A DNA stretch of 64,000 nucleotides from Moniliella sp. 'wahieum' (taxonomy: Eukaryota; Basidiomycota; Moniliellomycetes; Moniliellales; Moniliellaceae): positions 186,001 to 250,000 of the forward strand of contig RSEE01000055.1 in assembly GCA_003971905.1 (NCBI GenBank). Reading direction: 5' to 3'. The notes under the pieces are model-generated. The model saw only the letters and a program-made list of their open reading frames with translations, was not told the DNA's origin and made no database searches. The stretch's first letter is position 1. Every line of letters starts with the position of its first letter. Positions 1-64,000 of the stretch are shown here, one piece after another. The position numbers and the translations under genes are program-made.

Positions 1-448
1 ACCCTACTGCCGCAGCTGCCCGCGTGGCACTCGAGACGGGATTCCCCAAGTTGAAAGCGACCCATGAGCTGGCACGATGGGCTCAATCCCAACTTGAACA
101 GTTGAGGGTGCACATCGCCATTCCAGCCGAAACGAATATGGTGCGTGTCCTCGACCGATCCCCAGCTTGGACTGACTTTTGCTGTAAAAGCTCTTTCTTG
201 ACACTCTAAGCATCGGGGTTGGCCCCGACGAGGTGATGGAGCGAGCTTCCGGGCTGCCTGAGCCGCTGCTTACCTATGGCCAGCGCTTCGTCTTCCACAT
301 CAATACGTCTCCCGAGGCTGTCCAGGATTTGGTTGGGCTGATTGCGCAGCTCAAGCAGGAAAAGCTGGATCAGGGCTTTGATCCGGACAAGGGATTGGAG
401 CACCGCAGCGCAGTGGGGGGGATCTATGGCCAACGGAAGCGTAAATAA
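1..448 (+). CDS. GLY1: L-threonine aldolase (GLY1-like), 3' end only
   Basis: C-terminal part of a PLP-dependent, low-specificity threonine aldolase, which cleaves threonine to glycine and acetaldehyde. The N-terminal and PLP-lysine regions lie outside the window. Visible coding starts upstream of position 24 (KATHELARWAQSQLEQL, then PAETNMV), followed by a short intron. The donor is near 141 (GTGCGT) and the acceptor near 210 (CTAAG). A second exon then carries GPDEVMERASGLPEP and FVFHINTSPEAVQDL, ending at a TAA at 446-448. This helix-rich tail with a late VVHI/VFHI strand fits the threonine/beta-eliminating lyase fold. The reading phase does not join perfectly across the intron, so one base may be missing near 211-225 (cggggttggcccc). 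It converges on the RasGEF gene. The family call rests on the C-terminal pattern only. Confidence 0.6.
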
Positions 449-1153
449 ATGGGACACCGAGAGCGCGAGGAGCGACCGACGGTAAACACGACATGGCCTT
501 TCTATATCCTAACACTTTGGCAATGAGCACAACACTGGGTCGGTTCACCGAGCCAGCAAGGATGATCTAGTTATGCGCCTCGGGCCCAGGTGGGGTATTA
601 TGCCGCCATCATTCTCTTCAATGGACTTGACCACCCTCTCTACATGAGCAAAACGGTGTGAGCAGAGAGTGATGTTGGCACCCATCTGCGGTTGCCTCGG
701 TTAGGATTTGAATCGGAGGGTGGCAGTAGAACATTGGCGCGAGCAGCGCCACGCCGTCTCCAAAGCCGCAAGTGGTCTCGGCTCAGCGCGCCTGCCCGAG
801 TCGCCTCGGCCGTTGCGCAAGGCGAGTCGGTTGGATTGGGTCCGGCGCTACACTCAACCGGCTTTGATCGAACCAGCTGTACCCCCCGACTTTAGCATGC
901 CCTACAACGTCATCATTATGGTCTCCACCATGGCGCTCTTTTTGGATCGATATTCAACAACTTGTTTCGCTCATATGTGGATGTGGTTGTACCGAGGTAA
1001 TTGGCACTTCGCTCCCACCGCGTTGACCGTTACATTGTTTGGGAGGTGTACCCACCAGCTACGTGCAAAGCGTAGCAGTAATTGTAGTGTACATGCATGG
1101 GAGGAAACAGAGAGGGGAAGGAGGGAGGACGACCAAAAAAAAAGAGCCCCGGC
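449..1153. other. Intergenic, convergent 3' ends
   Basis: Spacer between the threonine aldolase stop and the RasGEF stop. Several ORFs cross it (for example 708-1259, +) but they are arginine/serine-rich with no domain pattern. An A-rich run (1136-1142) lies just beyond the RasGEF 3' end. No RNA gene is recognisable. Confidence 0.6.
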
Positions 1154-4100
1154 TCACAAGAAGCCATTCTCCATCAACATCTTGGCAATTTTTTCGTTCT
1201 CGTCTCGTTCCCGAGGCTCGAGTCGGAGCGATTGCCGATACAACTCTTCGTCTGATTGAACCTCCACAAGACTGTCTTTGATAAACCGCTGGATGCCTTG
1301 GACCGGGGTGAGCACATAGGGCGTACTCTGGTACGTGCCAATCTCTTTGACGACCTCGGCAGTCATGCGATGCTGTTAAAATTGATGAACTGGCTGGGGC
1401 GAAGCAGGTTCAAGTTGCCCTCGTCGATGAACGTCAGGTCCGTCAAGTAACACCCAAAAAGGGGACGCAAGGCGGGTTGAGGTTGTGGATCATATCGCGG
1501 TACTGGGCAAAGTTCTTGGTATTGAGCAGCAACTTGTTGACCGAGTTGAACGTATCCCGGTTCTTGGTGCTGATCAGCTGCCACGTGGCGCGTAGCCGGT
1601 AGATGGCCGCACTGTTGGTCCACTGACGATGGCCGTCATGGAGGCAAAATTATGCAACCGTCTACACTGATCAGCAATCTGAATAAAGTGCCGCAGCCAC
1701 TGCGCCCGCGTCCTCGCCTCAGGCTGGAGGAGGATGGACTCGACCACCCATCCAGTGACCTTGTTGCCTGTCGCAACAATCTCTTTGATGTGGGGCGAAC
1801 GGATGTGTCCGTCCTCTTTGGCCCAGTTGCGATCAAGACACTCTTGCGGCCGAATCCGGCCAAAAGCGTTTGCCTCCCGGATGGTGAGCTGGCGCGCCAT
1901 CTCAAGCGGATCAATGTCCAGGAACTTGATGTGCTGCACCGTCTTGTGGGCAAGATGGGAGGAGGGGCATTGCTCGTGTTAATCGAAAGTGTCTTGCGCG
2001 AGTGCCATCCGCACTGTGCACCGTCTTCCCTCCTTCGTTCGAGAGCCCGATGCAGCTGTTTCTGTGCGAGGCCCGACATGTCGTGCGTGATAAAATCAGC
2101 AATCTTATCCAGCACTAGGTCATCCTTCTCGTCCCATGAGTAGGTCTCGAGCCACGTCTTGAGCGCATTTTGCACACGCAGCTGGATAGGCCGCTGCTTC
2201 TTGGTCGCCCAAAGCGCTTGCTCTTCGTCTGTCAAGCCCTCAGGCATCGGCAGCCGGAATCGTTCAAAGAGCATGTCCAACAATTCCTCCGTGCTGATAA
2301 AGGATCGGTAGGTGAGAAGAAAAGTGGTGTTGAAGGGGGGTCGAAGCTGTCATGCATAGTAAAGTGCTGGATAAGAGCTCGAGGTGTGCCCGCCTTGACC
2401 GTTCCATCTGGACCGATCACAATGCTGTCCGGGGAGATATCGCTCTCCAAGAACCAAGGCACGGGCTCGTTGGGCGCTTTGGGTGGCGGTGGAGCCAGGG
2501 CAATCGGGGCCGATGAGGCGTCGAGCGGCAGCGCATCCTCCGCCGATGGGGTCAGAGAAGGAGTGGCGGACGTTCGCTTGCTTTCCTCGGAAGGAATATC
2601 TGTGGTGGAGATGGGGCCAGGGGACGACGAATCGTCCATAAAGAACTTTCGTAACCTCTCTGCCCGTGACAAGCGTGCCGCCGGATCCGCCGTTCCACGA
2701 GTGGTAGTGCGGCCTTGGGCAGAAGGCGAGCGTGAAGGGGGAAGAGACAGGTCCCCTGAATTGACTGGGGTGGGTGGACCTGAAGAAAAACTTTTCTACC
2801 AGAGATCTTGCTCGTACCTGACAAGAAGCTCGAAGGTAGCCTCGGTCCTCGGCGGCCCCACTTGGTGAACGATTTGCTTTCAGGCTGGGATATCCTCGAC
2901 GATCGCCGCTCCTCAGCAGAGGTAGCAAGAGAGCTGGCATGATCGGCAAGAGTGACGCTGCTGCTGGCACTGCTGGGCGCACGTCCTGTGGGGAAGGACG
3001 GAGCCCGGCTCAAACGGCTCTCCGGGCTACCCGTCCGGCCACGAACGTTCAAACCGGACGCAAAAGTAGAGCCGAGGTAGCCAATGTCGCGCTGGTTGCG
3101 CATGTTGGGGCTGGACATGCTCGGTGGGGCGGTCCAGTCCACTTTCCCGTACACTTTGCTTCGTGCCCCCGACGTACTCGATGGAGAGGACTGCTGCTCT
3201 GCTTGGACCTCGAGCAGCTGGTTAATCGCATCACGAATGCTCTCGAGGCTCACGTCAAGTCCCCCGAGTAAAGGGAGTAGTTCTTCGACACTTTGGGGGG
3301 CCAAAGTGGGGCCGTCGATGGCCAGACCATCTTGCGCACAAACAAAGACCTCATTTGCACCGTCATAGAGGTTCTGCTTGGCTTGCACAAACCCTTGGAT
3401 GAGCATGCGTGCACGGACAGCGTTCTCCCCAGAGGCATCACTACCTTCTTCTCCTTTACCGACCCATCGTAGTCCAAACCCACAGCGAAATCCACATCCT
3501 CCAGCAAGGCCAGGTATGTGCCTACACGGTAAAGCAGTGTTCGCGTCTTCTCGAGGAAAACGTCATAGGAGGGTAAGCCAGAGGACTGAGGGTCCACCCC
3601 CTCGGCTTCCGAGGCCAACAAAGCACGAAGCTGGGTCACCTTTGTCCGCACATCCTCCTCTTGTGATTGCAGAGGCTTGGCGACCGGAGGAAAACTCCTG
3701 GTTGGGCCTTCGACGGAGGTGAACGTGCCCACGAGTGAGAAGCGTTTGGGTCTCCGGCGTCACGTCGAAAGGATTGGTAAACGTGCCCATTGCGTCTGCG
3801 CGAAGGCAAGCCATTTCGTTAGGGGAAGGCAAGATGAATCCGCTGCCCCTCCAGCCAGCCGCCGATCCACCGCTGAGAGAATTGGGGTCGATCCCAGCGG
3901 TACCTTCAGAGCTCGTAGTAGAGAAGGAAGCACAGTCCGCGGCCACCCAATCTCTGAGGTGCGGCCTGAGTCCATGCGAAAGCGATACTGATCCAGCTCG
4001 CTCGACAATTCGCACGCAGTTCGCAAAAGCTCGGTTGCATCGTCCCGGATCCGATCCTTTTGTTGAGCTAGGCGGGACGAGAGGGTAGCGCGCTCTTGGA

Positions 4101-5654
4101 TGACCTTCTCGCTGGTGTCCCAGGCGTGCCATTGGCCCTCGAGGCGGTAGAGGTGGATAGCGATAAGCTTGCTGGAGGTGATAATGAGCCGAGCCAAACA
4201 TTGGATCATCGTGTTGGCAGGAAGGGATACAGCTTGGGGGGTATTGAAGCTTAGACTCGATGGGGTCTCCTGCTAGAGGAAGAGGTGAAGGATCGACGGG
4301 TCGGGTGGTTGCGAGAGCCAAGATCAAGGGGGAGGGATGTCAAGACAAAGTCGCCAGTCAAGTCCAGCAGGTCATCCAATACGTCATCGGATACTGGGAG
4401 TACCCCCGAAGCATAGAGAAGAGCGCGGACAGCAGGCAAGAAGCGGTCAAACGACTCCTTCCATCGGTCGCTAATGATGGTACCAGAAATTGAGGGCTGA
4501 TCCAAATCGGTCACAACACTGATTAGTCCGCGCAGCTGCGCTGCCATTTCCTCATGGGCCTCGCTGAGCTCGACCATAGCCGTGTCTCCCGGGTCGATCT
4601 GATGTTGAAGCTCAAGAGCTTCAACCAATTCGGATTGCAGGCGCGGAGGCGCATCTCGAAGAGTGAGGGATGGTGTAGCCGCCGAGTTTGCAGTTGACAA
4701 GGGCCCTGCAGAAGGTGACATGTTTCTCCGTTTGGCCATCTACCACATGAGCGGGGTTGGTCTGCAGTGCGTTGCCCGGCAGATGCCCGGTACGTTTTCC
4801 TCGGGTGGATCGCTGGTCCGCCCAAAGGAACGAGTCGGGTGCAACGGAAGAATTGGGCCCCAGTACGTCTTGGCTCCGACTCCGACGATGGGCGGAAGCC
4901 GAGGGCACACGCGTTTCCTGGACGGGTGGTTAGTAGGGGTCCCAGTGGAATGCATGCAGGGCATACAAGGAGGAAAGGGGGATATGGCTCACCATAGGGG
5001 CGCTGCCGCGGCGGGCGTTGGCGCGCGGCTGCTTTGCGGAACGCATAGTGGCCTGGCGGATCGATTTCAGACTGAGTCCGTTTCGGAGAGAACGGATGGG
5101 ATCCACACGCTGGGCAAACGTGTGGGACGAAGCCTCATCGGCTGTGCCGACGCTGGCGAAGGTCCGACTGAGCGAGCTGCCCGGTGGCGCCCCGGTCACG
5201 GTCGATGAGCTGTCAGACTCTTCTGCGGCAGAGGAGCCAGGCTGCTGGCCACAGGGTGCGTTCTCGGAGTCCGCATTGGGAGGGTCGTCGTCCACCTCCT
5301 CGTAATCGCTGGTGGTGCCGAGAGAAGCAGCATTGGCAGCAGCGGTGGGAGGCAAGGGGATAGATGGAGCGAGGGCGAGCGACTGTCGACAGCGTAGATG
5401 AGCTCAATCTCGGAAGGGGAGAGAGGCTGGACAAAGTTGCTGGGGAACCAGCCGCGTATGGGCGGCTCGGTGCTGTCTCCGTGGAGCAGGCCGTCCCACC
5501 AGCCCGTTTCGAGCTGGCTGAGGACCTCGATGATGGCGCCCTGGGGGAAGGAGAGCGCGTTGGGGTCCGTTGCATCATAGTCGTAGATGGTGCGCACCAC
5601 GAGCCGAGACCCAGGGGACGGCGGGTCGGGTGGATCCGGCGCGGCAGGCGGCAT
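1154..5654 (-). CDS. CDC25: Cdc25-type Ras guanine nucleotide exchange factor (SH3 - RasGEF_N - RasGEF)
   Basis: Exchange factor that loads Ras with GTP at the plasma membrane, upstream of cAMP/PKA or MAPK signalling. The probable start is the ATG at 5654-5652 (MPPAAPDPPDPP), immediately followed by an SH3 domain (IYDYDATDPNALSF, then GWFPSNFVQPLSP; about 5610-5400). A long serine/proline-rich and helical middle follows (about 5350-2680). The RasGEF N-terminal domain (ELLDMLFERFRLP, then LKTWLETYSWDEKDD) is at about 2400-2020. The catalytic CDC25 domain (IDPLEMARQLT, VESILLQPEARTRAQW, YLTDLTFIDEGN) is at about 1960-1400, and the C-terminus ENEKIAKMLMENGFL ends at 1154. This domain order is the classic fungal Cdc25/Ste6 order. 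The coding sequence moves between frames many times, by introns and probably by single-base errors (e.g. near 2000 and 1620). Internal exon borders are therefore not resolved. Confidence 0.88.
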
Positions 5655-6939
5655 GTGGCGCGGATGGAGGAGGGTGGTGCGGGAGCGGCAGCGGCAGCGG
5701 AGGGGGGGGAGGGGGGGATACGAAGAAGATGACGATGGAGATGAGGAGGAGGAGGAGGAGGGGAGGAGGAAGGACAACAGGACAACGGCAAGCGCAAGGC
5801 CCCCAGAGAACGAGCAGGCGGGGCGACGGGTGATGTTGAGCTCACCTGGGTGGTCCAGCGAGGAGGCTGGTCGCTGCAGCCTCGATCGGATTCTGCGGCG
5901 TGCAACGTCTGTGTCAGAGCACGCCGCCCGCACAGCGCCAGTGTGCCCACCGCGCCACGCGCCCCGACGGACAACTTTTGTGTTACAATTGCAATCCAAC
6001 TCTGTTCATGCACATGTTCATGTTCAACTGAACGTTCACATCGACATCCCCCTCCTCGCCCGGCCTCCCCTCGCTCGCCTTGCCGCTCGCCGTTGCTCAG
6101 CGCTCAGCGCTCACCCCCCCCCTCTGATCACATGCACACTCTGCTACTAGCCCGCCACGCCGGAGCGCACAGTTGCCGCTGCCGCCAAGATGCCGAAGCA
6201 GGACGAGGCTGGTTGTGCGGGCTTTGCTATTGCGAGCGCTCCATGTTGGGGTGCACTGCTTGGCGACCAGGATGGATTCGGTACCGGACTCCCACCGTGC
6301 GTGATGGTGGGCATTTTTCTGACCTGCGATGCGCACGGCCCGAGTAAAGTCAGCAGCCAGCCGCTCAGCCAATCAGACAGTCGTCCCTATCGTCCCGATC
6401 CCTATTCAATTGTTCAAGCCACTGAGTACTGAATCACGAAAGCGGCGCTTAGCGCGCTCATTTTCAGCCACTCAGCGGGCCAGAGAGTAAGCACCCAATC
6501 GCTTCCGCCGCCATGCGGACCGCCCAACGCACCATCGTGCCATTCAAAATTCCCCCTCCGTTGGCGGGCAAAGAGGCCCTTGTTCCACAGCCATCTCACA
6601 ACTCTCGCTATTCAGTAGCAGCCTCAGTATCCTCAGTATCCTCAGTATCCTCAGTATCCTCAGTATCCTCAGTATCCTCAGTACCCTCAGTACCCTCAGT
6701 TGAGCCGTTGAGGGTCCCGTCGAATGGTTTAAAGCTCAACGTGCTCAAGCTACGAAACGGGGTGTTTTGTGCTCACTATCAGTACCCCTCCCCGCCCTCC
6801 CTGAGCCTCCCAACCGGCAACCTCCGAAAAGACTCAACATGCTCCAAACACCTTGATTATGATCATCGTGGAGGACGAATGAGGAAATGCAAGCCGCTGG
6901 GGGTCCCGGGCAGTGGCCAGGCCACTTGGTCAGGCACAC
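5655..6939. other. Intergenic: RasGEF promoter and bS18m 3' flank
   Basis: Holds the RasGEF 5' region, including a GA-rich stretch on the + strand (about 5700-5775, CCT/TCC on the gene strand). It also holds a GTTCAACTGAACGTTCA palindromic motif at 6020-6037 and a 9-bp tandem array at 6622-6700. The + ORF 6513-7043 (VSSVSS repeats) is a by-product of the array and is not called. Confidence 0.6.
6622..6700. repeat. 9-bp tandem repeat, about 9 copies
   Basis: Unit CCTCAGTAT repeated head to tail from 6622. The first six copies are identical, the next two read CCTCAGTAC, then a partial copy. Minisatellite in the spacer between RasGEF and bS18m. Confidence 0.95.
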
Positions 6940-7788
6940 TTACTTTTTCGGGCGGAAGGTTTGCTTGTCGCCCCATCCGTAGTTGTTGTAGCTCTGCGGC
7001 CGTCCCTGCGTGGGCATCAAGAGCATTGCACGTGCGCGCTTGATGGCCTTGGTCACGCGCCGTTGGTTTTGCTGGAGCAGCCGCGTCTCGCTACGCGGGT
7101 AAATTTTGCCCATCCGACTCACATAGGGCGCCAAGAGCGAGACGTTCTTGTACGAGTCGTCAAACAGCGACGGTTTCTTCGGGTTCAGCCCCAGCTGGAA
7201 AAACGGGTCGTACTTCTCTGCCACATGACGACGCGGCGCAAACAGCGCAGGCCGCTTACGCGCCGCGATCGCGTCGGTTCCTCGTACTCCATCAGATCCG
7301 GCGTGGTGAACTGCCGAGCCAACGTTAGTACAGCACACCTCAGGCTACAAGGCCAGCACACATGGCATGCAAGCGAGAGAAATACGCACCGTACCCCATT
7401 CCAGATGGGACTGCAGTTGGCGGCGCACAGTGGCCTTGCGCGAGGTGGCCTGCATCGCATTGTCGGTCATGCGCCGCGTCTCAACAAAGTTGCTCCGTCC
7501 GCCCGCCTGACTCCCATCCGCCTGCTCTCCATGTCCGTCCGACTCTCCCCCCTCGCTCGGGGATTGAGGCGACTTGAGGAACGTGCGCGGGCGCGTGTCC
7601 ATCCGGTTGAGGTGGGACTTTTGGATGGAGCGAGCCAGCTGCTCGAGTGGACCCGAAGGCGGCGCGGTGGGGTTGTTGGGGTCGGACACGCCGCTGAATT
7701 GCCGGATGCCACCAACGGCGAAGCGGGCGGCGGGAGTAGGCGCGGAAGCCAGGCCGCAGCGGCCCAGGGAGCGGATGAGCGAGCGCAT
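6940..7788 (-). CDS. RSM18: Mitochondrial small-subunit ribosomal protein bS18m
   Basis: Mitoribosomal protein S18 homologue. The chosen start is the ATG at 7788-7786 (MRSLIRSLGRCGLAS), which opens an Arg/Ala/Ser-rich presequence typical of matrix import. Exon 1 ends at 7390 before a GTGCGT donor. The 79-nt intron (7311-7389) has a clear TACTAAC branch site (7330-7324) and a CGGCAG acceptor. Exon 2 begins FTTPDLMEYEEP in phase with exon 1. The conserved S18 core (EKYDPFFQLGLNPKKP, YVSRMGKIYPRSETRL, then NQRRVTKAIKRARAMLLMP) lies in another frame downstream, to the TAA at 6940. One base must therefore be wrong or shifted between about 7245 and 7290. The core identity is strong; the frame change is the only oddity. 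Confidence 0.85.
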
Positions 7789-8316
7789 CGTCGTGGTGCC
7801 AGCTGTCAAGAACGCCGGTCCTTGGTTGGCGCGGACGATGGAGGGAGCGAGGAGAGCTTCTTCGGTTACGTAACAGCAGCCATGGCTGAACATTCCCAGC
7901 ATTGCCGGTGACAAGCATGTGACATGTGACCATGTGACCAGGCGCCCAGCGGCGAAGAAACTTTCAAATCGGAATGGAAAGTTGCAACTGCAACCTCGCG
8001 GAATCACCGATCACGAGCACTATGCAGGCGCCATACACAAAGCAGCTGGTCCAATGCCCCACTATATTCGAGACCATTACAGGCCACCCCGACCACGGCC
8101 ATCCCATCCCAGAAGGGGGCAAATATCAACTGCATCTAGCCCCCTGCTCCCACCCGGCCCAAGGCGCGGACGAGAGCAATCCAAAGAGGGGCGGAGGCAA
8201 AGGGAACAGGAGTGGAGGAACAAGAAAGGAAAGGAAAGGGAATCAGGGTAGTGATTGTCGGTAGGGAAAACAGAGCCATAATGCATACGCACCCGCACCT
8301 AAGCGTTGCTGCTCTC
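7789..8316. other. Intergenic: bS18m promoter and tricalbin 3' flank
   Basis: About 530 bp between the bS18m start and the tricalbin stop. Contains repeated catgtgac motifs at 7916-7940 and an A/G-rich stretch at 8205-8250. No gene seen. Confidence 0.6.
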
Positions 8317-11300
8317 TCATGTCTTCTTGAAAGGATTGTGCATCCGAGACCGGCGTTTGCCACCAAACACGCTGCTGGTATCCGGGAGAGGGAGCCCGAG
8401 CCCGAGGCAAACTCGGCGGGGATGGGCGGCACCGGGGGCGGAACCAACTCGGGGCTTGCCTCGGCGCCGCGAACAGAAGGCGACGTCGGATTCGTTGCCA
8501 TCGTCGTCCTGTGGCCTACGCGACGCACGAATCCAAATGCCTTGGATGGCGCCGAGAAGGCTGTCTTGCCCACCTGGCCCACCGCCTTGATCCCGGCCTT
8601 GCCCACTTGCCCAGGCACAGCCACCGCGCCGCCTCCGCCGCGCGTCGCAAGCGGCACCCACGCGGCCCGCCACGACAGAGCGACAGTGACAGTCGGTTGG
8701 TTGTCGCCAGCGCCTTCGCCCACCAGCGGGACAGTGACTGTCAAGGGTTCGCCTGAGACGGAAGAGAGGTCCAACTGAGCCTGGCCCAATGGATCTGGCG
8801 TGCCCACTTGATCCCAATCGTTCATCGTAATCACCACGGGCTGCGTCGCCCGAGACGCCACCACGACCTCTTCCAGCGTCTCGTTAAAGTCGGGATCAAG
8901 CGTCTTCTTCACCACCTTGGACTTGGCCGTCCGCTCGCCGTCAACCAGGATGCGAGCGTACGGGTCGGACGACTTGCCTCGATCCGCCGCGCGCAAGTGA
9001 GCAGCGGAGACGAGTGGACGGTGAGGTACCCATGGTTGTCAAAACGCTCCGCCCGATCCAGGCTGAGGGGCAAGGGAACGTACTTGCACATCAGCGTCAC
9101 ACGGTTGCCTCCCTCGCCCGAGCCACGCTTGGCGGTAAGCGGGATGGTCACAGGTTTGTCGAACGCCTTGCTGAGCAGCTCCCGAGTCGAGCCCTCGAAC
9201 TCAGCGTACACATCGTCCGGGTCCTCGCTGATACCCTTCCGGAAGCGAATGAAGAACCGCGAAGGAGCCAGCTCCCGAATCACTCGCTCATACACATCAT
9301 CCAGAGTCAGAGTACCAGAAGACTTGGACGGCTCGGTCTGGTAAGAGGGCCAGGACGACTCGTCAAACCAAATCTCAATTGACGTTTTCTCCCTGTTGAC
9401 CGACGCAGAAAGGACATTGAAGGCAAGCATGCCGCTCTTGGACTCTAGCAACTGGGGAAGGGTACGCGAACGGGTTCAGGTTCGGGCTCCTTCTCCTCCT
9501 CAGCCTCGCCCTCACCGCCTGTAGCCTTTTCACCCGACGTCTTGGGGTCCGTCGCATCTTTGGCTTGAACATCCGCCTTCTTGGCATCCGCGGGAACAGC
9601 TTCCTTGGCCTCCTCCTTGGATGAGCGATCGGGCTTCGCCTCCACCTTCTCTCCGCCATGTGCAGCAAGGAAGTTGACGCCTTGCAAGTTGAGCGCAGGG
9701 ACAAACTCCACATCGTACTCGACAGTGCCTTTGTATTGATGCTTACCGACCGCGATCATTTCCCGACGCTGCTGTTTGCCCAAGGACTTGAACGGATACT
9801 CATTCTCCTTCTTGTTCTCCTCGGCCAGTTCGGACACTGGGATAGTCACCATGCCCAAAGGACGGTGCTTGCCATTGTTCTGGAAATCTTGCAGCTCCAG
9901 CACCACAGTGTCGGACAGGCTGTGCACCGGGGAGTAAATAATCTCGTTCCAAACCGGGTCAAGGTTGCTTTCCTGCACATTGGTACGGTCGACGATCGCG
10001 CCACGGAAGCGAAGCTGTGCATACGGATCGCTCTTCCCTCCGGAAATGGCCTCGACGTTTTTGATATCCAACGCGCGCTTGGCCCAGACCTTGAGAGTAC
10101 CAATGGGAGGTGTGTAACCCTCCCCACCGTTCGCGCCGCCAGTCATAGCCACCGGCTTCCAAAGCGTGGAGAAACGCACTTTTGCCCCCTTGCCCAAATC
10201 AAACCATTCCTGTTCTTTTGCCTTTGCCTGGATCAAATCCTGCAGCCGCTTGGTCACTTGTCCTACGACTTGGTCGAGCCCATTTCTGAAGTAACAACTT
10301 GGATGGTCACCCTGCTCGCATCCCGGTTGGTCGATAAGAATTCCTTGGTGTACGCCCAGTGAGGGGTCGTGGTGCGCTTCTTGGTAGAGGACTCGCCCAC
10401 TGTCTTGCCATCCATCAGGATCCGAACCCACGTCGACGGTTCTCCCAGGCCTCGCTTGGACAAGCCCTTGGCCTCGTATACCGAGAGACGGACAATGCGC
10501 TGCGCGACTCTGGGATTGCTTCGGCCTGGCCATCGGGTCCCTTGGTAGCCGTAAGCACAGGCAAGTACTTGAGAGAATAGTTGAGAGTACCACGATACCG
10601 CCCGCCCATCTGAACCGGAGAAGAAAGACCCTCCCGCTCGGGCTCGGTGTCGAGCCCATCAAGAGGGTAGACACAATACCGAGCTTAGTGTCGGGACGGT
10701 GGTCATTGAAATCCATGAGATGAAGAGTAAGGAAGCCATTGAGGTTGCGGACCAGAGCATACTGCGTCTCCTTCCAGGGGGGGAGTTTGTCGAGGGGATC
10801 GTCTTGGTGCGTCCCTGCAATTCGCCATCGTCAATGGCCAACGCCACGTACGGATCGGGCTTTCCGCCGCCAAATTTAGCACCCTTAATGTCCGTTGCGG
10901 TAGCAATGGTGACCTGCACCACGCCGGTAGCCGAGTCCAAAGGTTGCCCCGCCAAGAGCTCTTCCACATTGAGAGAGAAGACATTAGGGGCATACACCAT
11001 GGGTCCAAGAATATTGTTGACTTGATCCTTAATAAAGTTAGTGAGACCAGGGAGGTTGTTGACGTCCCAGCCGAAAGTATGGCCACCAACGGGTTTCAAC
11101 ACATAATCATAGTAAGGTGGTTCCAACATCGTCACATCGACAATTTGCACGTGCGGGAAATTGGTGACCAGCTTCAGGCGCAGACGCAGGTAGCCATTGA
11201 ACGTAAAGTCTTCTACATCGATCGGAAGCGTAACCAGCGCAGGGCCTTTACCAAGTTTGACAGAGATACGAATGCGGGGGTTGACAATGTTGGCCGACTG

Positions 11301-12417
11301 CCGCGCGGTCAGGTCAATGTTGTCGTGAGGCGTGAAGCTAAACCTCCAATCCATCAGGACCACATCATCAGGAGTGTCGGGGAACGTGCGGACATGATTG
11401 ACACGGGGCGGCTTCGAGCCAAGGGTAAACGTAGACCTTGGGATTTCAAGTCAGTTTTTTGGACAGGCAGCGTCAAAAGAGAAACTGTGCTTACAGGCGA
11501 ACCGAATCGATAAACTTGGGAAGGTATTGCGGGATTTGCTGCTCGGCTTGGGAGACAACCATACCGCAGATAATGGGTTCAAAAATAGGCCAAAAGCGGG
11601 CCAGGAAGAAGTTGGCCCATTCCATCGTCTCGAACTGATCTTCCATCTTTTTGGACTGGAGCTCGCGTGTGATTTGGTCGCGGGCACGCTGACGAGCGGC
11701 GCATACCGGCGTTCCAGTATACAGCTGAAGCCGCGCCCACGGTCAGTGCGCCGCCGAGACCGAGGCCCAAGCGGGTGGCGAGCCAAGTGAGCAGAATCGT
11801 GCCAATGCGGCGGCAGCTTGAAACCACCAGAAGCCAAGGAACTTGTCCGGAACGGCAGCGGTAACAAGGGTGGACTCCCACGACATTTGCTTGACCTCAT
11901 CGCTTTCAACTTCCGCCAAGGTACGCGTTTCAGGGCCATCGCGAGGAGCTCCGAGGTATTCGGCAAATTCGTGAAGAGATTTGCGCTTGTCGGATCTGCC
12001 AGGGGGCACCATCCTTAGCCTCAGGGGTAGGGGCACCCTTTGCGCTGGGCGGAGGGGCGGGCGCGGCAGTCCGTTCAAAGTCCAGGGGCGGGTCGAGGTA
12101 GCGAGTGTTGAATGCGCGCGCACCCGTCCATCCAATGATTGCGTCGGGGCGCACCCCGCCAACGGCTGTGGTGGTCTGCGTCGCATCGCCCGAGCCGTCC
12201 TGGCCTTCCTGCTTGCTGATGCGCTGGATGTCGGCGAGGGAGATGGTGGGGCGAGCGAGACGGGCAGCTGGGCCAAGGTCCGAGGGCAGGCCGGCGCCGT
12301 CGGCAAGCTTGGGCGCCTTCTTCAGCGCACCTCCCTGGGCCGCAGCGGCGGCGACGGCGGCATCGGCCTGGCCTCGGGCGAGTCGGAGTGGGTGGGGGCG
12401 TCGTGGGGATCAGCCAT
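8317..12417 (-). CDS. TCB: Tricalbin (ER-plasma membrane tether, SMP plus multiple C2 domains)
   Basis: Extended-synaptotagmin/tricalbin that anchors the ER to the plasma membrane and moves lipids through its SMP module. Start ATG 12417-12415 (MADPHDAPTHSDSPEA). N-terminal proline-rich region; then FAEYLGAPRDG and a membrane hairpin (GTILLTWLATRLGLGLGGAL) near 11850-11720. The SMP domain runs about 11640-11020 (MEWANFFLARFWPIFEP, DFTFNGYLRLRLKLV, PHVQIVDVTMLEPPYYDYVL). C2 domains follow at about 10960-10690 (GGGKPDPYVALAIDDGE), 10500-10280 (GEPSTWVRILMDGK), 10110-9800 (SGGKSDPYAQLRFRG) and 8980-8750 (GKSSDPYARILVDGE), the usual Asp-containing calcium loops. It ends RRSRMHNPFKKT at 8317. At least six frame changes occur (near 12000, 11815, 11700, 10780, 10660, 10480). 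The one at 10777-10783 falls in a run of seven G. These are probably assembly indels, so the true exon map is not given. Confidence 0.9.
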
Positions 12418-14171
12418 GCTGGCACAGACAACGCAGGAGGCGGTGGTGGAGAGAGCGAAGAAGACGAAGGCAAGGGCGAGGCAGCAAGTGAGGTGGTGAC
12501 AATGCCGCCCAGCCCATGCGCCGCACCACACCGCACAGCCCAGCACAGCACCACCACATGCGGCCTGCAAGCGAGCGGTGCAGCGTCGGCAGGTCCTACT
12601 GGCAGCAGCCTGCTGCCGTGCATGCACACCGCCCCCATGCCCTGCACCTGCCGAGCCTGCGCCCGCCGCCGACGTCACCGCGTCACCTATCATGCGTTCC
12701 GCGTGCGCGTGAACGCGTAATGTTCAAGTTGAACGTTGGCCGCAGCACGCCAGTGCTCCCGGCGGCCGTGCACAATGGTCCCTCACGCGTCACGCGCACG
12801 GGGCACCGCCCACTGCTGCCGCGCCTCGCTCCCTGCTCGCCCCCCTGCAACGGCAGCTGCCCTGGGCTGCCGCAGCCCCGTGTCGCTCTGCGCAGCACAG
12901 CAGCAGTGTCCCGCAGCGGCGTGCCGGCGATCTCATGCACATGCCCAGGGAGCAGTGGCGGATGGGTGAGCAGCCCCATGCGCCTGCAGAGCTGCAGCGC
13001 CGCCGCCGGCTGCAACGTGCCTGTGTTTGTTGCGCGCTGCGTACCTGTGTTTGCGGCGCCACGCTCCCGACGCGGCTACCACCGTGTTGGCCGCACCACA
13101 GCGCATCACCCGTCACGTGACATTCTGTGGCAGTGGTGGTGGCGCTGCTGGCAACAGCACGCGGTGCGGGGCTGTGCTGTGTTGCGCTGCGCTGCAGTAG
13201 ACAGACGAAGGGGAGCCGGCAGCCTGCAGAGCGATATCGATGCTCCCTGGTCCACGTCCCGATATGCAATGCGCTCAATCTACGATGGAGCAGCCCAGAG
13301 CAGCCCGCGCCCAGCAGCGCAGCCGATCGTTGTTCGGCAGCCCAGCCAGGCACGCCGGCAGCAGCACGCAGCCACGCAGCATCCAGCCCAACGCGTGCGT
13401 ACCAGCGCATCGCCCCAACGTACCATTGGCCTACCCACCGGCATAGCGAGCGACCTCGCCAGCCTCACCGGTCACCCGCCTCACTGTAGTCAGTACTCAG
13501 TGCAAGCTCAGTTCCAGTCATCGATCCGCTCATCCATCATGCATCATCCATCATCGACATCATCGATCATCCGGCCCTCCCCGCGGGATTGGCTACTTCT
13601 ACGCTCCATCTGCCCAGGCCCTACTACGTACCAGGCTCCCTGCTCCGCCCTGCCCCCCTTTCTCGCTCCGGCTTCTCTACGCTCCCCCCAAACCCATCGG
13701 CATCATGCATCATCGACCATCGATCATCGACGATCAAGCGGATCCAGTCGATCAAGGAAGAAGCGGGGTCCAACGTTCAACGGAAGCGGCCTGCTTAATG
13801 CTTGCCATTTTGCCTAGTTCTTCGTTGGTCTAGAGCGCGCGAGCGCTTTGTGCGTTTCTGCATCCCGCCCTGTGCCACTCCTGTGCCTCTGAGGGGGCGG
13901 GACTGCGGTACGTGTCTGCGGACCGAATTACACACGAACACCGCCAAAACACGTGGGCTTGACCGATTCCCGCGTTGCTAGTTGCGAATTCCTCTCGCTG
14001 TCTATTCCGCTCCCGCGGGGCGGCAAGGCGGAATTGGGGGTGGCGAGTTGGGTTGGCGTCGCGCTGGGCGAGACGCTTGAAGCGCCAAGCTTGAAGCTTG
14101 AAGCTTTTTGAAGCTTGCCTGCGGACGACAGCACCCACCCTACCACGCTCTGGGTCCCTGCTCTCTTGGTC
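12418..14171. other. Divergent intergenic region, tricalbin / DFR1
   Basis: 1.75 kb of GC-rich spacer serving two divergent genes. It has a TTCAAGTTGAACGTT palindrome at 12723-12737, ATCGATCATC/ATGCATC reiterations at 13535-13740, and an AAGCTTG heptamer array at 14087-14117. A 433-codon + ORF (12516-13817) crosses it but is biased low-complexity sequence (Ser, Arg, Pro, Ala) with equally open antisense frames, so it is not called. Confidence 0.6.
14087..14117. repeat. AAGCTTG heptamer array
   Basis: Head-to-tail AAGCTTG units, slightly interrupted by TTTTG, immediately 5' of DFR1. Same family as the arrays at 28369, 44755, 60645 and 63485. Confidence 0.9.
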
Positions 14172-14930
14172 ATGGCACGCATCTCGTTGACCTTGGTCGT
14201 GGCCTGCAGTCCCTCCAACGGGATTGGCAAGGACGGCGGCCTGCCCTGGCGCCTGAAGCGCGAGATGGCCTACTTTCGCCACGTCACTTCGCGTTCGCCT
14301 GCCGCCTCCGCCAGCCCCAACGCCGTGCTCATGGGCCGCAACACCTGGCTCTCTGTCCCGCCCAAATTCCGGCCGCTGGCAGGACGGGTCAACGTGGTCT
14401 TGTCGCAACGGAGCGATGCGGCGACGCTGGGTGTGTACGTACTTTTTCCCCCGCCGGCAACCCAACGCAAAAGCAAATGCAGAACAAAAACTGGATCGAT
14501 CGTAGCTAACCCCTTGTCCGCTCCCTACAGGGTGACGACGCGTACCATTGCCGCACGTTGGAGGAGGCGTCGCGTCTGTTGCAAGCCAAGAACATTGGCC
14601 GCGCCTTCCTCATCGGCGGCGCAGAACTCTACTCTTCCTTTCTCAAGACGCCCGAGCAGGGCGGGTTTGTGCTGGACCGCCTGCTGATCACTCGTTTGGC
14701 ATCCGAGTTTGAGTGCGACACCTTTCTGCCGCCCAGTTTGCCCGGATCCACGCTTCCCGAGCAGGTCGGGGGGGCGGGAGTGGCGACGGGCCACCCCTGC
14801 CGAGCTGCTCGACTGGGTGCCGGCGGGCACTGACTTGTCCCCAGGACTCCGGGCCATACTCCAGTCCGGTCCCGAGGGGCTACAGCAAGAGGAGGATGGG
14901 GTGCGGTATGAGATGCAGATGTGGGTGTAG
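14172..14930 (+). CDS. DFR1: Dihydrofolate reductase
   Basis: NADPH-dependent reduction of dihydrofolate to tetrahydrofolate, needed for thymidylate, purine and methionine synthesis in the cytosol. Start ATG 14172 (MARISLTLVVACSPSNGIG). The DHFR signature GIGKDGGLPWRLK and the cofactor-loop motif VLMGRNTWLSVPPKFRPL are in exon 1. One intron lies between about 14433 and 14530 (acceptor CTACAG), and exon 2 opens GDDAYHCRTLEEASRLL with IGGAELYSSFL. The expected fungal C-terminus (VRYEMQMWV, TAG at 14928-14930) is in a different frame from the start of exon 2. The switch coincides with a run of seven G at 14768-14774, so the stop at 14831-14833 is probably artefactual. Converges on ERG4 with only 100 bp between stops. 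Confidence 0.93.
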
Positions 14931-15030
14931 AGCATGGATTTGGGATTGCATGACATGGCATTAAATGGGATGAAATGCCAAGTTCCGCAACGGGTTGAGC
15001 CGCCGGGACAAGGATGGGAAGAGACGAGCG

Positions 15031-16613
15031 TCAAAAGACAAAAGGAATGAAACGGTAGGGCACAATTTCGCAGTACTTGTCCCAGTCCTTGCCGTACTTG
15101 CGTGCGCAACGATCAAAGTCGCGTCCGCAGCGGTGCGTAAGGACGGTGAGGAAGAACGCAGCGTAAAAGTACGGGATGAAGGAGCCCGTGCCGGCACACG
15201 CGCCCCAGGTGAAAGACTGGATCCAGTCGGCGGTGTAGTTGGGCTTGCGAAGGTAGGCCCACCAGCCGTCGATCAGCAGCGCGTTTCCGTGTTCGGTTTG
15301 CAGGTACACAGGGTCGCGCAGCGTCGACCAGGGCCACTGGGGGAAGGAGAAGCGGGTCTCGATGCTGCCCTTTTGAAGCAGGATGCGGAAGCGCGACTTT
15401 GGGCCATGGACGAGTCAAAGACCCAATGCACAAACAGGAGCGTGCCAAACAGCGCCACGTACCCCAAGGTAGAAGAGGTAGGTGCTGGGGTCGTGCTGCG
15501 ACATGTACACGATCGAGTAGCAGTAGGTGAAAGGCACACCGGCCAAGTTCCAGTACGAGACGAGGAAACCGGCCTTCTCGTAGAACATGTCCCAGGTTTG
15601 CGGGATCAGCTCTTCGCCCTTGCAGCAGGCATTGAGGTACAGGCCAGTGGCAAGGATCATGCAAGCCATGTTGGGCGACACGTAGCCGTACTCATCGTAT
15701 TGCCGCGCAGCACCGGCCAAGGAAATCTCAAAGGCAGGACCCAAGGAATGCGCACCTCGGCCCACATCTTGAGGTCTACCACGCCAAAGCGAGGGTTGAG
15801 CGAGGCACCCATAAAGTAGTCATAGAAAAAGTTGCCACTCATCCGGTGCGTCGTGCCGTGCACGACGGCCGACACGTAGAGGATCAAAGGATAGAGGAAG
15901 CAGAGATGATGGCCACCGTCATATACTCACCGAAGTGATACATGATCGTTTGCAGTTGGTACACTCCGCTAAAGTGCAACGCGGCGGTGACAACCAGCGT
16001 AGCATACAGAGAAGAAAGCGCATTGCACTTGTACCACAACGTCTTGTATCCAAGAGACGGCACAGGCAGACCCTCTTGCCAGTAACCAGGCATCACAACC
16101 GCAAGGAAGAGCTGGAACACGATCAGGCCGCCGTACCCGCGAATGGCACGCCAGGTCGGAAACGCCTCGGTGTAAATATGGTTCCCCATGCGCTGGATAA
16201 ATGGGTAGACGTCACTCAAGCTCGAAGGGTACACCAACTTGCCATCGTAGAACCAGAGGCAGATCCAGAGGTAGTACATGAGGGTAGGGAAAAAGACCAT
16301 CATGAACGCTGTGCCGACAGGACCACCAAACTCATATCTGGGGCAATGTGTCAGAGCTGAAAGGAGCAGGATAACATACATACTCATGGTGCTGGTCGAG
16401 CAGCTTGTCCTTCTCGCGGCCCTGCTCGGAGATGACGATGCCCGGCTGATGGTGGACCATCTCGTTGCGCGCCTTGATGTTGCCCCACACAATCTGAGGA
16501 TCGCGTGGGTCAGGGTGGCGCCAGCGGTGGTTGTAGGGGCCCTTGGTCTTGGGAACCTCGGCCGGGTTGACCTTGGAGGCCGGCTTGCGTTCCCGCATGC
16601 CCTCAGACGACAT
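15031..16613 (-). CDS. ERG4: Delta(24(24(1)))-sterol reductase (ergosterol synthesis, last step)
   Basis: Polytopic ER enzyme that reduces the C-24(28) double bond in the final step of ergosterol synthesis using NADPH. Start ATG 16613-16611 (MSSEGMRERKPASKVNPAE). Exon 1 ends at 16384 and a 46-nt intron (16383-16338, GTATGT...CCCCAG) precedes exon 2, which reads YEFGGPVGTAFMMVFFPTLM in phase. Family motifs: CLWFYDGKLVYPSSL, QEGLPVPSLGYKTLWYKCNA, HFGEYMTVAI, PYFYAAFFLTVLTHR and the C-terminal KYGKDWDKYCEIVPYRFIP. Several hydrophobic segments match the ERG4/ERG24 topology. The middle (about 15900-15310) changes frame at least three times (near 15890, 15740, 15470-15400) with no intron signals, so single-base errors are likely. 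I prefer ERG4 over ERG24 because of the C-terminal ADW...GTGSFIPYFY pattern. Confidence 0.9.
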
Positions 16614-18943
16614 GGTTGTGGTGGAGGCGTGGAGAAGGGAGCGGCCCTCAATCCTCAGCTGAGGGTTCTTCGCGGCGTTTACCCAATCCACCTCATCTTC
16701 CCAGTGTGCCGTCAGTCACGCGTCACGTGGCGGCAGGCGCAGACCGCGCCATTGTGGCCTCTGGCTCAAGGCCAGTGTAGGTTCGGGCCGCCGCGGCTTG
16801 ATCGATGGATCGTCCATTCAATATTCAATCTCAGACCCCAGGTAGGGTTACCGGCGGATACCGGCAGCGTGCGCTACCGATGGCCTCGATTGTCGCATTG
16901 CGCTTGCTGTGCCACACCTTCCCGCGCGCACGCCAGGCGTCCCAGCGCGTCCCTCGCGCCCGGCGAAGCGCGAATCCCTCAAGGGGTGGTCCACCTCCAT
17001 CCCCATCCCGGACCGGCTGACCTATCAAAAATGCATCTGGCACCGTCACCCGGTAATCTGCACGCCTGAGTTCCACCCTCCCGCCACGTTCTTTTCTGTT
17101 TGCTCCACTCCGCTGGTTCTTTGCGAAAATGGAGTAACGCAAATGGTGCGCTCACCAAACCTTGACGGACAGCTCTCCGTACGCAGACTGAATACGGGTG
17201 CAGGCCAGGATGGCTTCCAACGATGGCATATGTCCACACGGTGGAAACGGGCCGAGTTGGAGGCCATCTTGACGTTGCTTGGCCCGGGGCGCGCTTGGCA
17301 GCATACAGCACCCATGGTATAAATGAGAGAGCTGTTGAGCGTTGAGCTGATGGCTCGTGCTTTGGCCAATGTCCCTTCAGTTCCTCCTCAGGTCTAGGAG
17401 TTCCGCTGTTTTCCCTCTCCTGTTTGGCTCCTTGTCCTGCAGCTTAAACCCTGAGGCCTGAGGCTCAGGCCTGATGGCGACTCGCCGCTTGATGTTCCTC
17501 TGTAGGCATTGCTGGTTACCACAACCACCACCATCAGTGCGATTGCATCACCCACTCGAGGACGATCAGGACTCCAGGTCTCATCAAGAACCACCAGGTG
17601 TAGTTGAATCTCAACCGCATTGCGTCCGACAAGCGCATTTTTGCTTTTTTGAGGAGCTCCTGCTGACGCCCCCTCCCCCCGGCGCGCAGCCAGGCTGTGG
17701 CTGCGTCTTGAACTACCCCAGCGTGTGGGGGTCGTCGGGGTTCGCCGTTCACCTTGAACGTTGACGTGCAATCCCAAAATCCATGGCACGTTGTCATGTT
17801 GATCTCGATGGTCGCAGCACGAGTGTGGGACGCAAGTACGAGCGGTACAAGCGGGCTGTCGCATCCCTCTACTTGCTGAAGAGGTGAGCTGGGATGCCAT
17901 GAGCATCCTGCCAAAATCGTCTAGTGCTGGGTGGCAATCCTGCCAAAATCGTCTAGTGCTGGGTGGGGATACCATCGGCCCAACGTCCCACTGAAAGAAG
18001 GTTACCGGGTACGGGCAAAACGGTGGAGGGCAGTGAAGCTTGAAGCTGGTGCAGGTGCCAGTTGCAGTGACGCGGTGAACCGAGGTGACCGGTGAGGTGC
18101 CAGTGAGGCCCTCAGCTGAAGGCGTTGGTACATCCAGCAGGGCAAAACGTGGGCGAGCATGCGCTTACCGCGACGCCTAACGCTTAGCCTAAGCACCCTG
18201 CACCCAGCCACTTGACAGTCACTGGTCTTCGACTAGCTGCTAGCCAGCAGTCGTCAGTTCATCGATCATCGATGCTATGCTGGAAAGGATGCATGATGCA
18301 TGACATCATCATCGATGCGCGCTGCGCAGCTCAGTGCGGAGCGGGGTTCCAGCCGGGGCTGCACTGGGCCTGACGTGGCGGGCAGCAGACTCGCGCTCGC
18401 CACGGCGTCGGGCTCTGCACGGCCGCACAGGCCACACAGGGCACAGGCCTAGAGCGTGCCGGCGCGGCAACGCAAGCTTGGCAGCGGGCAGGCCAGGACC
18501 GACACCTCCGCACCCCAACCCCCAGCGCCGCACTGGCCAAGTGCCCACCAGGCCACACCCGGCCACACCACCCTACGCTGCTGAGCTCAGCGTAGCCATG
18601 AGGCTCATGCATCACTGGGTTTGGCCGGCTGCATCGCGGCTGCATCGCCAGCGGGGTTTAGTGATTCTCGTGATTGCTCGGTTGGATGGATATGGCGATG
18701 CAGTGGCCGTGTGCCTGCGGCGGTCACATGCCGGCATGTCCGTGCCAACCCAGGCCGCCAGCGACGACACCCGTAAGCGCATGCCTGGTCCCTAGTCCTC
18801 GCCCCCCTGCAGACGGCACGCATCCATCCCACACACCTGCCCCTTGCGCCGCAGCACCCCCACGCAGCACCCACCCGTCTCTGCGCCGGCTGGCTGCGCA
18901 GCGCTCCTGCCTCCCCGCCACCACCACCCGCGCACTGCCTCCC
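16614..18943. other. Divergent intergenic region, ERG4 / SMP-C2 gene
   Basis: 2.3 kb with no convincing gene. It contains CCTGAGG heptamers (17449-17474), a 30-bp direct repeat with 32-bp period (17905-17966), a short AAGCTTG array (18034-18048) and ATCGATCATCGATG / ATGCATG motifs (18258-18318). The ORFs here are GC-driven shadows. Confidence 0.6.
17905..17966. repeat. 30-bp direct repeat, two copies
   Basis: Two exact copies of a unit starting ATCCTGCCAAAATCGTCTAG, at 17905-17934 and 17937-17966, two bases apart. Local tandem duplication in the ERG4 upstream spacer. Confidence 0.95.
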
Positions 18944-21900
18944 ATGTCCGACCCCCCCGCATCTGGTCCGCTGCCGGACGACACGGCATCGCTCTCCTCC
19001 CGCCGCCGTCTGCGCGACCGCTTCAGCCTCTCCCACTCCCGCACCCGCAGCACCCTCCCCAACCACCGACCACACCTCCTCCGACCAGGAGCCTCCCCCC
19101 GAACCCCACCCCCAGCTCCCTCCCGCTCCCGAGGCGCCAGTGCCAGAGCCAGTGCCAGCGCCAGCTCCAGCGCCAGATGCGACATCCCCTCCCCATCCCT
19201 CCCGCTCTCCGCCCGCACGCCCCCCAAGCCCATGCCTGCGCCCACCCACCTCCTCCCCACCACCAGCCGAGAAACCTGGCAGGGAAGCCCCTCCGCCCGA
19301 TGAAAGGGCGTCTGTTCCGCGCCCCGTCGACTCCCTCTTGATCCCTTTCCAGATACATGTCTCAGCGTCGGCAGGCCCAAGACAAGCTGATCGTCGGGTT
19401 TGCCGTGCTCTGCGGGGTGGTTGCTTTCCTCTCTGCCCACATCGCCCAGCGCTTCACGTCGGTTGGATTTATCTCGGGTTTGGCTGGCATTGCTGCCGCT
19501 GTGTACTGCCTTTGTGAGCGTATGGGTCGGCAGGATCGAGACGATATGTGGCTGGTCGAACAACATCTCGTCTCCACCTTGCGAAAGTGCGGGTGGAGCG
19601 AAGCCCAGATCATGTCCTTCTTATCCGGCAAGCCCGTCCAGCCCGACGTTGCTGTGCCGCCGTCACCGCGACGCGCGGCTCCAAGTGCCGGGGCAGGGAT
19701 GGCTCAAGGTGTACGCCAATTCCTCACAGGCAGCCGTTCCGAAAGCGTCGAGTGGGTCAACGCGCTGCTCAGCACGGTCTGCCTTTGATCTCGCCCATGT
19801 ACTTTGCTCCCTTCATCGATCTTCTCGAGGATGCGCTCATGCAGCAAGTACCTGGAATCGTATCCAATGCAAGGGTGGTGGAACTGGACCAGGGTCGGGT
19901 CCCGCTACGGCTCAAGTCGATTCGCCTCTTGCCACCCCAACAAAAAACCTTCTTGACGGGCACAAAGGAGTCGCCTGATTGGAACACTCACTCTGCCGAC
20001 TCCGTGGCTGATCCTGCCATCGATCCAACCGCGTCGTTTACAGAAGCGGATGAGTGGGAGGACTTGGGGGACTTTATCAATTTGGAGGTCTCCTTTCGTA
20101 CCGGGCCGCCTCGACGTTGAGCGAACGCAAGAATAAAAAGTCCAACAAGGTTAAGGCCAAAGCGGAAGAGAAGATCAACGAACAGGAGGCCGCCAAGCAG
20201 CAGGCCAAGAACGAGAATGACACTGCTTCCCTCGCCCCCTCCACCACTTCGTCCAAGAAGTCGACATTCCTTCGCTCCCTCTTCCACCGCCATGGTGTTT
20301 CCAACCGCAGCGACATGGAGTTCTCGGAGGACCAAAATCGGAAGCGGGGTATAATGCCAGTGTTTTTGGCGATGAGCTCACGTACCAAAAGGGTCGCGAT
20401 ATGATCCACATGCTCATGTACTTTCATGTCGGCATCAAGAAATTGGCCGACGCAGCACTACCAGTGTGGCTCGAAGTACTGGGCATCGAGGGCACGCTGC
20501 GAGTTCGGGTACAAATGACACCTGTGCTGCCTTTTATCAAACACATTGCATTTACCTTTGCCGGGGAGCCCAAGCTTGAGCTGGGTGCCAAGCCCTTGGG
20601 AGAACGAATGGTGATTGATGCGATGCAGCTTCCCCTCATCTCAACGTATGTGCTCAAGTCGATTCAACAAGTCATCTCGGGCTTTATTGCACCCAAGTCG
20701 TATGTGATGGACTTGCACAGTCTCCTTTCCATTGGAGAGGGTCCGCAAACAGCCTATGCTGTGGGGGCGATCGCGCTGATCGTTCACGAAGCCACTTCCC
20801 TCCCGTGGCTGACGCAAATGGCGAGGCAGACCCCTTTGTTGTTGCTGCCTTTAGCCGAGAGATGCGGCCGCTGTTTTCAACCCGGGTAGTGCTCAGCACG
20901 CGCAACCCGGTATGGCAAGAGTTTGGCATGATCCTCGTGACCCCCGACCTTGAGGCGGACCAATCGCTGCGCATCCTCGTCAATGATGCGGACCGGTTCT
21001 CGGCGGACGACCAACTGGGACAAGTATCCTTCCCACTTGCGCGTCTACGTTCCCGCGCCCAGCGACGCGCCATTACAGCTGCGCGTAATGGGGCTGGGGT
21101 CAAGCAATCCCTCGCCCTCGCAGCAAGTACCTTTGAGACGCGCACCCTCCCGCTCCAGCCCATCGACCCAGACCGGCCCACGCAGGGTACGATCAAGCTT
21201 TCACTGGCCTACATCCACCTCGAGCCCCACCTCTACTCGACAGTCAAGAGCATTGACGATGAACTGAAACGCGATCGGGAGCAAAAAGAGAAACAAGCCG
21301 AGCGCAAGAGGATCCGGCAAGCCCAACTCCAACGCATTGAGGCGCTCCGAGCCATGGGGCGGGATCATCTCCCTTCAATGCTCCGATCCGATTCGGGGAC
21401 CGAGTTGGGGGACGTGGCTTCTATCGCGAATACGCCAGGGACGCCCGGGACACCTGGGACACCCGGGGAAGAGGAAGAGCAGGTGAAACCCGATTTGGCG
21501 GAAGAGTACGACCAGTTCTTGACTGGCTTTGACCAGTTGTCTCCAAGTTGGGAGTGCCACTGGATGAAGAGACGTTGAAAGCGCGTAAGGACCGGGCGGA
21601 TCGGATCCGTAAGCTGACCTCGCTCATCACGGGGGAGCAGGACCAATCGGATGCGCCTCCTCGGGATAGCTGGCGATCTGGCATCCTTAGTTATCATGTG
21701 CACATGGTCGACCGCCTTGAACCTTTCTCCCAGGATAAAACGCTTTCGGGACGGTCCAAGCGGGCGGGTGCCACGCAGGGCTTCCGCCAGGCCGCGGCCC
21801 AGTCGGGACTGGTGGCCAATGCGGTCCCGCTCCCGTCGCCGTACGCGTACATTGTGGTGGATGACGAGCCTGTCCTTCGAACGCGCACGTCTCCTCTCAA

Positions 21901-23630
21901 CCCGCAACCTTTCTGGAACGCGGGGTCAGAACGGTTCATTGGCGACTGGCGCACATGTCGCGTGGATGGTACGTGCTCTGTTCCTTTCTTGTTAAGTCCG
22001 AGTCAGAGACTGACCATGATCCCTCCATAGTGGTCATCAAGGATGAGCGCAACCACGAAGCCGACGCGGTCTGGGCATGGTATCGCTCAATGTCAAGGAC
22101 GTGCTGCAGGACAGTGCACGCCACACGGGTTGGCACACTCTCACCTCGGGCATGGGCTATGGTCGGGTCAAGGTGAGCTTGGTCTTTACCCCACTGGCCA
22201 TTACCGTTCCTCCCCCTCTTGCCGGGTGGAACATTGGGACAGTGGAGATATTCGTGCTCGCGCGTTGGTCCGGTCAGATGCGCCGATGGCCGAGCGCAAG
22301 GTGGGCATGATTGTCTCCACGTTTGGAGGCAAGAGTCACTGCCTCCACAAGAGCGGGATCAGGAGGCGCTGTCGCCTCTCGAGGCCTTCCCAAACGGAGA
22401 AGGTGGCGCGAAGCGTGCGGACGAGACGCTGCGGCTGAGCCAATTCACCTGGCCGGAGGGGGAGCAGGGAGGGGTGCGGTTGGCCCTTCGGCAACGCTAT
22501 CCTGGCTTGTTGCGCTTTGCATTGGTAGGCGAGCGCAAGGGCCTGCGCCGGCGGGTGCGGTTTGGCCATGCGCTCATTCGCTCAACCAGCTCCCGGACGC
22601 GGGGATCGTCACGTTGCGCATCCCGATCGTGGAAGGACAAGAAGGCGAAGCGATGGACCAAACCTTGCTCCGCCTCTCCTCGCCCCCGACCAACTCCTCA
22701 GTGCGGCCGACGTGCCGAGGCGGCCATGGTGGCGGCCGAAAACCATAAAAAGAAAGGCTCCTCCAGCGAGCGATCTTCCCCGCTGGCGGGCCAGCCTCGC
22801 TGCCCAAATGGGCATCGTACCTGCCTAGCCCAAGCCGGGGCCGTAGCCAGTGTAGCCGGCAAAGCCACGGGACCTTCCCGCGCGTGCAACAGATCACTGG
22901 CCTGCTCACCTCGTTTACCCAGGCGGGACGAGGCTGTGGCCCAACTCGCCTCGACCATCGCGCGCAACGCGGAGACGCCAATGCTATGTCTGAACCGTTT
23001 CGGCCAACTTAGCGGCGCGCGTGGGCGAGCCGAGCGAGTCTGTGCTCCCCCCCGGCACCGAGGCGACGGCGTCCGGGTCGGCGGCAGGCGAGCGCAAGGT
23101 GGGTGACCAGGTGGGGGTGTTGGAGGTGACGTTGGTCTTGTGGCCAGGGGTGTCGTCGGAGCACCGCGGCTTGGCGATGCACGATGACGAGATGCGCATT
23201 GCTACGACGTTCTTGACGGCGACGGATGCGCAAGAAGCGCCCGCCGCCGGGCAAGTACGTTGCGTCGCACGAGGCGCAACAAAGGGCGGACGAAGAGCCG
23301 CCTCCGCCCGTGCCGCCCAAGGACGAGCCGCTAGGCGGTATGTCTGGTACCGACTCGTACGACGAGGCGGAGAGGACGAGGACGCGGTGGTGGATGGCAC
23401 AGTGGCGCCCGATGCGTCGGAGAGCGGTCGCGGGATTTGCGTCGGCGAGCGGTGATGCACCGGCAACAGCGAGGCGCGGCGCAGCTCAAGCCTTCCGCAC
23501 CGCCCGTTGGCTGTCGCGCGGCGTGGTGGAGAAGGCTCACCATGTCAAGTACGCTGCCACGCGCGACCGCCAGTTCAACTCGACCGGCGTGGGTCACAAG
23601 TTGGAGAACGAGAGCGTGTCCCACCTGTAG
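18944..23630 (+). CDS. SMP/C2-domain membrane-contact-site protein (Mug190-like)
   Basis: Second lipid-transfer/tether protein in the window, distinct from the tricalbin and closest in architecture to fission-yeast Mug190. Possible start ATG 18944 (MSDPPASGPLPDDTASL). Proline-rich N-terminus, then a short intron ending CCAG at about 19351 and a two-helix membrane hairpin (IVGFAVLCGVVAFLSAHIAQ, GLAGIAAAVYCL; about 19390-19515). The SMP domain spans about 19745-20720 (PMYFAPFIDLLEDALMQQVP, LDQGRVPLRLKSIRLLP, ISGFIAPKSYVMDL). C2 modules are at about 20800-21060 (ANGEADPFVVAAFSRE, ADDQLGQVSFPL) and about 21780-22180 (SPYAYIVVDDEPVLRTRTS, RVKVSLVFTPL), with a third likely near 22450-22640. A TPGTPGTPG collagen-like stretch is at 21434-21460. 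The C-terminus NSTGVGHKLENESVSHL ends at 23628-23630. Frame changes are frequent (18952 C-run, 19782, 20100, 20370, 20790, 21540, 22300 on). Confidence 0.82.
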
Positions 23631-24033
23631 ATGCTCCCGTTGCTGTGCCCAAGCCGAGAGCGAGCCGGAGGGAGCTGCATCTCTTGTGTATCATAGTGTA
23701 TCAAGCGAACGGACACCTGTACCGATTCTACTACCCTATTCTTCCCCCCTGGGCGAACAACCCGGGTCCAGTCTGGTCACAGTATAATATGAGACGTTCT
23801 CTTTCTAAGCTCACCGTGAACTAGTACCCACATGTAGCTACTTCCTCCGTCGGGAGAACACCCTACAACTAAAGTGTTGGATTGGTTGGAGCTTCAGAAA
23901 CGCATAAGCTACGCGTTAACTCGCCTAGCTCAGTTGTCAGCCTACGCGACGGCGTACGAGAGCAAGGCGAGCTGCCCTTCCCCAGCCCAACTGAGCAGAA
24001 CGGATAAAAAGGCCAGCCCAGGTAAAAATTTCC
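23631..24033. other. Intergenic, 3' flank of SMP-C2 gene
   Basis: 400 bp between the SMP-C2 stop and the 3' end of tRNA-Asp. AT content rises after 23690. A TTATACTG-like element and C-run (23747-23755) are present but nothing assignable. Confidence 0.5.
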
Positions 24034-24118
24034 TCTCCGACCGGGAATCGAACCCGGGTCTCGTCCGAACGTCTCCCAAGATGACAGGGACGTGTCATAG
24101 CCACTAAACTATCGGAGA
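24034..24118 (-). tRNA. tRNA-Asp(GUC) with 14-nt intron
   Basis: Folds as a tRNA on the minus strand. Acceptor stem TCTCCGA (24118-24112) pairs with TCGGAGA (24040-24034), T-arm CCGGG-TTCGATT-CCCGG, anticodon stem CGTCC / GGACG. Position 34-36 is GTC at 24085-24083. The anticodon loop is 14 nt too long; the extra bases begin after position 37, the canonical nuclear tRNA intron site. Without the intron the molecule is 71 nt. Confidence 0.93.
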
Positions 24119-25327
24119 AAGATGTGCGGCGCTGCATTTTCGCTAACAACTACGGCTGCATCGGGGGCCACAAACACCCCAACACCCTTCATTCGACGTT
24201 CGTGTTCAACTGAACGTTCAACGAACTCACAATTCAACATCGAAGTTCAACGCACCTTTCCACGTATAGGTCCGTTGATACTGAAACACAACTGCAGCTC
24301 TCTCTTCAAGCTTCACGGCATTTCTATCGTTGGAGCTTTTCAGGCCCTCAGGCCTCAGGCCCCTCAGGAGACAAGCGAACTCGAATACCCGACAACCGCT
24401 GGCCTACTCCTTCCATCTACTGAGAATATCGCGATTTTTTATCTCTGTTCAGTCGTTGAGTACGCGTTCTGAATTCTGAGATCGAGATCTGAGAATCGGC
24501 ACTGGAAACGTTAAGCGCGTTAAGCTGTGCCACGGCTGTGCCTCCGAGTGACTCCTTCTCGGAAATCACTTCAGTCTCACTAGTCACATGCATCACATGT
24601 TACAGTAACTATGAGCGCTGAGCATGAAAAGCTTGAAGTGACAGTAGTGACTAGTGATGAAGAGCGAGCAAAAAGCATACAGCGGCGAGATTTACTTGCA
24701 ACCGTGCTCTACAACAAGACTGATCTCCATCAAAATGAATTGGGATCGGGAGATATTATAGCTGTGCCGTCGGTAAATTACCGTGTGTTGCATCGAAGAT
24801 TGTAATAGGTCTACTCTTCTCCCGATGACCTGTGTTCCCCTTCCCCTGTTGCACATCTCTTCCCTTACACTACTCAGTCTGAGTACTCATTAGGAATTCA
24901 TAAGGAAAATCGGATCGGTCGTTTCGAAGTGAGGCGCGAGAAGGACAAGGAATTATCGGGGCCGAGATGTGTGCAGCAAAATGTAGCGATCGAGAGAGAG
25001 GGGCATAAAAGAAAAAACACAGCTGCCCACAGGAAAACAGGTTTTCCTGGTGAGGCTCTGGGCATGATTGATATGACAACCAACGGATCAAACCCCACGA
25101 CGGAAAGAGTGTCCAAATAAAACAGGCGGTGACACCTGAGAGGGAAGAGAGGAAGAGTAATAGAGGGAGGAGGGAGGAGGGAACATTGATGAACTGTGCA
25201 TATATGTGATCATCGCTACGCCGGCCCTGACGCCCCTTGCATCGATGGGCGGGGCGTGGACCGTGCGCGGATGGAGTGGACACGAGAAGATGTGGGTGTG
25301 GGCAAACACGAGGACGACCAAGACCGT

Positions 25328-26481
25328 TCACTTAGACCGCGGCGAGGAGGGATCAAGAGGTGGCGAAGGGAGAAGGGAGGTGTCATGCTCATCTCCACAG
25401 GAAGCCTTGAGGTTCCCGTCAGTAGCACCAAATACGGGTGCTTCATCCGAAGAGAGAGAAGGGCGGGAGGAGGGAGGTGAACCGCTAAAGTTTCCGTCGA
25501 TGACGCTCAAGGGGATAAGCCTGGGCGCCGCAGATAAGTCATTGCCAAAGATGGAATGGGAAGGCGAATGGGGCGGTAACGTATCCGAACTACCGTCGCG
25601 CTGAAGCGAAGGAGACATAGTAAGGGAAGAAGGTGCAGAAGTCTGGACCAAAAATGCATCTCCCATACTCGCATACGGATAAGCCCATTTCGTCCCGATG
25701 AAAGTCCAGAGGATGCCAGAACCGCCCTCCCCCTTCGTCTCCACGCAGCTGATGGGGAGGGAATACGGGCAGAAGAACGGGATATAAGGTCCAATGGGAT
25801 TTGGTCCAGGCGGAGTGTTGTAACAGGGAGCATGACTTGGTCCGATTGTCTAGAAGAGGCGAATGAAGGCGTGCTTCAGAGCGCAACGCAATAGCAGAGG
25901 AGCAGCGATGAAGCTTAGAAGTCGAACAGGAGCTGGACAATCGCACATGGTGCACTGTTTTTGGTAAGCGTGAAGAACGGGAGCCTGGGCTTGCCAACCG
26001 ACCACCACTGGTGGTGGGTGTGAGGGGGCTCGGAGGTAGAGGAAAGTCCCGCCGAGAACGTGAGCGTCGAGATGAACTCGAGCGTGCTCCGGCAGTATGT
26101 GATGTACGGGGTGGGATGAGAAGAGCGACGGGAATGTACGGCCTGAATGTGGAAAGGGAATGCTTTCTGTCAGTCGTTGCTGCACCCTGGGGGACAGAAG
26201 AAAGAGAATGAAACATGCCTATTCAATCGAGCCATTGTGGGACGGAGTCGGGTTGGGGAAGAGTTCCTTGGAGGAGCAAAGGGACTCGGTTTGGGAATGG
26301 AGGGGCGGTCGAGCAAGGGAGTGCGCTCAGTTGGCATCGTTGGCAAATGGATGGAGGAAGGAGGATCAGGTTCAGGAATATCTTCCGTGAAGACAGAGCG
26401 AGGGCGCGCCGCCGACTCAGGCATGGGAAGAGGTAGGTGTACCACGAAGCCCCGTCGACAGTGGAGCTCGGCGGGCCGACA
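25328..26481 (-). CDS. Possible unidentified gene (weak)
   Basis: Minus-strand segment with gene-like features but no recognised family. A start at 26481-26479 (MSARRAPLSTGLRG) is followed in another frame by EDIPEPDPPSSIHLP and PTERTPLLDRPSIPKP, an acidic/dileucine-like N-terminus reminiscent of vacuolar membrane proteins. A possible intron acceptor (CACATTCAG) lies near 26143. Downstream, GSGILWTFIGTKWAYPYAS and DGNFSGSPPSSRPSLSSDEA form a long Ser/Pro-rich C-terminus ending at 25328. Frames change at least twice, so this may be a frameshifted gene, a decayed gene or chance. I do not assign a function. Confidence 0.25.
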
Positions 26482-27799
26482 TGGTGGCTAGATAGATATC
26501 GTCGTCGAAGACAAAGAAGGATATCGACGAAATGGAAGAACTAAAGTAGCTACGGAGATGCTGGGTAGCGGGTAGTAACTGCAACAAAACGAGTTGGCGG
26601 CGGTCGGATCGGAGAGAAAGAATACGATAAACGGTATGTACATTTGAAGGCCGCATGGACGTGGGGACGTGACGTTATGTGATGGAGAGGTTGTTGTACA
26701 TGGTGATGTGACCAACAGGCGGGCACGGGAGTGGCGACTGAGGCCTGAGGCTCCTCAGGCCTGAGGCCTGAGGTTAGTACGTTCGTAGTACTGAGGACTA
26801 GGTACCGACTGCTACCGCGAGTGTGCGTGCCTTGGAGTACTATCGTGACTAGTGACGCCGGTATAGTGATTTGGGTACCGCGTCGTGCATGCTGTTCCCC
26901 CATCTGTTGACAATTTATAAGCGCCCACTACTACTACTAGTCGTGTGACTGTGAGCTGCTGGAACGACTTTTGATATACGTACGATGGCATGCGATGGCG
27001 AGTAGCAAACGGGCAAATGTGGCTGTGTATACAGTCGGATCTCAGCCTTGGTGGAGAGTGCTACTATCACGGATTGACTAAGCTCGCTCCAACTTCCAGA
27101 TCTGCACCCCGTGTATCCCTCGCTCTTGAGCCCCTTTCCCTTTTGCTTCTGTTTTCCCTACCTGACGCCTCTCTTGTTTTCTCCCACGAACGATGTTGCC
27201 ATTTCCTCCGTCGCTGACAGGAACTTGGTCTCCCTTGTCTGGCTGGCCCCGACTGTTACTGCTGCTTACCGATTTTATTCTCTACAAGCTTGATATGAGA
27301 CTGAGCCAGAAAGAACAAGTCCAACCGCCCCAAAGTACCATAAAAAGCTTGAAGGCGAGATTGGCTGAAAAAAGGTCAAAAAACGGGGACGAGTTGGGCG
27401 AAGGAGGTCAGGGGGGGCAAGCCAGCATCCTCACGTTAACAGGGGCTCCGGTAGCCTAGGACCATTGGTTTCGGTTATAGCCAAACGAAAGAAGTAGCGG
27501 CGCGGGGGGCAGAGCATCGGCGGTGGCCACCTCTCACGTGGGGAGTTTTGCTGATTTGGAGGGGTTGAGGCGCTGAGGCCTGAGGGCATGGTACCAGGAT
27601 TTTGGCCCAGATTGAGGAGGTGATGCGCAATAATGAGCAAATAAGGCCCAAGGGGGCAAGATGTGCTGAAAGGGGCTGGGACTGTGGGCAGGATATACCA
27701 CAGCACACGCGGTGCACAGAGAAGCAGCTCGGAAGCAAGATGTGTGGGATGTTGATTTTGACAAGCGTGTGATAATCGATAACATGTAACAACAGTACC

Positions 27800-27837
27800 T
27801 ATAGTGACTATAGTGACTATAGTGACTAGTGACTAGC
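27800..27837. repeat. TATAGTGAC tandem repeat
   Basis: Three head-to-tail TATAGTGAC units followed by a TAGTGAC variant and ACTAG. Similar CTAGTGACT motifs recur at 24640-24660 and 63840-63860. Confidence 0.9.
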
Positions 27838-29267
27838 TTGACTAGCGAAGCTAGTGACCAGAGTAGCTAGTAAGTAGTAAGGACACATGCTCGATAGGTA
27901 GTCGATGTGGTGATGCGTGCGCATGTGTTACATGTTACGCCGTGGCCAACTAACTGGCCCCAATCAGAACTTAATCAGATGGCCTCGAGTGACTGGAGTG
28001 AGCGCTGAGTCTCAGCACTGATCCAGGGAGCTGATCACGAGAGCGCGGGGGGTAACCCAGTAACGCGTAAAGTGTAACACGGCGGAGCAGGAAATACATT
28101 CCGTATTGAGAAGACAAATACATATGAGTCGCGAGTGGAAGTACTGGCGGTGTTGGTCGTGAAGAGAAGACTGGTGCGAGAAGCAAGAAGCGCAAAGGTT
28201 GTTCATAGGAAAAATAACATCCACACACATCATATAACACTACTAGGACCTAGCACATGCCTGTGGAATGAAAGAGGTGAAGCGGGGTGACCCGGTGACG
28301 TAGGGTGAAGCTTCAAGATAGTTGTAGAGGACCCGTTTGATTGGGAGCCGACTAAGTTCTGCCGCGATGAAGCTTGAAGCTTAAAGCTTGAAGTATGTGT
28401 ATCCGTTATTCGGTACCCAGTTACCGGTTACTAGGAGTGGCGAGAAGCATGGGGATGGGCCTGTGATGCATGCTGTGTGGCCAAGGGAAACGAAATCCGC
28501 GCTCAGATATAGACTCAGGCTGCGCAGGCTCAGCGCCAAAGTGCTCACGCGAACAGGGGAAAAGAAGGCGTGTGGTGGCGACGGCGGCAGCGGCGGTTAA
28601 TATACTTGACTGACCAACATCATGTTGTCACAGTGTCACATCATAATCAATGCCCCGTGGGTCACACCGTCACACCGGCGGGTCAACCTGGGTCACCTCT
28701 ATGGTGAAGCTTGAAGGAGAAAGCTAGTAAAAGGTGGTACGGCCGGTATCCCCGGTACCTGGATTCGCATTCTCCCGAACTGTGGCATCGGAAGTCATCG
28801 CCATGGCACTGTCTTGCAAAGCTTTGAGGGTGAGACAAGAAACCCCAGTGGGCCTCTATTGGGGCATCGTCCCAACAGGCTCGCGCACCCGGCGTGTGCT
28901 GCTTGCTCGTGCCAGCCCGCTCGTGAACCCGCATTTGACTCGCCAGCTGGTCATGCAGGACCCGCTGGCTTCTGCCAGCCGTTCACTTCCAAACTGTGGA
29001 TGTAGCGGAGTGGATACGAGTAGGAGTGGTAGACGTGAGTATATTTCCCCCTCTCTCCCCAAACATATCGAAGCTTCACCAGCTTGAAGCTTCGAACGGC
29101 GCTGCATGTTAACTCTCACCTCATGGCCGGCATGACATTTGCTCGCATCTTGTTTGTATAGTAGCACACCTCCTATTCCTGCTCCTATTCTAGCCGATTT
29201 GACTCTGACACAAAGGTGGGAATCGCGACCTGAGGTCACCAGGGAAATATTAGTGGTTGGAACGTTC

Positions 29268-31909
29268 TTACAAGTCCTCGTGGGCGGGCACCGTGGGCTT
29301 CTCTGATGCCGATGACGACGATGAAGAAGCGGACGAGGTAGCCGACGCCGAGGACGAAGCGGTCTGTTTCTTGGGAGGACGCGTCTTAGGAATGCGGCGT
29401 TTCTTGAGCTTTTTGATCTGCTCGGCCAATTTGGTGTGACGCTTTTGCACATCGGCAACCAAGATGACCGGATCTTGCTTGGGGTTGCGCTTGGCCTGGA
29501 CTTCCGTCCCTTCAGTGAGCCACTTGTCGTCCTTTGTTGATGGAGTTGGACAGCGTGTCCAACTCGGCAGCACTGTACTTGGATGCCGTCCCCTCTGCCA
29601 CGGCCTGGGTCAAGTTGGCCTTGGCTTGCGCCACAAACACGCGTGAATCCTCTAGCAGTTCCCGGAGAGCGGCCACCGCCCAGGCCTGCGGAACGCCTCC
29701 TCTGCTCTCTTCTCCACAGCAGACACTGCCTTCTCCATCTCGGTCAGCCGGAGGCGAAGCACAGCAGCGTCCGCCGCCTCCCCTTCCTCGGCCAAGAAAT
29801 TGAGGTTGTCCTCGGCGCCAGTGAGAGCAGTGTTGCGCTCGGCCGATGTAGAGTAGGTCCAGAACTCCGACTCTTGGTCCGCCAGTGCCGGGTCGGCCAG
29901 TTCACGGACACGATAAGCACCCTCTAGCAAGTTGCGCAGCTCCTCGCGTTGGACCCGCCGTTCCTGCTCACGATCAATGGCTTGCAGACGATCCTTGCCC
30001 TTCTTGAGCTGAGGCGCAGCCAGCGGTACATACGGGCCCGTATAGCTCGTCTCTACTTGAAGAGCAAACGTTTTGGGCCGCGTCACCTGCTCGGTCTCGG
30101 TCGGCCTCGGTCTCGGAGGTGGTAGAGGTTTCGTTGGCTTCCCCTGTCGGCGTCGGCGTAGCGGCCGCCGAGGACGAAGTAACGCCGAAAAAGCCTTAAG
30201 TGCAGAAGCAAGGCCACCCTTGCTAGCAGGCGGGTCCACCAGGAGCTGAGCAAAGCCACCAGCAAAAGTGCCAAGCGGCTTGCTTGCAATCGTCACGTTC
30301 ATACTCGTCTTCACGTCCGACATGAGTCCCTGAGACTGCAAATCAGCCAGGGCAGACGAGATTCCAGTAACGTTGATCGTGGCGTACGGCTGACCGTCGG
30401 CACGGAGCGAAAGGACAAAGTCTTCCTGGGCATCGGCACCAGTATATTGGACCAAGTGGCTCTCCTTCAATGGCGTCCCAGGGCTGATGAGCACAATCGA
30501 CTCCTCATGGCCGTCCCGTTGAGCCGAGACAGGGTGGAACGCAGCGTCGAGCGCACTCACACTCTTCATCCGGAACTGGGGGTTGAACGAGGCGCCGTAG
30601 AAGGCGGCCCCCATCACATTCGCCTCGTCGGCATTCACGTTGGCGGCAAAGGAGGTAACGCCAGCGTCACGGAGTGCCTGTTGAACCAAAGGAACGCGTG
30701 AATTGCCCCCCACCAAAACAACCGAGTTCACGTCTTTCAATGCAAGGCCCGCACGAGCCAGCGCATCCGTCACAGGCGAGCCAAACTTGACTGTGAGCCC
30801 CGCCGCAAGTGCAGCCTCCTCCAGCTCTTCCCGCGAAAGGGTGCCACGCCAATCCGCATCCTCCGCCAGTGACTCGACGCTGCTTGTGGCGACTGCGTTG
30901 GCGGAGAGGACGTGCTTGACACGCACCGCCTCCCGGAGCAGGCGAGACATGGCCCTCGGGTTCTGCTGTACAGGTGCTGCCAGCGCCTTTCCTCCCTGCC
31001 GGCGTAGCTGCAAACTTTTGCGCCAACAGGTCGCGCACCAGCACGTCCAGGGCCAAGCCACCCGCGTTGCGCGACCAGCCGGCGCCCAGCACCTTGAGCG
31101 TGGTCGTCTCCTTGGGCGTCGTACCAATGGAAGGAAGGATGCTGTCGGGTTGAACCTGCTCCGTGCGGAACTCAACAATCGACGCTTGGGTGCCGCCGGC
31201 ACCCGAGTCGTAGAAAATGTGGCGTTCAGGGTGGGGAAGGTGCGGGTCAAGGCATACGAAGTTGCGGCCGCCAGACCATCCGATACGAGGCGGGGCGCAT
31301 GCCGGCCAACTGTGCCGCATCAAACAACGCTGCCCGCTCCCAAGGAGTAAAGTAAACGGGAACATGAGTACCACATCCAGGCCGCCCAGACTAGAGGGCA
31401 TGCTAGAAGGTAAGAAGAACGAACTTGCTCCCCCGCGGTCTCTTCGGCCAGCTTACGCATGTGCGTCAGTTGCATGGCAAGGATTTCTTCGGTGAAAACT
31501 CTGCTCGGAGGTGGCGCGGCGCACTTGGATGCTTCCGTTGGAATGGCGCACGTCAGCGAAATGGAGGGCAGAGTGGAAGGCAGCCGCAGGATCGGCAGCA
31601 GAAGGAGAACCGAGCAGGGCCTTGAACGCTGGAACGAATCATGGGGCACGGGGACGAAGCAGCATCAGCATCAGATCCAAACAACCTCTCCTCGCCCTTC
31701 CAGGCGACCGAGGAGGCAACCTTGCGCTTGGAGTCGCGTCCCAATACGACATCAAACGGGACGCCAGGCTTGATGAGGGCGCCTTTCATGAAGGCCGTGC
31801 CATAGTCGATGGCGACGACGCCCATGGCGTGTGCCGAGGGAGCCAACGCAAGGACAGCGACGAGCGCCAAGAGCGCCGCGAACAACGTGCGCCCAGCGCG
31901 GAAGCCCAT
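29268..31909 (-). CDS. LHS1: ER-lumenal Hsp70-like chaperone (Lhs1 / HYOU1 / Grp170 class)
   Basis: Large Hsp70 relative that acts as nucleotide exchange factor for Kar2/BiP and helps translocation and folding in the ER lumen. Start ATG 31909-31907. Signal peptide TLFAALLALVAVLALAPSAHA, then the Hsp70 phosphate-binding start VVAIDYGTAFMKGALIKPG. FTEEILAMQLTHMRKLAEE (about 31500), DSGAGGTQASIVEFRTEQ (about 31200), ENPRAM-type NPRAMSRLLREAVRVKHVLS and VVLVGGNSRVPLVQQAL (about 30720) are Lhs1 landmarks. A helical C-terminal domain follows. It ends at 29268 with a Ser/Ala-rich tail and PAHEDL, an HDEL-like but not canonical retrieval signal. Frame changes near 31660, 31370, 31240, 31000 and 29690-29550 have no intron signals and look like base indels. 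Confidence 0.9.
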
Positions 31910-32722
31910 TGGAGACAGGGAGCCAAAGTGTGGGCGATGGTGGGCGCTGAGGGCGGATGGGCGCGAGCGCGTGAAGAAATAATGGCTTGGGCTACACGTG
32001 GAAGAGGCGACAAGGCGCCACGTGGATGGCTGCCACGTCAGCCTGTTCTCCGCCGTTCTTGGCGCTGTTTCAAATTGCAATCGGGTACGGCCTCTTGCTT
32101 AAAGCTTAACGTTTTTAGCGTTACACGTTACACGTTAAACGTTAAACCAAGCCCATTGGCAGCTGTTCGGCTCATGATGCATGATCTCTAACCTGGCTAC
32201 TTGCCTTCGAGCCCTCGAGCCTAGCGGGTTTTCTATTCCAGACAGAACAAGAGGTGGGATTTTAACGTAATAGGGCGAGAGCCAATAGAAAGAGAAGATC
32301 GAAAGAGAGGGAAGGAAGGAAAGGAAGAGGAAAAGAAAAAAAGAGAAAGGAAAATGAAAAGGAAAAGGAAAAAGGAAAAGGAAAAGGAAAAGGAAGAGAA
32401 CGAAGCAGCCCCTGTGCCCTCAAAAAATGGGGGCACAGGCCCGGAGGGCCCGGGAACAAACTGGAGAATAGACACGTCGAAGAGGCGAGGAAACCGGTGC
32501 CCAGAGAATGCAACAGGGTTTTTGTGGGTTTGATTTCTGATGGACACAGCCAGAAGCAAGGGATCGGATTCTCCAAAGCAGAAAGGGGTATAGCAAGGGG
32601 CCCAGAGCCCGCAGGTGCGGGCCCGGGGCCCAGACGCTAGGCCAGTTCATCCAGAGAGAAGAAGGCCGGCTCGAGAGAAGTAAAAGTGGCTCATCAGGCG
32701 TCGGCAAGGGGGAAAAAACTTG
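31910..32722. other. Intergenic: LHS1 promoter, Rsc1 3' flank
   Basis: Contains AACGTT/GTTAAAC reiterations (32105-32146) and a 100-bp purine tract rich in GGAAAA units on the + strand (32296-32400), then GC-rich palindromes (GGCCCGGAGGGCCCGGG, 32438-32454). No gene recognised. Confidence 0.6.
32296..32400 (+). repeat. Polypurine GGAAAA tract
   Basis: Almost uninterrupted A/G on the + strand, including about ten imperfect GGAAAA hexamers. It translates on the other strand only as Phe/Ser/Leu-rich low-complexity sequence, so it is a simple repeat, not a gene. Confidence 0.9.
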
Positions 32723-35515
32723 TCAAGGGGACTGAGAGCATACCGGATGAAGGCGCCAGGTGATCCTTGCTGACTGCCCGCGGTTCAACACTCGGTAAAC
32801 CGTCTCGTCCGAGTCGGACTGGGGGACGTCGTCCAGGCTGAGTTCGGTTGCTCCCATCGTCTCGGTAACAGGAACCGGTGCAGGCATTCCTTCGTACGGC
32901 TGACGAAGGAGGTAAGCGAAGCGTCAAAACGACTCGCGCCTAAGTACCTTGGGTGTCTGTTGCTTCGCACCTCCAAGAACGTCCAGGCCCGGCTGCGACA
33001 CCTGGCGCGCCATAGGCCATTCACGGTGCGCCTTCCAAGGTGTCGGGGTGGGAGACAAAAGACGCTCCAGCGAGCCGAAAACGCTGGCGCGCATGGCTGA
33101 CGGCGAACCTGGGACGAGAGTTGGACTCGGTGTCACGGGCTCCCACACCGAAGGGGATGAAGCAGAGGAAACATCCGCGAGCGAACCGGGCGAAGCCGTG
33201 AGGGTGTCCACAGTGAGCTCGGGAATGATCTGCTCCGACGAGGCGGTCTCGACCTGTGGGGCGGGAGGGCGAGAAGCGCAGGAGAGGTCGACCAATGGAG
33301 TGTGGACAGCCTCGTTCAGCACCAATGGCGAGCAAATCGTCTCGTCTAATAGGGAATTATTCTGCTCCACCGACTGTTCTGCCCGAGCTGGCCAATGGGC
33401 ACAGCAGGTTGAGAGAGAAGTTCGGGCATGGTGTTCGAGCGTGGTTTGCCCTTGCCCAAGGTTTCCTCTGGGATCGACAGCAGTTCCAGTCCGGCAGTAG
33501 CCGTCAGGGCAACTCTGTGCTCGGCGACGGAGGCAGCCTCGCAGGTGCCGTGAGAAAGGCATCATTGGCATCGGGGGCGACGTGGGCGTAGGAAGCAGAT
33601 CCATTGGGGCGCCCGAAACAAAGAGAGCGGTACCAATCCTGTCAACGGCCCGGCCGCAGTGCGACGACGGTGGGAAAGTGATGAGACGACATGTGCCTCC
33701 TTGTTTGGCCGCAGGCCTTCAAGGGGCTCCACGGCAGAGCGCTTACGAATCATTTGGCTGGGGTCGGGTGCGAAGGGCGCGAGGCAGATCGCACGGTTCA
33801 GGAGCAAGGAAGCCTGGACCGGTGGCGTCACCAGTGAGGAAGGGAGAAGGCTGTCGCTCGGGTAAAACCGGTTTAGGGAACGAGTTCATCGGGATCTCAA
33901 TTCCCCGAAGCTCCTCCGGGATGCACGAGTTCCATGACTTGATCTTGTTGAATTGCCGGGTCTGGTCATTGTACCGGAACTCTGACACGTACAACTGCTG
34001 CGTATCACGATCCCACACTTCGCTAGTTGGGCGGCCACGGATGTAACGGGTGTAGAACATCACAAAGCAGCGTTCGAGAATGTCTTGAACCTTGTGGTCC
34101 ACCATGAGCCCAGTTTTGAACACCTCATTGGGAATGAATTGGCGCGAGGCGGGATGCACCGTCTCCTCAGGACGATGGTACCAACAGACCGAGACGTAGT
34201 ATTGCCCAAAGGGGGGCAAAGCGGGTTTATTGGCCGAAAACGGGATTTCATGCCCCGAACGCGCCTTCTGGAGCACTTTGAAAATTTGGCCGACAATGGG
34301 CTTGCTTGGATCCGAGGGATTGAGCAGATGCACCCAGTCGCCAACGCGATAAGTTTGGCCTTTAAAGTTAACATGATCCAACACCACCTTCTCGCGGTTA
34401 TGCAAGCGGGCGTGCGAAAGCAAGTCAGCCGTCGAGGACGCCAGCAGCTCGGAAGAAACTGGGCCAAGAGGAGCATCAGTTACGAAGGGATGCTGCGCCG
34501 CCTCTCCCGGACCGACGGGCACTGAGGTAAAGGGTGTCGGCTGCACTGAAGTGAGGTGAGCAACGGCGTCCATGTGCGCCTCAATCGCCTCCATTGAACT
34601 GAGAGCAGGCCAAGCAACGAGCTCAAAGTAGATATGCTGGAGACGAGCCACTTGACCATAGGCGGCGGTACCAATTGGGTTAGTGACGCGGGCGTTGGAG
34701 AAGAGGCGCATCATGTCCTGCTCGAATTCGGCAGGCGAGCCGTAATCCTGGTGATCAATCTTGGCTTCAATTGCGTGAAGGGAGATGGGATCGGAGACCT
34801 GAAATAATACAAGAGGGGAGAGGTAAGACGTCAGAGAGCCTCAAGCCCAAATGCCATGCCGCATACGTACCTTGCTGTAGTACTCAGCGTCGGTGTTGGG
34901 ATCAGGGCACAATGCCAGCTCATGGAGGGCCATGAACGGGGTCGGGTCCCGGGGGTGACGGGCCGGGGATAGGGTGACCAGATGGTTAACTACCGAGGCG
35001 TAGACGGCATGGGCCTGGGCTCGGGCAGTGTCAGGCGCATCAGAGAGGCGGCGGGATGAAGCCACCCGAGGTCCGTGGGGCTGGGAGTGCGCACAGCAGA
35101 GGGAAGCGGGTGCGAGGGCGGGAGGAGGCGCGGGACCTGGCCCTGCGTTGGCATCATACCGGTGGATGGAGCCAGGGAAAAACGCTGGGGATGGCAGGAG
35201 TGGCAGCCATGGTGTGAGTGGGGGGCGTGAGGGGCCGTGATCAAACGAATGTGTGGCGAGTGGTGGGAGAGCCGGAGAGAGAGACGCCTGCCGGCAGGCG
35301 AGAGGGACAGTGGACCAAAAGAATGTGGGCGGGGCGCAGAGGCCAGCGAGTTGGAGAGGAGGGGAAGGCAGAGATTGCCGTCGATTGAAGGCGGCGGGGG
35401 TGGTGGGTGGTGGTGGTGAGGTGGTGCAAAAAGAGGAGGGCAGCGAGCAAGCCGTCGCCAGCACCCCACGCGTCACTGTGGCCATCATCGCTCGGGCTGC
35501 CCGGTCCCTGTCCAT
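32723..35515 (-). CDS. RSC1: RSC-type chromatin remodelling subunit with bromodomain and BAH domain (Rsc1/Rsc2-like)
   Basis: Nuclear subunit of an RSC/SWI-SNF-class remodeller. A bromodomain half (NHLVTLSPARHPRDPTPFMA, LALCPDPNTDAEYYSKV) lies at about 34990-34855, then an intron, then ISLHAIEAKIDH and FSNARVTNPIGTAAYGQVAR with the ARLQHIYFELV helix (to about 34620). The BAH domain is at about 34390-33960 (VGDWVHLLNPSDPSKPIVGQ, SVCWYHRPEETVHPA, VFKTGLMVDHKVQDILERC, FYTRYIRGRPTSEVW). A Ser/Thr/Pro-rich tail continues with frame changes to a likely stop at 32723-32725. The 5' end is uncertain: an ATG at 35210 (MAATPAIPSVFPWLHPP) needs one base shift to join, and the frame is open to 35515. A single bromodomain is seen, versus two in budding-yeast Rsc1. 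Confidence 0.8.
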
Positions 35516-36163
35516 GTCAGGGCATCATGCTTCAGGGCATGACCAGCTGATCAATGAGGAAGGCGTCCCGCAGGTACTGTGCCCCCGTGGGCTGCCGCCG
35601 ACGCGTGATGCGTGAGGAGCAGGGTGACTAGGTTCAGGCTGAAGCAAGGCGCCAGGGCGCTGTGCCAGTGTCTCCACCCGCATAGGGACAGTATGATTTG
35701 CGGCTGAGTAGCCCGACAGTAGCCCTATGCCCTACTGGGCTGAGTGGGTAGCGGGTGCGTGCCGCGAGGACAGTGGGCAGCTGCTGATACATGAGTTACA
35801 TGTCATGCACATGTACGTAGGCAAGGCCAAGGCACACATGGCCAGTGTATGATCGCTGAGTGGATGCAGGCATCCGCAGCAACTGCCCCCGTGCGCGCAC
35901 CCTCTCGACAGGTGGGCAAAGTGCTAGTCAACGTTCAACGTTTCAACCACCACCAACCAACGACCACAGCAGCGTCGCCATGGATTTGGCCTCCTTTGGG
36001 GGCCACCGGTAACCGTACCACATGTAACGGCTGTAATAGCAACGTGTTTTCAATGCCTGGGGCCGGTTGAACCAGTTATATGATACGCCTTCAGTCTGCT
36101 TCTTGCTAGTTACTGGAATACTTCGTTTCCAAGTCCTTCGCTATTTAAAAATTGATCAAAAAA
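35516..36163. other. Intergenic: Rsc1 upstream to tRNA-Gln
   Basis: 650 bp. Includes paired AACGTT motifs (35930-35943) and AT-rich sequence before the tRNA 3' end (TTTAAAAATTGATC...). Nothing coding is supportable. Confidence 0.6.
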
Positions 36164-36258
36164 GCTCCAACTGGGATTCGAACCCAGGTTTCGGGAAGAT
36201 ACCAAAGGCGGTACGCCCTAGTCAAAATCCCACTTCCTAACCACTGGAAGATCGGAGC
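36164..36258 (-). tRNA. tRNA-Gln(UUG) with 24-nt intron
   Basis: Minus-strand tRNA. Acceptor GCTCCGA (36258-36252) pairs with TTGGAGC (36170-36164, one G-T pair). T-arm CTGGG-TTCGAAT-CCCAG. D-stem TTCC/GGAA, anticodon stem TGGGA/TCCCG, anticodon TTG at 36225-36223. After removing 24 bases that start just 3' of position 37 the molecule is 71 nt. The complement carries the usual GGTTCGAA box B equivalent. Confidence 0.93.
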
Positions 36259-37938
36259 TTGATGAGCGCATGCTGTCTGTACACTTTGAACAATGTGAAT
36301 GCACTGCAATTGGCCCGTTCTTCGATGTAACAACCCACATCAACACTTTCCCCCCCATCATTAATCAACAGATAAAGAGAATTACTCCAACATGAACGAA
36401 GATAGTATGGGGGTTGCCACGTTCAATGCTCACACAGAAGAAAAAATGCGCCCCGTAGCATATATATATTGTGCACGGCACGGGAAGCGCCAGAAAGACC
36501 CGAAGGAAATAGGACCAGCCGGCAAAAGACTCCGTTGTTCTGCACTAATGCACACTCTACTATGAAATCAATCTACGAAAACGTAACAAGGCTGGTTGGC
36601 ATGCGACTACCAGCATGCCAATGACTTTGGGTGGGGGCCATGATGCATGACGTGGGCGACACCGAGAGGGGAATATAGAAACCAACAACACCGCGCGGGC
36701 CACAAGAAGCGCCCCCTCCCCTGCCAGCGATGAAGAAGAGAATAACTTCTCAAAGAGGCATCACCTCCACTAGAACAGAGCTGCCTCCCAAAAACGCATA
36801 CGCGCCGACCGTGACAAGAATGAGCTCCAAGTGGGCGAAACCAATGTGTCGACCCGCAGCGCCAATCCCCTGTGCCTTCGAGCAAACTTACGTTGCCTAG
36901 TGGACAAGCAAGCAGAGTTAAATCGGGTCTTCGAGTTGCGAAAGGGACTTCAGACCAAGCAAGCTGCCCAAGCGCGTGTAGGATGGCACCTCGGCGGAAT
37001 CCAAACCAGTGTCGGTTAACGTGACGAGAAATTCTATCAAGGCGACCGATCGGAAACGCGCTAGCTACATTAGGCGCCTAGAGTGGGAGAACGAACCTGC
37101 GGACGTCATGCTCCAAAACAATGCAACGAGACGCGAGCATGCGCCCTCACAACCGCATAGTCTATGAAGTGCAGCTTGTTTACGGTGTTTCTAGTATGAT
37201 CCGAGCCTGCCCGATGCTGTAGGCGTAATGTCTGACCAGATTTCCCGCAACCCAGCCGAACTGGGCCGCGGCACTTGCCATGGAGAGAAAGACGGTCAAC
37301 CTCCTGACCGTGTGGGATGCTCTGTAAGCAGTAGAGGCGAGTCGCTTTGGAGGCACACATCTCTGGGTCCACGTTAACGTTGGCAACTGAGGCCATGACC
37401 GTTTGGCATCTCCCAGAGACTGTTTTACCAGTACGATTTGACCGGCCCGTCCCTTCAACCAGACCCTCCCAATTCTGAGGGGGATCGGCCATCCGTGTTT
37501 TCACACGCCGAGCGAGCCCCGCCTTTGCCGCGCGCCATGCAGATGAGGTCTGTCACATGTCACGTCAGCTGAGAGGCAGGTCTGCGTCCTGGGTGCTGTC
37601 TGTGTAGCACAGCGGACATAAATGTGAGCTGGCAGGAGAGGCGGCGCGGTGTGGAGAAATGGCCTCTTCGTTTGTACAACGCTCGATACCAACGTTGGCC
37701 GTACGATGCGATGCACAGGTAGTGGTGCAAGAAACAAGCAGGGGGGCAGGTTATTGTTGTTACATGTTACAGGCCATCTGATCTGCTGCGCTGTGGCGGA
37801 TTGCGGGGGGTTACGTCAGCGGAAGCCCCGCCTTGCGGCCGCTGTGGATCCGCGGAGCAAGTACCAAGTATGGCTTGAGTGCCAGCTGGTTTGCAGCGTC
37901 GACCACCACCACCCACTCCCCCCCTCGTCCCCAGGACA
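36259..37938. other. Intergenic with weak coding-like pieces on the minus strand
   Basis: 1.7 kb between tRNA-Gln and the Rab gene. Minus-strand pieces resemble fragments of real protein: AAQFGWVAGNLVRHYAYSIG (about 37285-37226), VALIEFLVTLTDTGLDSAEV (about 37043-36984, after a possible TGTAG acceptor) and a hydrophobic GFAHLELILVTVGAYAFLGG (about 36842-36783). They lie in different frames with poor splice signals, so no gene is called; see findings. Confidence 0.4.
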
Positions 37939-38668
<730 letters not shown>

Positions 38669-39996
38669 GTAAGTACATAATATTGATAGGGCGACAATTG
38701 ATATTGGCATGCTGCACATCTCTGCAAAACCTGAATGGAAGGGGGCGTGATGGTGGAGCAGATGAGGGAGCCAGTCCATTCGCTCGGTTCACCTTCCACT
38801 GGGTTCTTGGTCTATAGGGAAAGGAGAAAGGGGGATGTGGCGCACACGATTGTGAACTGCGGCGGGGGTGAAATGTTCAAGACGGCATCCGAAGCAAAGA
38901 TATGGGAATGGTTATAATGAGGTCAGTGATGGGGAGTCTCGAGTTAGTCTCCACACTCAACACGGACTCAGCACAAAGGCATCAACTGCCCCACCACTGA
39001 AGTAGAGTGCTTGTGAATGAGTTGAGGCACAAATACCCCCTCAAAACCTTCTCTCCCCAAACAGATCCCGCCTCGCTCATCGAGCGAATCTATTACTTCT
39101 TCGTCTCTCTTACGCTATGGACAGAAAGCGCGTGCCCGGGGTCAAACCTTGGCCACATGACATGGTCACCTGTTCTTCGTAGTACCTCCCCGAACACTAC
39201 TTGTCGTTGCTGTGTACTCAGCCTCTGCCTTCCAGGGCGGGTCAGTCCACGATCTCAATGTTTTTGAGGTGGCATTGGCACAACATCCCCTAAGCTTCTG
39301 AGCTAATAGAGTATGGAGAGCCCATTTCGGCTGGGAGGCCTGAAACTGATTTGCTCGGGACTATGACACATCGTAACACCATGGTGCCACCTCTAGTATC
39401 ATCGTGTTGCGCATGCCCACCTTCCCTTCTACTGGTAGGTGACATGTGACAGCGTATTCACAAAAAGAGGAAGTCATCTCACAAAGAAATATGCGCCTTC
39501 GCCGTCGACGGCGAGTTTCGTCCCACACTGCGTGTTGCCTCCCCCTTTTCTCAGATCTACAATGCTGGGCCGAGGGGGGCTTAGTCTTAAGGTCTTCGTA
39601 CATTAGTAGGTGGTAACAGTAGCGCAGCATCTTAACGCTTGAGCCCACAATCGCGGGTTGCAGCCAGATGGTGGGTGGTGTTGACGTGGTGTGCTTCTGC
39701 TAATATAGATTGACACGCGGCGCGCTGGTCCGTGCACGTATTGTCCAGGATGCACGTCATGCGGGCACTGTGCTTCCCGGGCAGGCTTCAAAGGGGCCCC
39801 AGCGCGCAGGGGGGCAGTGCGGCCGAGCGTCCCAACGGTGAGAGGCACAGGGGCAGTGTCTAACCGGTTTTCGAGCCGCTCCCACCCCCTCAGCGCTCAG
39901 CGGCCTCAGCGCAGGCTTCATCGATCACAGGGAGGACCTTAGCGATCATTGATATTGCTCGCACCCGCACTCCTGTCCCCCACCACCACCTTGATC
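38669..39996. other. Intergenic, Rab 3' region to HIBADH-like gene
   Basis: Should contain the last Rab exon in its first about 260 bp, preceded by a GTAAGT donor at 38669. The remainder (39000-39990) has short ORFs without domain signal. No RNA gene recognised. Confidence 0.5.
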
Positions 39997-40975
39997 ATGT
40001 CCTCGTCGTCGTCCGAAAAGCTGTCGCACTCGTGTGCGCCCGGCACCCAGCTCGGCTTTATTGGCCTTGGAAACATGGGCTCCGCCATGGCTCTGAACCT
40101 GGCGTTGGGTGTGCTGCAAGCCGAGCCGCCTTTGCCGCCACTCAAGGTGTTCAACCGCACCACGCCAAGGCGGAGAAGCTGGCCGCTGCGGTGGCAGCCC
40201 AAGGTGGTAAGGTGGTAATTGCCTCGTCGATTGCCGAGGTGGTACAGACGTGCCAGGTTGTCTTTACTTCGCTTACTGGCGACGAGGCTGCGATGAATGT
40301 ATGAGGCCATGTGCGACGCCGACGCCAAGCACCGCCACGCTTCGGACAGCCATGCCACCACCCACACCGTCTGGGCTGACACGTCGACGATCTACCTGAC
40401 ACGACGGGTGCGATTGAGCGCAAAGTCTCCTCCTTGCCCCAGCGCAGCTTTGTCGCCACCGGCCTTTGGTCCGCCCCCCGTGGCGCGCGCCAAGCAGCTG
40501 ATCTTTGCCATGGGGGGAAACTGGCGGGCGAAGCAGCTCCTCTCGCCTTTCCTTGTGCCTTTCATGGGCCGGAAGATTATGGACTTGGGGGGCAACCACG
40601 AGGTGGCGGCCCGGTTCAAGCTTCTGGGCAACTCGTTTATCCTGGGCCTGATTGAACTCCTGGGCGAGTCAATGACGTTGGCAGACAAGACGGACGTGGG
40701 CGCGAGCCGGTTTTACGACTTTATTCAGAAATGTTCCCTGCCTATCCGGCCGTCTCGTACGGCAAAAAATCCTCGACTCGAACTTTCGCGGGGAAGACGG
40801 GTTTAGTTTGTCGGGCGGCATCAAGGATGCGAATTTGATCCGACGTTTGGCCAACTCGGTCGACTGCCCCGTCAATGTGATTGACTCGGCCAACTCGCAT
40901 ATGATTGCGGCACGGGCCAATGCTCCGCCCGACGCGGAACTGGACTGGTCCGCGCTCGTCGCGGACAGAGGCTAA
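39997..40975 (+). CDS. NAD-binding beta-hydroxyacid dehydrogenase (3-hydroxyisobutyrate dehydrogenase-like)
   Basis: Member of the 3-hydroxyisobutyrate / 6-phosphogluconate dehydrogenase superfamily. Members oxidise beta-hydroxyacids with NAD(P); the exact substrate is not shown here. Start ATG 39997 (MSSSSSEKLSHSCAPG). Rossmann motif FIGLGNMGSAMALNLALG, then SLTGDEAAMN. The mid-domain FAMGGNWRAKQLLSPFLVPF and the helical substrate domain (ARFKLLGNSFILGLIELLGE, GASRFYDFIQK, DGFSLSGGIKDANLIRRLAN, including the active-site-type KD) run to the stop at 40973-40975. Frame changes near 40160, 40302, 40400-40440 and 40735 break the ORF, with no matching splice sites at most of them. The general family is secure. 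The domain order and the large insert between them fit a fungal HIBADH-like clade rather than the mitochondrial valine-degradation enzyme, since no clear presequence is visible. Confidence 0.8.
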
Positions 40976-41657
40976 CTGCAGGCTTGGACCCTTGGAAGGG
41001 CAAGCGCCCTGGTTTGCTGCGCGATTAGCCCCCCCCCCCCCCCCCCTTCTCCCTTTCTTGACTTGCACCCACCGCTAAGTTCTGCCCGCTAGATTCCTGC
41101 TTGTTGCATGAGAGGGATTCGATTGTGCGATGGGACTGAAACGTCTGTTGGGGGAAGGCTTCTGGATGTGGGCATGTTGAGCGTAATTTCCATTTCTGCT
41201 TTTCCGGCATATACTGGCAGCTCTTGGCTCGCTGCTGGGCTAGGCACAACCCAAGTTGGTGCGTTGGGGGCGACCAGTGCTTTCTCACAGGGATTGGACT
41301 AAGAGAGAAAAAAGAAGAGAAGCGGGCACAGAGCAAAATAATCAAGTTGTAGTGCAGGCCGGTCTAGCCGGGAGAAGACAAGAGGAGGAATCAATTAGGC
41401 AGACGAGGAGGGCCCTGGATACATAGATAGACAGGGCGTGATGCGGCACAAGAAGAGGGGTAGCCAAGCAGCAACGAAACCAAGGCGGGGGCCCACGAAC
41501 GCCGGGGGCCCTACCCCCGCGTTTCAGGTAAATAGGAAATGCGATGAATCTGACTCACTCGGCAGGTTGGGAGAGAGAGTGCGGTAGCCGGGGGAAGGGG
41601 GGGTTCAATAGAGGATGGATGTGGCTGGCAGCTTGGGGGAAGGCCGGGCCGTACACG
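40976..41657. other. Intergenic with 18-C homopolymer
   Basis: Convergent spacer between the HIBADH-like gene and the CCCH gene. Holds an uninterrupted run of 18 C at 41029-41046 and a GGGGCCC-rich stretch at 41488-41520. No gene seen. Confidence 0.6.
41029..41046. repeat. C(18) homopolymer
   Basis: Eighteen consecutive C, 53 bp after the dehydrogenase stop. By far the longest C/G run noted in the window; its true length is uncertain in any sequencing. Confidence 0.95.
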
Positions 41658-44600
41658 CTACTCGGTGGCAAGATCCCCAGAGGCAGAGTGGTTACGAGCC
41701 CGGCGCACTCGTGGACTGCGCTGGCCCGATCTGTTTTGCAACGGGGAAGCGTGGGGGGCGTGAGATTCGGGCCGGGTAGGCTGGTTGGGCGAAGATGGCT
41801 GAGGCACAGGAGGAGAAGGAGTCGAACCGGTCCTGCCCAAGGCAGAAGCGATAGGCGCACTGACTGAGCCAGGTTGGGCACGGGCACGGGTCAAAGCCTC
41901 GTGCAAGCGCGAAACTGCAACGGTCGCACTGGCTGCCGCCGACGTTCCATTCGATGGCGTCCCCCCGCCCGCACTTGCACCACGTCCACTGGGTTTGCGT
42001 AGATGATGGCCTTGTCGCGTTTTGGTGCTGCTGCCTTGCCGGCCCGACTGGGACTGGGCTTCCCCACGGCCAAGCGGGTCTTGATCCCCACTGGGGTTCG
42101 CAACGAGGGGAGGGTGGAGTTCGAATCCGTTGGGACCGGTGTGGGAACAAGCTCCTGCCTACTTACTTGGCCAGGAGCCGTGTTGACCGACGATGGACCG
42201 CTTGCCTCGGTCGAGGCACTTGTGCCTTGGCGGGTCGCCCGTGTGGGAGAAGGGAACGAGGGATGGCCAGCAACCACGTCCGAGTCGGGGTGAAGGAAAG
42301 TGCACCTCGAACCGTAGGGACAATGCCCGCCCGTGCTGGCGAACGTACGGCAGATTTGCGTTTTGTAGAGGTGGTGCCGTTCGACCGGCCGGAGTTCGCT
42401 CACTCCATGGGCAAACTGACATTTGGAACCGTAGCGACAACTCCCGCGCTCGGCCCATTTACGGCATAGCTCCGTCTTGTACAGCTCCGTTTTTCGCTGA
42501 CTGGCAGAGCTGTTGTGTCCACAGGAGCGTGCGAAGTCGCGCCACTTGTTCCGGGAGGTGGGGCGTCGCGTTCGGCCCGACCTGCGGGCCCATGGGACTG
42601 ATGCGCGAGATAGGGCCGGGAAAGGACTTGCCATGGGGCAAGACAGGAGGGAAGGATGCGTTGGCGGAGACTCCCTGCTGGTCTGGGACGGGATTGGAGA
42701 TTGGATCCGGCCGCCTTGGTATGGTGCCCGCCAAATCTCGCATCGAGACAGCCGAGACCGCGCCCCCCTCGCGTTCGAGCGGTCGGGCGTCCCCCTCAGT
42801 GTCACGAGGGGGATTCAACGCGACCTGTTCGGTCCACAAGGAAGCGGCCGAAGGTGCAGGGGGCGCGACGCGAAGCGAGGGCCAGGTACCACTGCCTGTA
42901 CCCGAAGAGGGGGGCAACGTCAAGCGTGATAGCACACGAGTTGAGGCAGGAGAAGGAGGCATACCGGCCACAAAGCGGGCCTGCTGCGCTTGTGCACGGT
43001 AGTCCCCCTGTGGATCCAGCACTGGTCCTGTCCCCAAATTCGGGCCGACAGCACCCGTTGTTGTCTGACGACGCGGCATGCTCATTCGGCGATCGATGAG
43101 GGTTGAGGCAGAGGGAGACAGATCCATTTGCGCCAGACGCATGAGCGCGTCGTTCGCCGGCCCCGAGGGTGGGCCCAATCCCATGGCAGGCAAGCGGCCA
43201 TAGGAAATGGAAGTGGTTTGTTGAGGAACCAAGGCACTCCGGCTCCGGGTTCGACGCACTTGTCGTTCTGCTGACACGACGGGCGAACTGGGCTGGTTGG
43301 CATGGGAACTTACGGGCCAAGTAGAGCCGACGGATAGGCAGAATGGGGGGGAGGTTCGTATCTCTGCTCATCCTCGTACCGCGCTCCTGAACCAAGGAGG
43401 TGGGGTAAGGCGTACTCCTGGCTCCCTCGAGTAGAGGAAGTGGACCAGTGGGGGTCGTTCGGGGGGAGCGAGGAGGCGGCTTCGAGTTCACGGGCAAGCT
43501 CAACGTCCAAGACGGGGGGGGGGAGGTAGGCGGAATCTAACGTTGAGCCCGGACCGGAGCGGGACGGATGAGAGAGGACGCTGGGGTGAAGGCAGTGCCG
43601 AGGTCGGACCAGATTCTAGGTTGGCCCAGTTATGTTGGGGAGAAGGGCCAGGGACCAGTCGGGAGCGAGAGGCGGAGGAAGGATAAGCTTGCGGTAGGAC
43701 TGACGATTGTGGACTGGTCCCACCTCGTCGGTCTGGAGTGGAAGGCGAGTTCAGGAAAGGATACAGATGTGTGCAGAGTGCAGGGAGTCTTCAGAGTGGG
43801 TGTTGGATGACAAATGTGGCAGAGAGGTCATATGAGCAGGTGCAGAGGGGAAATGCCGGTCAGGAAAAACCGTTCCATATGCGCTTGTTGAACTCGCAGG
43901 AGTAGCGGGTGCGATTGACTGGATGGGGCTGCGGGTGGGAGAACGTGTGTGGGTGGCTAGCAGCGCGGCCAGGTACTCATCCGCCGCTGGGCTTGGCAGC
44001 TGAGCTAGTTGGGGTTCATACCCCAACTCCATGGGGTCGGGATACAAGGCAGAATGGGGATATGCGGGGCCAACGGATGCGCTGACAGGCACATCAATGG
44101 AAGCAGCAGAGGAAGCTGCAATGGAGGACAGGCGGACATCAGGCGGCGGCAGCGATGCTGAAGCAGAGGGGGCTGGAAGCTGGGAGGCCGACGCAAACAC
44201 ACATGAGTCCGTTGAAATAAGGAAACAGTGAGGCAGAGGGCAAACGGAAAGCAAGTGATTTCATCGGAGGTGGTGTACGATGTGTTCGACATGGGCGCGG
44301 AAGCGGAAGACCCAATGTCAAGGCAGGACACGATGACATGGTGAGGAGGTACAGGCGCAACAACGATCAAAGATCGATCATCGATCATCGGACAACCCCG
44401 TCCCAAGCGAGCGTCGGAGCAGAGCGATTGATAGTGAAGTGATGGTGAGTTGTTCCCAACACCGACATCAAAGAGCAAAAGAGGATATGAAAAAAGGGTT
44501 ACTCGGTCAGTACCAAATGCCGGCACTTTTGCCCATACGCATGTTCTCCCTAACGGTGAGAGGCGCCATGCACAGGCGGGCCCATACGCTCGACACACTC

Positions 44601-45118
44601 CACTACTAGCAACCCACTGGGGTACCACCGCAGGAGAGGGCACAGCGGATGGACACCATCATGCGCGCCACCCCCCAACCGCAGCCGTACCCGAAAGCCG
44701 ATGGGGAGTGGCCCTAGTCTCCCAGACCCGCCTGGCAGCGCAGGGCACCCGCATCAAGCTTCAAGCTTCAAGCTTCAAGGGCACCAAGACCTGAAAACGA
44801 AACATACCTGTGATTGTGAATGAGACGCGTCGTAGTCAATTAGCCATATGGGAAGCTCTCCGTATGCGCTAGCGCCACCTTTGAGACCGGCTACCCCATG
44901 CTCACCATCGTTGTCTACAGAGGACGCGGCAGGGAAAGGGGCCGGGGTAGAGAGGGGGGCGGAAGGCGTGGCGGGTAGTGGGAGCGGTGGAGGGCGGGAG
45001 GGGCGGGAGGATCAAAGGCAATGTGGGGAGGTTGGAACGCCGCTGGGGACTGGAGGTGGGAAGGGGCAGGAGAGGAGGGGTGGGGTTGGCTAGGTGACGG
45101 TGCAGAGGTCGGGATCAT
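41658..45118 (-). CDS. Tandem CCCH zinc-finger RNA-binding protein (tristetraprolin/Zfs1-like)
   Basis: Two CX8CX5CX3H fingers in tandem with the TIS11 lead-in: [18 protein letters not shown] with [12 protein letters not shown], then [19 protein letters not shown] with SRCTFLHP, at about 42484-42280. This class binds AU-rich elements in mRNA 3' UTRs and promotes decay. The rest is long, Ser/Pro-rich and disordered. An upstream exon with ATG 45118-45116 ([15 protein letters not shown]) ends [11 protein letters not shown] before a GTATGT donor at 44806. Further exonic sequence appears at about 44200-43760 ([15 protein letters not shown]) and 43550-43310 ([15 protein letters not shown]). The C-terminus probably runs to 41658 ([13 protein letters not shown]). 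Joining 44806 to about 44200 needs an unusually long intron, so the first exon could belong to another transcript. A run of ten G at 43514-43523 is one likely frameshift point. Confidence 0.78.
44755..44779. repeat. CAAGCTT heptamer array
   Basis: Three-plus head-to-tail CAAGCTT units (complement of AAGCTTG), inside the putative long intron of the CCCH gene. Confidence 0.9.
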
Positions 45119-47183
45119 GGCGGGAGACGGATGAATGCGGAGCTCACGCTGGGATCAGCGCGTGGCTGCGTTGGCTAACAAGCAACGGACAGGCAGCAGC
45201 AGGAGTGGCAGGTGGAGCGAAGGCGGGGAGGAGGCGGGGGTGTGGGGGACACAGCCATGGCCGCGCGCTTCCGGGCGCGCTTGCAAGAGGACGGAGGGCG
45301 AGGGCAAGAAGGAAGCGGGGGAGAGATGTGCGGGATGTGCGGCGAGCGGCGGAAGAAGGCGCGAGCACAGGGACTAGTGGCTCGTGAGACTGGCCCGACG
45401 GGACCGCGTGGTGTGGTGGCAGTGGGGCTGCGTGCGGGTGGTGGGTGCTGGGCGCGTGGAGCAGCGCGAGGGGATGGATGCGGCGCAAGTGGTGGAGGGG
45501 GCGGTGGGGGAGCATCCACGAGCACGGTACAGGTGGGCACGCCAGCGGACGAAGCCGTGGGAGCCAGCGGACGCCAGCAGCGCCCGCAGTCCGCGTCAGC
45601 GTCAGCACTCAGCTGCCCAGACCAGCCACGCAAGCTCTCAGCCTCCCGCCTCAGGCCTTCGGGCGCACGGCGTCTGATCGATCTGAGCGTCTGAACAAAA
45701 CAAAAAAACCAAGCCCTGGGGGGCTGGCTGGCCAGGGTGCAGTTCGGGCGGGCTGCTGGTGACTTTGAAGCGCCGTTGCGAACCCCGTCCTGGACCAGTG
45801 ACAGACCGTGCGTGGCACGTAACACGCACCTGTCATGGACCGCCTACCGGCTACCGGCTACCGCTGGTCAGCTGACCGCGTGGGCGCTCGGGCTGCGCTC
45901 AGCGCGCTGAGCTGAGCTGGGTCTACTAGCTGGTACTAGCTGCTGAGACTCGCCGCGCTGAGGGCGCTAAATAGAAGGCGCTCAAGGGCCTTGCGGAGCT
46001 TGTACGCACATTCCTGAACCTCAGAGGAGGCGTACAGAGGGCCTCTGCCTATCCGCCTTCGTCCTACCGTGTGGCCGGCTGGAGTTGCAGCCACGCGCCA
46101 CGTCCGATTCGGGGCCAGAAGCGCCAAGCGTAAAACATACCCGGCAACCGGTAGCCGGTAGCCGCTTACCTTCTGTCTCTCTCTGGGTGTGCACGAGCCC
46201 ATGTCCGAGTGGAAAAGAGAGCCCCGGAACCGCATGGAGGGACATCGACTTTTGCCGTAGCCACAGCAATCAACTCGCCCCGAGCTACTGCTGTTGGTAC
46301 CATCAAGCAGTACCGGCTGTTCGTCTGTTGAGCGCTGAGCATGGAGCAACACTGCCCACGGCTGACGCCACCGCCCAGGCTGCCCAGAAAAAGCCCTTCA
46401 ACGAGTGATTGAGACCGTTCGAAGGGCCACAGACAATGAGGCCCTTTGGCTTTGTTAGTTGGGATGGAGAAGAGCCCACTCGATCTCTGGCAGGATCTCG
46501 CATCTCGTACTGCACAATGCCTCATGCGTGCAACAACCGAAAGCATTCGATGTTGCGACCGTCTTTTGTGCTGCGAGCAGATCCACAGTCGATTCGATGA
46601 TCGATGAACGTACCGGGGCTTTGCAGCGGGTGGGTGTGATGATGAATTCGACGATGGAATATGGACTGATGGGGACTCGGCGATCAAGCTGGCCATCGAT
46701 CAAGTTTTCCCTTGCCCGCCCCACCACTAAGTACTATCCGTTCATCGGTTCTACGTTATGGATCTGCCGATGGCGTCGGCAGTCGGCGGCTGACTAGCAG
46801 CTAGCTAGCTTGGCTATGCGGGGCGTTCACACTGAGCTCACCGTGCTGACAAACTGGGCGGCTACTGTGGACTAAACTAACTCATTGTCTGAGATCTGAT
46901 CGATCTCTGATCCCTTTTGTCCCATATTCCCCCCATCAGTACTCAGTAGCCCTATCTACACCTTCCGCCACCGACGGCCGTAATTAACGTAATTATATCT
47001 ACTTACAGTATCCTTGCCTCCAATCCTGCCGTCCTCATCATGCCCCCCACGCCGCACCACGCGCATGCTCTTCATGAGTATCATTCTGGAGTCCGGACCT
47101 TGATACAATCCCTAATGGTTATTGGGGGCCTTCATGGCCCTGCGGAAGAAAGCGAAGGGAGACGGGATATGAGCCCGACAACG
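45119..47183. other. 2 kb intergenic region
   Basis: Between the CCCH gene 5' end and the severed 3' end of ERG25. The left half is very GC-rich (upstream of the CCCH gene), with GGAGGC- and GTCAGC-type reiterations. The right half is mixed, with CTAGCTAGCT (46797-46810) and GATCGATCATCGATC motifs. The numerous ORFs are compositional shadows and no domain was recognised. Confidence 0.55.
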
Positions 47184-47231
47184 TTACTCGCGTTTGAACG
47201 CAATCTTCTTGGCCTGGGCACGGTCCATGCC
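47184..47231 (-). pseudogene. ERG25: Severed last codons of ERG25
   Basis: On the minus strand this 48-bp piece reads G-MDRAQAKKIAFKRE-stop (stop 47184-47186), a lysine-rich C-terminal tail of the kind C-4 methylsterol oxidases carry. Its first five bases (GGCAT, 47231-47227) duplicate the five bases at 48636-48632, where the main ERG25 exon stops. It is separated from the rest of the gene by the 1.4 kb LTR element, so it can only be translated if the element is spliced out or absent in another allele. Confidence 0.85.
47227..47231. repeat. Target-site duplication, left copy
   Basis: ATGCC on the + strand immediately outside the left LTR; identical to 48632-48636 outside the right LTR. Confidence 0.93.
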
Positions 47232-47471
47232 TGTTGGCCTAGGGAGCCGGACGGGCAGAAGGATGAGGAGAAGGTGATGGATTGGAGCCAGAGTTGGGTC
47301 TGGGTACAGAGGCATCTATATAGGAGGCTGGACTAGGCACAGGGACAGTGAGTCACACAGGAGAGAGTGCAGGGCACAGGGACAGTGACACGCAGGGACG
47401 TCAGCGTGGAAGCCGATGGAACCGAGGCGAACCTGGTCTACCGACTGGGAGCCAGAGGATCACAGTCAACA
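47232..47471. repeat. LTR, left copy (240 bp)
   Basis: Starts TGTTGGCCTAGGG and ends AGTCAACA. Contains a TATA-like CTATATAG (47310s), palindromic so it does not fix orientation. Identical to 48393-48631 except for one extra G near 47362. Confidence 0.95.
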
Positions 47472-48193
47472 CCCCCGCTGGCCAGGGAACCCGGAGACAT
47501 CGGTTGTGGGATGAGCTCCTGCCAGTGGATGTAGAGAGGGGAGGACTTGAGTGGCAACCGGGACGAATGGCCTGGAGTTGTGCATGGCCACACGACTGGC
47601 CTACACCCCCGCTGTCCAGGATGACACCTGAACGAGCCGAGCGCTTGTGGTTGGTGTATTGTGCGACCGCCAGATGCTTGTAGAAGTCTTAGAAGTAAAA
47701 GTAGTAGGGGTTGCGCCCCGAAGCGATTTGGTGGGCAAAAGTAAAAAGCACCAGTTATAGGTGTAGTGAAAGAAAATTGGAAACTTGGAGTAAATGCGGT
47801 CCAAGGTCGTTTGGCATCAAAATTGGATGCGTTTGGTAGTTGTTTGGTTCCGCATGCCTGGTGCCAGTGGGGTCCATTGGGCATGGGAAATGAACGGGCG
47901 CTATGCGTCAACCGTCTTGATCTGTTTGGGTTCTCTTTGTTGTTGAAAAAGAGGAGTGGAAGAAGTTGGGTGACCACCCCCCCCCATCCTTTCCCCAGGT
48001 GCCCCGGATGAATTGGCAATCCGGGGCGTGTAGCCGTGGGTGGGGCACTTGATGAGCAGCCACCCCCGCTTTCTGCGATTCGCCTGCGCCGTTTTGTCGT
48101 TGGAGGAATTTCGTCTCGTTGACGATACCCGACACGTTTTGTTCCGTCGTGTGTTGTCCCTAAAAATCATTGCCCCATCTGTGGGGGACGAGT

Positions 48194-48270
48194 GTGCCGA
48201 TTGTGGCGGTAGTATGCCGATTGTGGCGGTAGTATGCCGATTGTGGCGGTAAGGTGCCGATTGTGGCGGT
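48194..48270. repeat. 20-bp tandem repeat inside the LTR element
   Basis: Four copies of TGCCGATTGTGGCGGTAGTA (the last ones diverging to AAGG and GGTG at the end). Confidence 0.93.
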
Positions 48271-48392
48271 GGTGTTGTTGGGCGGGAGGACGGGTGTGTC
48301 TTGTGGGCTTGGCGGCTTAGCTTGGGCTTGTAGGCTTGGGGGTGGGCTTGCTTGAAGAGCGCTCCCCTTCCGGGGGGATCAGATTGTAGCTC

Positions 48393-48631
48393 TGTTGGCC
48401 TAGGGAGCCGGACGGGCAGAAGGATGAGGAGAAGGTGATGGATTGGAGCCAGAGTTGGGTCTGGGTACAGAGGCATCTATATAGGAGGCTGGACTAGGCA
48501 CAGGGACAGTGAGTCACACAGAGAGAGTGCAGGGCACAGGGACAGTGACACGCAGGGACGTCAGCGTGGAAGCCGATGGAACCGAGGCGAACCTGGTCTA
48601 CCGACTGGGAGCCAGAGGATCACAGTCAACA
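48393..48631. repeat. LTR, right copy (239 bp)
   Basis: Same ends as the left copy. On the minus strand it begins directly after the ERG25 GGCAT and supplies an in-frame stop at 48598-48600, 11 codons into the element. Confidence 0.95.
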
Positions 48632-49614
48632 ATGCCCTTGGCAATCAGCCTGCGCATCTCCTTCTGGTTGGCCCTTGCTTGGTGGTAGGTGCCCTCGGTG
48701 CCCATCATGTAGTCCCACCACCGGAACGAGGAGGCGTAGCAGCCAATAAACGCTTGGTGGTGGTGGTCGTGGTGGTCCGCGCCGGCCCAGAAGGAAGAAT
48801 GTGGCGGAGGCTAAAGGGGAAGTCGTACCCACTGTGCGAGTCAACCGCTTGGAACAGACGGAAAGAATCCAGATGTACACGGTGACCAGATGCACATTGC
48901 CCGTCATGTACGCCAGCGCGAGCGGCCCACCAATGGTGCCCATTCCCAACGAGAGCGTTTCGAGTGGGTGTGCGTACTCGGCGGCCAGACCAAAGGGAGC
49001 TGCACGAACACGGGTTAGTAGCGAGGCCTACCGGACATCCATGACCACAGCAGGGAGGGAGCGGACGTACCAGCATATTCATGGTGCTTCTTGTGAATGT
49101 AGCGGTAAAAGGGACCCCAGTGGAACAAGCGGTGAGCCCAGTAGTGCCACGTGTCCTCAATGACGAAGAAGATAGCGATTTGCCAGGCCATGGTGGTGAG
49201 CGCAGGGAACGGGACCTCATACGTTGCCAAACCGAGGTATTGGCACATGGGGTGGAACCCCCAAATTTGGGGCAGCTCCACCGTAAAGTGGCTAAGGAGC
49301 ACGTACTTGGTGCACTCCCATTGGTCCCGCCAAGTAGGCACCTTGTCGTCTTGGATCTTGTATTTGCGCAGGGCCGGGATGGCGTCAATGATGATCCAAG
49401 GCACAGAACGACCAAAGTACAAGAGCTCATGGAGGACAAAGCTCATCACTCCGGTCGCAATGATGGGGTTGTCCCACCAGAGGTACCATTGCACCCACCC
49501 CTTCTCAAACATGTTGAGGCTGGCATAGTCCACGCCTTGGTACATGGCGGCGCCATGGACGTCAACATGCGGGTTGACGAGTCCCTCAAATAAGGTTGTC
49601 GCATTGAACGACAT
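48598..49614 (-). CDS. ERG25: C-4 methylsterol oxidase, C-terminus replaced by LTR sequence
   Basis: ER membrane di-iron oxygenase that oxidises the C-4 methyl groups in ergosterol synthesis. Start ATG 49614-49612 ([18 protein letters not shown]). Exon 1 ends at 49071. A 71-nt intron (49070-49000) has a GTACGT donor, CTACTAAC branch site and GTGCAG acceptor. All three histidine boxes are present: HRLFH (WAHRLFHWG), HKKHH (IHKKHHEYA) and HHDHH, the last in exon 2. The gene-derived sequence stops at 48632 after MRRLIAKG. The reading frame then runs into the retroelement, adding [11 protein letters not shown] before a stop at 48598. The native last 14 residues (see 47184-47231) are lost. Two missing-T frameshifts in exon 2 (near 48857 and 48787) are probable sequence errors. 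The histidine boxes are upstream of the insertion, so activity may survive. Confidence 0.92.
48632..48636. repeat. Target-site duplication, right copy
   Basis: ATGCC on the + strand directly after the right LTR, matching 47227-47231. On the gene strand it is the GGC AT of the codons for Gly and (originally) Met. Confidence 0.93.
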
Positions 49615-50491
49615 GTTGATGACCGATGAAAAAGAAGGTGGTGGAGAAGACTGGGTGGGATGACAAGGTGGGAGACGAGAGGCAAAGTGGGGCTGTGGAC
49701 TCTTATACGTCTCTCGCGTTTCTTGCTTGCTTACCGGATGGATCCAGCCGATGGGCAAACAAGGGCAATGCGCGCGTCGGATCTTCGCCCTGCCAGACCA
49801 GCTGAGAGTGGCCGCTTGGGCACTGACGCACTGTGCCGTGATGATCTCATTCGCCCCTCTCCGGCTGGGTAAACTACATGGCAAGATGGCCTGCTCATAT
49901 AACCTGAGCCGCTCGCGCCTATAGGCCAGAGACACGCTTGGAAGCACCAATGGCGCTGCCATTCTGGGACGACAAAACACACTGGTCCCAAGCGGTAGGT
50001 TGTGCGCCAAACCCTAGCAGTCCTCTCCCGAGCTGTCAATGCATATTGGTTTCAATATTGAAGCTTTGAAAATTTTAAATTTTAGAGGCGTTCACGAGGT
50101 GGCGAACGTGGCCACGACAAACTCGCATCTTGGTCCTACGACCTGAGGGCCTGAGGCCTCGCAGCCAAGGCAAAGAACCGCTGCTTGCTAGTTACGCCCC
50201 CAGGCTCAAACTCTCCGCATCTCCAGGTAGGATTTTTTATTGCAACAGCTGGCCCAACCAATAAGGCAGTATGGCACAGAGCTACATGAAAAGGTGGCAT
50301 GGAGGGGACGGCCAAGGGCCAGAGGCCACGGCCAATTTTGTAGGAGTGGAACATGCGCGAGGGCAACATGAGGGCAGGGCGGACTGGTGGGTGCACACTG
50401 CACCAAACATAGCGGGACAAACAGAGATACAAAGAACCACCCTTGAAAGAAGACCCAACGGCATCATGTTCAAGGCGAACGGGCAAGGCAT
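49615..50491. other. Intergenic: ERG25 promoter and uL14 3' flank
   Basis: An AT-rich AAAATTTTAAATTTTAG block (50067-50084) and CCTGAGG heptamers (50141-50160) lie in the middle. No gene recognised; the ERG25 frame stays open upstream of its ATG but lacks conserved sequence. Confidence 0.55.
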
Positions 50492-50970
50492 TTAGACGAC
50501 AGTGCCGGCGTTCGAGGCGATACGGGGCCAGAGGTCAGCGCACTCCTTGGCCACGGGGCCAGTGATGGCCGAGCCCTTCATCTCGCCCTTGGGGTTCACA
50601 ATGACACCGGCGTTGTCCTCAAAGTAGAGGAACACACCGTCCTTCCTCCGCCACGTCTTGCGCTGGCGAATGACAATGGCCGGCATGACTATCGATGCAT
50701 GTCAGTCATCTCAGCAAACAAGGTAACAGGTGCAGAGCAGAGTCACAAAAACATACCCTTCTTGCGGAGCTCCGGCTTGCCCTTCTTGACCGAAGCGACA
50801 AACATGTCACCGGCCGAGGCGGCGGGCAGACGGTTGAGGCGGGCACCCGTACCGTGCACAGCAATGACGAACAGGTTCTTGGCGCCCGTGTTGTCAGCGC
50901 AGTTCATCACGGCGCCGACAGGCAGACCGAGGGTCATGCGGTACTTGGTTCCTTGCGCTCCCTTGGGCAT
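50492..50970 (-). CDS. RPL23: 60S ribosomal protein uL14 (RPL23)
   Basis: Cytosolic large-subunit protein at the subunit interface. Two exons, 50970-50757 and 50688-50492, with a 68-nt intron (GTATGT...GATAG), give 136 residues, the normal length. Sequence is unmistakable: [48 protein letters not shown] joined in phase to [20 protein letters not shown], then [20 protein letters not shown] and the invariant end [15 protein letters not shown]. No frameshift. Start chosen at [12 protein letters not shown] because it gives the standard short N-terminus and lies just after a stop-rich leader. Confidence 0.97.
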
Positions 50971-51676
50971 TGTGAGTTATTCTGTTTGGACACAGCCCGT
51001 GTCAGCCACGCGGTTCTCATCTTTGGCGCTCGTGGGCGGGGGCGCATGGAGCTACACAGTGCCCGAACGGAGATCCAAACACGCACCTTGAGTTGGTTGG
51101 CTGTCGACGGATGGAAAGCAGGTGGGCGAGCGGGAGGGCCAAGCCGCCGCAGCGGACAGACAGCTGGGCAGAGTAGGGTTTGGCATTTGGACCGACGGCA
51201 GCACTGCACAAGTGTACCGGCGCCCTACTGCGGCAGGCAGGCAGGGGTAGGGTTGCACTGCGCTGGCTGGAGCGCGTTGTACCGACGACGAGGAAGAGTT
51301 GAACGTTCAAAGTGGACGCACGTCGACGCGCTGACAGGGGAGGGAGGATGGGTGCAAGGGGCAATGGCAGTTGCAAGGGAAAGGCGGCGGCAGGCAGCGG
51401 GGCGACGCAGCGCCGCAGAGGAGAGCACTGCCGCCTGCGATCCGCCCCGGCTGGCACGAGGCACCGCCCCAGTCTCGACGCACGGCCCAGTCTCCCCTCC
51501 GGCAGAGTGCTGTGGTGCCGCAGCGGCCCCCGGGCTGCCAGCAGCAGCCTGCAGCGGCGGAGGGCGAGCGTCGCTGAGCAGCCCAGCCTTGCCCAGCGTC
51601 CTGAACGCTCGGCCCACGCTCAGCTCCACTCCCGCCGTTGCCACACCACCACCACCCCCTCCACCTCCACCCTGCC
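50971..51676. other. Divergent promoter region, RPL23 / BAR protein
   Basis: 700 bp, very GC-rich near the BAR gene. A GTTGAACGTTCAA palindrome lies at 51299-51311. Overlapping ORFs (e.g. 51312-51827) are CG-bias shadows. Confidence 0.6.
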
Positions 51677-52657
51677 ATGGACGCCTGGAAGTCGTTTACC
51701 ACCTCCCTCTCTGGCGCCGCTGCCACGGCCGCTGCCAGCGCTGCGCCCGTCGGCTCGCGTCTCAGCAAGCAGCTCGGCCACCTGTCCCAGCAGGCTCGCG
51801 AGCGCCTGGGCGCAGTCGACGATGTGACGGAGCTGCCGGCTGAGTACCGTGCGCTGGAGGCGCGCGTCGATGGCCTGCACGGCCCACGCCGCTGTCGCCC
51901 GTGTAGTCAAGGTGTACGAGAGCGAGGCGTACGACTGCCCCGTCAACGTCCAAGAGTCGGTCAGCGAAGCGTCTCGCGCTCGCTACCACTGTCAGTACCT
52001 GGGCTGCCCAGGCGCGCGGCACGCCAGCTGCTCACCAGTCTGCCCCCCCTCCCCACCGCACGCTTGCCCATACCCTCTCCCGTGCGGCAGCTAGCGCGGC
52101 CGTCGACCTTCAGCCCAAAGCCGGTGCCGAGACGGAGGAGCCCGAGGCGGTGCAGGCCTTGGCCTCCGCCCTGCAATCGGTCAGCATTGCCACGAACAGT
52201 GTGGGCAATGCACGTCTGGAGCAAGACCACGAGATTATCGCCTCCTTCTACACGCCCTGGATTGCCTTTGGCAACCAAATTGGCTTGGCCACCAAGGCGC
52301 GCCAAGCGGTGGGAGATGCACGGCTGGAGCTGGATGCGGCCAAGCAGACGCTCAAGTCGCTGGAGACGTCCTTGGCCACCTCCCCAGCCGCCGACCGGTC
52401 CAGGCTTGAGAAGGCCCAGACGGACGTGGAAAATGCAGAGGATGCGCTGGCCGCAACGGAGGATGCGATTGGGCTGATGAAGAATGTGCTGGAGAACCCC
52501 GAGCCGGTGCGGATGCTCGGCGTGCTGGTTCAAGTGTACTCCTGCCTCTTGTTCCTCGATGCGAAACTGACCCTTCCGCCACAGGCAAGCCGAGTTCCAT
52601 CGCAAAGCGGCAGAAGCGCTCGAGACGGCCTTGGCCCAGGTCTCGGCGATTCATTAA
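51677..52657 (+). CDS. BAR-domain protein (Gvp36-like)
   Basis: Membrane-curvature protein of the fungal Gvp36/BAR_2 group, linked to Golgi, endosome and vacuole trafficking. Start ATG 51677 (MDAWKSFTTSLSGAAATAAA). The amphipathic N-terminal segment SKQLGHLSQQARERLGAVDD and LPAEYRALEARVDGL open the domain. After a frame change and a probable intron (about 51990-52090) the core helices follow: IATNSVGNARLEQDHEIIAS, FYTPWIAFGNQIGLATKARQ, AVGDARLELDAAKQTLKSLE and ENAEDALAATEDAIGLMKNV. A last intron ends CCACAG at about 52584, and the final exon AEFHRKAAEALETALAQVSA ends IH at the TAA 52655-52657. The Gvp36 assignment is by overall pattern (NARLxxD, FYxPW, KARxxVxxARLxxD). Confidence 0.85.
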
Positions 52658-53268
52658 GATACCTCCCCTTCCCTTTCCCGCCAAGTTGGTGGTGTGTGTA
52701 TTGCCAATGATGTTGCTCCCCCTGCCCCCCCCCCTCACACACATCCGCCTGAGGTCCAGTTCGGCATTCATTGTTCCTCTGTGTTGGTCTCTGTGCACGC
52801 GACGCTCCCAGACGTGTCCTGATGAACCCTGAATTTATGTGTAGTCTCTGTGTGTGAGCGGCTGAGACCAATGTTGTACCGAGATAGGGGGTGACGATAT
52901 TGGGCCGGACACGAGAAGCCTCTAAACGGGAGGGAGGAGAACAACACAGATCGATTCATCTGAGGGTGCAGCTGGGCCACCACGTCCTAGGTAGGGGAAA
53001 GAAAAAAATTAGACGTCCAAACAACATAACTAACTAGTCGGTGAGCACCTCGTCCTACGTGCGTGAACTGTGGCCGTTGCCGGTTGAACTTCAACGTTGA
53101 TGCTACCTTTTTGCCGTTGGTTTCGCCGCTCTCCTTCACAGCATGTCACCTTAGTCTGGAGTCACTCTCCTGAGATCTGAGATGGGGGACTGTTTATGGG
53201 GCTGTACAAGGGTTGCAGCAAACAGAGGGATAGATTGTCGTATGCACAAAAGGGTACTAAGTAGGTTT
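52658..53268. other. Convergent intergenic region
   Basis: Between the BAR gene and complex I 75-kDa subunit stops. C-run 52720-52734 (CCCCCTGCCCCCCCCCC) and a GGTTGAACTTCAACGTTGA motif (53079-53097). Nothing coding. Confidence 0.6.
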
Positions 53269-55563
53269 CTACCCCAAACGTGCATGGGGTGGCAGGGGGT
53301 CTTCGATCTGCTCCTGCGGAAGTTTCTCAATAAACGCCTTGACGCACTTGACCATCGTCGGGGACGCGCGGCTGATTGGGTCGGTCTGGTAAAAGTTCTT
53401 GATCGGGTTGACCAAGGGCGCACCCGTTGCTTCCGCCAGATTCCCGCCGGCAATCAGCTGGTTCAAGCCCAGAAGCGCCGTGGCGGGCTGGTGGGCTCCG
53501 CTACATCGTACCGCACCAGCGTCGGGGAGATGTCAAACAGCCGGTCACGCAGCTCCAACGTACTGTCGTACGGCAAGGTCACCCCCACCTCCGACAAGGC
53601 ACGAACAATCTTCCAGTCCTCCCGGCTCGCTCCGGGCGGAGGCACGGCAGCACGGGTAAGCTGAGTCCGGCCTTCGGTGTTAACATACGTCACACTCTTC
53701 TCCGTGTACGCTGCGCCTGGCAACACCACATCGGCATACTGCGCACCCACATCACCGTGGTGTCCTTGGTACACCACGAAGGCTTCCTCGGGAATCGAGG
53801 CAGGGTCAAAGTCGTCAGAGTTGAGAAGGTAAATGAATTTGGGCTCCGTCTTCTCGGCCGCCTTGGAAGGTGCAAAGCCAAGCTCGTTCGCTCCGTTGCG
53901 AGAGGCCGTACGTTGCAGAATGCTGAGCCCGTTCCACTCGGGCGTGAGGAACTGGGCCTGGTGTTGCTTGATGTGATTGGCAATGCCACTGAGAATGTGT
54001 TTGCCATCCGCATTTTCAGGACCGCGCTGCCCACAATAATCATCGGTTTCTTGGCCGCTTGGAACTTTTGCGCAAACTCCGAGGAACCAGTCAGGGCTTC
54101 CTGCAACGCCGTGGCGTCCGTACCCAGATGAGCATAGTCGTACGTCAAGTCTTCCGGTTCACCCACCAGCCCCAGATCCTGTCCCAGACGAAGGAATGCC
54201 TTGCGCAGACGAGCATTGACCAGCGTCCCCTCGTGCCGCGGGCTGGTGCCGACCACAAAACCACATCTGCATCTTCGATCCCAGCAATCCCAGCGTTGAA
54301 CGAGTAGTTGGAGCGAATCGACGCATTGATGCTGGTCTTGTCGCCGCCAGGCAAATCAATGGTAGTGTTGTCTGAACCCAGCCGGTTGATCAGGTCCTTG
54401 AGCGCGGCGAGCGACTCGGTGTCGGCCAACGCACCCGCTACCGCCTTGATCTCGTTCCCTTGGGCTTGGGTCGAGATCAGCCCGGCAGCAATTGACGCCA
54501 GTGCTTCGGGCCAAGTAGCGGGCACGAACCGATCGCCCTGTTTGATGAGCGGGGCCGTGAGGCGCTGGTACTTGAGACCGTCGACGGCAAAGCGCGTCTT
54601 GTCGTTGATCCACTCCTCGTTGACATCGTCGTTGGTACGGGGGAGAACGCGCATGACCTGCACGCCCCGCGAGTCTACACGAATGTTTGAGCCAACGGCA
54701 TCAAGTACATCGATGGACTCGGTGTTCTTCAGTTCCCACGGACGCGAGTGGAACGCACCGGGCTTGCTCGTCAGCGCACCCACAGGGCACAGATCAATCA
54801 CGTTGCCCGACAGCTCGGAATTGAGCACCTGCTCTACATACATGCCAATCTGCAGGTCGTTCCCACGGCCCGTCGTGCCCATCTCTTGCACACCGGCAAT
54901 CTCGTTGGAGAAGCGCACACAGCGAGTGCAGTGAATGCAACGCGTCATCACCGTCTTGACCAAGGGGCCCATGTACTTGTCCTCTACCGCACGCTTACCC
55001 TTGACTTCATGGAAGCGGCCGCGGTCCGCACCGTAGCGCATCGACTGGTCCTGCAAGTCGCACTCCCCGCCCCAGTCGCAGATAGGGCAGTCGAGCGGGT
55101 GGTTGGACAGCAGGAACTCCATCACGCCTTCCCGCCACGAGTTGACCTTGGCCGAGGTGGTGCTGATCACTTGCCCCGGCATGGCGGGGAAGGCACACGA
55201 GGCAAGCGGTTTGGGCGCGCCCTTGCTCTCGACGAGGCACATGCGGCAGTTGCCCGCCACGTTGAGGCGCTCGTGGTAGCAGAAACGCGGGATCTGGGCG
55301 CCAGCCTGCTCGCAAGCCTGGATCAAAGCCGTGCTGCATATGCAGAGGTCAGCAGGGAGGGGGGGTTAGAAAACGGGAGGCGGAAAGAGGACATACCCCT
55401 GCGGCACCTCGATCTCCTTGCCATCCACCGTGAGCTTGATCATCTTGATGTCGGCGGCGGCGGCGTGGGCGACGCGTGCCGAGGTGGCGAGGGCGGCGGC
55501 GAGGGCGGGCGCATGGGGGCGCGACACGCGCGCCAGCGGGGCAAGCGAGGCGCGCAGCAGCAT
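53269..55563 (-). CDS. NDUFS1: NADH:ubiquinone oxidoreductase 75/78-kDa iron-sulfur subunit
   Basis: Largest subunit of the complex I electron-input module in the mitochondrial inner membrane (matrix side). Start ATG 55563-55561 with an Arg/Ala-rich import presequence ([20 protein letters not shown]). A 63-nt intron (55396-55334, GTATGT...TGCAG) interrupts [16 protein letters not shown] in phase. Cluster ligands are all visible: [15 protein letters not shown] (2Fe-2S), [18 protein letters not shown] and [19 protein letters not shown] (4Fe-4S). The molybdopterin-oxidoreductase-like domain follows ([20 protein letters not shown], then [19 protein letters not shown] and [20 protein letters not shown]). 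It ends PLPPHARLG at 53269. Frameshifts near 54258 (A4 run on +), 54015 (T4 run), 53800 and 53470 split an otherwise continuous protein. Confidence 0.94.
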
Positions 55564-55843
55564 GGAGCGGGGGTCGATGGCGGCGCAGACAGCGGCGCGG
55601 CGGCCGGGGGGTTGGATCTTGGAGCTGAAGCCAGGCGGGGGAAATTAGTAATGGGCAACCCTAGCGGCTGCCTGCCCGGCCTGGCCTGTGGTCGATGATC
55701 GACAGTCTCCACTAAGTATACTTATATATGAGCAGCACATCACCCATTGGAATGGCTGGGCTACGGTGTGCTGCGACTACATAGGTACACTATGCCTGCG
55801 TCCGCTGTGCTCCCCAGCGTCCCTCGCGTGCGCGCCAACGTGC
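55564..55843. other. Intergenic, NDUFS1 upstream
   Basis: 280 bp with a TATACTTATATATG element on the + strand (55717-55730), read TATATAAGTATA toward NDUFS1 at about 155 bp upstream of its ATG: a plausible core promoter element. Confidence 0.45.
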
Positions 55844-58800
55844 TCATCGTACTGATATCTGCCCCTCAGGTGCTGCCTGCACTGCCTGTGCGCCCGGCGC
55901 GCGCATCCCCCCCCCCGCCGGCCGCCGGCCGAGTGCGGCCGCCGGTGCGGCTCCTCCGTCGACAGCGGCGAGAAGGGCCGTGGCCCCGGCTCGGAGCGCG
56001 TCGCCGACACGGCACTGGCCCCCGGACTGACCACCATCTTGTCCCGCGACACCAGCACGCTCTCCCCCCGCCCGGCCGAGACGGGCGGCGTGCGCCGGGA
56101 CTGCTGCCTCTTCTTCCCGCCCCCGTCGCCCTCCGCCACTCGACATGCGGCGCCGTTTGGCCCCGGCACGCGGTGAGCCCGCCCCCGCTGTCCCGCGTTC
56201 ACGCTTTAGCCGCCCGCCCATTCGCACCCGTAGGAAGCGCACTGCGGACGCTGGCCGCACTCGCTGCGCTCGTCGCACTGGCGGCATTGACGCCCGTGGG
56301 GGGGCACCGCTACCGTTACCGGACAACCGAGCGGTCGTTGGCGCCGCCGGCCCACTCGGCACACTGGTGGGTCCCCTCGGAGGCTGAGGCTGAGGCTGGT
56401 ACCGCACCCCCCCCGCCAAGCCCAGCAATGCATCCACCGCCCCGCTATCCGCCTCCTGCAGTTCCTCTTTCCCGCTTTCCTCCGAGTCCGACTTGCGGGT
56501 CTTGGTCTTGCGGCGCGCTCGGGGCGACGCGCGGGGCTGCTGGGGATTGGCGATGGGTGGGGAAGGGGTCAGGCCCGGAGCAGATACGGATACGGATGCG
56601 GTGCGGCTAGGACCAGGCTCAGGGTTACGCCGCGCCGGGTCTGCGCCCGGCCCCAGTGGCTGGGAGGGCGGTAGCTCGCGCTCGGCTGCTACTGCGTCCG
56701 GGCGCTCGGCTCCGACCCCCGGCCCGATCGGGCGGGGGGCGGAGGTCGGGCTGCATGACAGGAAAGCCGCTTGGGCGCGCAGCTACTGGCACGCCAGGCC
56801 CGAGGCTATGCAAGGCAGGTACGTTGGCATCCGGCACGGCAGGCGCATTTTCGCCTTCCCCTGCCTCGTAGGAGCCTGTGAGATACTGCGCTGTCGTACT
56901 CACATCCAGGGCGTGGGCGGGGAGCGCGGAGGGATGGGCGTGTCGTTGGGCTCGGCAAGGAAGGTGCGCAAGCGGGCAGCGATCACGGGGTTCCGGGTCC
57001 AACTGGGCAGCCCGCACGTACGCGTCCCGTGCGTCCTGCCGCTGGTTGTTGCACGTTTCGTACAGACAGCCAAGGTTGAACCACACCTCGGGGATGCCAG
57101 GGTGGAGCTGGATGGCGCGGCTGAAGGCATCGAGCGTGTCTTCGTACTGCTCAATACGGTAGTACAGCAGGCCGATCGAACACCAGAACGTGGCTTGGTT
57201 CCCATCGCGGAAAACAGCCTGCTGGTACGCCTCGTACGCCTTGTCGTAATTCTCTTGGGCCATCAAGGCGCGGCCGAGAAGGTACCAGGTCTGAGCATCC
57301 GCCGCATCGGCCTCGAGCGAGATTGTCAGATACTCCACCGCCCGATCCTGGTCGGCAAAGGGGGTTTCAGAATGGAGATAGAGCCCCCCCAACTGCTGGA
57401 GCACCTTGGCGTGCTGCGGTAACTCGCGAGCACACGCTCGTACGCTTCTTTGGCCATCACAAAGTCCCGCTGTAGCTCGCACACGTGGCCCACCTGGAAC
57501 TGGATATCCGCCTGCTTCAACGGCGCAGGCGGATCGGGAAGGATGTAGCGGAAACAATCGAGGCTGGCAGGGAACTTGCGCTGTTGCTTGTAGATCACCC
57601 CGAGCCGGAAAAAGATCTCGTTTGCCTTGTCAAAGTCGGCATCCATGCTCACCACGCTAGAAAAGGCTTGCTCGGCATGCTCCAGCAGGCCATACCGGTC
57701 GTACAGGATCCCAATCCCGTACCACAGCCGCGGCTCCTTGGGGTTGGAGAGGTTGTAGAGCGCTTTCTGGTACGCCGCATACGCACTCTGCAAGTCGTCC
57801 ATCATCAGGTAGCAGTGGCCCAGCGCACCCCACGTCTCCCCGTCCTCAGGGGCAAGCTGGAGCGCGCGCTGCAACACTTCCACCGCCTTGTCCTGCTGTT
57901 CCATATCCCGGTACACATTCCCCAGCGCCCGATGGGCCGCCAACGAGTGCGGCTCGTGCTGCAGTGCGTTCTGTATCGAATGGATGGCTCGTTCGTAGCC
58001 ATCCGGGCCGCCCATCGTCGTTGCCGCCGAGGCTGCATGGGGTGGGAGGTTAGCGCCGTATCAAAGCGAAGCAAAAAGACAAAACAGAACCAACAGGTAC
58101 GCACCAATCGACAACCAGGTTTCCACGTTGGCCTGGATCAGTTCTTTCATCACCCCTACCGCCTCTCGGACGGGGGAGGAAACTGTGCCGAAGATGGACG
58201 GAGAGGAGGCGAGAGCTTGGTCCCAGCCGCATCCGCCTCTGCATCCGCGCCCGCAGCGATGGCAGTCGTAGCAGGGTCATTGGCCATCCTCAGCCTCCGC
58301 CCAGCTGTGGCATGAACAGGCACGGGCGCCACCACACGTCCCGCTGCCGTGGCCGCCGCTTCCATCGGCTCTTCCCGTAGCAGTGGCGACCGTATCGGAA
58401 GAGGCATCCTCCCCATCGTGGGAGCTGCCTCAATGCGCTGCGCCTCAACTTGAGCATGAGCAGTCTCCATGTGGTGGGCATGAGCTGCGGCTTCCATCTG
58501 GGCCTGAGCCTGAGCCTGAGCCTGAGCTGGGCCTGAGCTTGAGCCTGACCTGAGCTTGAGCTTGAGCCTGAGCTTGAGTATGTGCTTCAGCCTGTGCCTG
58601 AGCTTGGGCTTGCGCTTGCGCCTGTGCATGAGCTTGGGCTTGGGCTTGGGCTTGGCTTGGGCTTGTGCCTGAGCCTGAGCTTGAGCTTGAGCTTGGGCGG
58701 CCTGGGCCCGTGCTTGAGCTTGGGCTTGAGCTTGGGCTTGGGCTTGAGCTTGGGCTTGAGCTTGGGCTTGGGCTTGAGCTTTTGCAGCTTGTGCTTGAGC

Positions 58801-59911
58801 CTGGGCTTGAGCTTGGGCCTGGGCTTCAGCTTCAGCCTGAGCCTGGGCCTGAGCTTCGGCTTCGGCTTCAGCTTCAGCTGCAGCCTGAGCCTGGGCCTGG
58901 GCCTGGGCCTGGGCTGGCCTTGCTTGAGCTTGCGCATGTGCTTGTGCTTGAGCATGTGCTTGCGCTTGTGCATGAGCCCGTTCCTCTTCGACCTCGTCCG
59001 GCTCTGGAGGCGCAGTATAGGGCGGAAGAAGGCTCATGGCCACACCCTGTTGGCGGTTATGATCGTATTCCCGCTCGTATGCCATCAAGCGTTCGCGTGT
59101 CCGCTCAACAGGAGGCAACACATGCAGTGCATGAGGCCTCGCCGCGCATGGTCCCGTTCCCACTTCCTCCCACTCTCGCTTCGGCCGATCCCGCTCCTCG
59201 GCCATCAGGGCGAAGGGTGGCGCGCGGCTCCCCCTGGGCGTGGGCAGCTTGTGCGTGTGCTTGCGCTTGTGTTGGGCATGGGCTTGTGCTGAGCGTGGGC
59301 ATGGGCATGTGCTTGGGCTTGGGTTGGGCGTGGGCATGGGCCTGGGCCTGGGCCTGAGCATGGTACTCGTACTCGACTCATACTCTCTCTGGGCGCGCTC
59401 GCGCTCATATGCCGCATGCGCCTCGCGCTCCTCCCATGGCACCTCCCCGGCTGGCGAGGCGACGCCTCGTATCGCCCGCGCCGAGGCGGCATGGCAGGAT
59501 GCCAGGGGGAAGCATGCACACTGCGTGGCGGCGAGCGGAGCGGAGACCCGGGCGCCATGGCGGGGACGGGGTGGGGCCCGTGCGGGCGGCAGGCGAGTAG
59601 TGCGGGTGGGGATGGGCCAGGACCGAGGGCGGGCGGGCGGGCGGATGCATGCGGGCGTCGGGATCGGGATCGCGCTCGCGGCTGGCATAGCGCGCAGGGT
59701 AGGGCGCGGGCGGTAGGCCGGCTCAGCGTCGTACGCGGCGGCGGCGGCGGCGGCGGTAGGGCGGGCGGTAGGCGGGCGGCGGCGGCGGGTAGGCCGGGGG
59801 CTGCCGGGCGGCGGCGGCGGGGCGGCGTAGGCGTAGGGCGCGCATAGACGTCGGGCACGGGGGGGCCGCGCGGGGCGGCGCGGCGGGCGGCAGACGCTGG
59901 CTGTAGGCCAT
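55844..59911 (-). CDS. SSN6: General transcriptional corepressor Ssn6/Cyc8 (TPR protein)
   Basis: Partner of Tup1 in global repression. Start ATG 59911-59909 ([17 protein letters not shown]), followed by a Pro/Arg/Ala-rich N-terminus. A long (Ala-Gln)n domain is encoded by a GCTCAA-type hexanucleotide array (about 58990-58500). Then [14 protein letters not shown] marks the entry to the TPR block. A 72-nt intron (58104-58033, GTGCGT...ATGCAG) splits the first repeat. Tandem TPRs run about 58020-56990: [80 protein letters not shown] and [20 protein letters not shown]. About ten repeats, as in the family. The C-terminus is Ser/Pro-rich with [18 protein letters not shown] near 56090. The exact stop (55844 or 55777) is uncertain. 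Frame breaks occur near 57400 and inside the AQ array. Confidence 0.9.
58500..58990 (-). repeat. Hexanucleotide array coding for poly(Ala-Gln)
   Basis: Imperfect GCTCAA/GCCCAG hexamers on the minus strand encode AQAQAQ in SSN6. Because the unit is 6 bp, all frames stay open: another frame reads LKPKLKPK and the + strand reads LGLGLS. A segment at about 58640-58530 has slipped to the KPKPK frame relative to AQAQ, so the array contains at least two compensating or erroneous single-base changes. Confidence 0.9.
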
Positions 59912-60644
59912 CGAGGGAGCGGGAGCGGGAGAGGTGGTGGATGCGTCCTCGATCGGCGGCGGCGAGAAACGGCAAGAACAAAGCAACCCGCGGGGAGCGT
60001 CAGCGGTGGGCACATGCATGGCACCAGTGACATGTGACTGGTGACGATGACATACATGATGCAATCGTTGGACTCTGTTCCGAGGGAAACGACGAGAATA
60101 TAGAATAGCTCTCTGCATCCCTGCAGCCTGCGCATCTGAGACTGTACCCTGGCGGGTGATGTATGTAAACGCTTAGCGCTTACTAGTTGACGTTGAGCTA
60201 CTAGTTGCGCGTTGCGTTCCTCGGACTCAGATGCATGATCGATACTCCATCTACTCAGTACTCACGCTTCAAGGTACTCAGGACGCAACCCTCAGCGCCT
60301 GAGTCAGGAGTGCAATAGCGCATAAGCCATCGACGTGGACGGTGGACCGTGGACGGTAGCCAGTAAACGTTGGGCCGCGGCGCGTGGACCTTGATGGACC
60401 TTGGACAGTAGACCGTGGGCCGTGGAAGTTGAGTACTTGAGTATTGAGTACGTTGAATCGATTAAACTCGATTACCGGATTACCGATTCAACGTAGGACG
60501 ATGCGCGTGGCACGATGGCAAAACGTGGTCGGCGCCAGGGGGTGGCGAAGCGTGGCAGTCAAGCTCCCATCTATTTCTCCCGCTCGCTTGATCGCACGCC
60601 ACATCCCAGCACGTACTGTCCGTGTCACACACACTGGCCCCTTG

Positions 60645-60678
60645 GAGCTTGAAGCTTGAAGCTTGAAGCTTGAAGCTG
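60645..60678. repeat. AAGCTTG heptamer array, four-plus units
   Basis: Longest perfect example of the family: GAGCTTGAAGCTTGAAGCTT and onward, ending GAAGCTGG. Confidence 0.95.
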
Positions 60679-63484
60679 GACACCATCGATTGCCGGTACC
60701 CCCCCAGTGCACCCCCCCCATCGCCATTCGTACTAAGCCACCGCTGCGCTAACGTTGCCAACGGAAAAAGATCCCGCCTCGTCAGCCTGGCGCCAGGGCC
60801 CTGGTGCCGTTGGTCTCACTCGGTTGTCCAACTGTTCCACACCATGCATCATGCATCACAGCCATGTCATACACACATGCCACTTGTCACGTGCATCTTA
60901 CACGACATCATGCATCATGCATCATTTGTCATGCATGTCACTAGCTCATCACCTACGCACTCGTCCGAATCTCAGATCTCAGACTGGATCATGCATTACA
61001 TCACGCGTCACGCGACCGGAGTCACCCGGTCACAGGTCCGATCTCAGACGCCACGCATCGTGCATCAGACATCATGCATACACCATGCATCTAGTATCAC
61101 GCATCACAAGTCACAGTTCTCCGATCTTGGTTCTCAGTTACTCGTGTACTCAGTGCGCCCAACTCAGACCTCAAAACACAGTGGACTCGTACGTACTGTC
61201 ACATGTCACATGTCACATGTAACGCGCCACGCATCCCCCACGTCACGTTCAGGCCTCCGTTCTTAGTACGTGTACGTACTCGGTACCAGCCCTCATACTG
61301 AGACCCGGTGTAACTCAGTGCTCAGTACGTTTAGTACACTCTGTCCCTAGTCCCCAGTACGTACTCAATACTGAGATCGATGAGACTCCCTGCACACCAA
61401 CCATCGATCATTGATCATCATGCATCATGTATCATGCATCACGCAGGCTGAGTGCTCGCTGAGTCAAGCGTACGAGTTCAGTGTTCATATTCATAACTCA
61501 GGCCGTGTACTCTGTACGAGTAGGTGGTGACGCTGACGACCTTGCCGGGTCTTTTGGGGGACAGGCCGGCCAGGGCGCCTCGAAGCCTTGTTGCGAGGTG
61601 CTACTACTGGTTGAAGCGTGAACAACTGGCCGCAAGCAGATGGCCTCGATTCACGGAAAGGGGGAGCTGATCGTGATCACGCGCACGCCGGCCACGGATC
61701 ACGAGTTCGCCCAGCACCCGCAATGCACTCCAATCGGGGTTTGGTGTAAGCGAACCACGATGTGCAATACAGCCAAATGACCTAGCATAACTATTTGTCG
61801 TCTAGTATAATACGCTGAATGAACGATGAGCTCGATGAGCGAGCAGCTGGCGCACTCAGCGTTTCTTAAGTTGTCTCCGTGCATTGCATTCCCATTGACG
61901 AAGTTCCGCAATTGCCAATATGAATTCAAGAAAGGAGACGTCAATTCCAAACTTCCATCATCATGTCATAGGGTAGCCTCGGAGTAAGACGGCTGCGGTG
62001 GACCCGAGATGGTCCGATCCAGGCTATTACGACCCGCCTGCTCCGCACATACCCAGTAAAGCGTGCTCCGCAGTCCAACCAAGTGTGATGATGGTTGATT
62101 AAATTAGGTGCCGTGGCCCGAGGGGCCATGCATCCGTGCGACAATAGTCGCTCCCGGCACAAGTCCAAGTCGGCTGGCCTGAATAAGGCCACCGAGCTTC
62201 CAGTGTCTTGGCGCGACGACTGTCGCTTCTATCCCTGTTTCCTTTTCCTTTCTTGGTCGCGTCTGCGGCGACCATCCCCTTTTTTGGCGTATCTTCCTTT
62301 CTACACCCCCTGTTGTTTGTTTCCGTTTCCCTTTTGATCTTGCCTGTACCCCTGGTTGATGGGGATCCTTTCCCCCACCTTCCATTCTCCTCATCCCTCG
62401 TCCACCCTCTCGTCCCTTCCCGACTATCCCTGTCCAACTCCCGCCCTTTTTCCAGCCAATTGATCTAGTATAGGCAGCCCCCTCTCTCCTCTTTTAGTGA
62501 CCGTCTCCTCTTCCGACCTCGTCATCCAGAGCACTCCATCAGTCCAGTCGCGCGAGCCCTCCTTCAGCCGCGTCGATTTCTAGGCTCTATCCGGTCTCAA
62601 TTAAGGCAGTATTTGACCGTCACTGCCTCCTCCGGTCCCTAAGTCCCGGAGGCTTCAGACACGCTACTACGGCCCAAGCCGGTGCAGACACAGCCTTGCC
62701 ACAGGTGCAGCCGCCCCACCAAAGGCCTCTCTTCGTCCCTAGCTACACTCGGATCCACCAACTAGCCCAAGCCCGAAATTACTGTGAGTCGACCTACCCT
62801 ACTCTCCTAAGGCCTAAGGGATCGTACCCCCAAAACCCCGGGCGTCCCCCCTGGTGGGGTCCGCCCCGTGACACCCCTCTACTGCATAATAGTTTAGCGG
62901 CATTGTCATTAGTAGTTTGCAATCTCAATCGTTCCCATCATTCATCCAATTTCTTCGTCCCCAGCGTTTCGCTATTTCCTTGTTCTTCCGCTTCGCACCA
63001 TCCTGTCCTTTGCTCTTACTTCTTCTCCACGAACGATTGCTACATTCCTTGACCTAGTGTCGACTGTGGTCTCCATCTCCTTAGGTCCCCGAGTGTGACA
63101 GGTGCAAACCCTTGTAAACGGCCAATCGGAGCCACCCACGGAATGTCCGGTTTCAGAACCTGGTCGAAGCGAGCGGATGTAAAGGCACGACAGAGAGACC
63201 CACTGGTTTGGGTGGGTGGCTGTGTGCAAATTTAACGCCACATCTCAGACCCTCCGAGGACGGAGCAACGTGCAACATACATTGTCAAAAAAACCGTTAA
63301 AAAGAGGTCTACATAGGTACTCTGGGACACCTGGCTGTTTGGTCATTACCACACTTGACACCGTAGAAGGCGGACCAGACGGAATCCCAACTGGAGAATA
63401 AGCGTTACTCTTGCAGTGCGATCGATGTGAGCCATACATTCGTCAGCGTAGTATAAGGGGGAAGGATAATCAATGGTGACCGGT

Positions 63485-63502
63485 GAAGCTTGAAGCTTGA
63501 AG
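63485..63502. repeat. AAGCTTG heptamer array, two-plus units
   Basis: GAAGCTTGAAGCTTGAAG in the right-end spacer; same family as 60645-60678. Confidence 0.93.
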
Positions 63503-64000
63503 GGAGAATGTGGAATCGCAGCCAACGTGCAAGCTAAGGTTGGAGAGAGGTTGGTCGGTATGCAACAAGACGGTCAATCAAAGGATCACATGGCACAGCT
63601 TGGAGGCCTTAGACATCTGTTTTACTTGGTTGTTCGGGTTGACGTTTACCGTTTATTTATAGTACAACTGTTAGGAGAAAACTAAAGGGCTACTGTGGAT
63701 ATTTATCAGCTCCCGCCGCGTTTCACATGTTTTTGTTTGATTGTTTTTTTTGATCTCTCGGCCCTCAGGGTGAGAGGCCTGACGGTGGGGCTTCTCCGCA
63801 TTCTTTCTATTTGATCGTTGATCCATGACGCATGACATGCACTAGTGACTCTAGTGACTACTGAGAGGGCCCTCTGTAGTCATTAGCCATTTTCAAAAGG
63901 TATATAGGTCACATATATGGAAGAGCATCGGGTGTGGTGTATATTACATCCCACACTGTTGGAGTACTCTCATCTAGGATCGATCTAGCGGTGCAGCTGC

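Follow-up and report, generated by a model that had tools for sequence, protein, structure and literature searches.

In the reading that we favour, with a probability of about 90%, one of several ERG25 copies has recently had its last exon interrupted by a short non-autonomous LTR retrotransposon of the TRIM type, inserted in sense and probably mobilised by a copia family. The reading draws on the anatomy of the element, its target duplication, an empty homologous site, the family of related elements in the genome, and the cis signals shared with copia. The proposed sequence of events is as follows. The resident Ty1/copia family would have mobilised the short element in trans, and its recent landing, in sense, would have split the final exon of a single ERG25 copy. 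The message of the interrupted copy would end in the LTR, or else the last 14 residues of the protein would be exchanged for 11 LTR-coded ones. With the ER-retrieval lysine gone, the enzyme would be weak or mislocalised, and the allele on contig C7 together with the homeologous copies would cover the lost function. The window, that is, the whole stretch of 64,000 nucleotides under analysis, is G000:C55:186001-250000, and the assembly searched comprises 69,493,810 bases in 223 contigs. Coordinates given without a contig name are those of the window; the features are collected in Table 1.

Table 1. Features of the interrupted ERG25 copy and of the inserted element (window coordinates)
Feature	Position	Strand	Basis
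ERG25 (C-4 methylsterol oxidase) exon 1, 181 open codons and one base	49071..49614	-	PF04116, homologs
ERG25 intron, GTACGT...GCAG, 71 nt	49000..49070	-	boundaries agree in five-copy alignment
ERG25 exon 2 as far as the insertion, with two 1-nt deletions	48632..48999	-	five-copy alignment
Target-site duplication ATGCC, right copy	48632..48636	.	sequence letters
5' LTR in element sense, 239 bp; ERG25's own strand	48393..48631	-	LTR comparison
Primer-binding-site (PBS) position GAGCTACAATCTGA, immediately after the LTR	48379..48392	-	same letters in Ty1/copia element
Leader repeats, four CCACAATCGGC at 20-bp spacing	48196..48266	-	resemble copia leader motif CCACCATCGGC
Internal region, 921 bp	47472..48392	-	two longest sense ORFs without Pfam match
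Polypurine-tract (PPT) position CTGGCCAGCGGGGG, adjoining the 3' LTR	47472..47485	-	common to copia element
3' LTR, 240 bp	47232..47471	-	LTR comparison
Target-site duplication ATGCC, left copy	47227..47231	.	sequence letters
Detached natural ERG25 C-terminus, GMDRAQAKKIAFKRE and stop, 48 bp, lysine at -3	47184..47231	-	contiguous with exon 2 in C7, C4, C117, C29

The 3' end of ERG25 exon 1 has a match to the fatty-acid hydroxylase domain PF04116 (C55:235018-235176), and the joined exons match homologous proteins. The best named homologs among the matches listed are C-4 sterol methyl oxidases, led by that of Tilletiaria anomala (63%), followed by Thecaphora frezii (66%) and Tilletia (62-65%), which places the fungal host probably in Ustilaginomycotina. 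Two proteins encoded on short contigs are closer to exon 1, with 87% and 77% identity. The histidine boxes, located by eye, are situated upstream of the insertion and are intact.

The 1,400-bp element (47232-48631) splits the last exon at 48632/48631, 48 bp before the stop codon, and is a recent, true LTR-element insertion. Its LTRs have the ends TGTTGG...TCAACA and differ from each other by no substitutions and one 1-nt gap. The original prediction had argued for a true retroelement insertion from the ATGCC duplication and the TG...CA LTRs. Both are present with the letters and at the positions claimed, and the insertion itself is borne out by the perfect duplication, the exact LTR ends and the empty site on C7. 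A Pfam scan applied to the element's two longest sense ORFs gave no match at E 0.01. The PPT core AGCGGGGGT, apart from its occurrence at the 3' LTR, has two extra copies inside the element, at about 48070 and 47613.

The empty site is found on contig C7, whose ERG25 copy is 98% identical to that of the window; on this contig the sequences that flank the element at 47231 and 48632 are contiguous, and ATGCC occurs once. Thus the element-free allele that had been suggested to exist beside the interrupted one is present in the assembly. The two collinear blocks that a 30-kb stretch of C7 shares with the window are 94.2% (30503-46885) and 94.1% (48632-61214) identical when gaps are counted, and a short intervening piece has 92%. 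The element is repetitive, and its tandem arrays elsewhere in the genome can mislead assemblers into joining it to a locus where it does not belong; such a chimeric join is nevertheless very improbable here, because a single C7 locus matches the flanks collinearly on both sides, over about 16 kb and about 13 kb, and the perfect duplication and exact LTR ends also speak against it.

Beside C7, ERG25 copies are present on C4, C117 and C29; hence there are four further copies in the genome, all without the element and with an uninterrupted tail. They had escaped the original prediction, which nevertheless proposed a search of the assembly for a second copy. The C4, C117 and C29 copies are 78-83% identical to that of the window, and each has nearby the window's next gene, which, as read from its ORFs, we take to encode ribosomal protein uL14. 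The 48 bp downstream of the element, which include one copy of the duplication and end with the stop codon at 47184, had been claimed to be the natural C-terminus; they are uninterrupted in all four copies, and instead of being unrelated sequence they are conserved. The weight originally placed on ERG25 being essential in yeast is not retained, as there are five copies, four of them without the element; the puzzle of an interrupted essential gene dissolves because these four exist. Together with the homeologous copies, the C7 allele probably makes up for the interrupted gene.

The exon 2 sequence of the window contains two 1-nt deletions that had been missed earlier, at codons 227 and 251 of the five-copy alignment (near 48864 and 48793). 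If real, they would make this copy a pseudogene regardless of the element, and the insertion would have struck already dead DNA. However, each of the five copies carries from 2 to 10 indel events, as expected of an unpolished long-read assembly: two deletions in the window, two in C7, three in C4, two deletions and two insertions in C117, and ten events in C29, of which three are insertions and seven deletions, one of the latter 2 nt long. The total is 21 events, 20 of them of 1 nt, and many are seen by eye in or beside short homopolymers. The substitutions, moreover, are biased to the third codon position in all ten pairs of copies, the counts at positions 1/2/3 being 18/1/114 for C4 and C117 and 1/0/9 for C55 and C7; because of the latter pattern both the C55 and C7 copies were coding until recently. 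We therefore consider the dead-gene alternative quite unlikely: scattered 1-nt indels in every copy, together with third-position bias, suggest that the exon 2 deletions are probably assembly errors rather than decay. At that, treating the C7 copy as intact assumes that its own two 1-nt deletions are assembly errors too.

Reading from ERG25 into the LTR yields 11 codons followed by TAG at 48600-48598. In this respect the letters agree with the original description of the truncated protein, whereas its frame is not open throughout: due to the two deletions in exon 2, the truncated protein is not a single open frame as assembled. The consequences of the new tail were considered using a set of ERG25 homologs, 166 of the 193 listed being kept by length (285-360) and the presence of two core motifs, and 27 dropped. 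The tail after the SFRWW motif has from 26 to 65 residues in 158 homologs, and given this variation, tail length is not the constraint. A lysine is present at -3 in 157 of the 166, of which 87 also have one at -4; the nine without it include P0126, which is among the ten best matches. These two positions are those of the lysines in the KKXX ER-retrieval signal that has been reported for ERG25 (PMC8028809, which cites Kennedy et al. 2000). The -3 lysine is present in the C7, C4, C117 and C29 copies and absent from the LTR-truncated reading: the native tail ends with FKRE, with one lysine, at -3, and the LTR reading ends with APSR. Since the histidine boxes are upstream and untouched, the predicted product could fold, though without the retrieval lysine. 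Because that lysine is lost, we predict the LTR-tailed product to be weak or mislocalised, and the suggestion that the allele still works with an exchanged tail is doubtful. In addition, the sense-oriented LTR may terminate the ERG25 message early.

The natural tail with its -3 lysine would be kept if the element were spliced out as a new intron. Two in-frame donor/acceptor pairs exist in the real element. One of them combines the donor CG/GTAGAC in the upstream LTR (48601) with the acceptor CCCTAG/G where the other LTR ends (47239), in frame and free of stops; 30 + 7 + 5 nt would be retained, that is, 42 nt or 14 extra codons in frame. However, in-frame splicing-out is no better than chance, because at least one such exit is offered by 243 of 500 dinucleotide-shuffled elements. 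Further, the donor has no G at +5, the resulting intron would measure 1,363 nt whereas ERG25's own has 71 nt, and no comparable second coding insertion was found in the limited ORF scan described below (17 ORFs, 13 sites). We regard this outcome as unlikely; in Arabidopsis, splicing has been considered in connection with ONSEN insertions (PMC12112155).

Returning to the TRIM, its relatives were collected by a genome search with the 1,400-bp element (60 matches listed, 40 of 188 candidate places scored). Among the listed matches, at least 51 are nearly full-length, at 96-100% identity. The best 30 loci correspond to 24 sites, of which 21 have both ends readable. Perfect 5-bp duplications, 18 of them different, flank 19 of these 21; in the two exceptions the duplication agrees in four of five letters (L038) or is absent (L043). 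At least seven of the 24 sites (on C145, C1, C99, C139, C69, C23 and C91) contain arrays of elements sharing LTRs, and in the arrays on C1, C139, C69 and C91, where both outer ends are in hand, one duplication flanks the whole array. Eight more places with LTRs were inspected: seven run into element sequence, in one case internally deleted, and one, at C1:83872, is a solo LTR. Inverted, adjoining pairs of partial elements are seen at C34:327195-329177 and C145:56318-58397.

TRIMs have been characterised by a size below 1,500 bp, at least two complete copies with different duplications, and the absence of retrotransposon proteins (PMC4717578). The element is 1,400 bp long, its copies have perfect duplications of mostly different sequence as counted above, and its two longest sense ORFs match nothing in Pfam; because of these properties it is a TRIM, i.e. 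a short non-autonomous LTR retrotransposon. As to other insertions in genes, the longest frame per side and strand was taken at the other sites, giving 31 ORFs of at least 60 aa; no Pfam match was obtained among the 17 of them, from 13 sites, that were scanned. The exon 2 piece of the window, taken as one frame broken by the deletions, has no Pfam match either, so the ORF test would miss genes with indels.

The candidate partner of the TRIM is a Ty1/copia family. A search of the genome with a 15-letter pattern that straddles the PBS/LTR border gave 103 matches. For 18 PBS sites among the 100 listed, a match to the copia reverse transcriptase profile PF07727 (150 of 204 candidates scored) is found at a distance of 2.5-4.0 kb, in the order and on the strand right for a full element; a wrong arrangement is seen within 6 kb for one. 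One copia copy, C12:225874-231139, was read at its ends: it is 5,266 bp long, has 211-bp LTRs (210 of 211 positions identical) and is flanked by a CAGGC duplication. This copy and the TRIM have in common the 14-nt putative PBS, the final ACA of the LTR, and 21 nt at the junction of the putative PPT with the LTR, so that the same genome contains a coding element with matching cis signals. The LTR interiors have at most weak similarity, with 12 of 500 mononucleotide shuffles aligning as well. The leader motif CCACMATCGGC, four times in tandem in the TRIM, has one or two exact copies in each of four copia leaders; the best alignment of the TRIM leader with the one copia leader compared, that of L071, is equalled by one of 1,000 dinucleotide shuffles. 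Because PBS, PPT and LTR tips are common to both, we infer that the TRIM is probably mobilised in trans by the resident copia family.

A more tentative and rather doubtful extension is that the TRIM is a minimal parasite of cis signals, in which the multiplied CCACMATCGGC would act as a signal for Gag packaging or for dimerisation, which could explain a recent burst; the packaging role is a guess. Were this reading of the motif true, the burst would be that of the more than 50 near-identical TRIM copies.

The primer of Drosophila copia is a half-tRNA. The complement of the PBS resembles an anticodon arm with GTA, suggesting the 5' half of tRNA-Tyr as the primer, but no supporting tRNA was obtained. 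Of two gapped patterns for tRNA-Tyr, the first had no match and the second had one, which is not a tRNA by ARAGORN or Rfam; ARAGORN applied to 44 loci found tRNA-Gln and tRNA-Thr and no tRNA-Tyr. Hence no primer tRNA for this PBS position emerged from the patterns, from ARAGORN on these loci, or from Rfam.

The family resembles the plant TRIMs and tandem TRIMs as portrayed in the consulted parts of PMC4717578: those too are shorter than 1,500 bp, lack retrotransposon proteins, have differing 5-bp duplications, form LTR-sharing arrays with one outer duplication, and include recent polymorphic insertions. Unlike them, our family resides in a fungal host, and its ERG25 member sits in a coding exon. 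Related larger elements were given there for 11 of 289 plant TRIM subfamilies; the putative partner here is recognised by PBS, PPT and LTR tips and not by similar LTR bodies. In the basidiomycetes Coniophora olivacea and other Boletales, TRIMs are likewise short non-coding LTR elements, making up less than 1% of the genome (PMC5689174), but the sections seen give them as class totals in a table, while here the anatomy, a probable partner and an exonic insertion are resolved. The ta-TRIM of taeniid tapeworms (PMC4558846) similarly has solo LTRs, a few tandem copies and effects on host transcripts; the effects described consist of read-through driven by the LTR and of fusions with genes downstream, in contrast to the coding-exon insertion considered here. 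In the excerpts of the fungal TRIM literature that we found, annotation is at most at the class level, and such a family may still be in print. The element-free ERG25 copies belong to the same family as the ERG25 with a KKXX signal (PMC8028809) and share its C-terminal -3 lysine, but FKRE has one lysine, and the window reading has lost it.

An exonic TRIM insertion sheltered by gene copies is a tidy but fairly ordinary case. What looked like a broken essential gene becomes an example of how redundant gene copies shelter a fresh exonic insertion, and it carries a sharp prediction, the loss of the ER-retrieval lysine. Further, this fungal TRIM family has a probable autonomous partner recognisable from cis signals alone, and matching of cis signals is thus a route to the partners of orphan TRIMs.

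For the window gene at 54148-55365, which by reading we take to be NDUFS1, there are two short matches and six long ones. The long matches form three contig pairs (C55/C7, C41/C42 and C117/C29), and identities to the copy in the window are 96%, 88% and 86%. Matches to the alanyl-tRNA synthetase domain are found on C4, C65, C16 and C17, with fragments on C29 and C53. Such contig-paired gene copies suggest that the genome has about three homeologous sets and is represented by two haplotypes, as in a hybrid, polyploid or dikaryotic assembly; among the titles listed in a literature search on polyploid Exobasidiomycetes, none concerned such a genome.

Several minor observations concern these copies. 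Degenerate or weak ERG25 matches are seen at C42:230420-230512 and perhaps at C41:224400-224627, a few kb from the third pair of the 54148-55365 gene, as if a homeologous ERG25 copy had been lost there. Opposite window position 46885, 3' of ERG25, C7 has about 634 bp extra, which by eye consist of a roughly 110-bp unit repeated about three times and GC-rich repeats, an indel difference between the haplotypes. Finally, window positions 58475-58985 have several overlapping matches (73-75%) to one stretch of C7 and are probably a degenerate tandem repeat.
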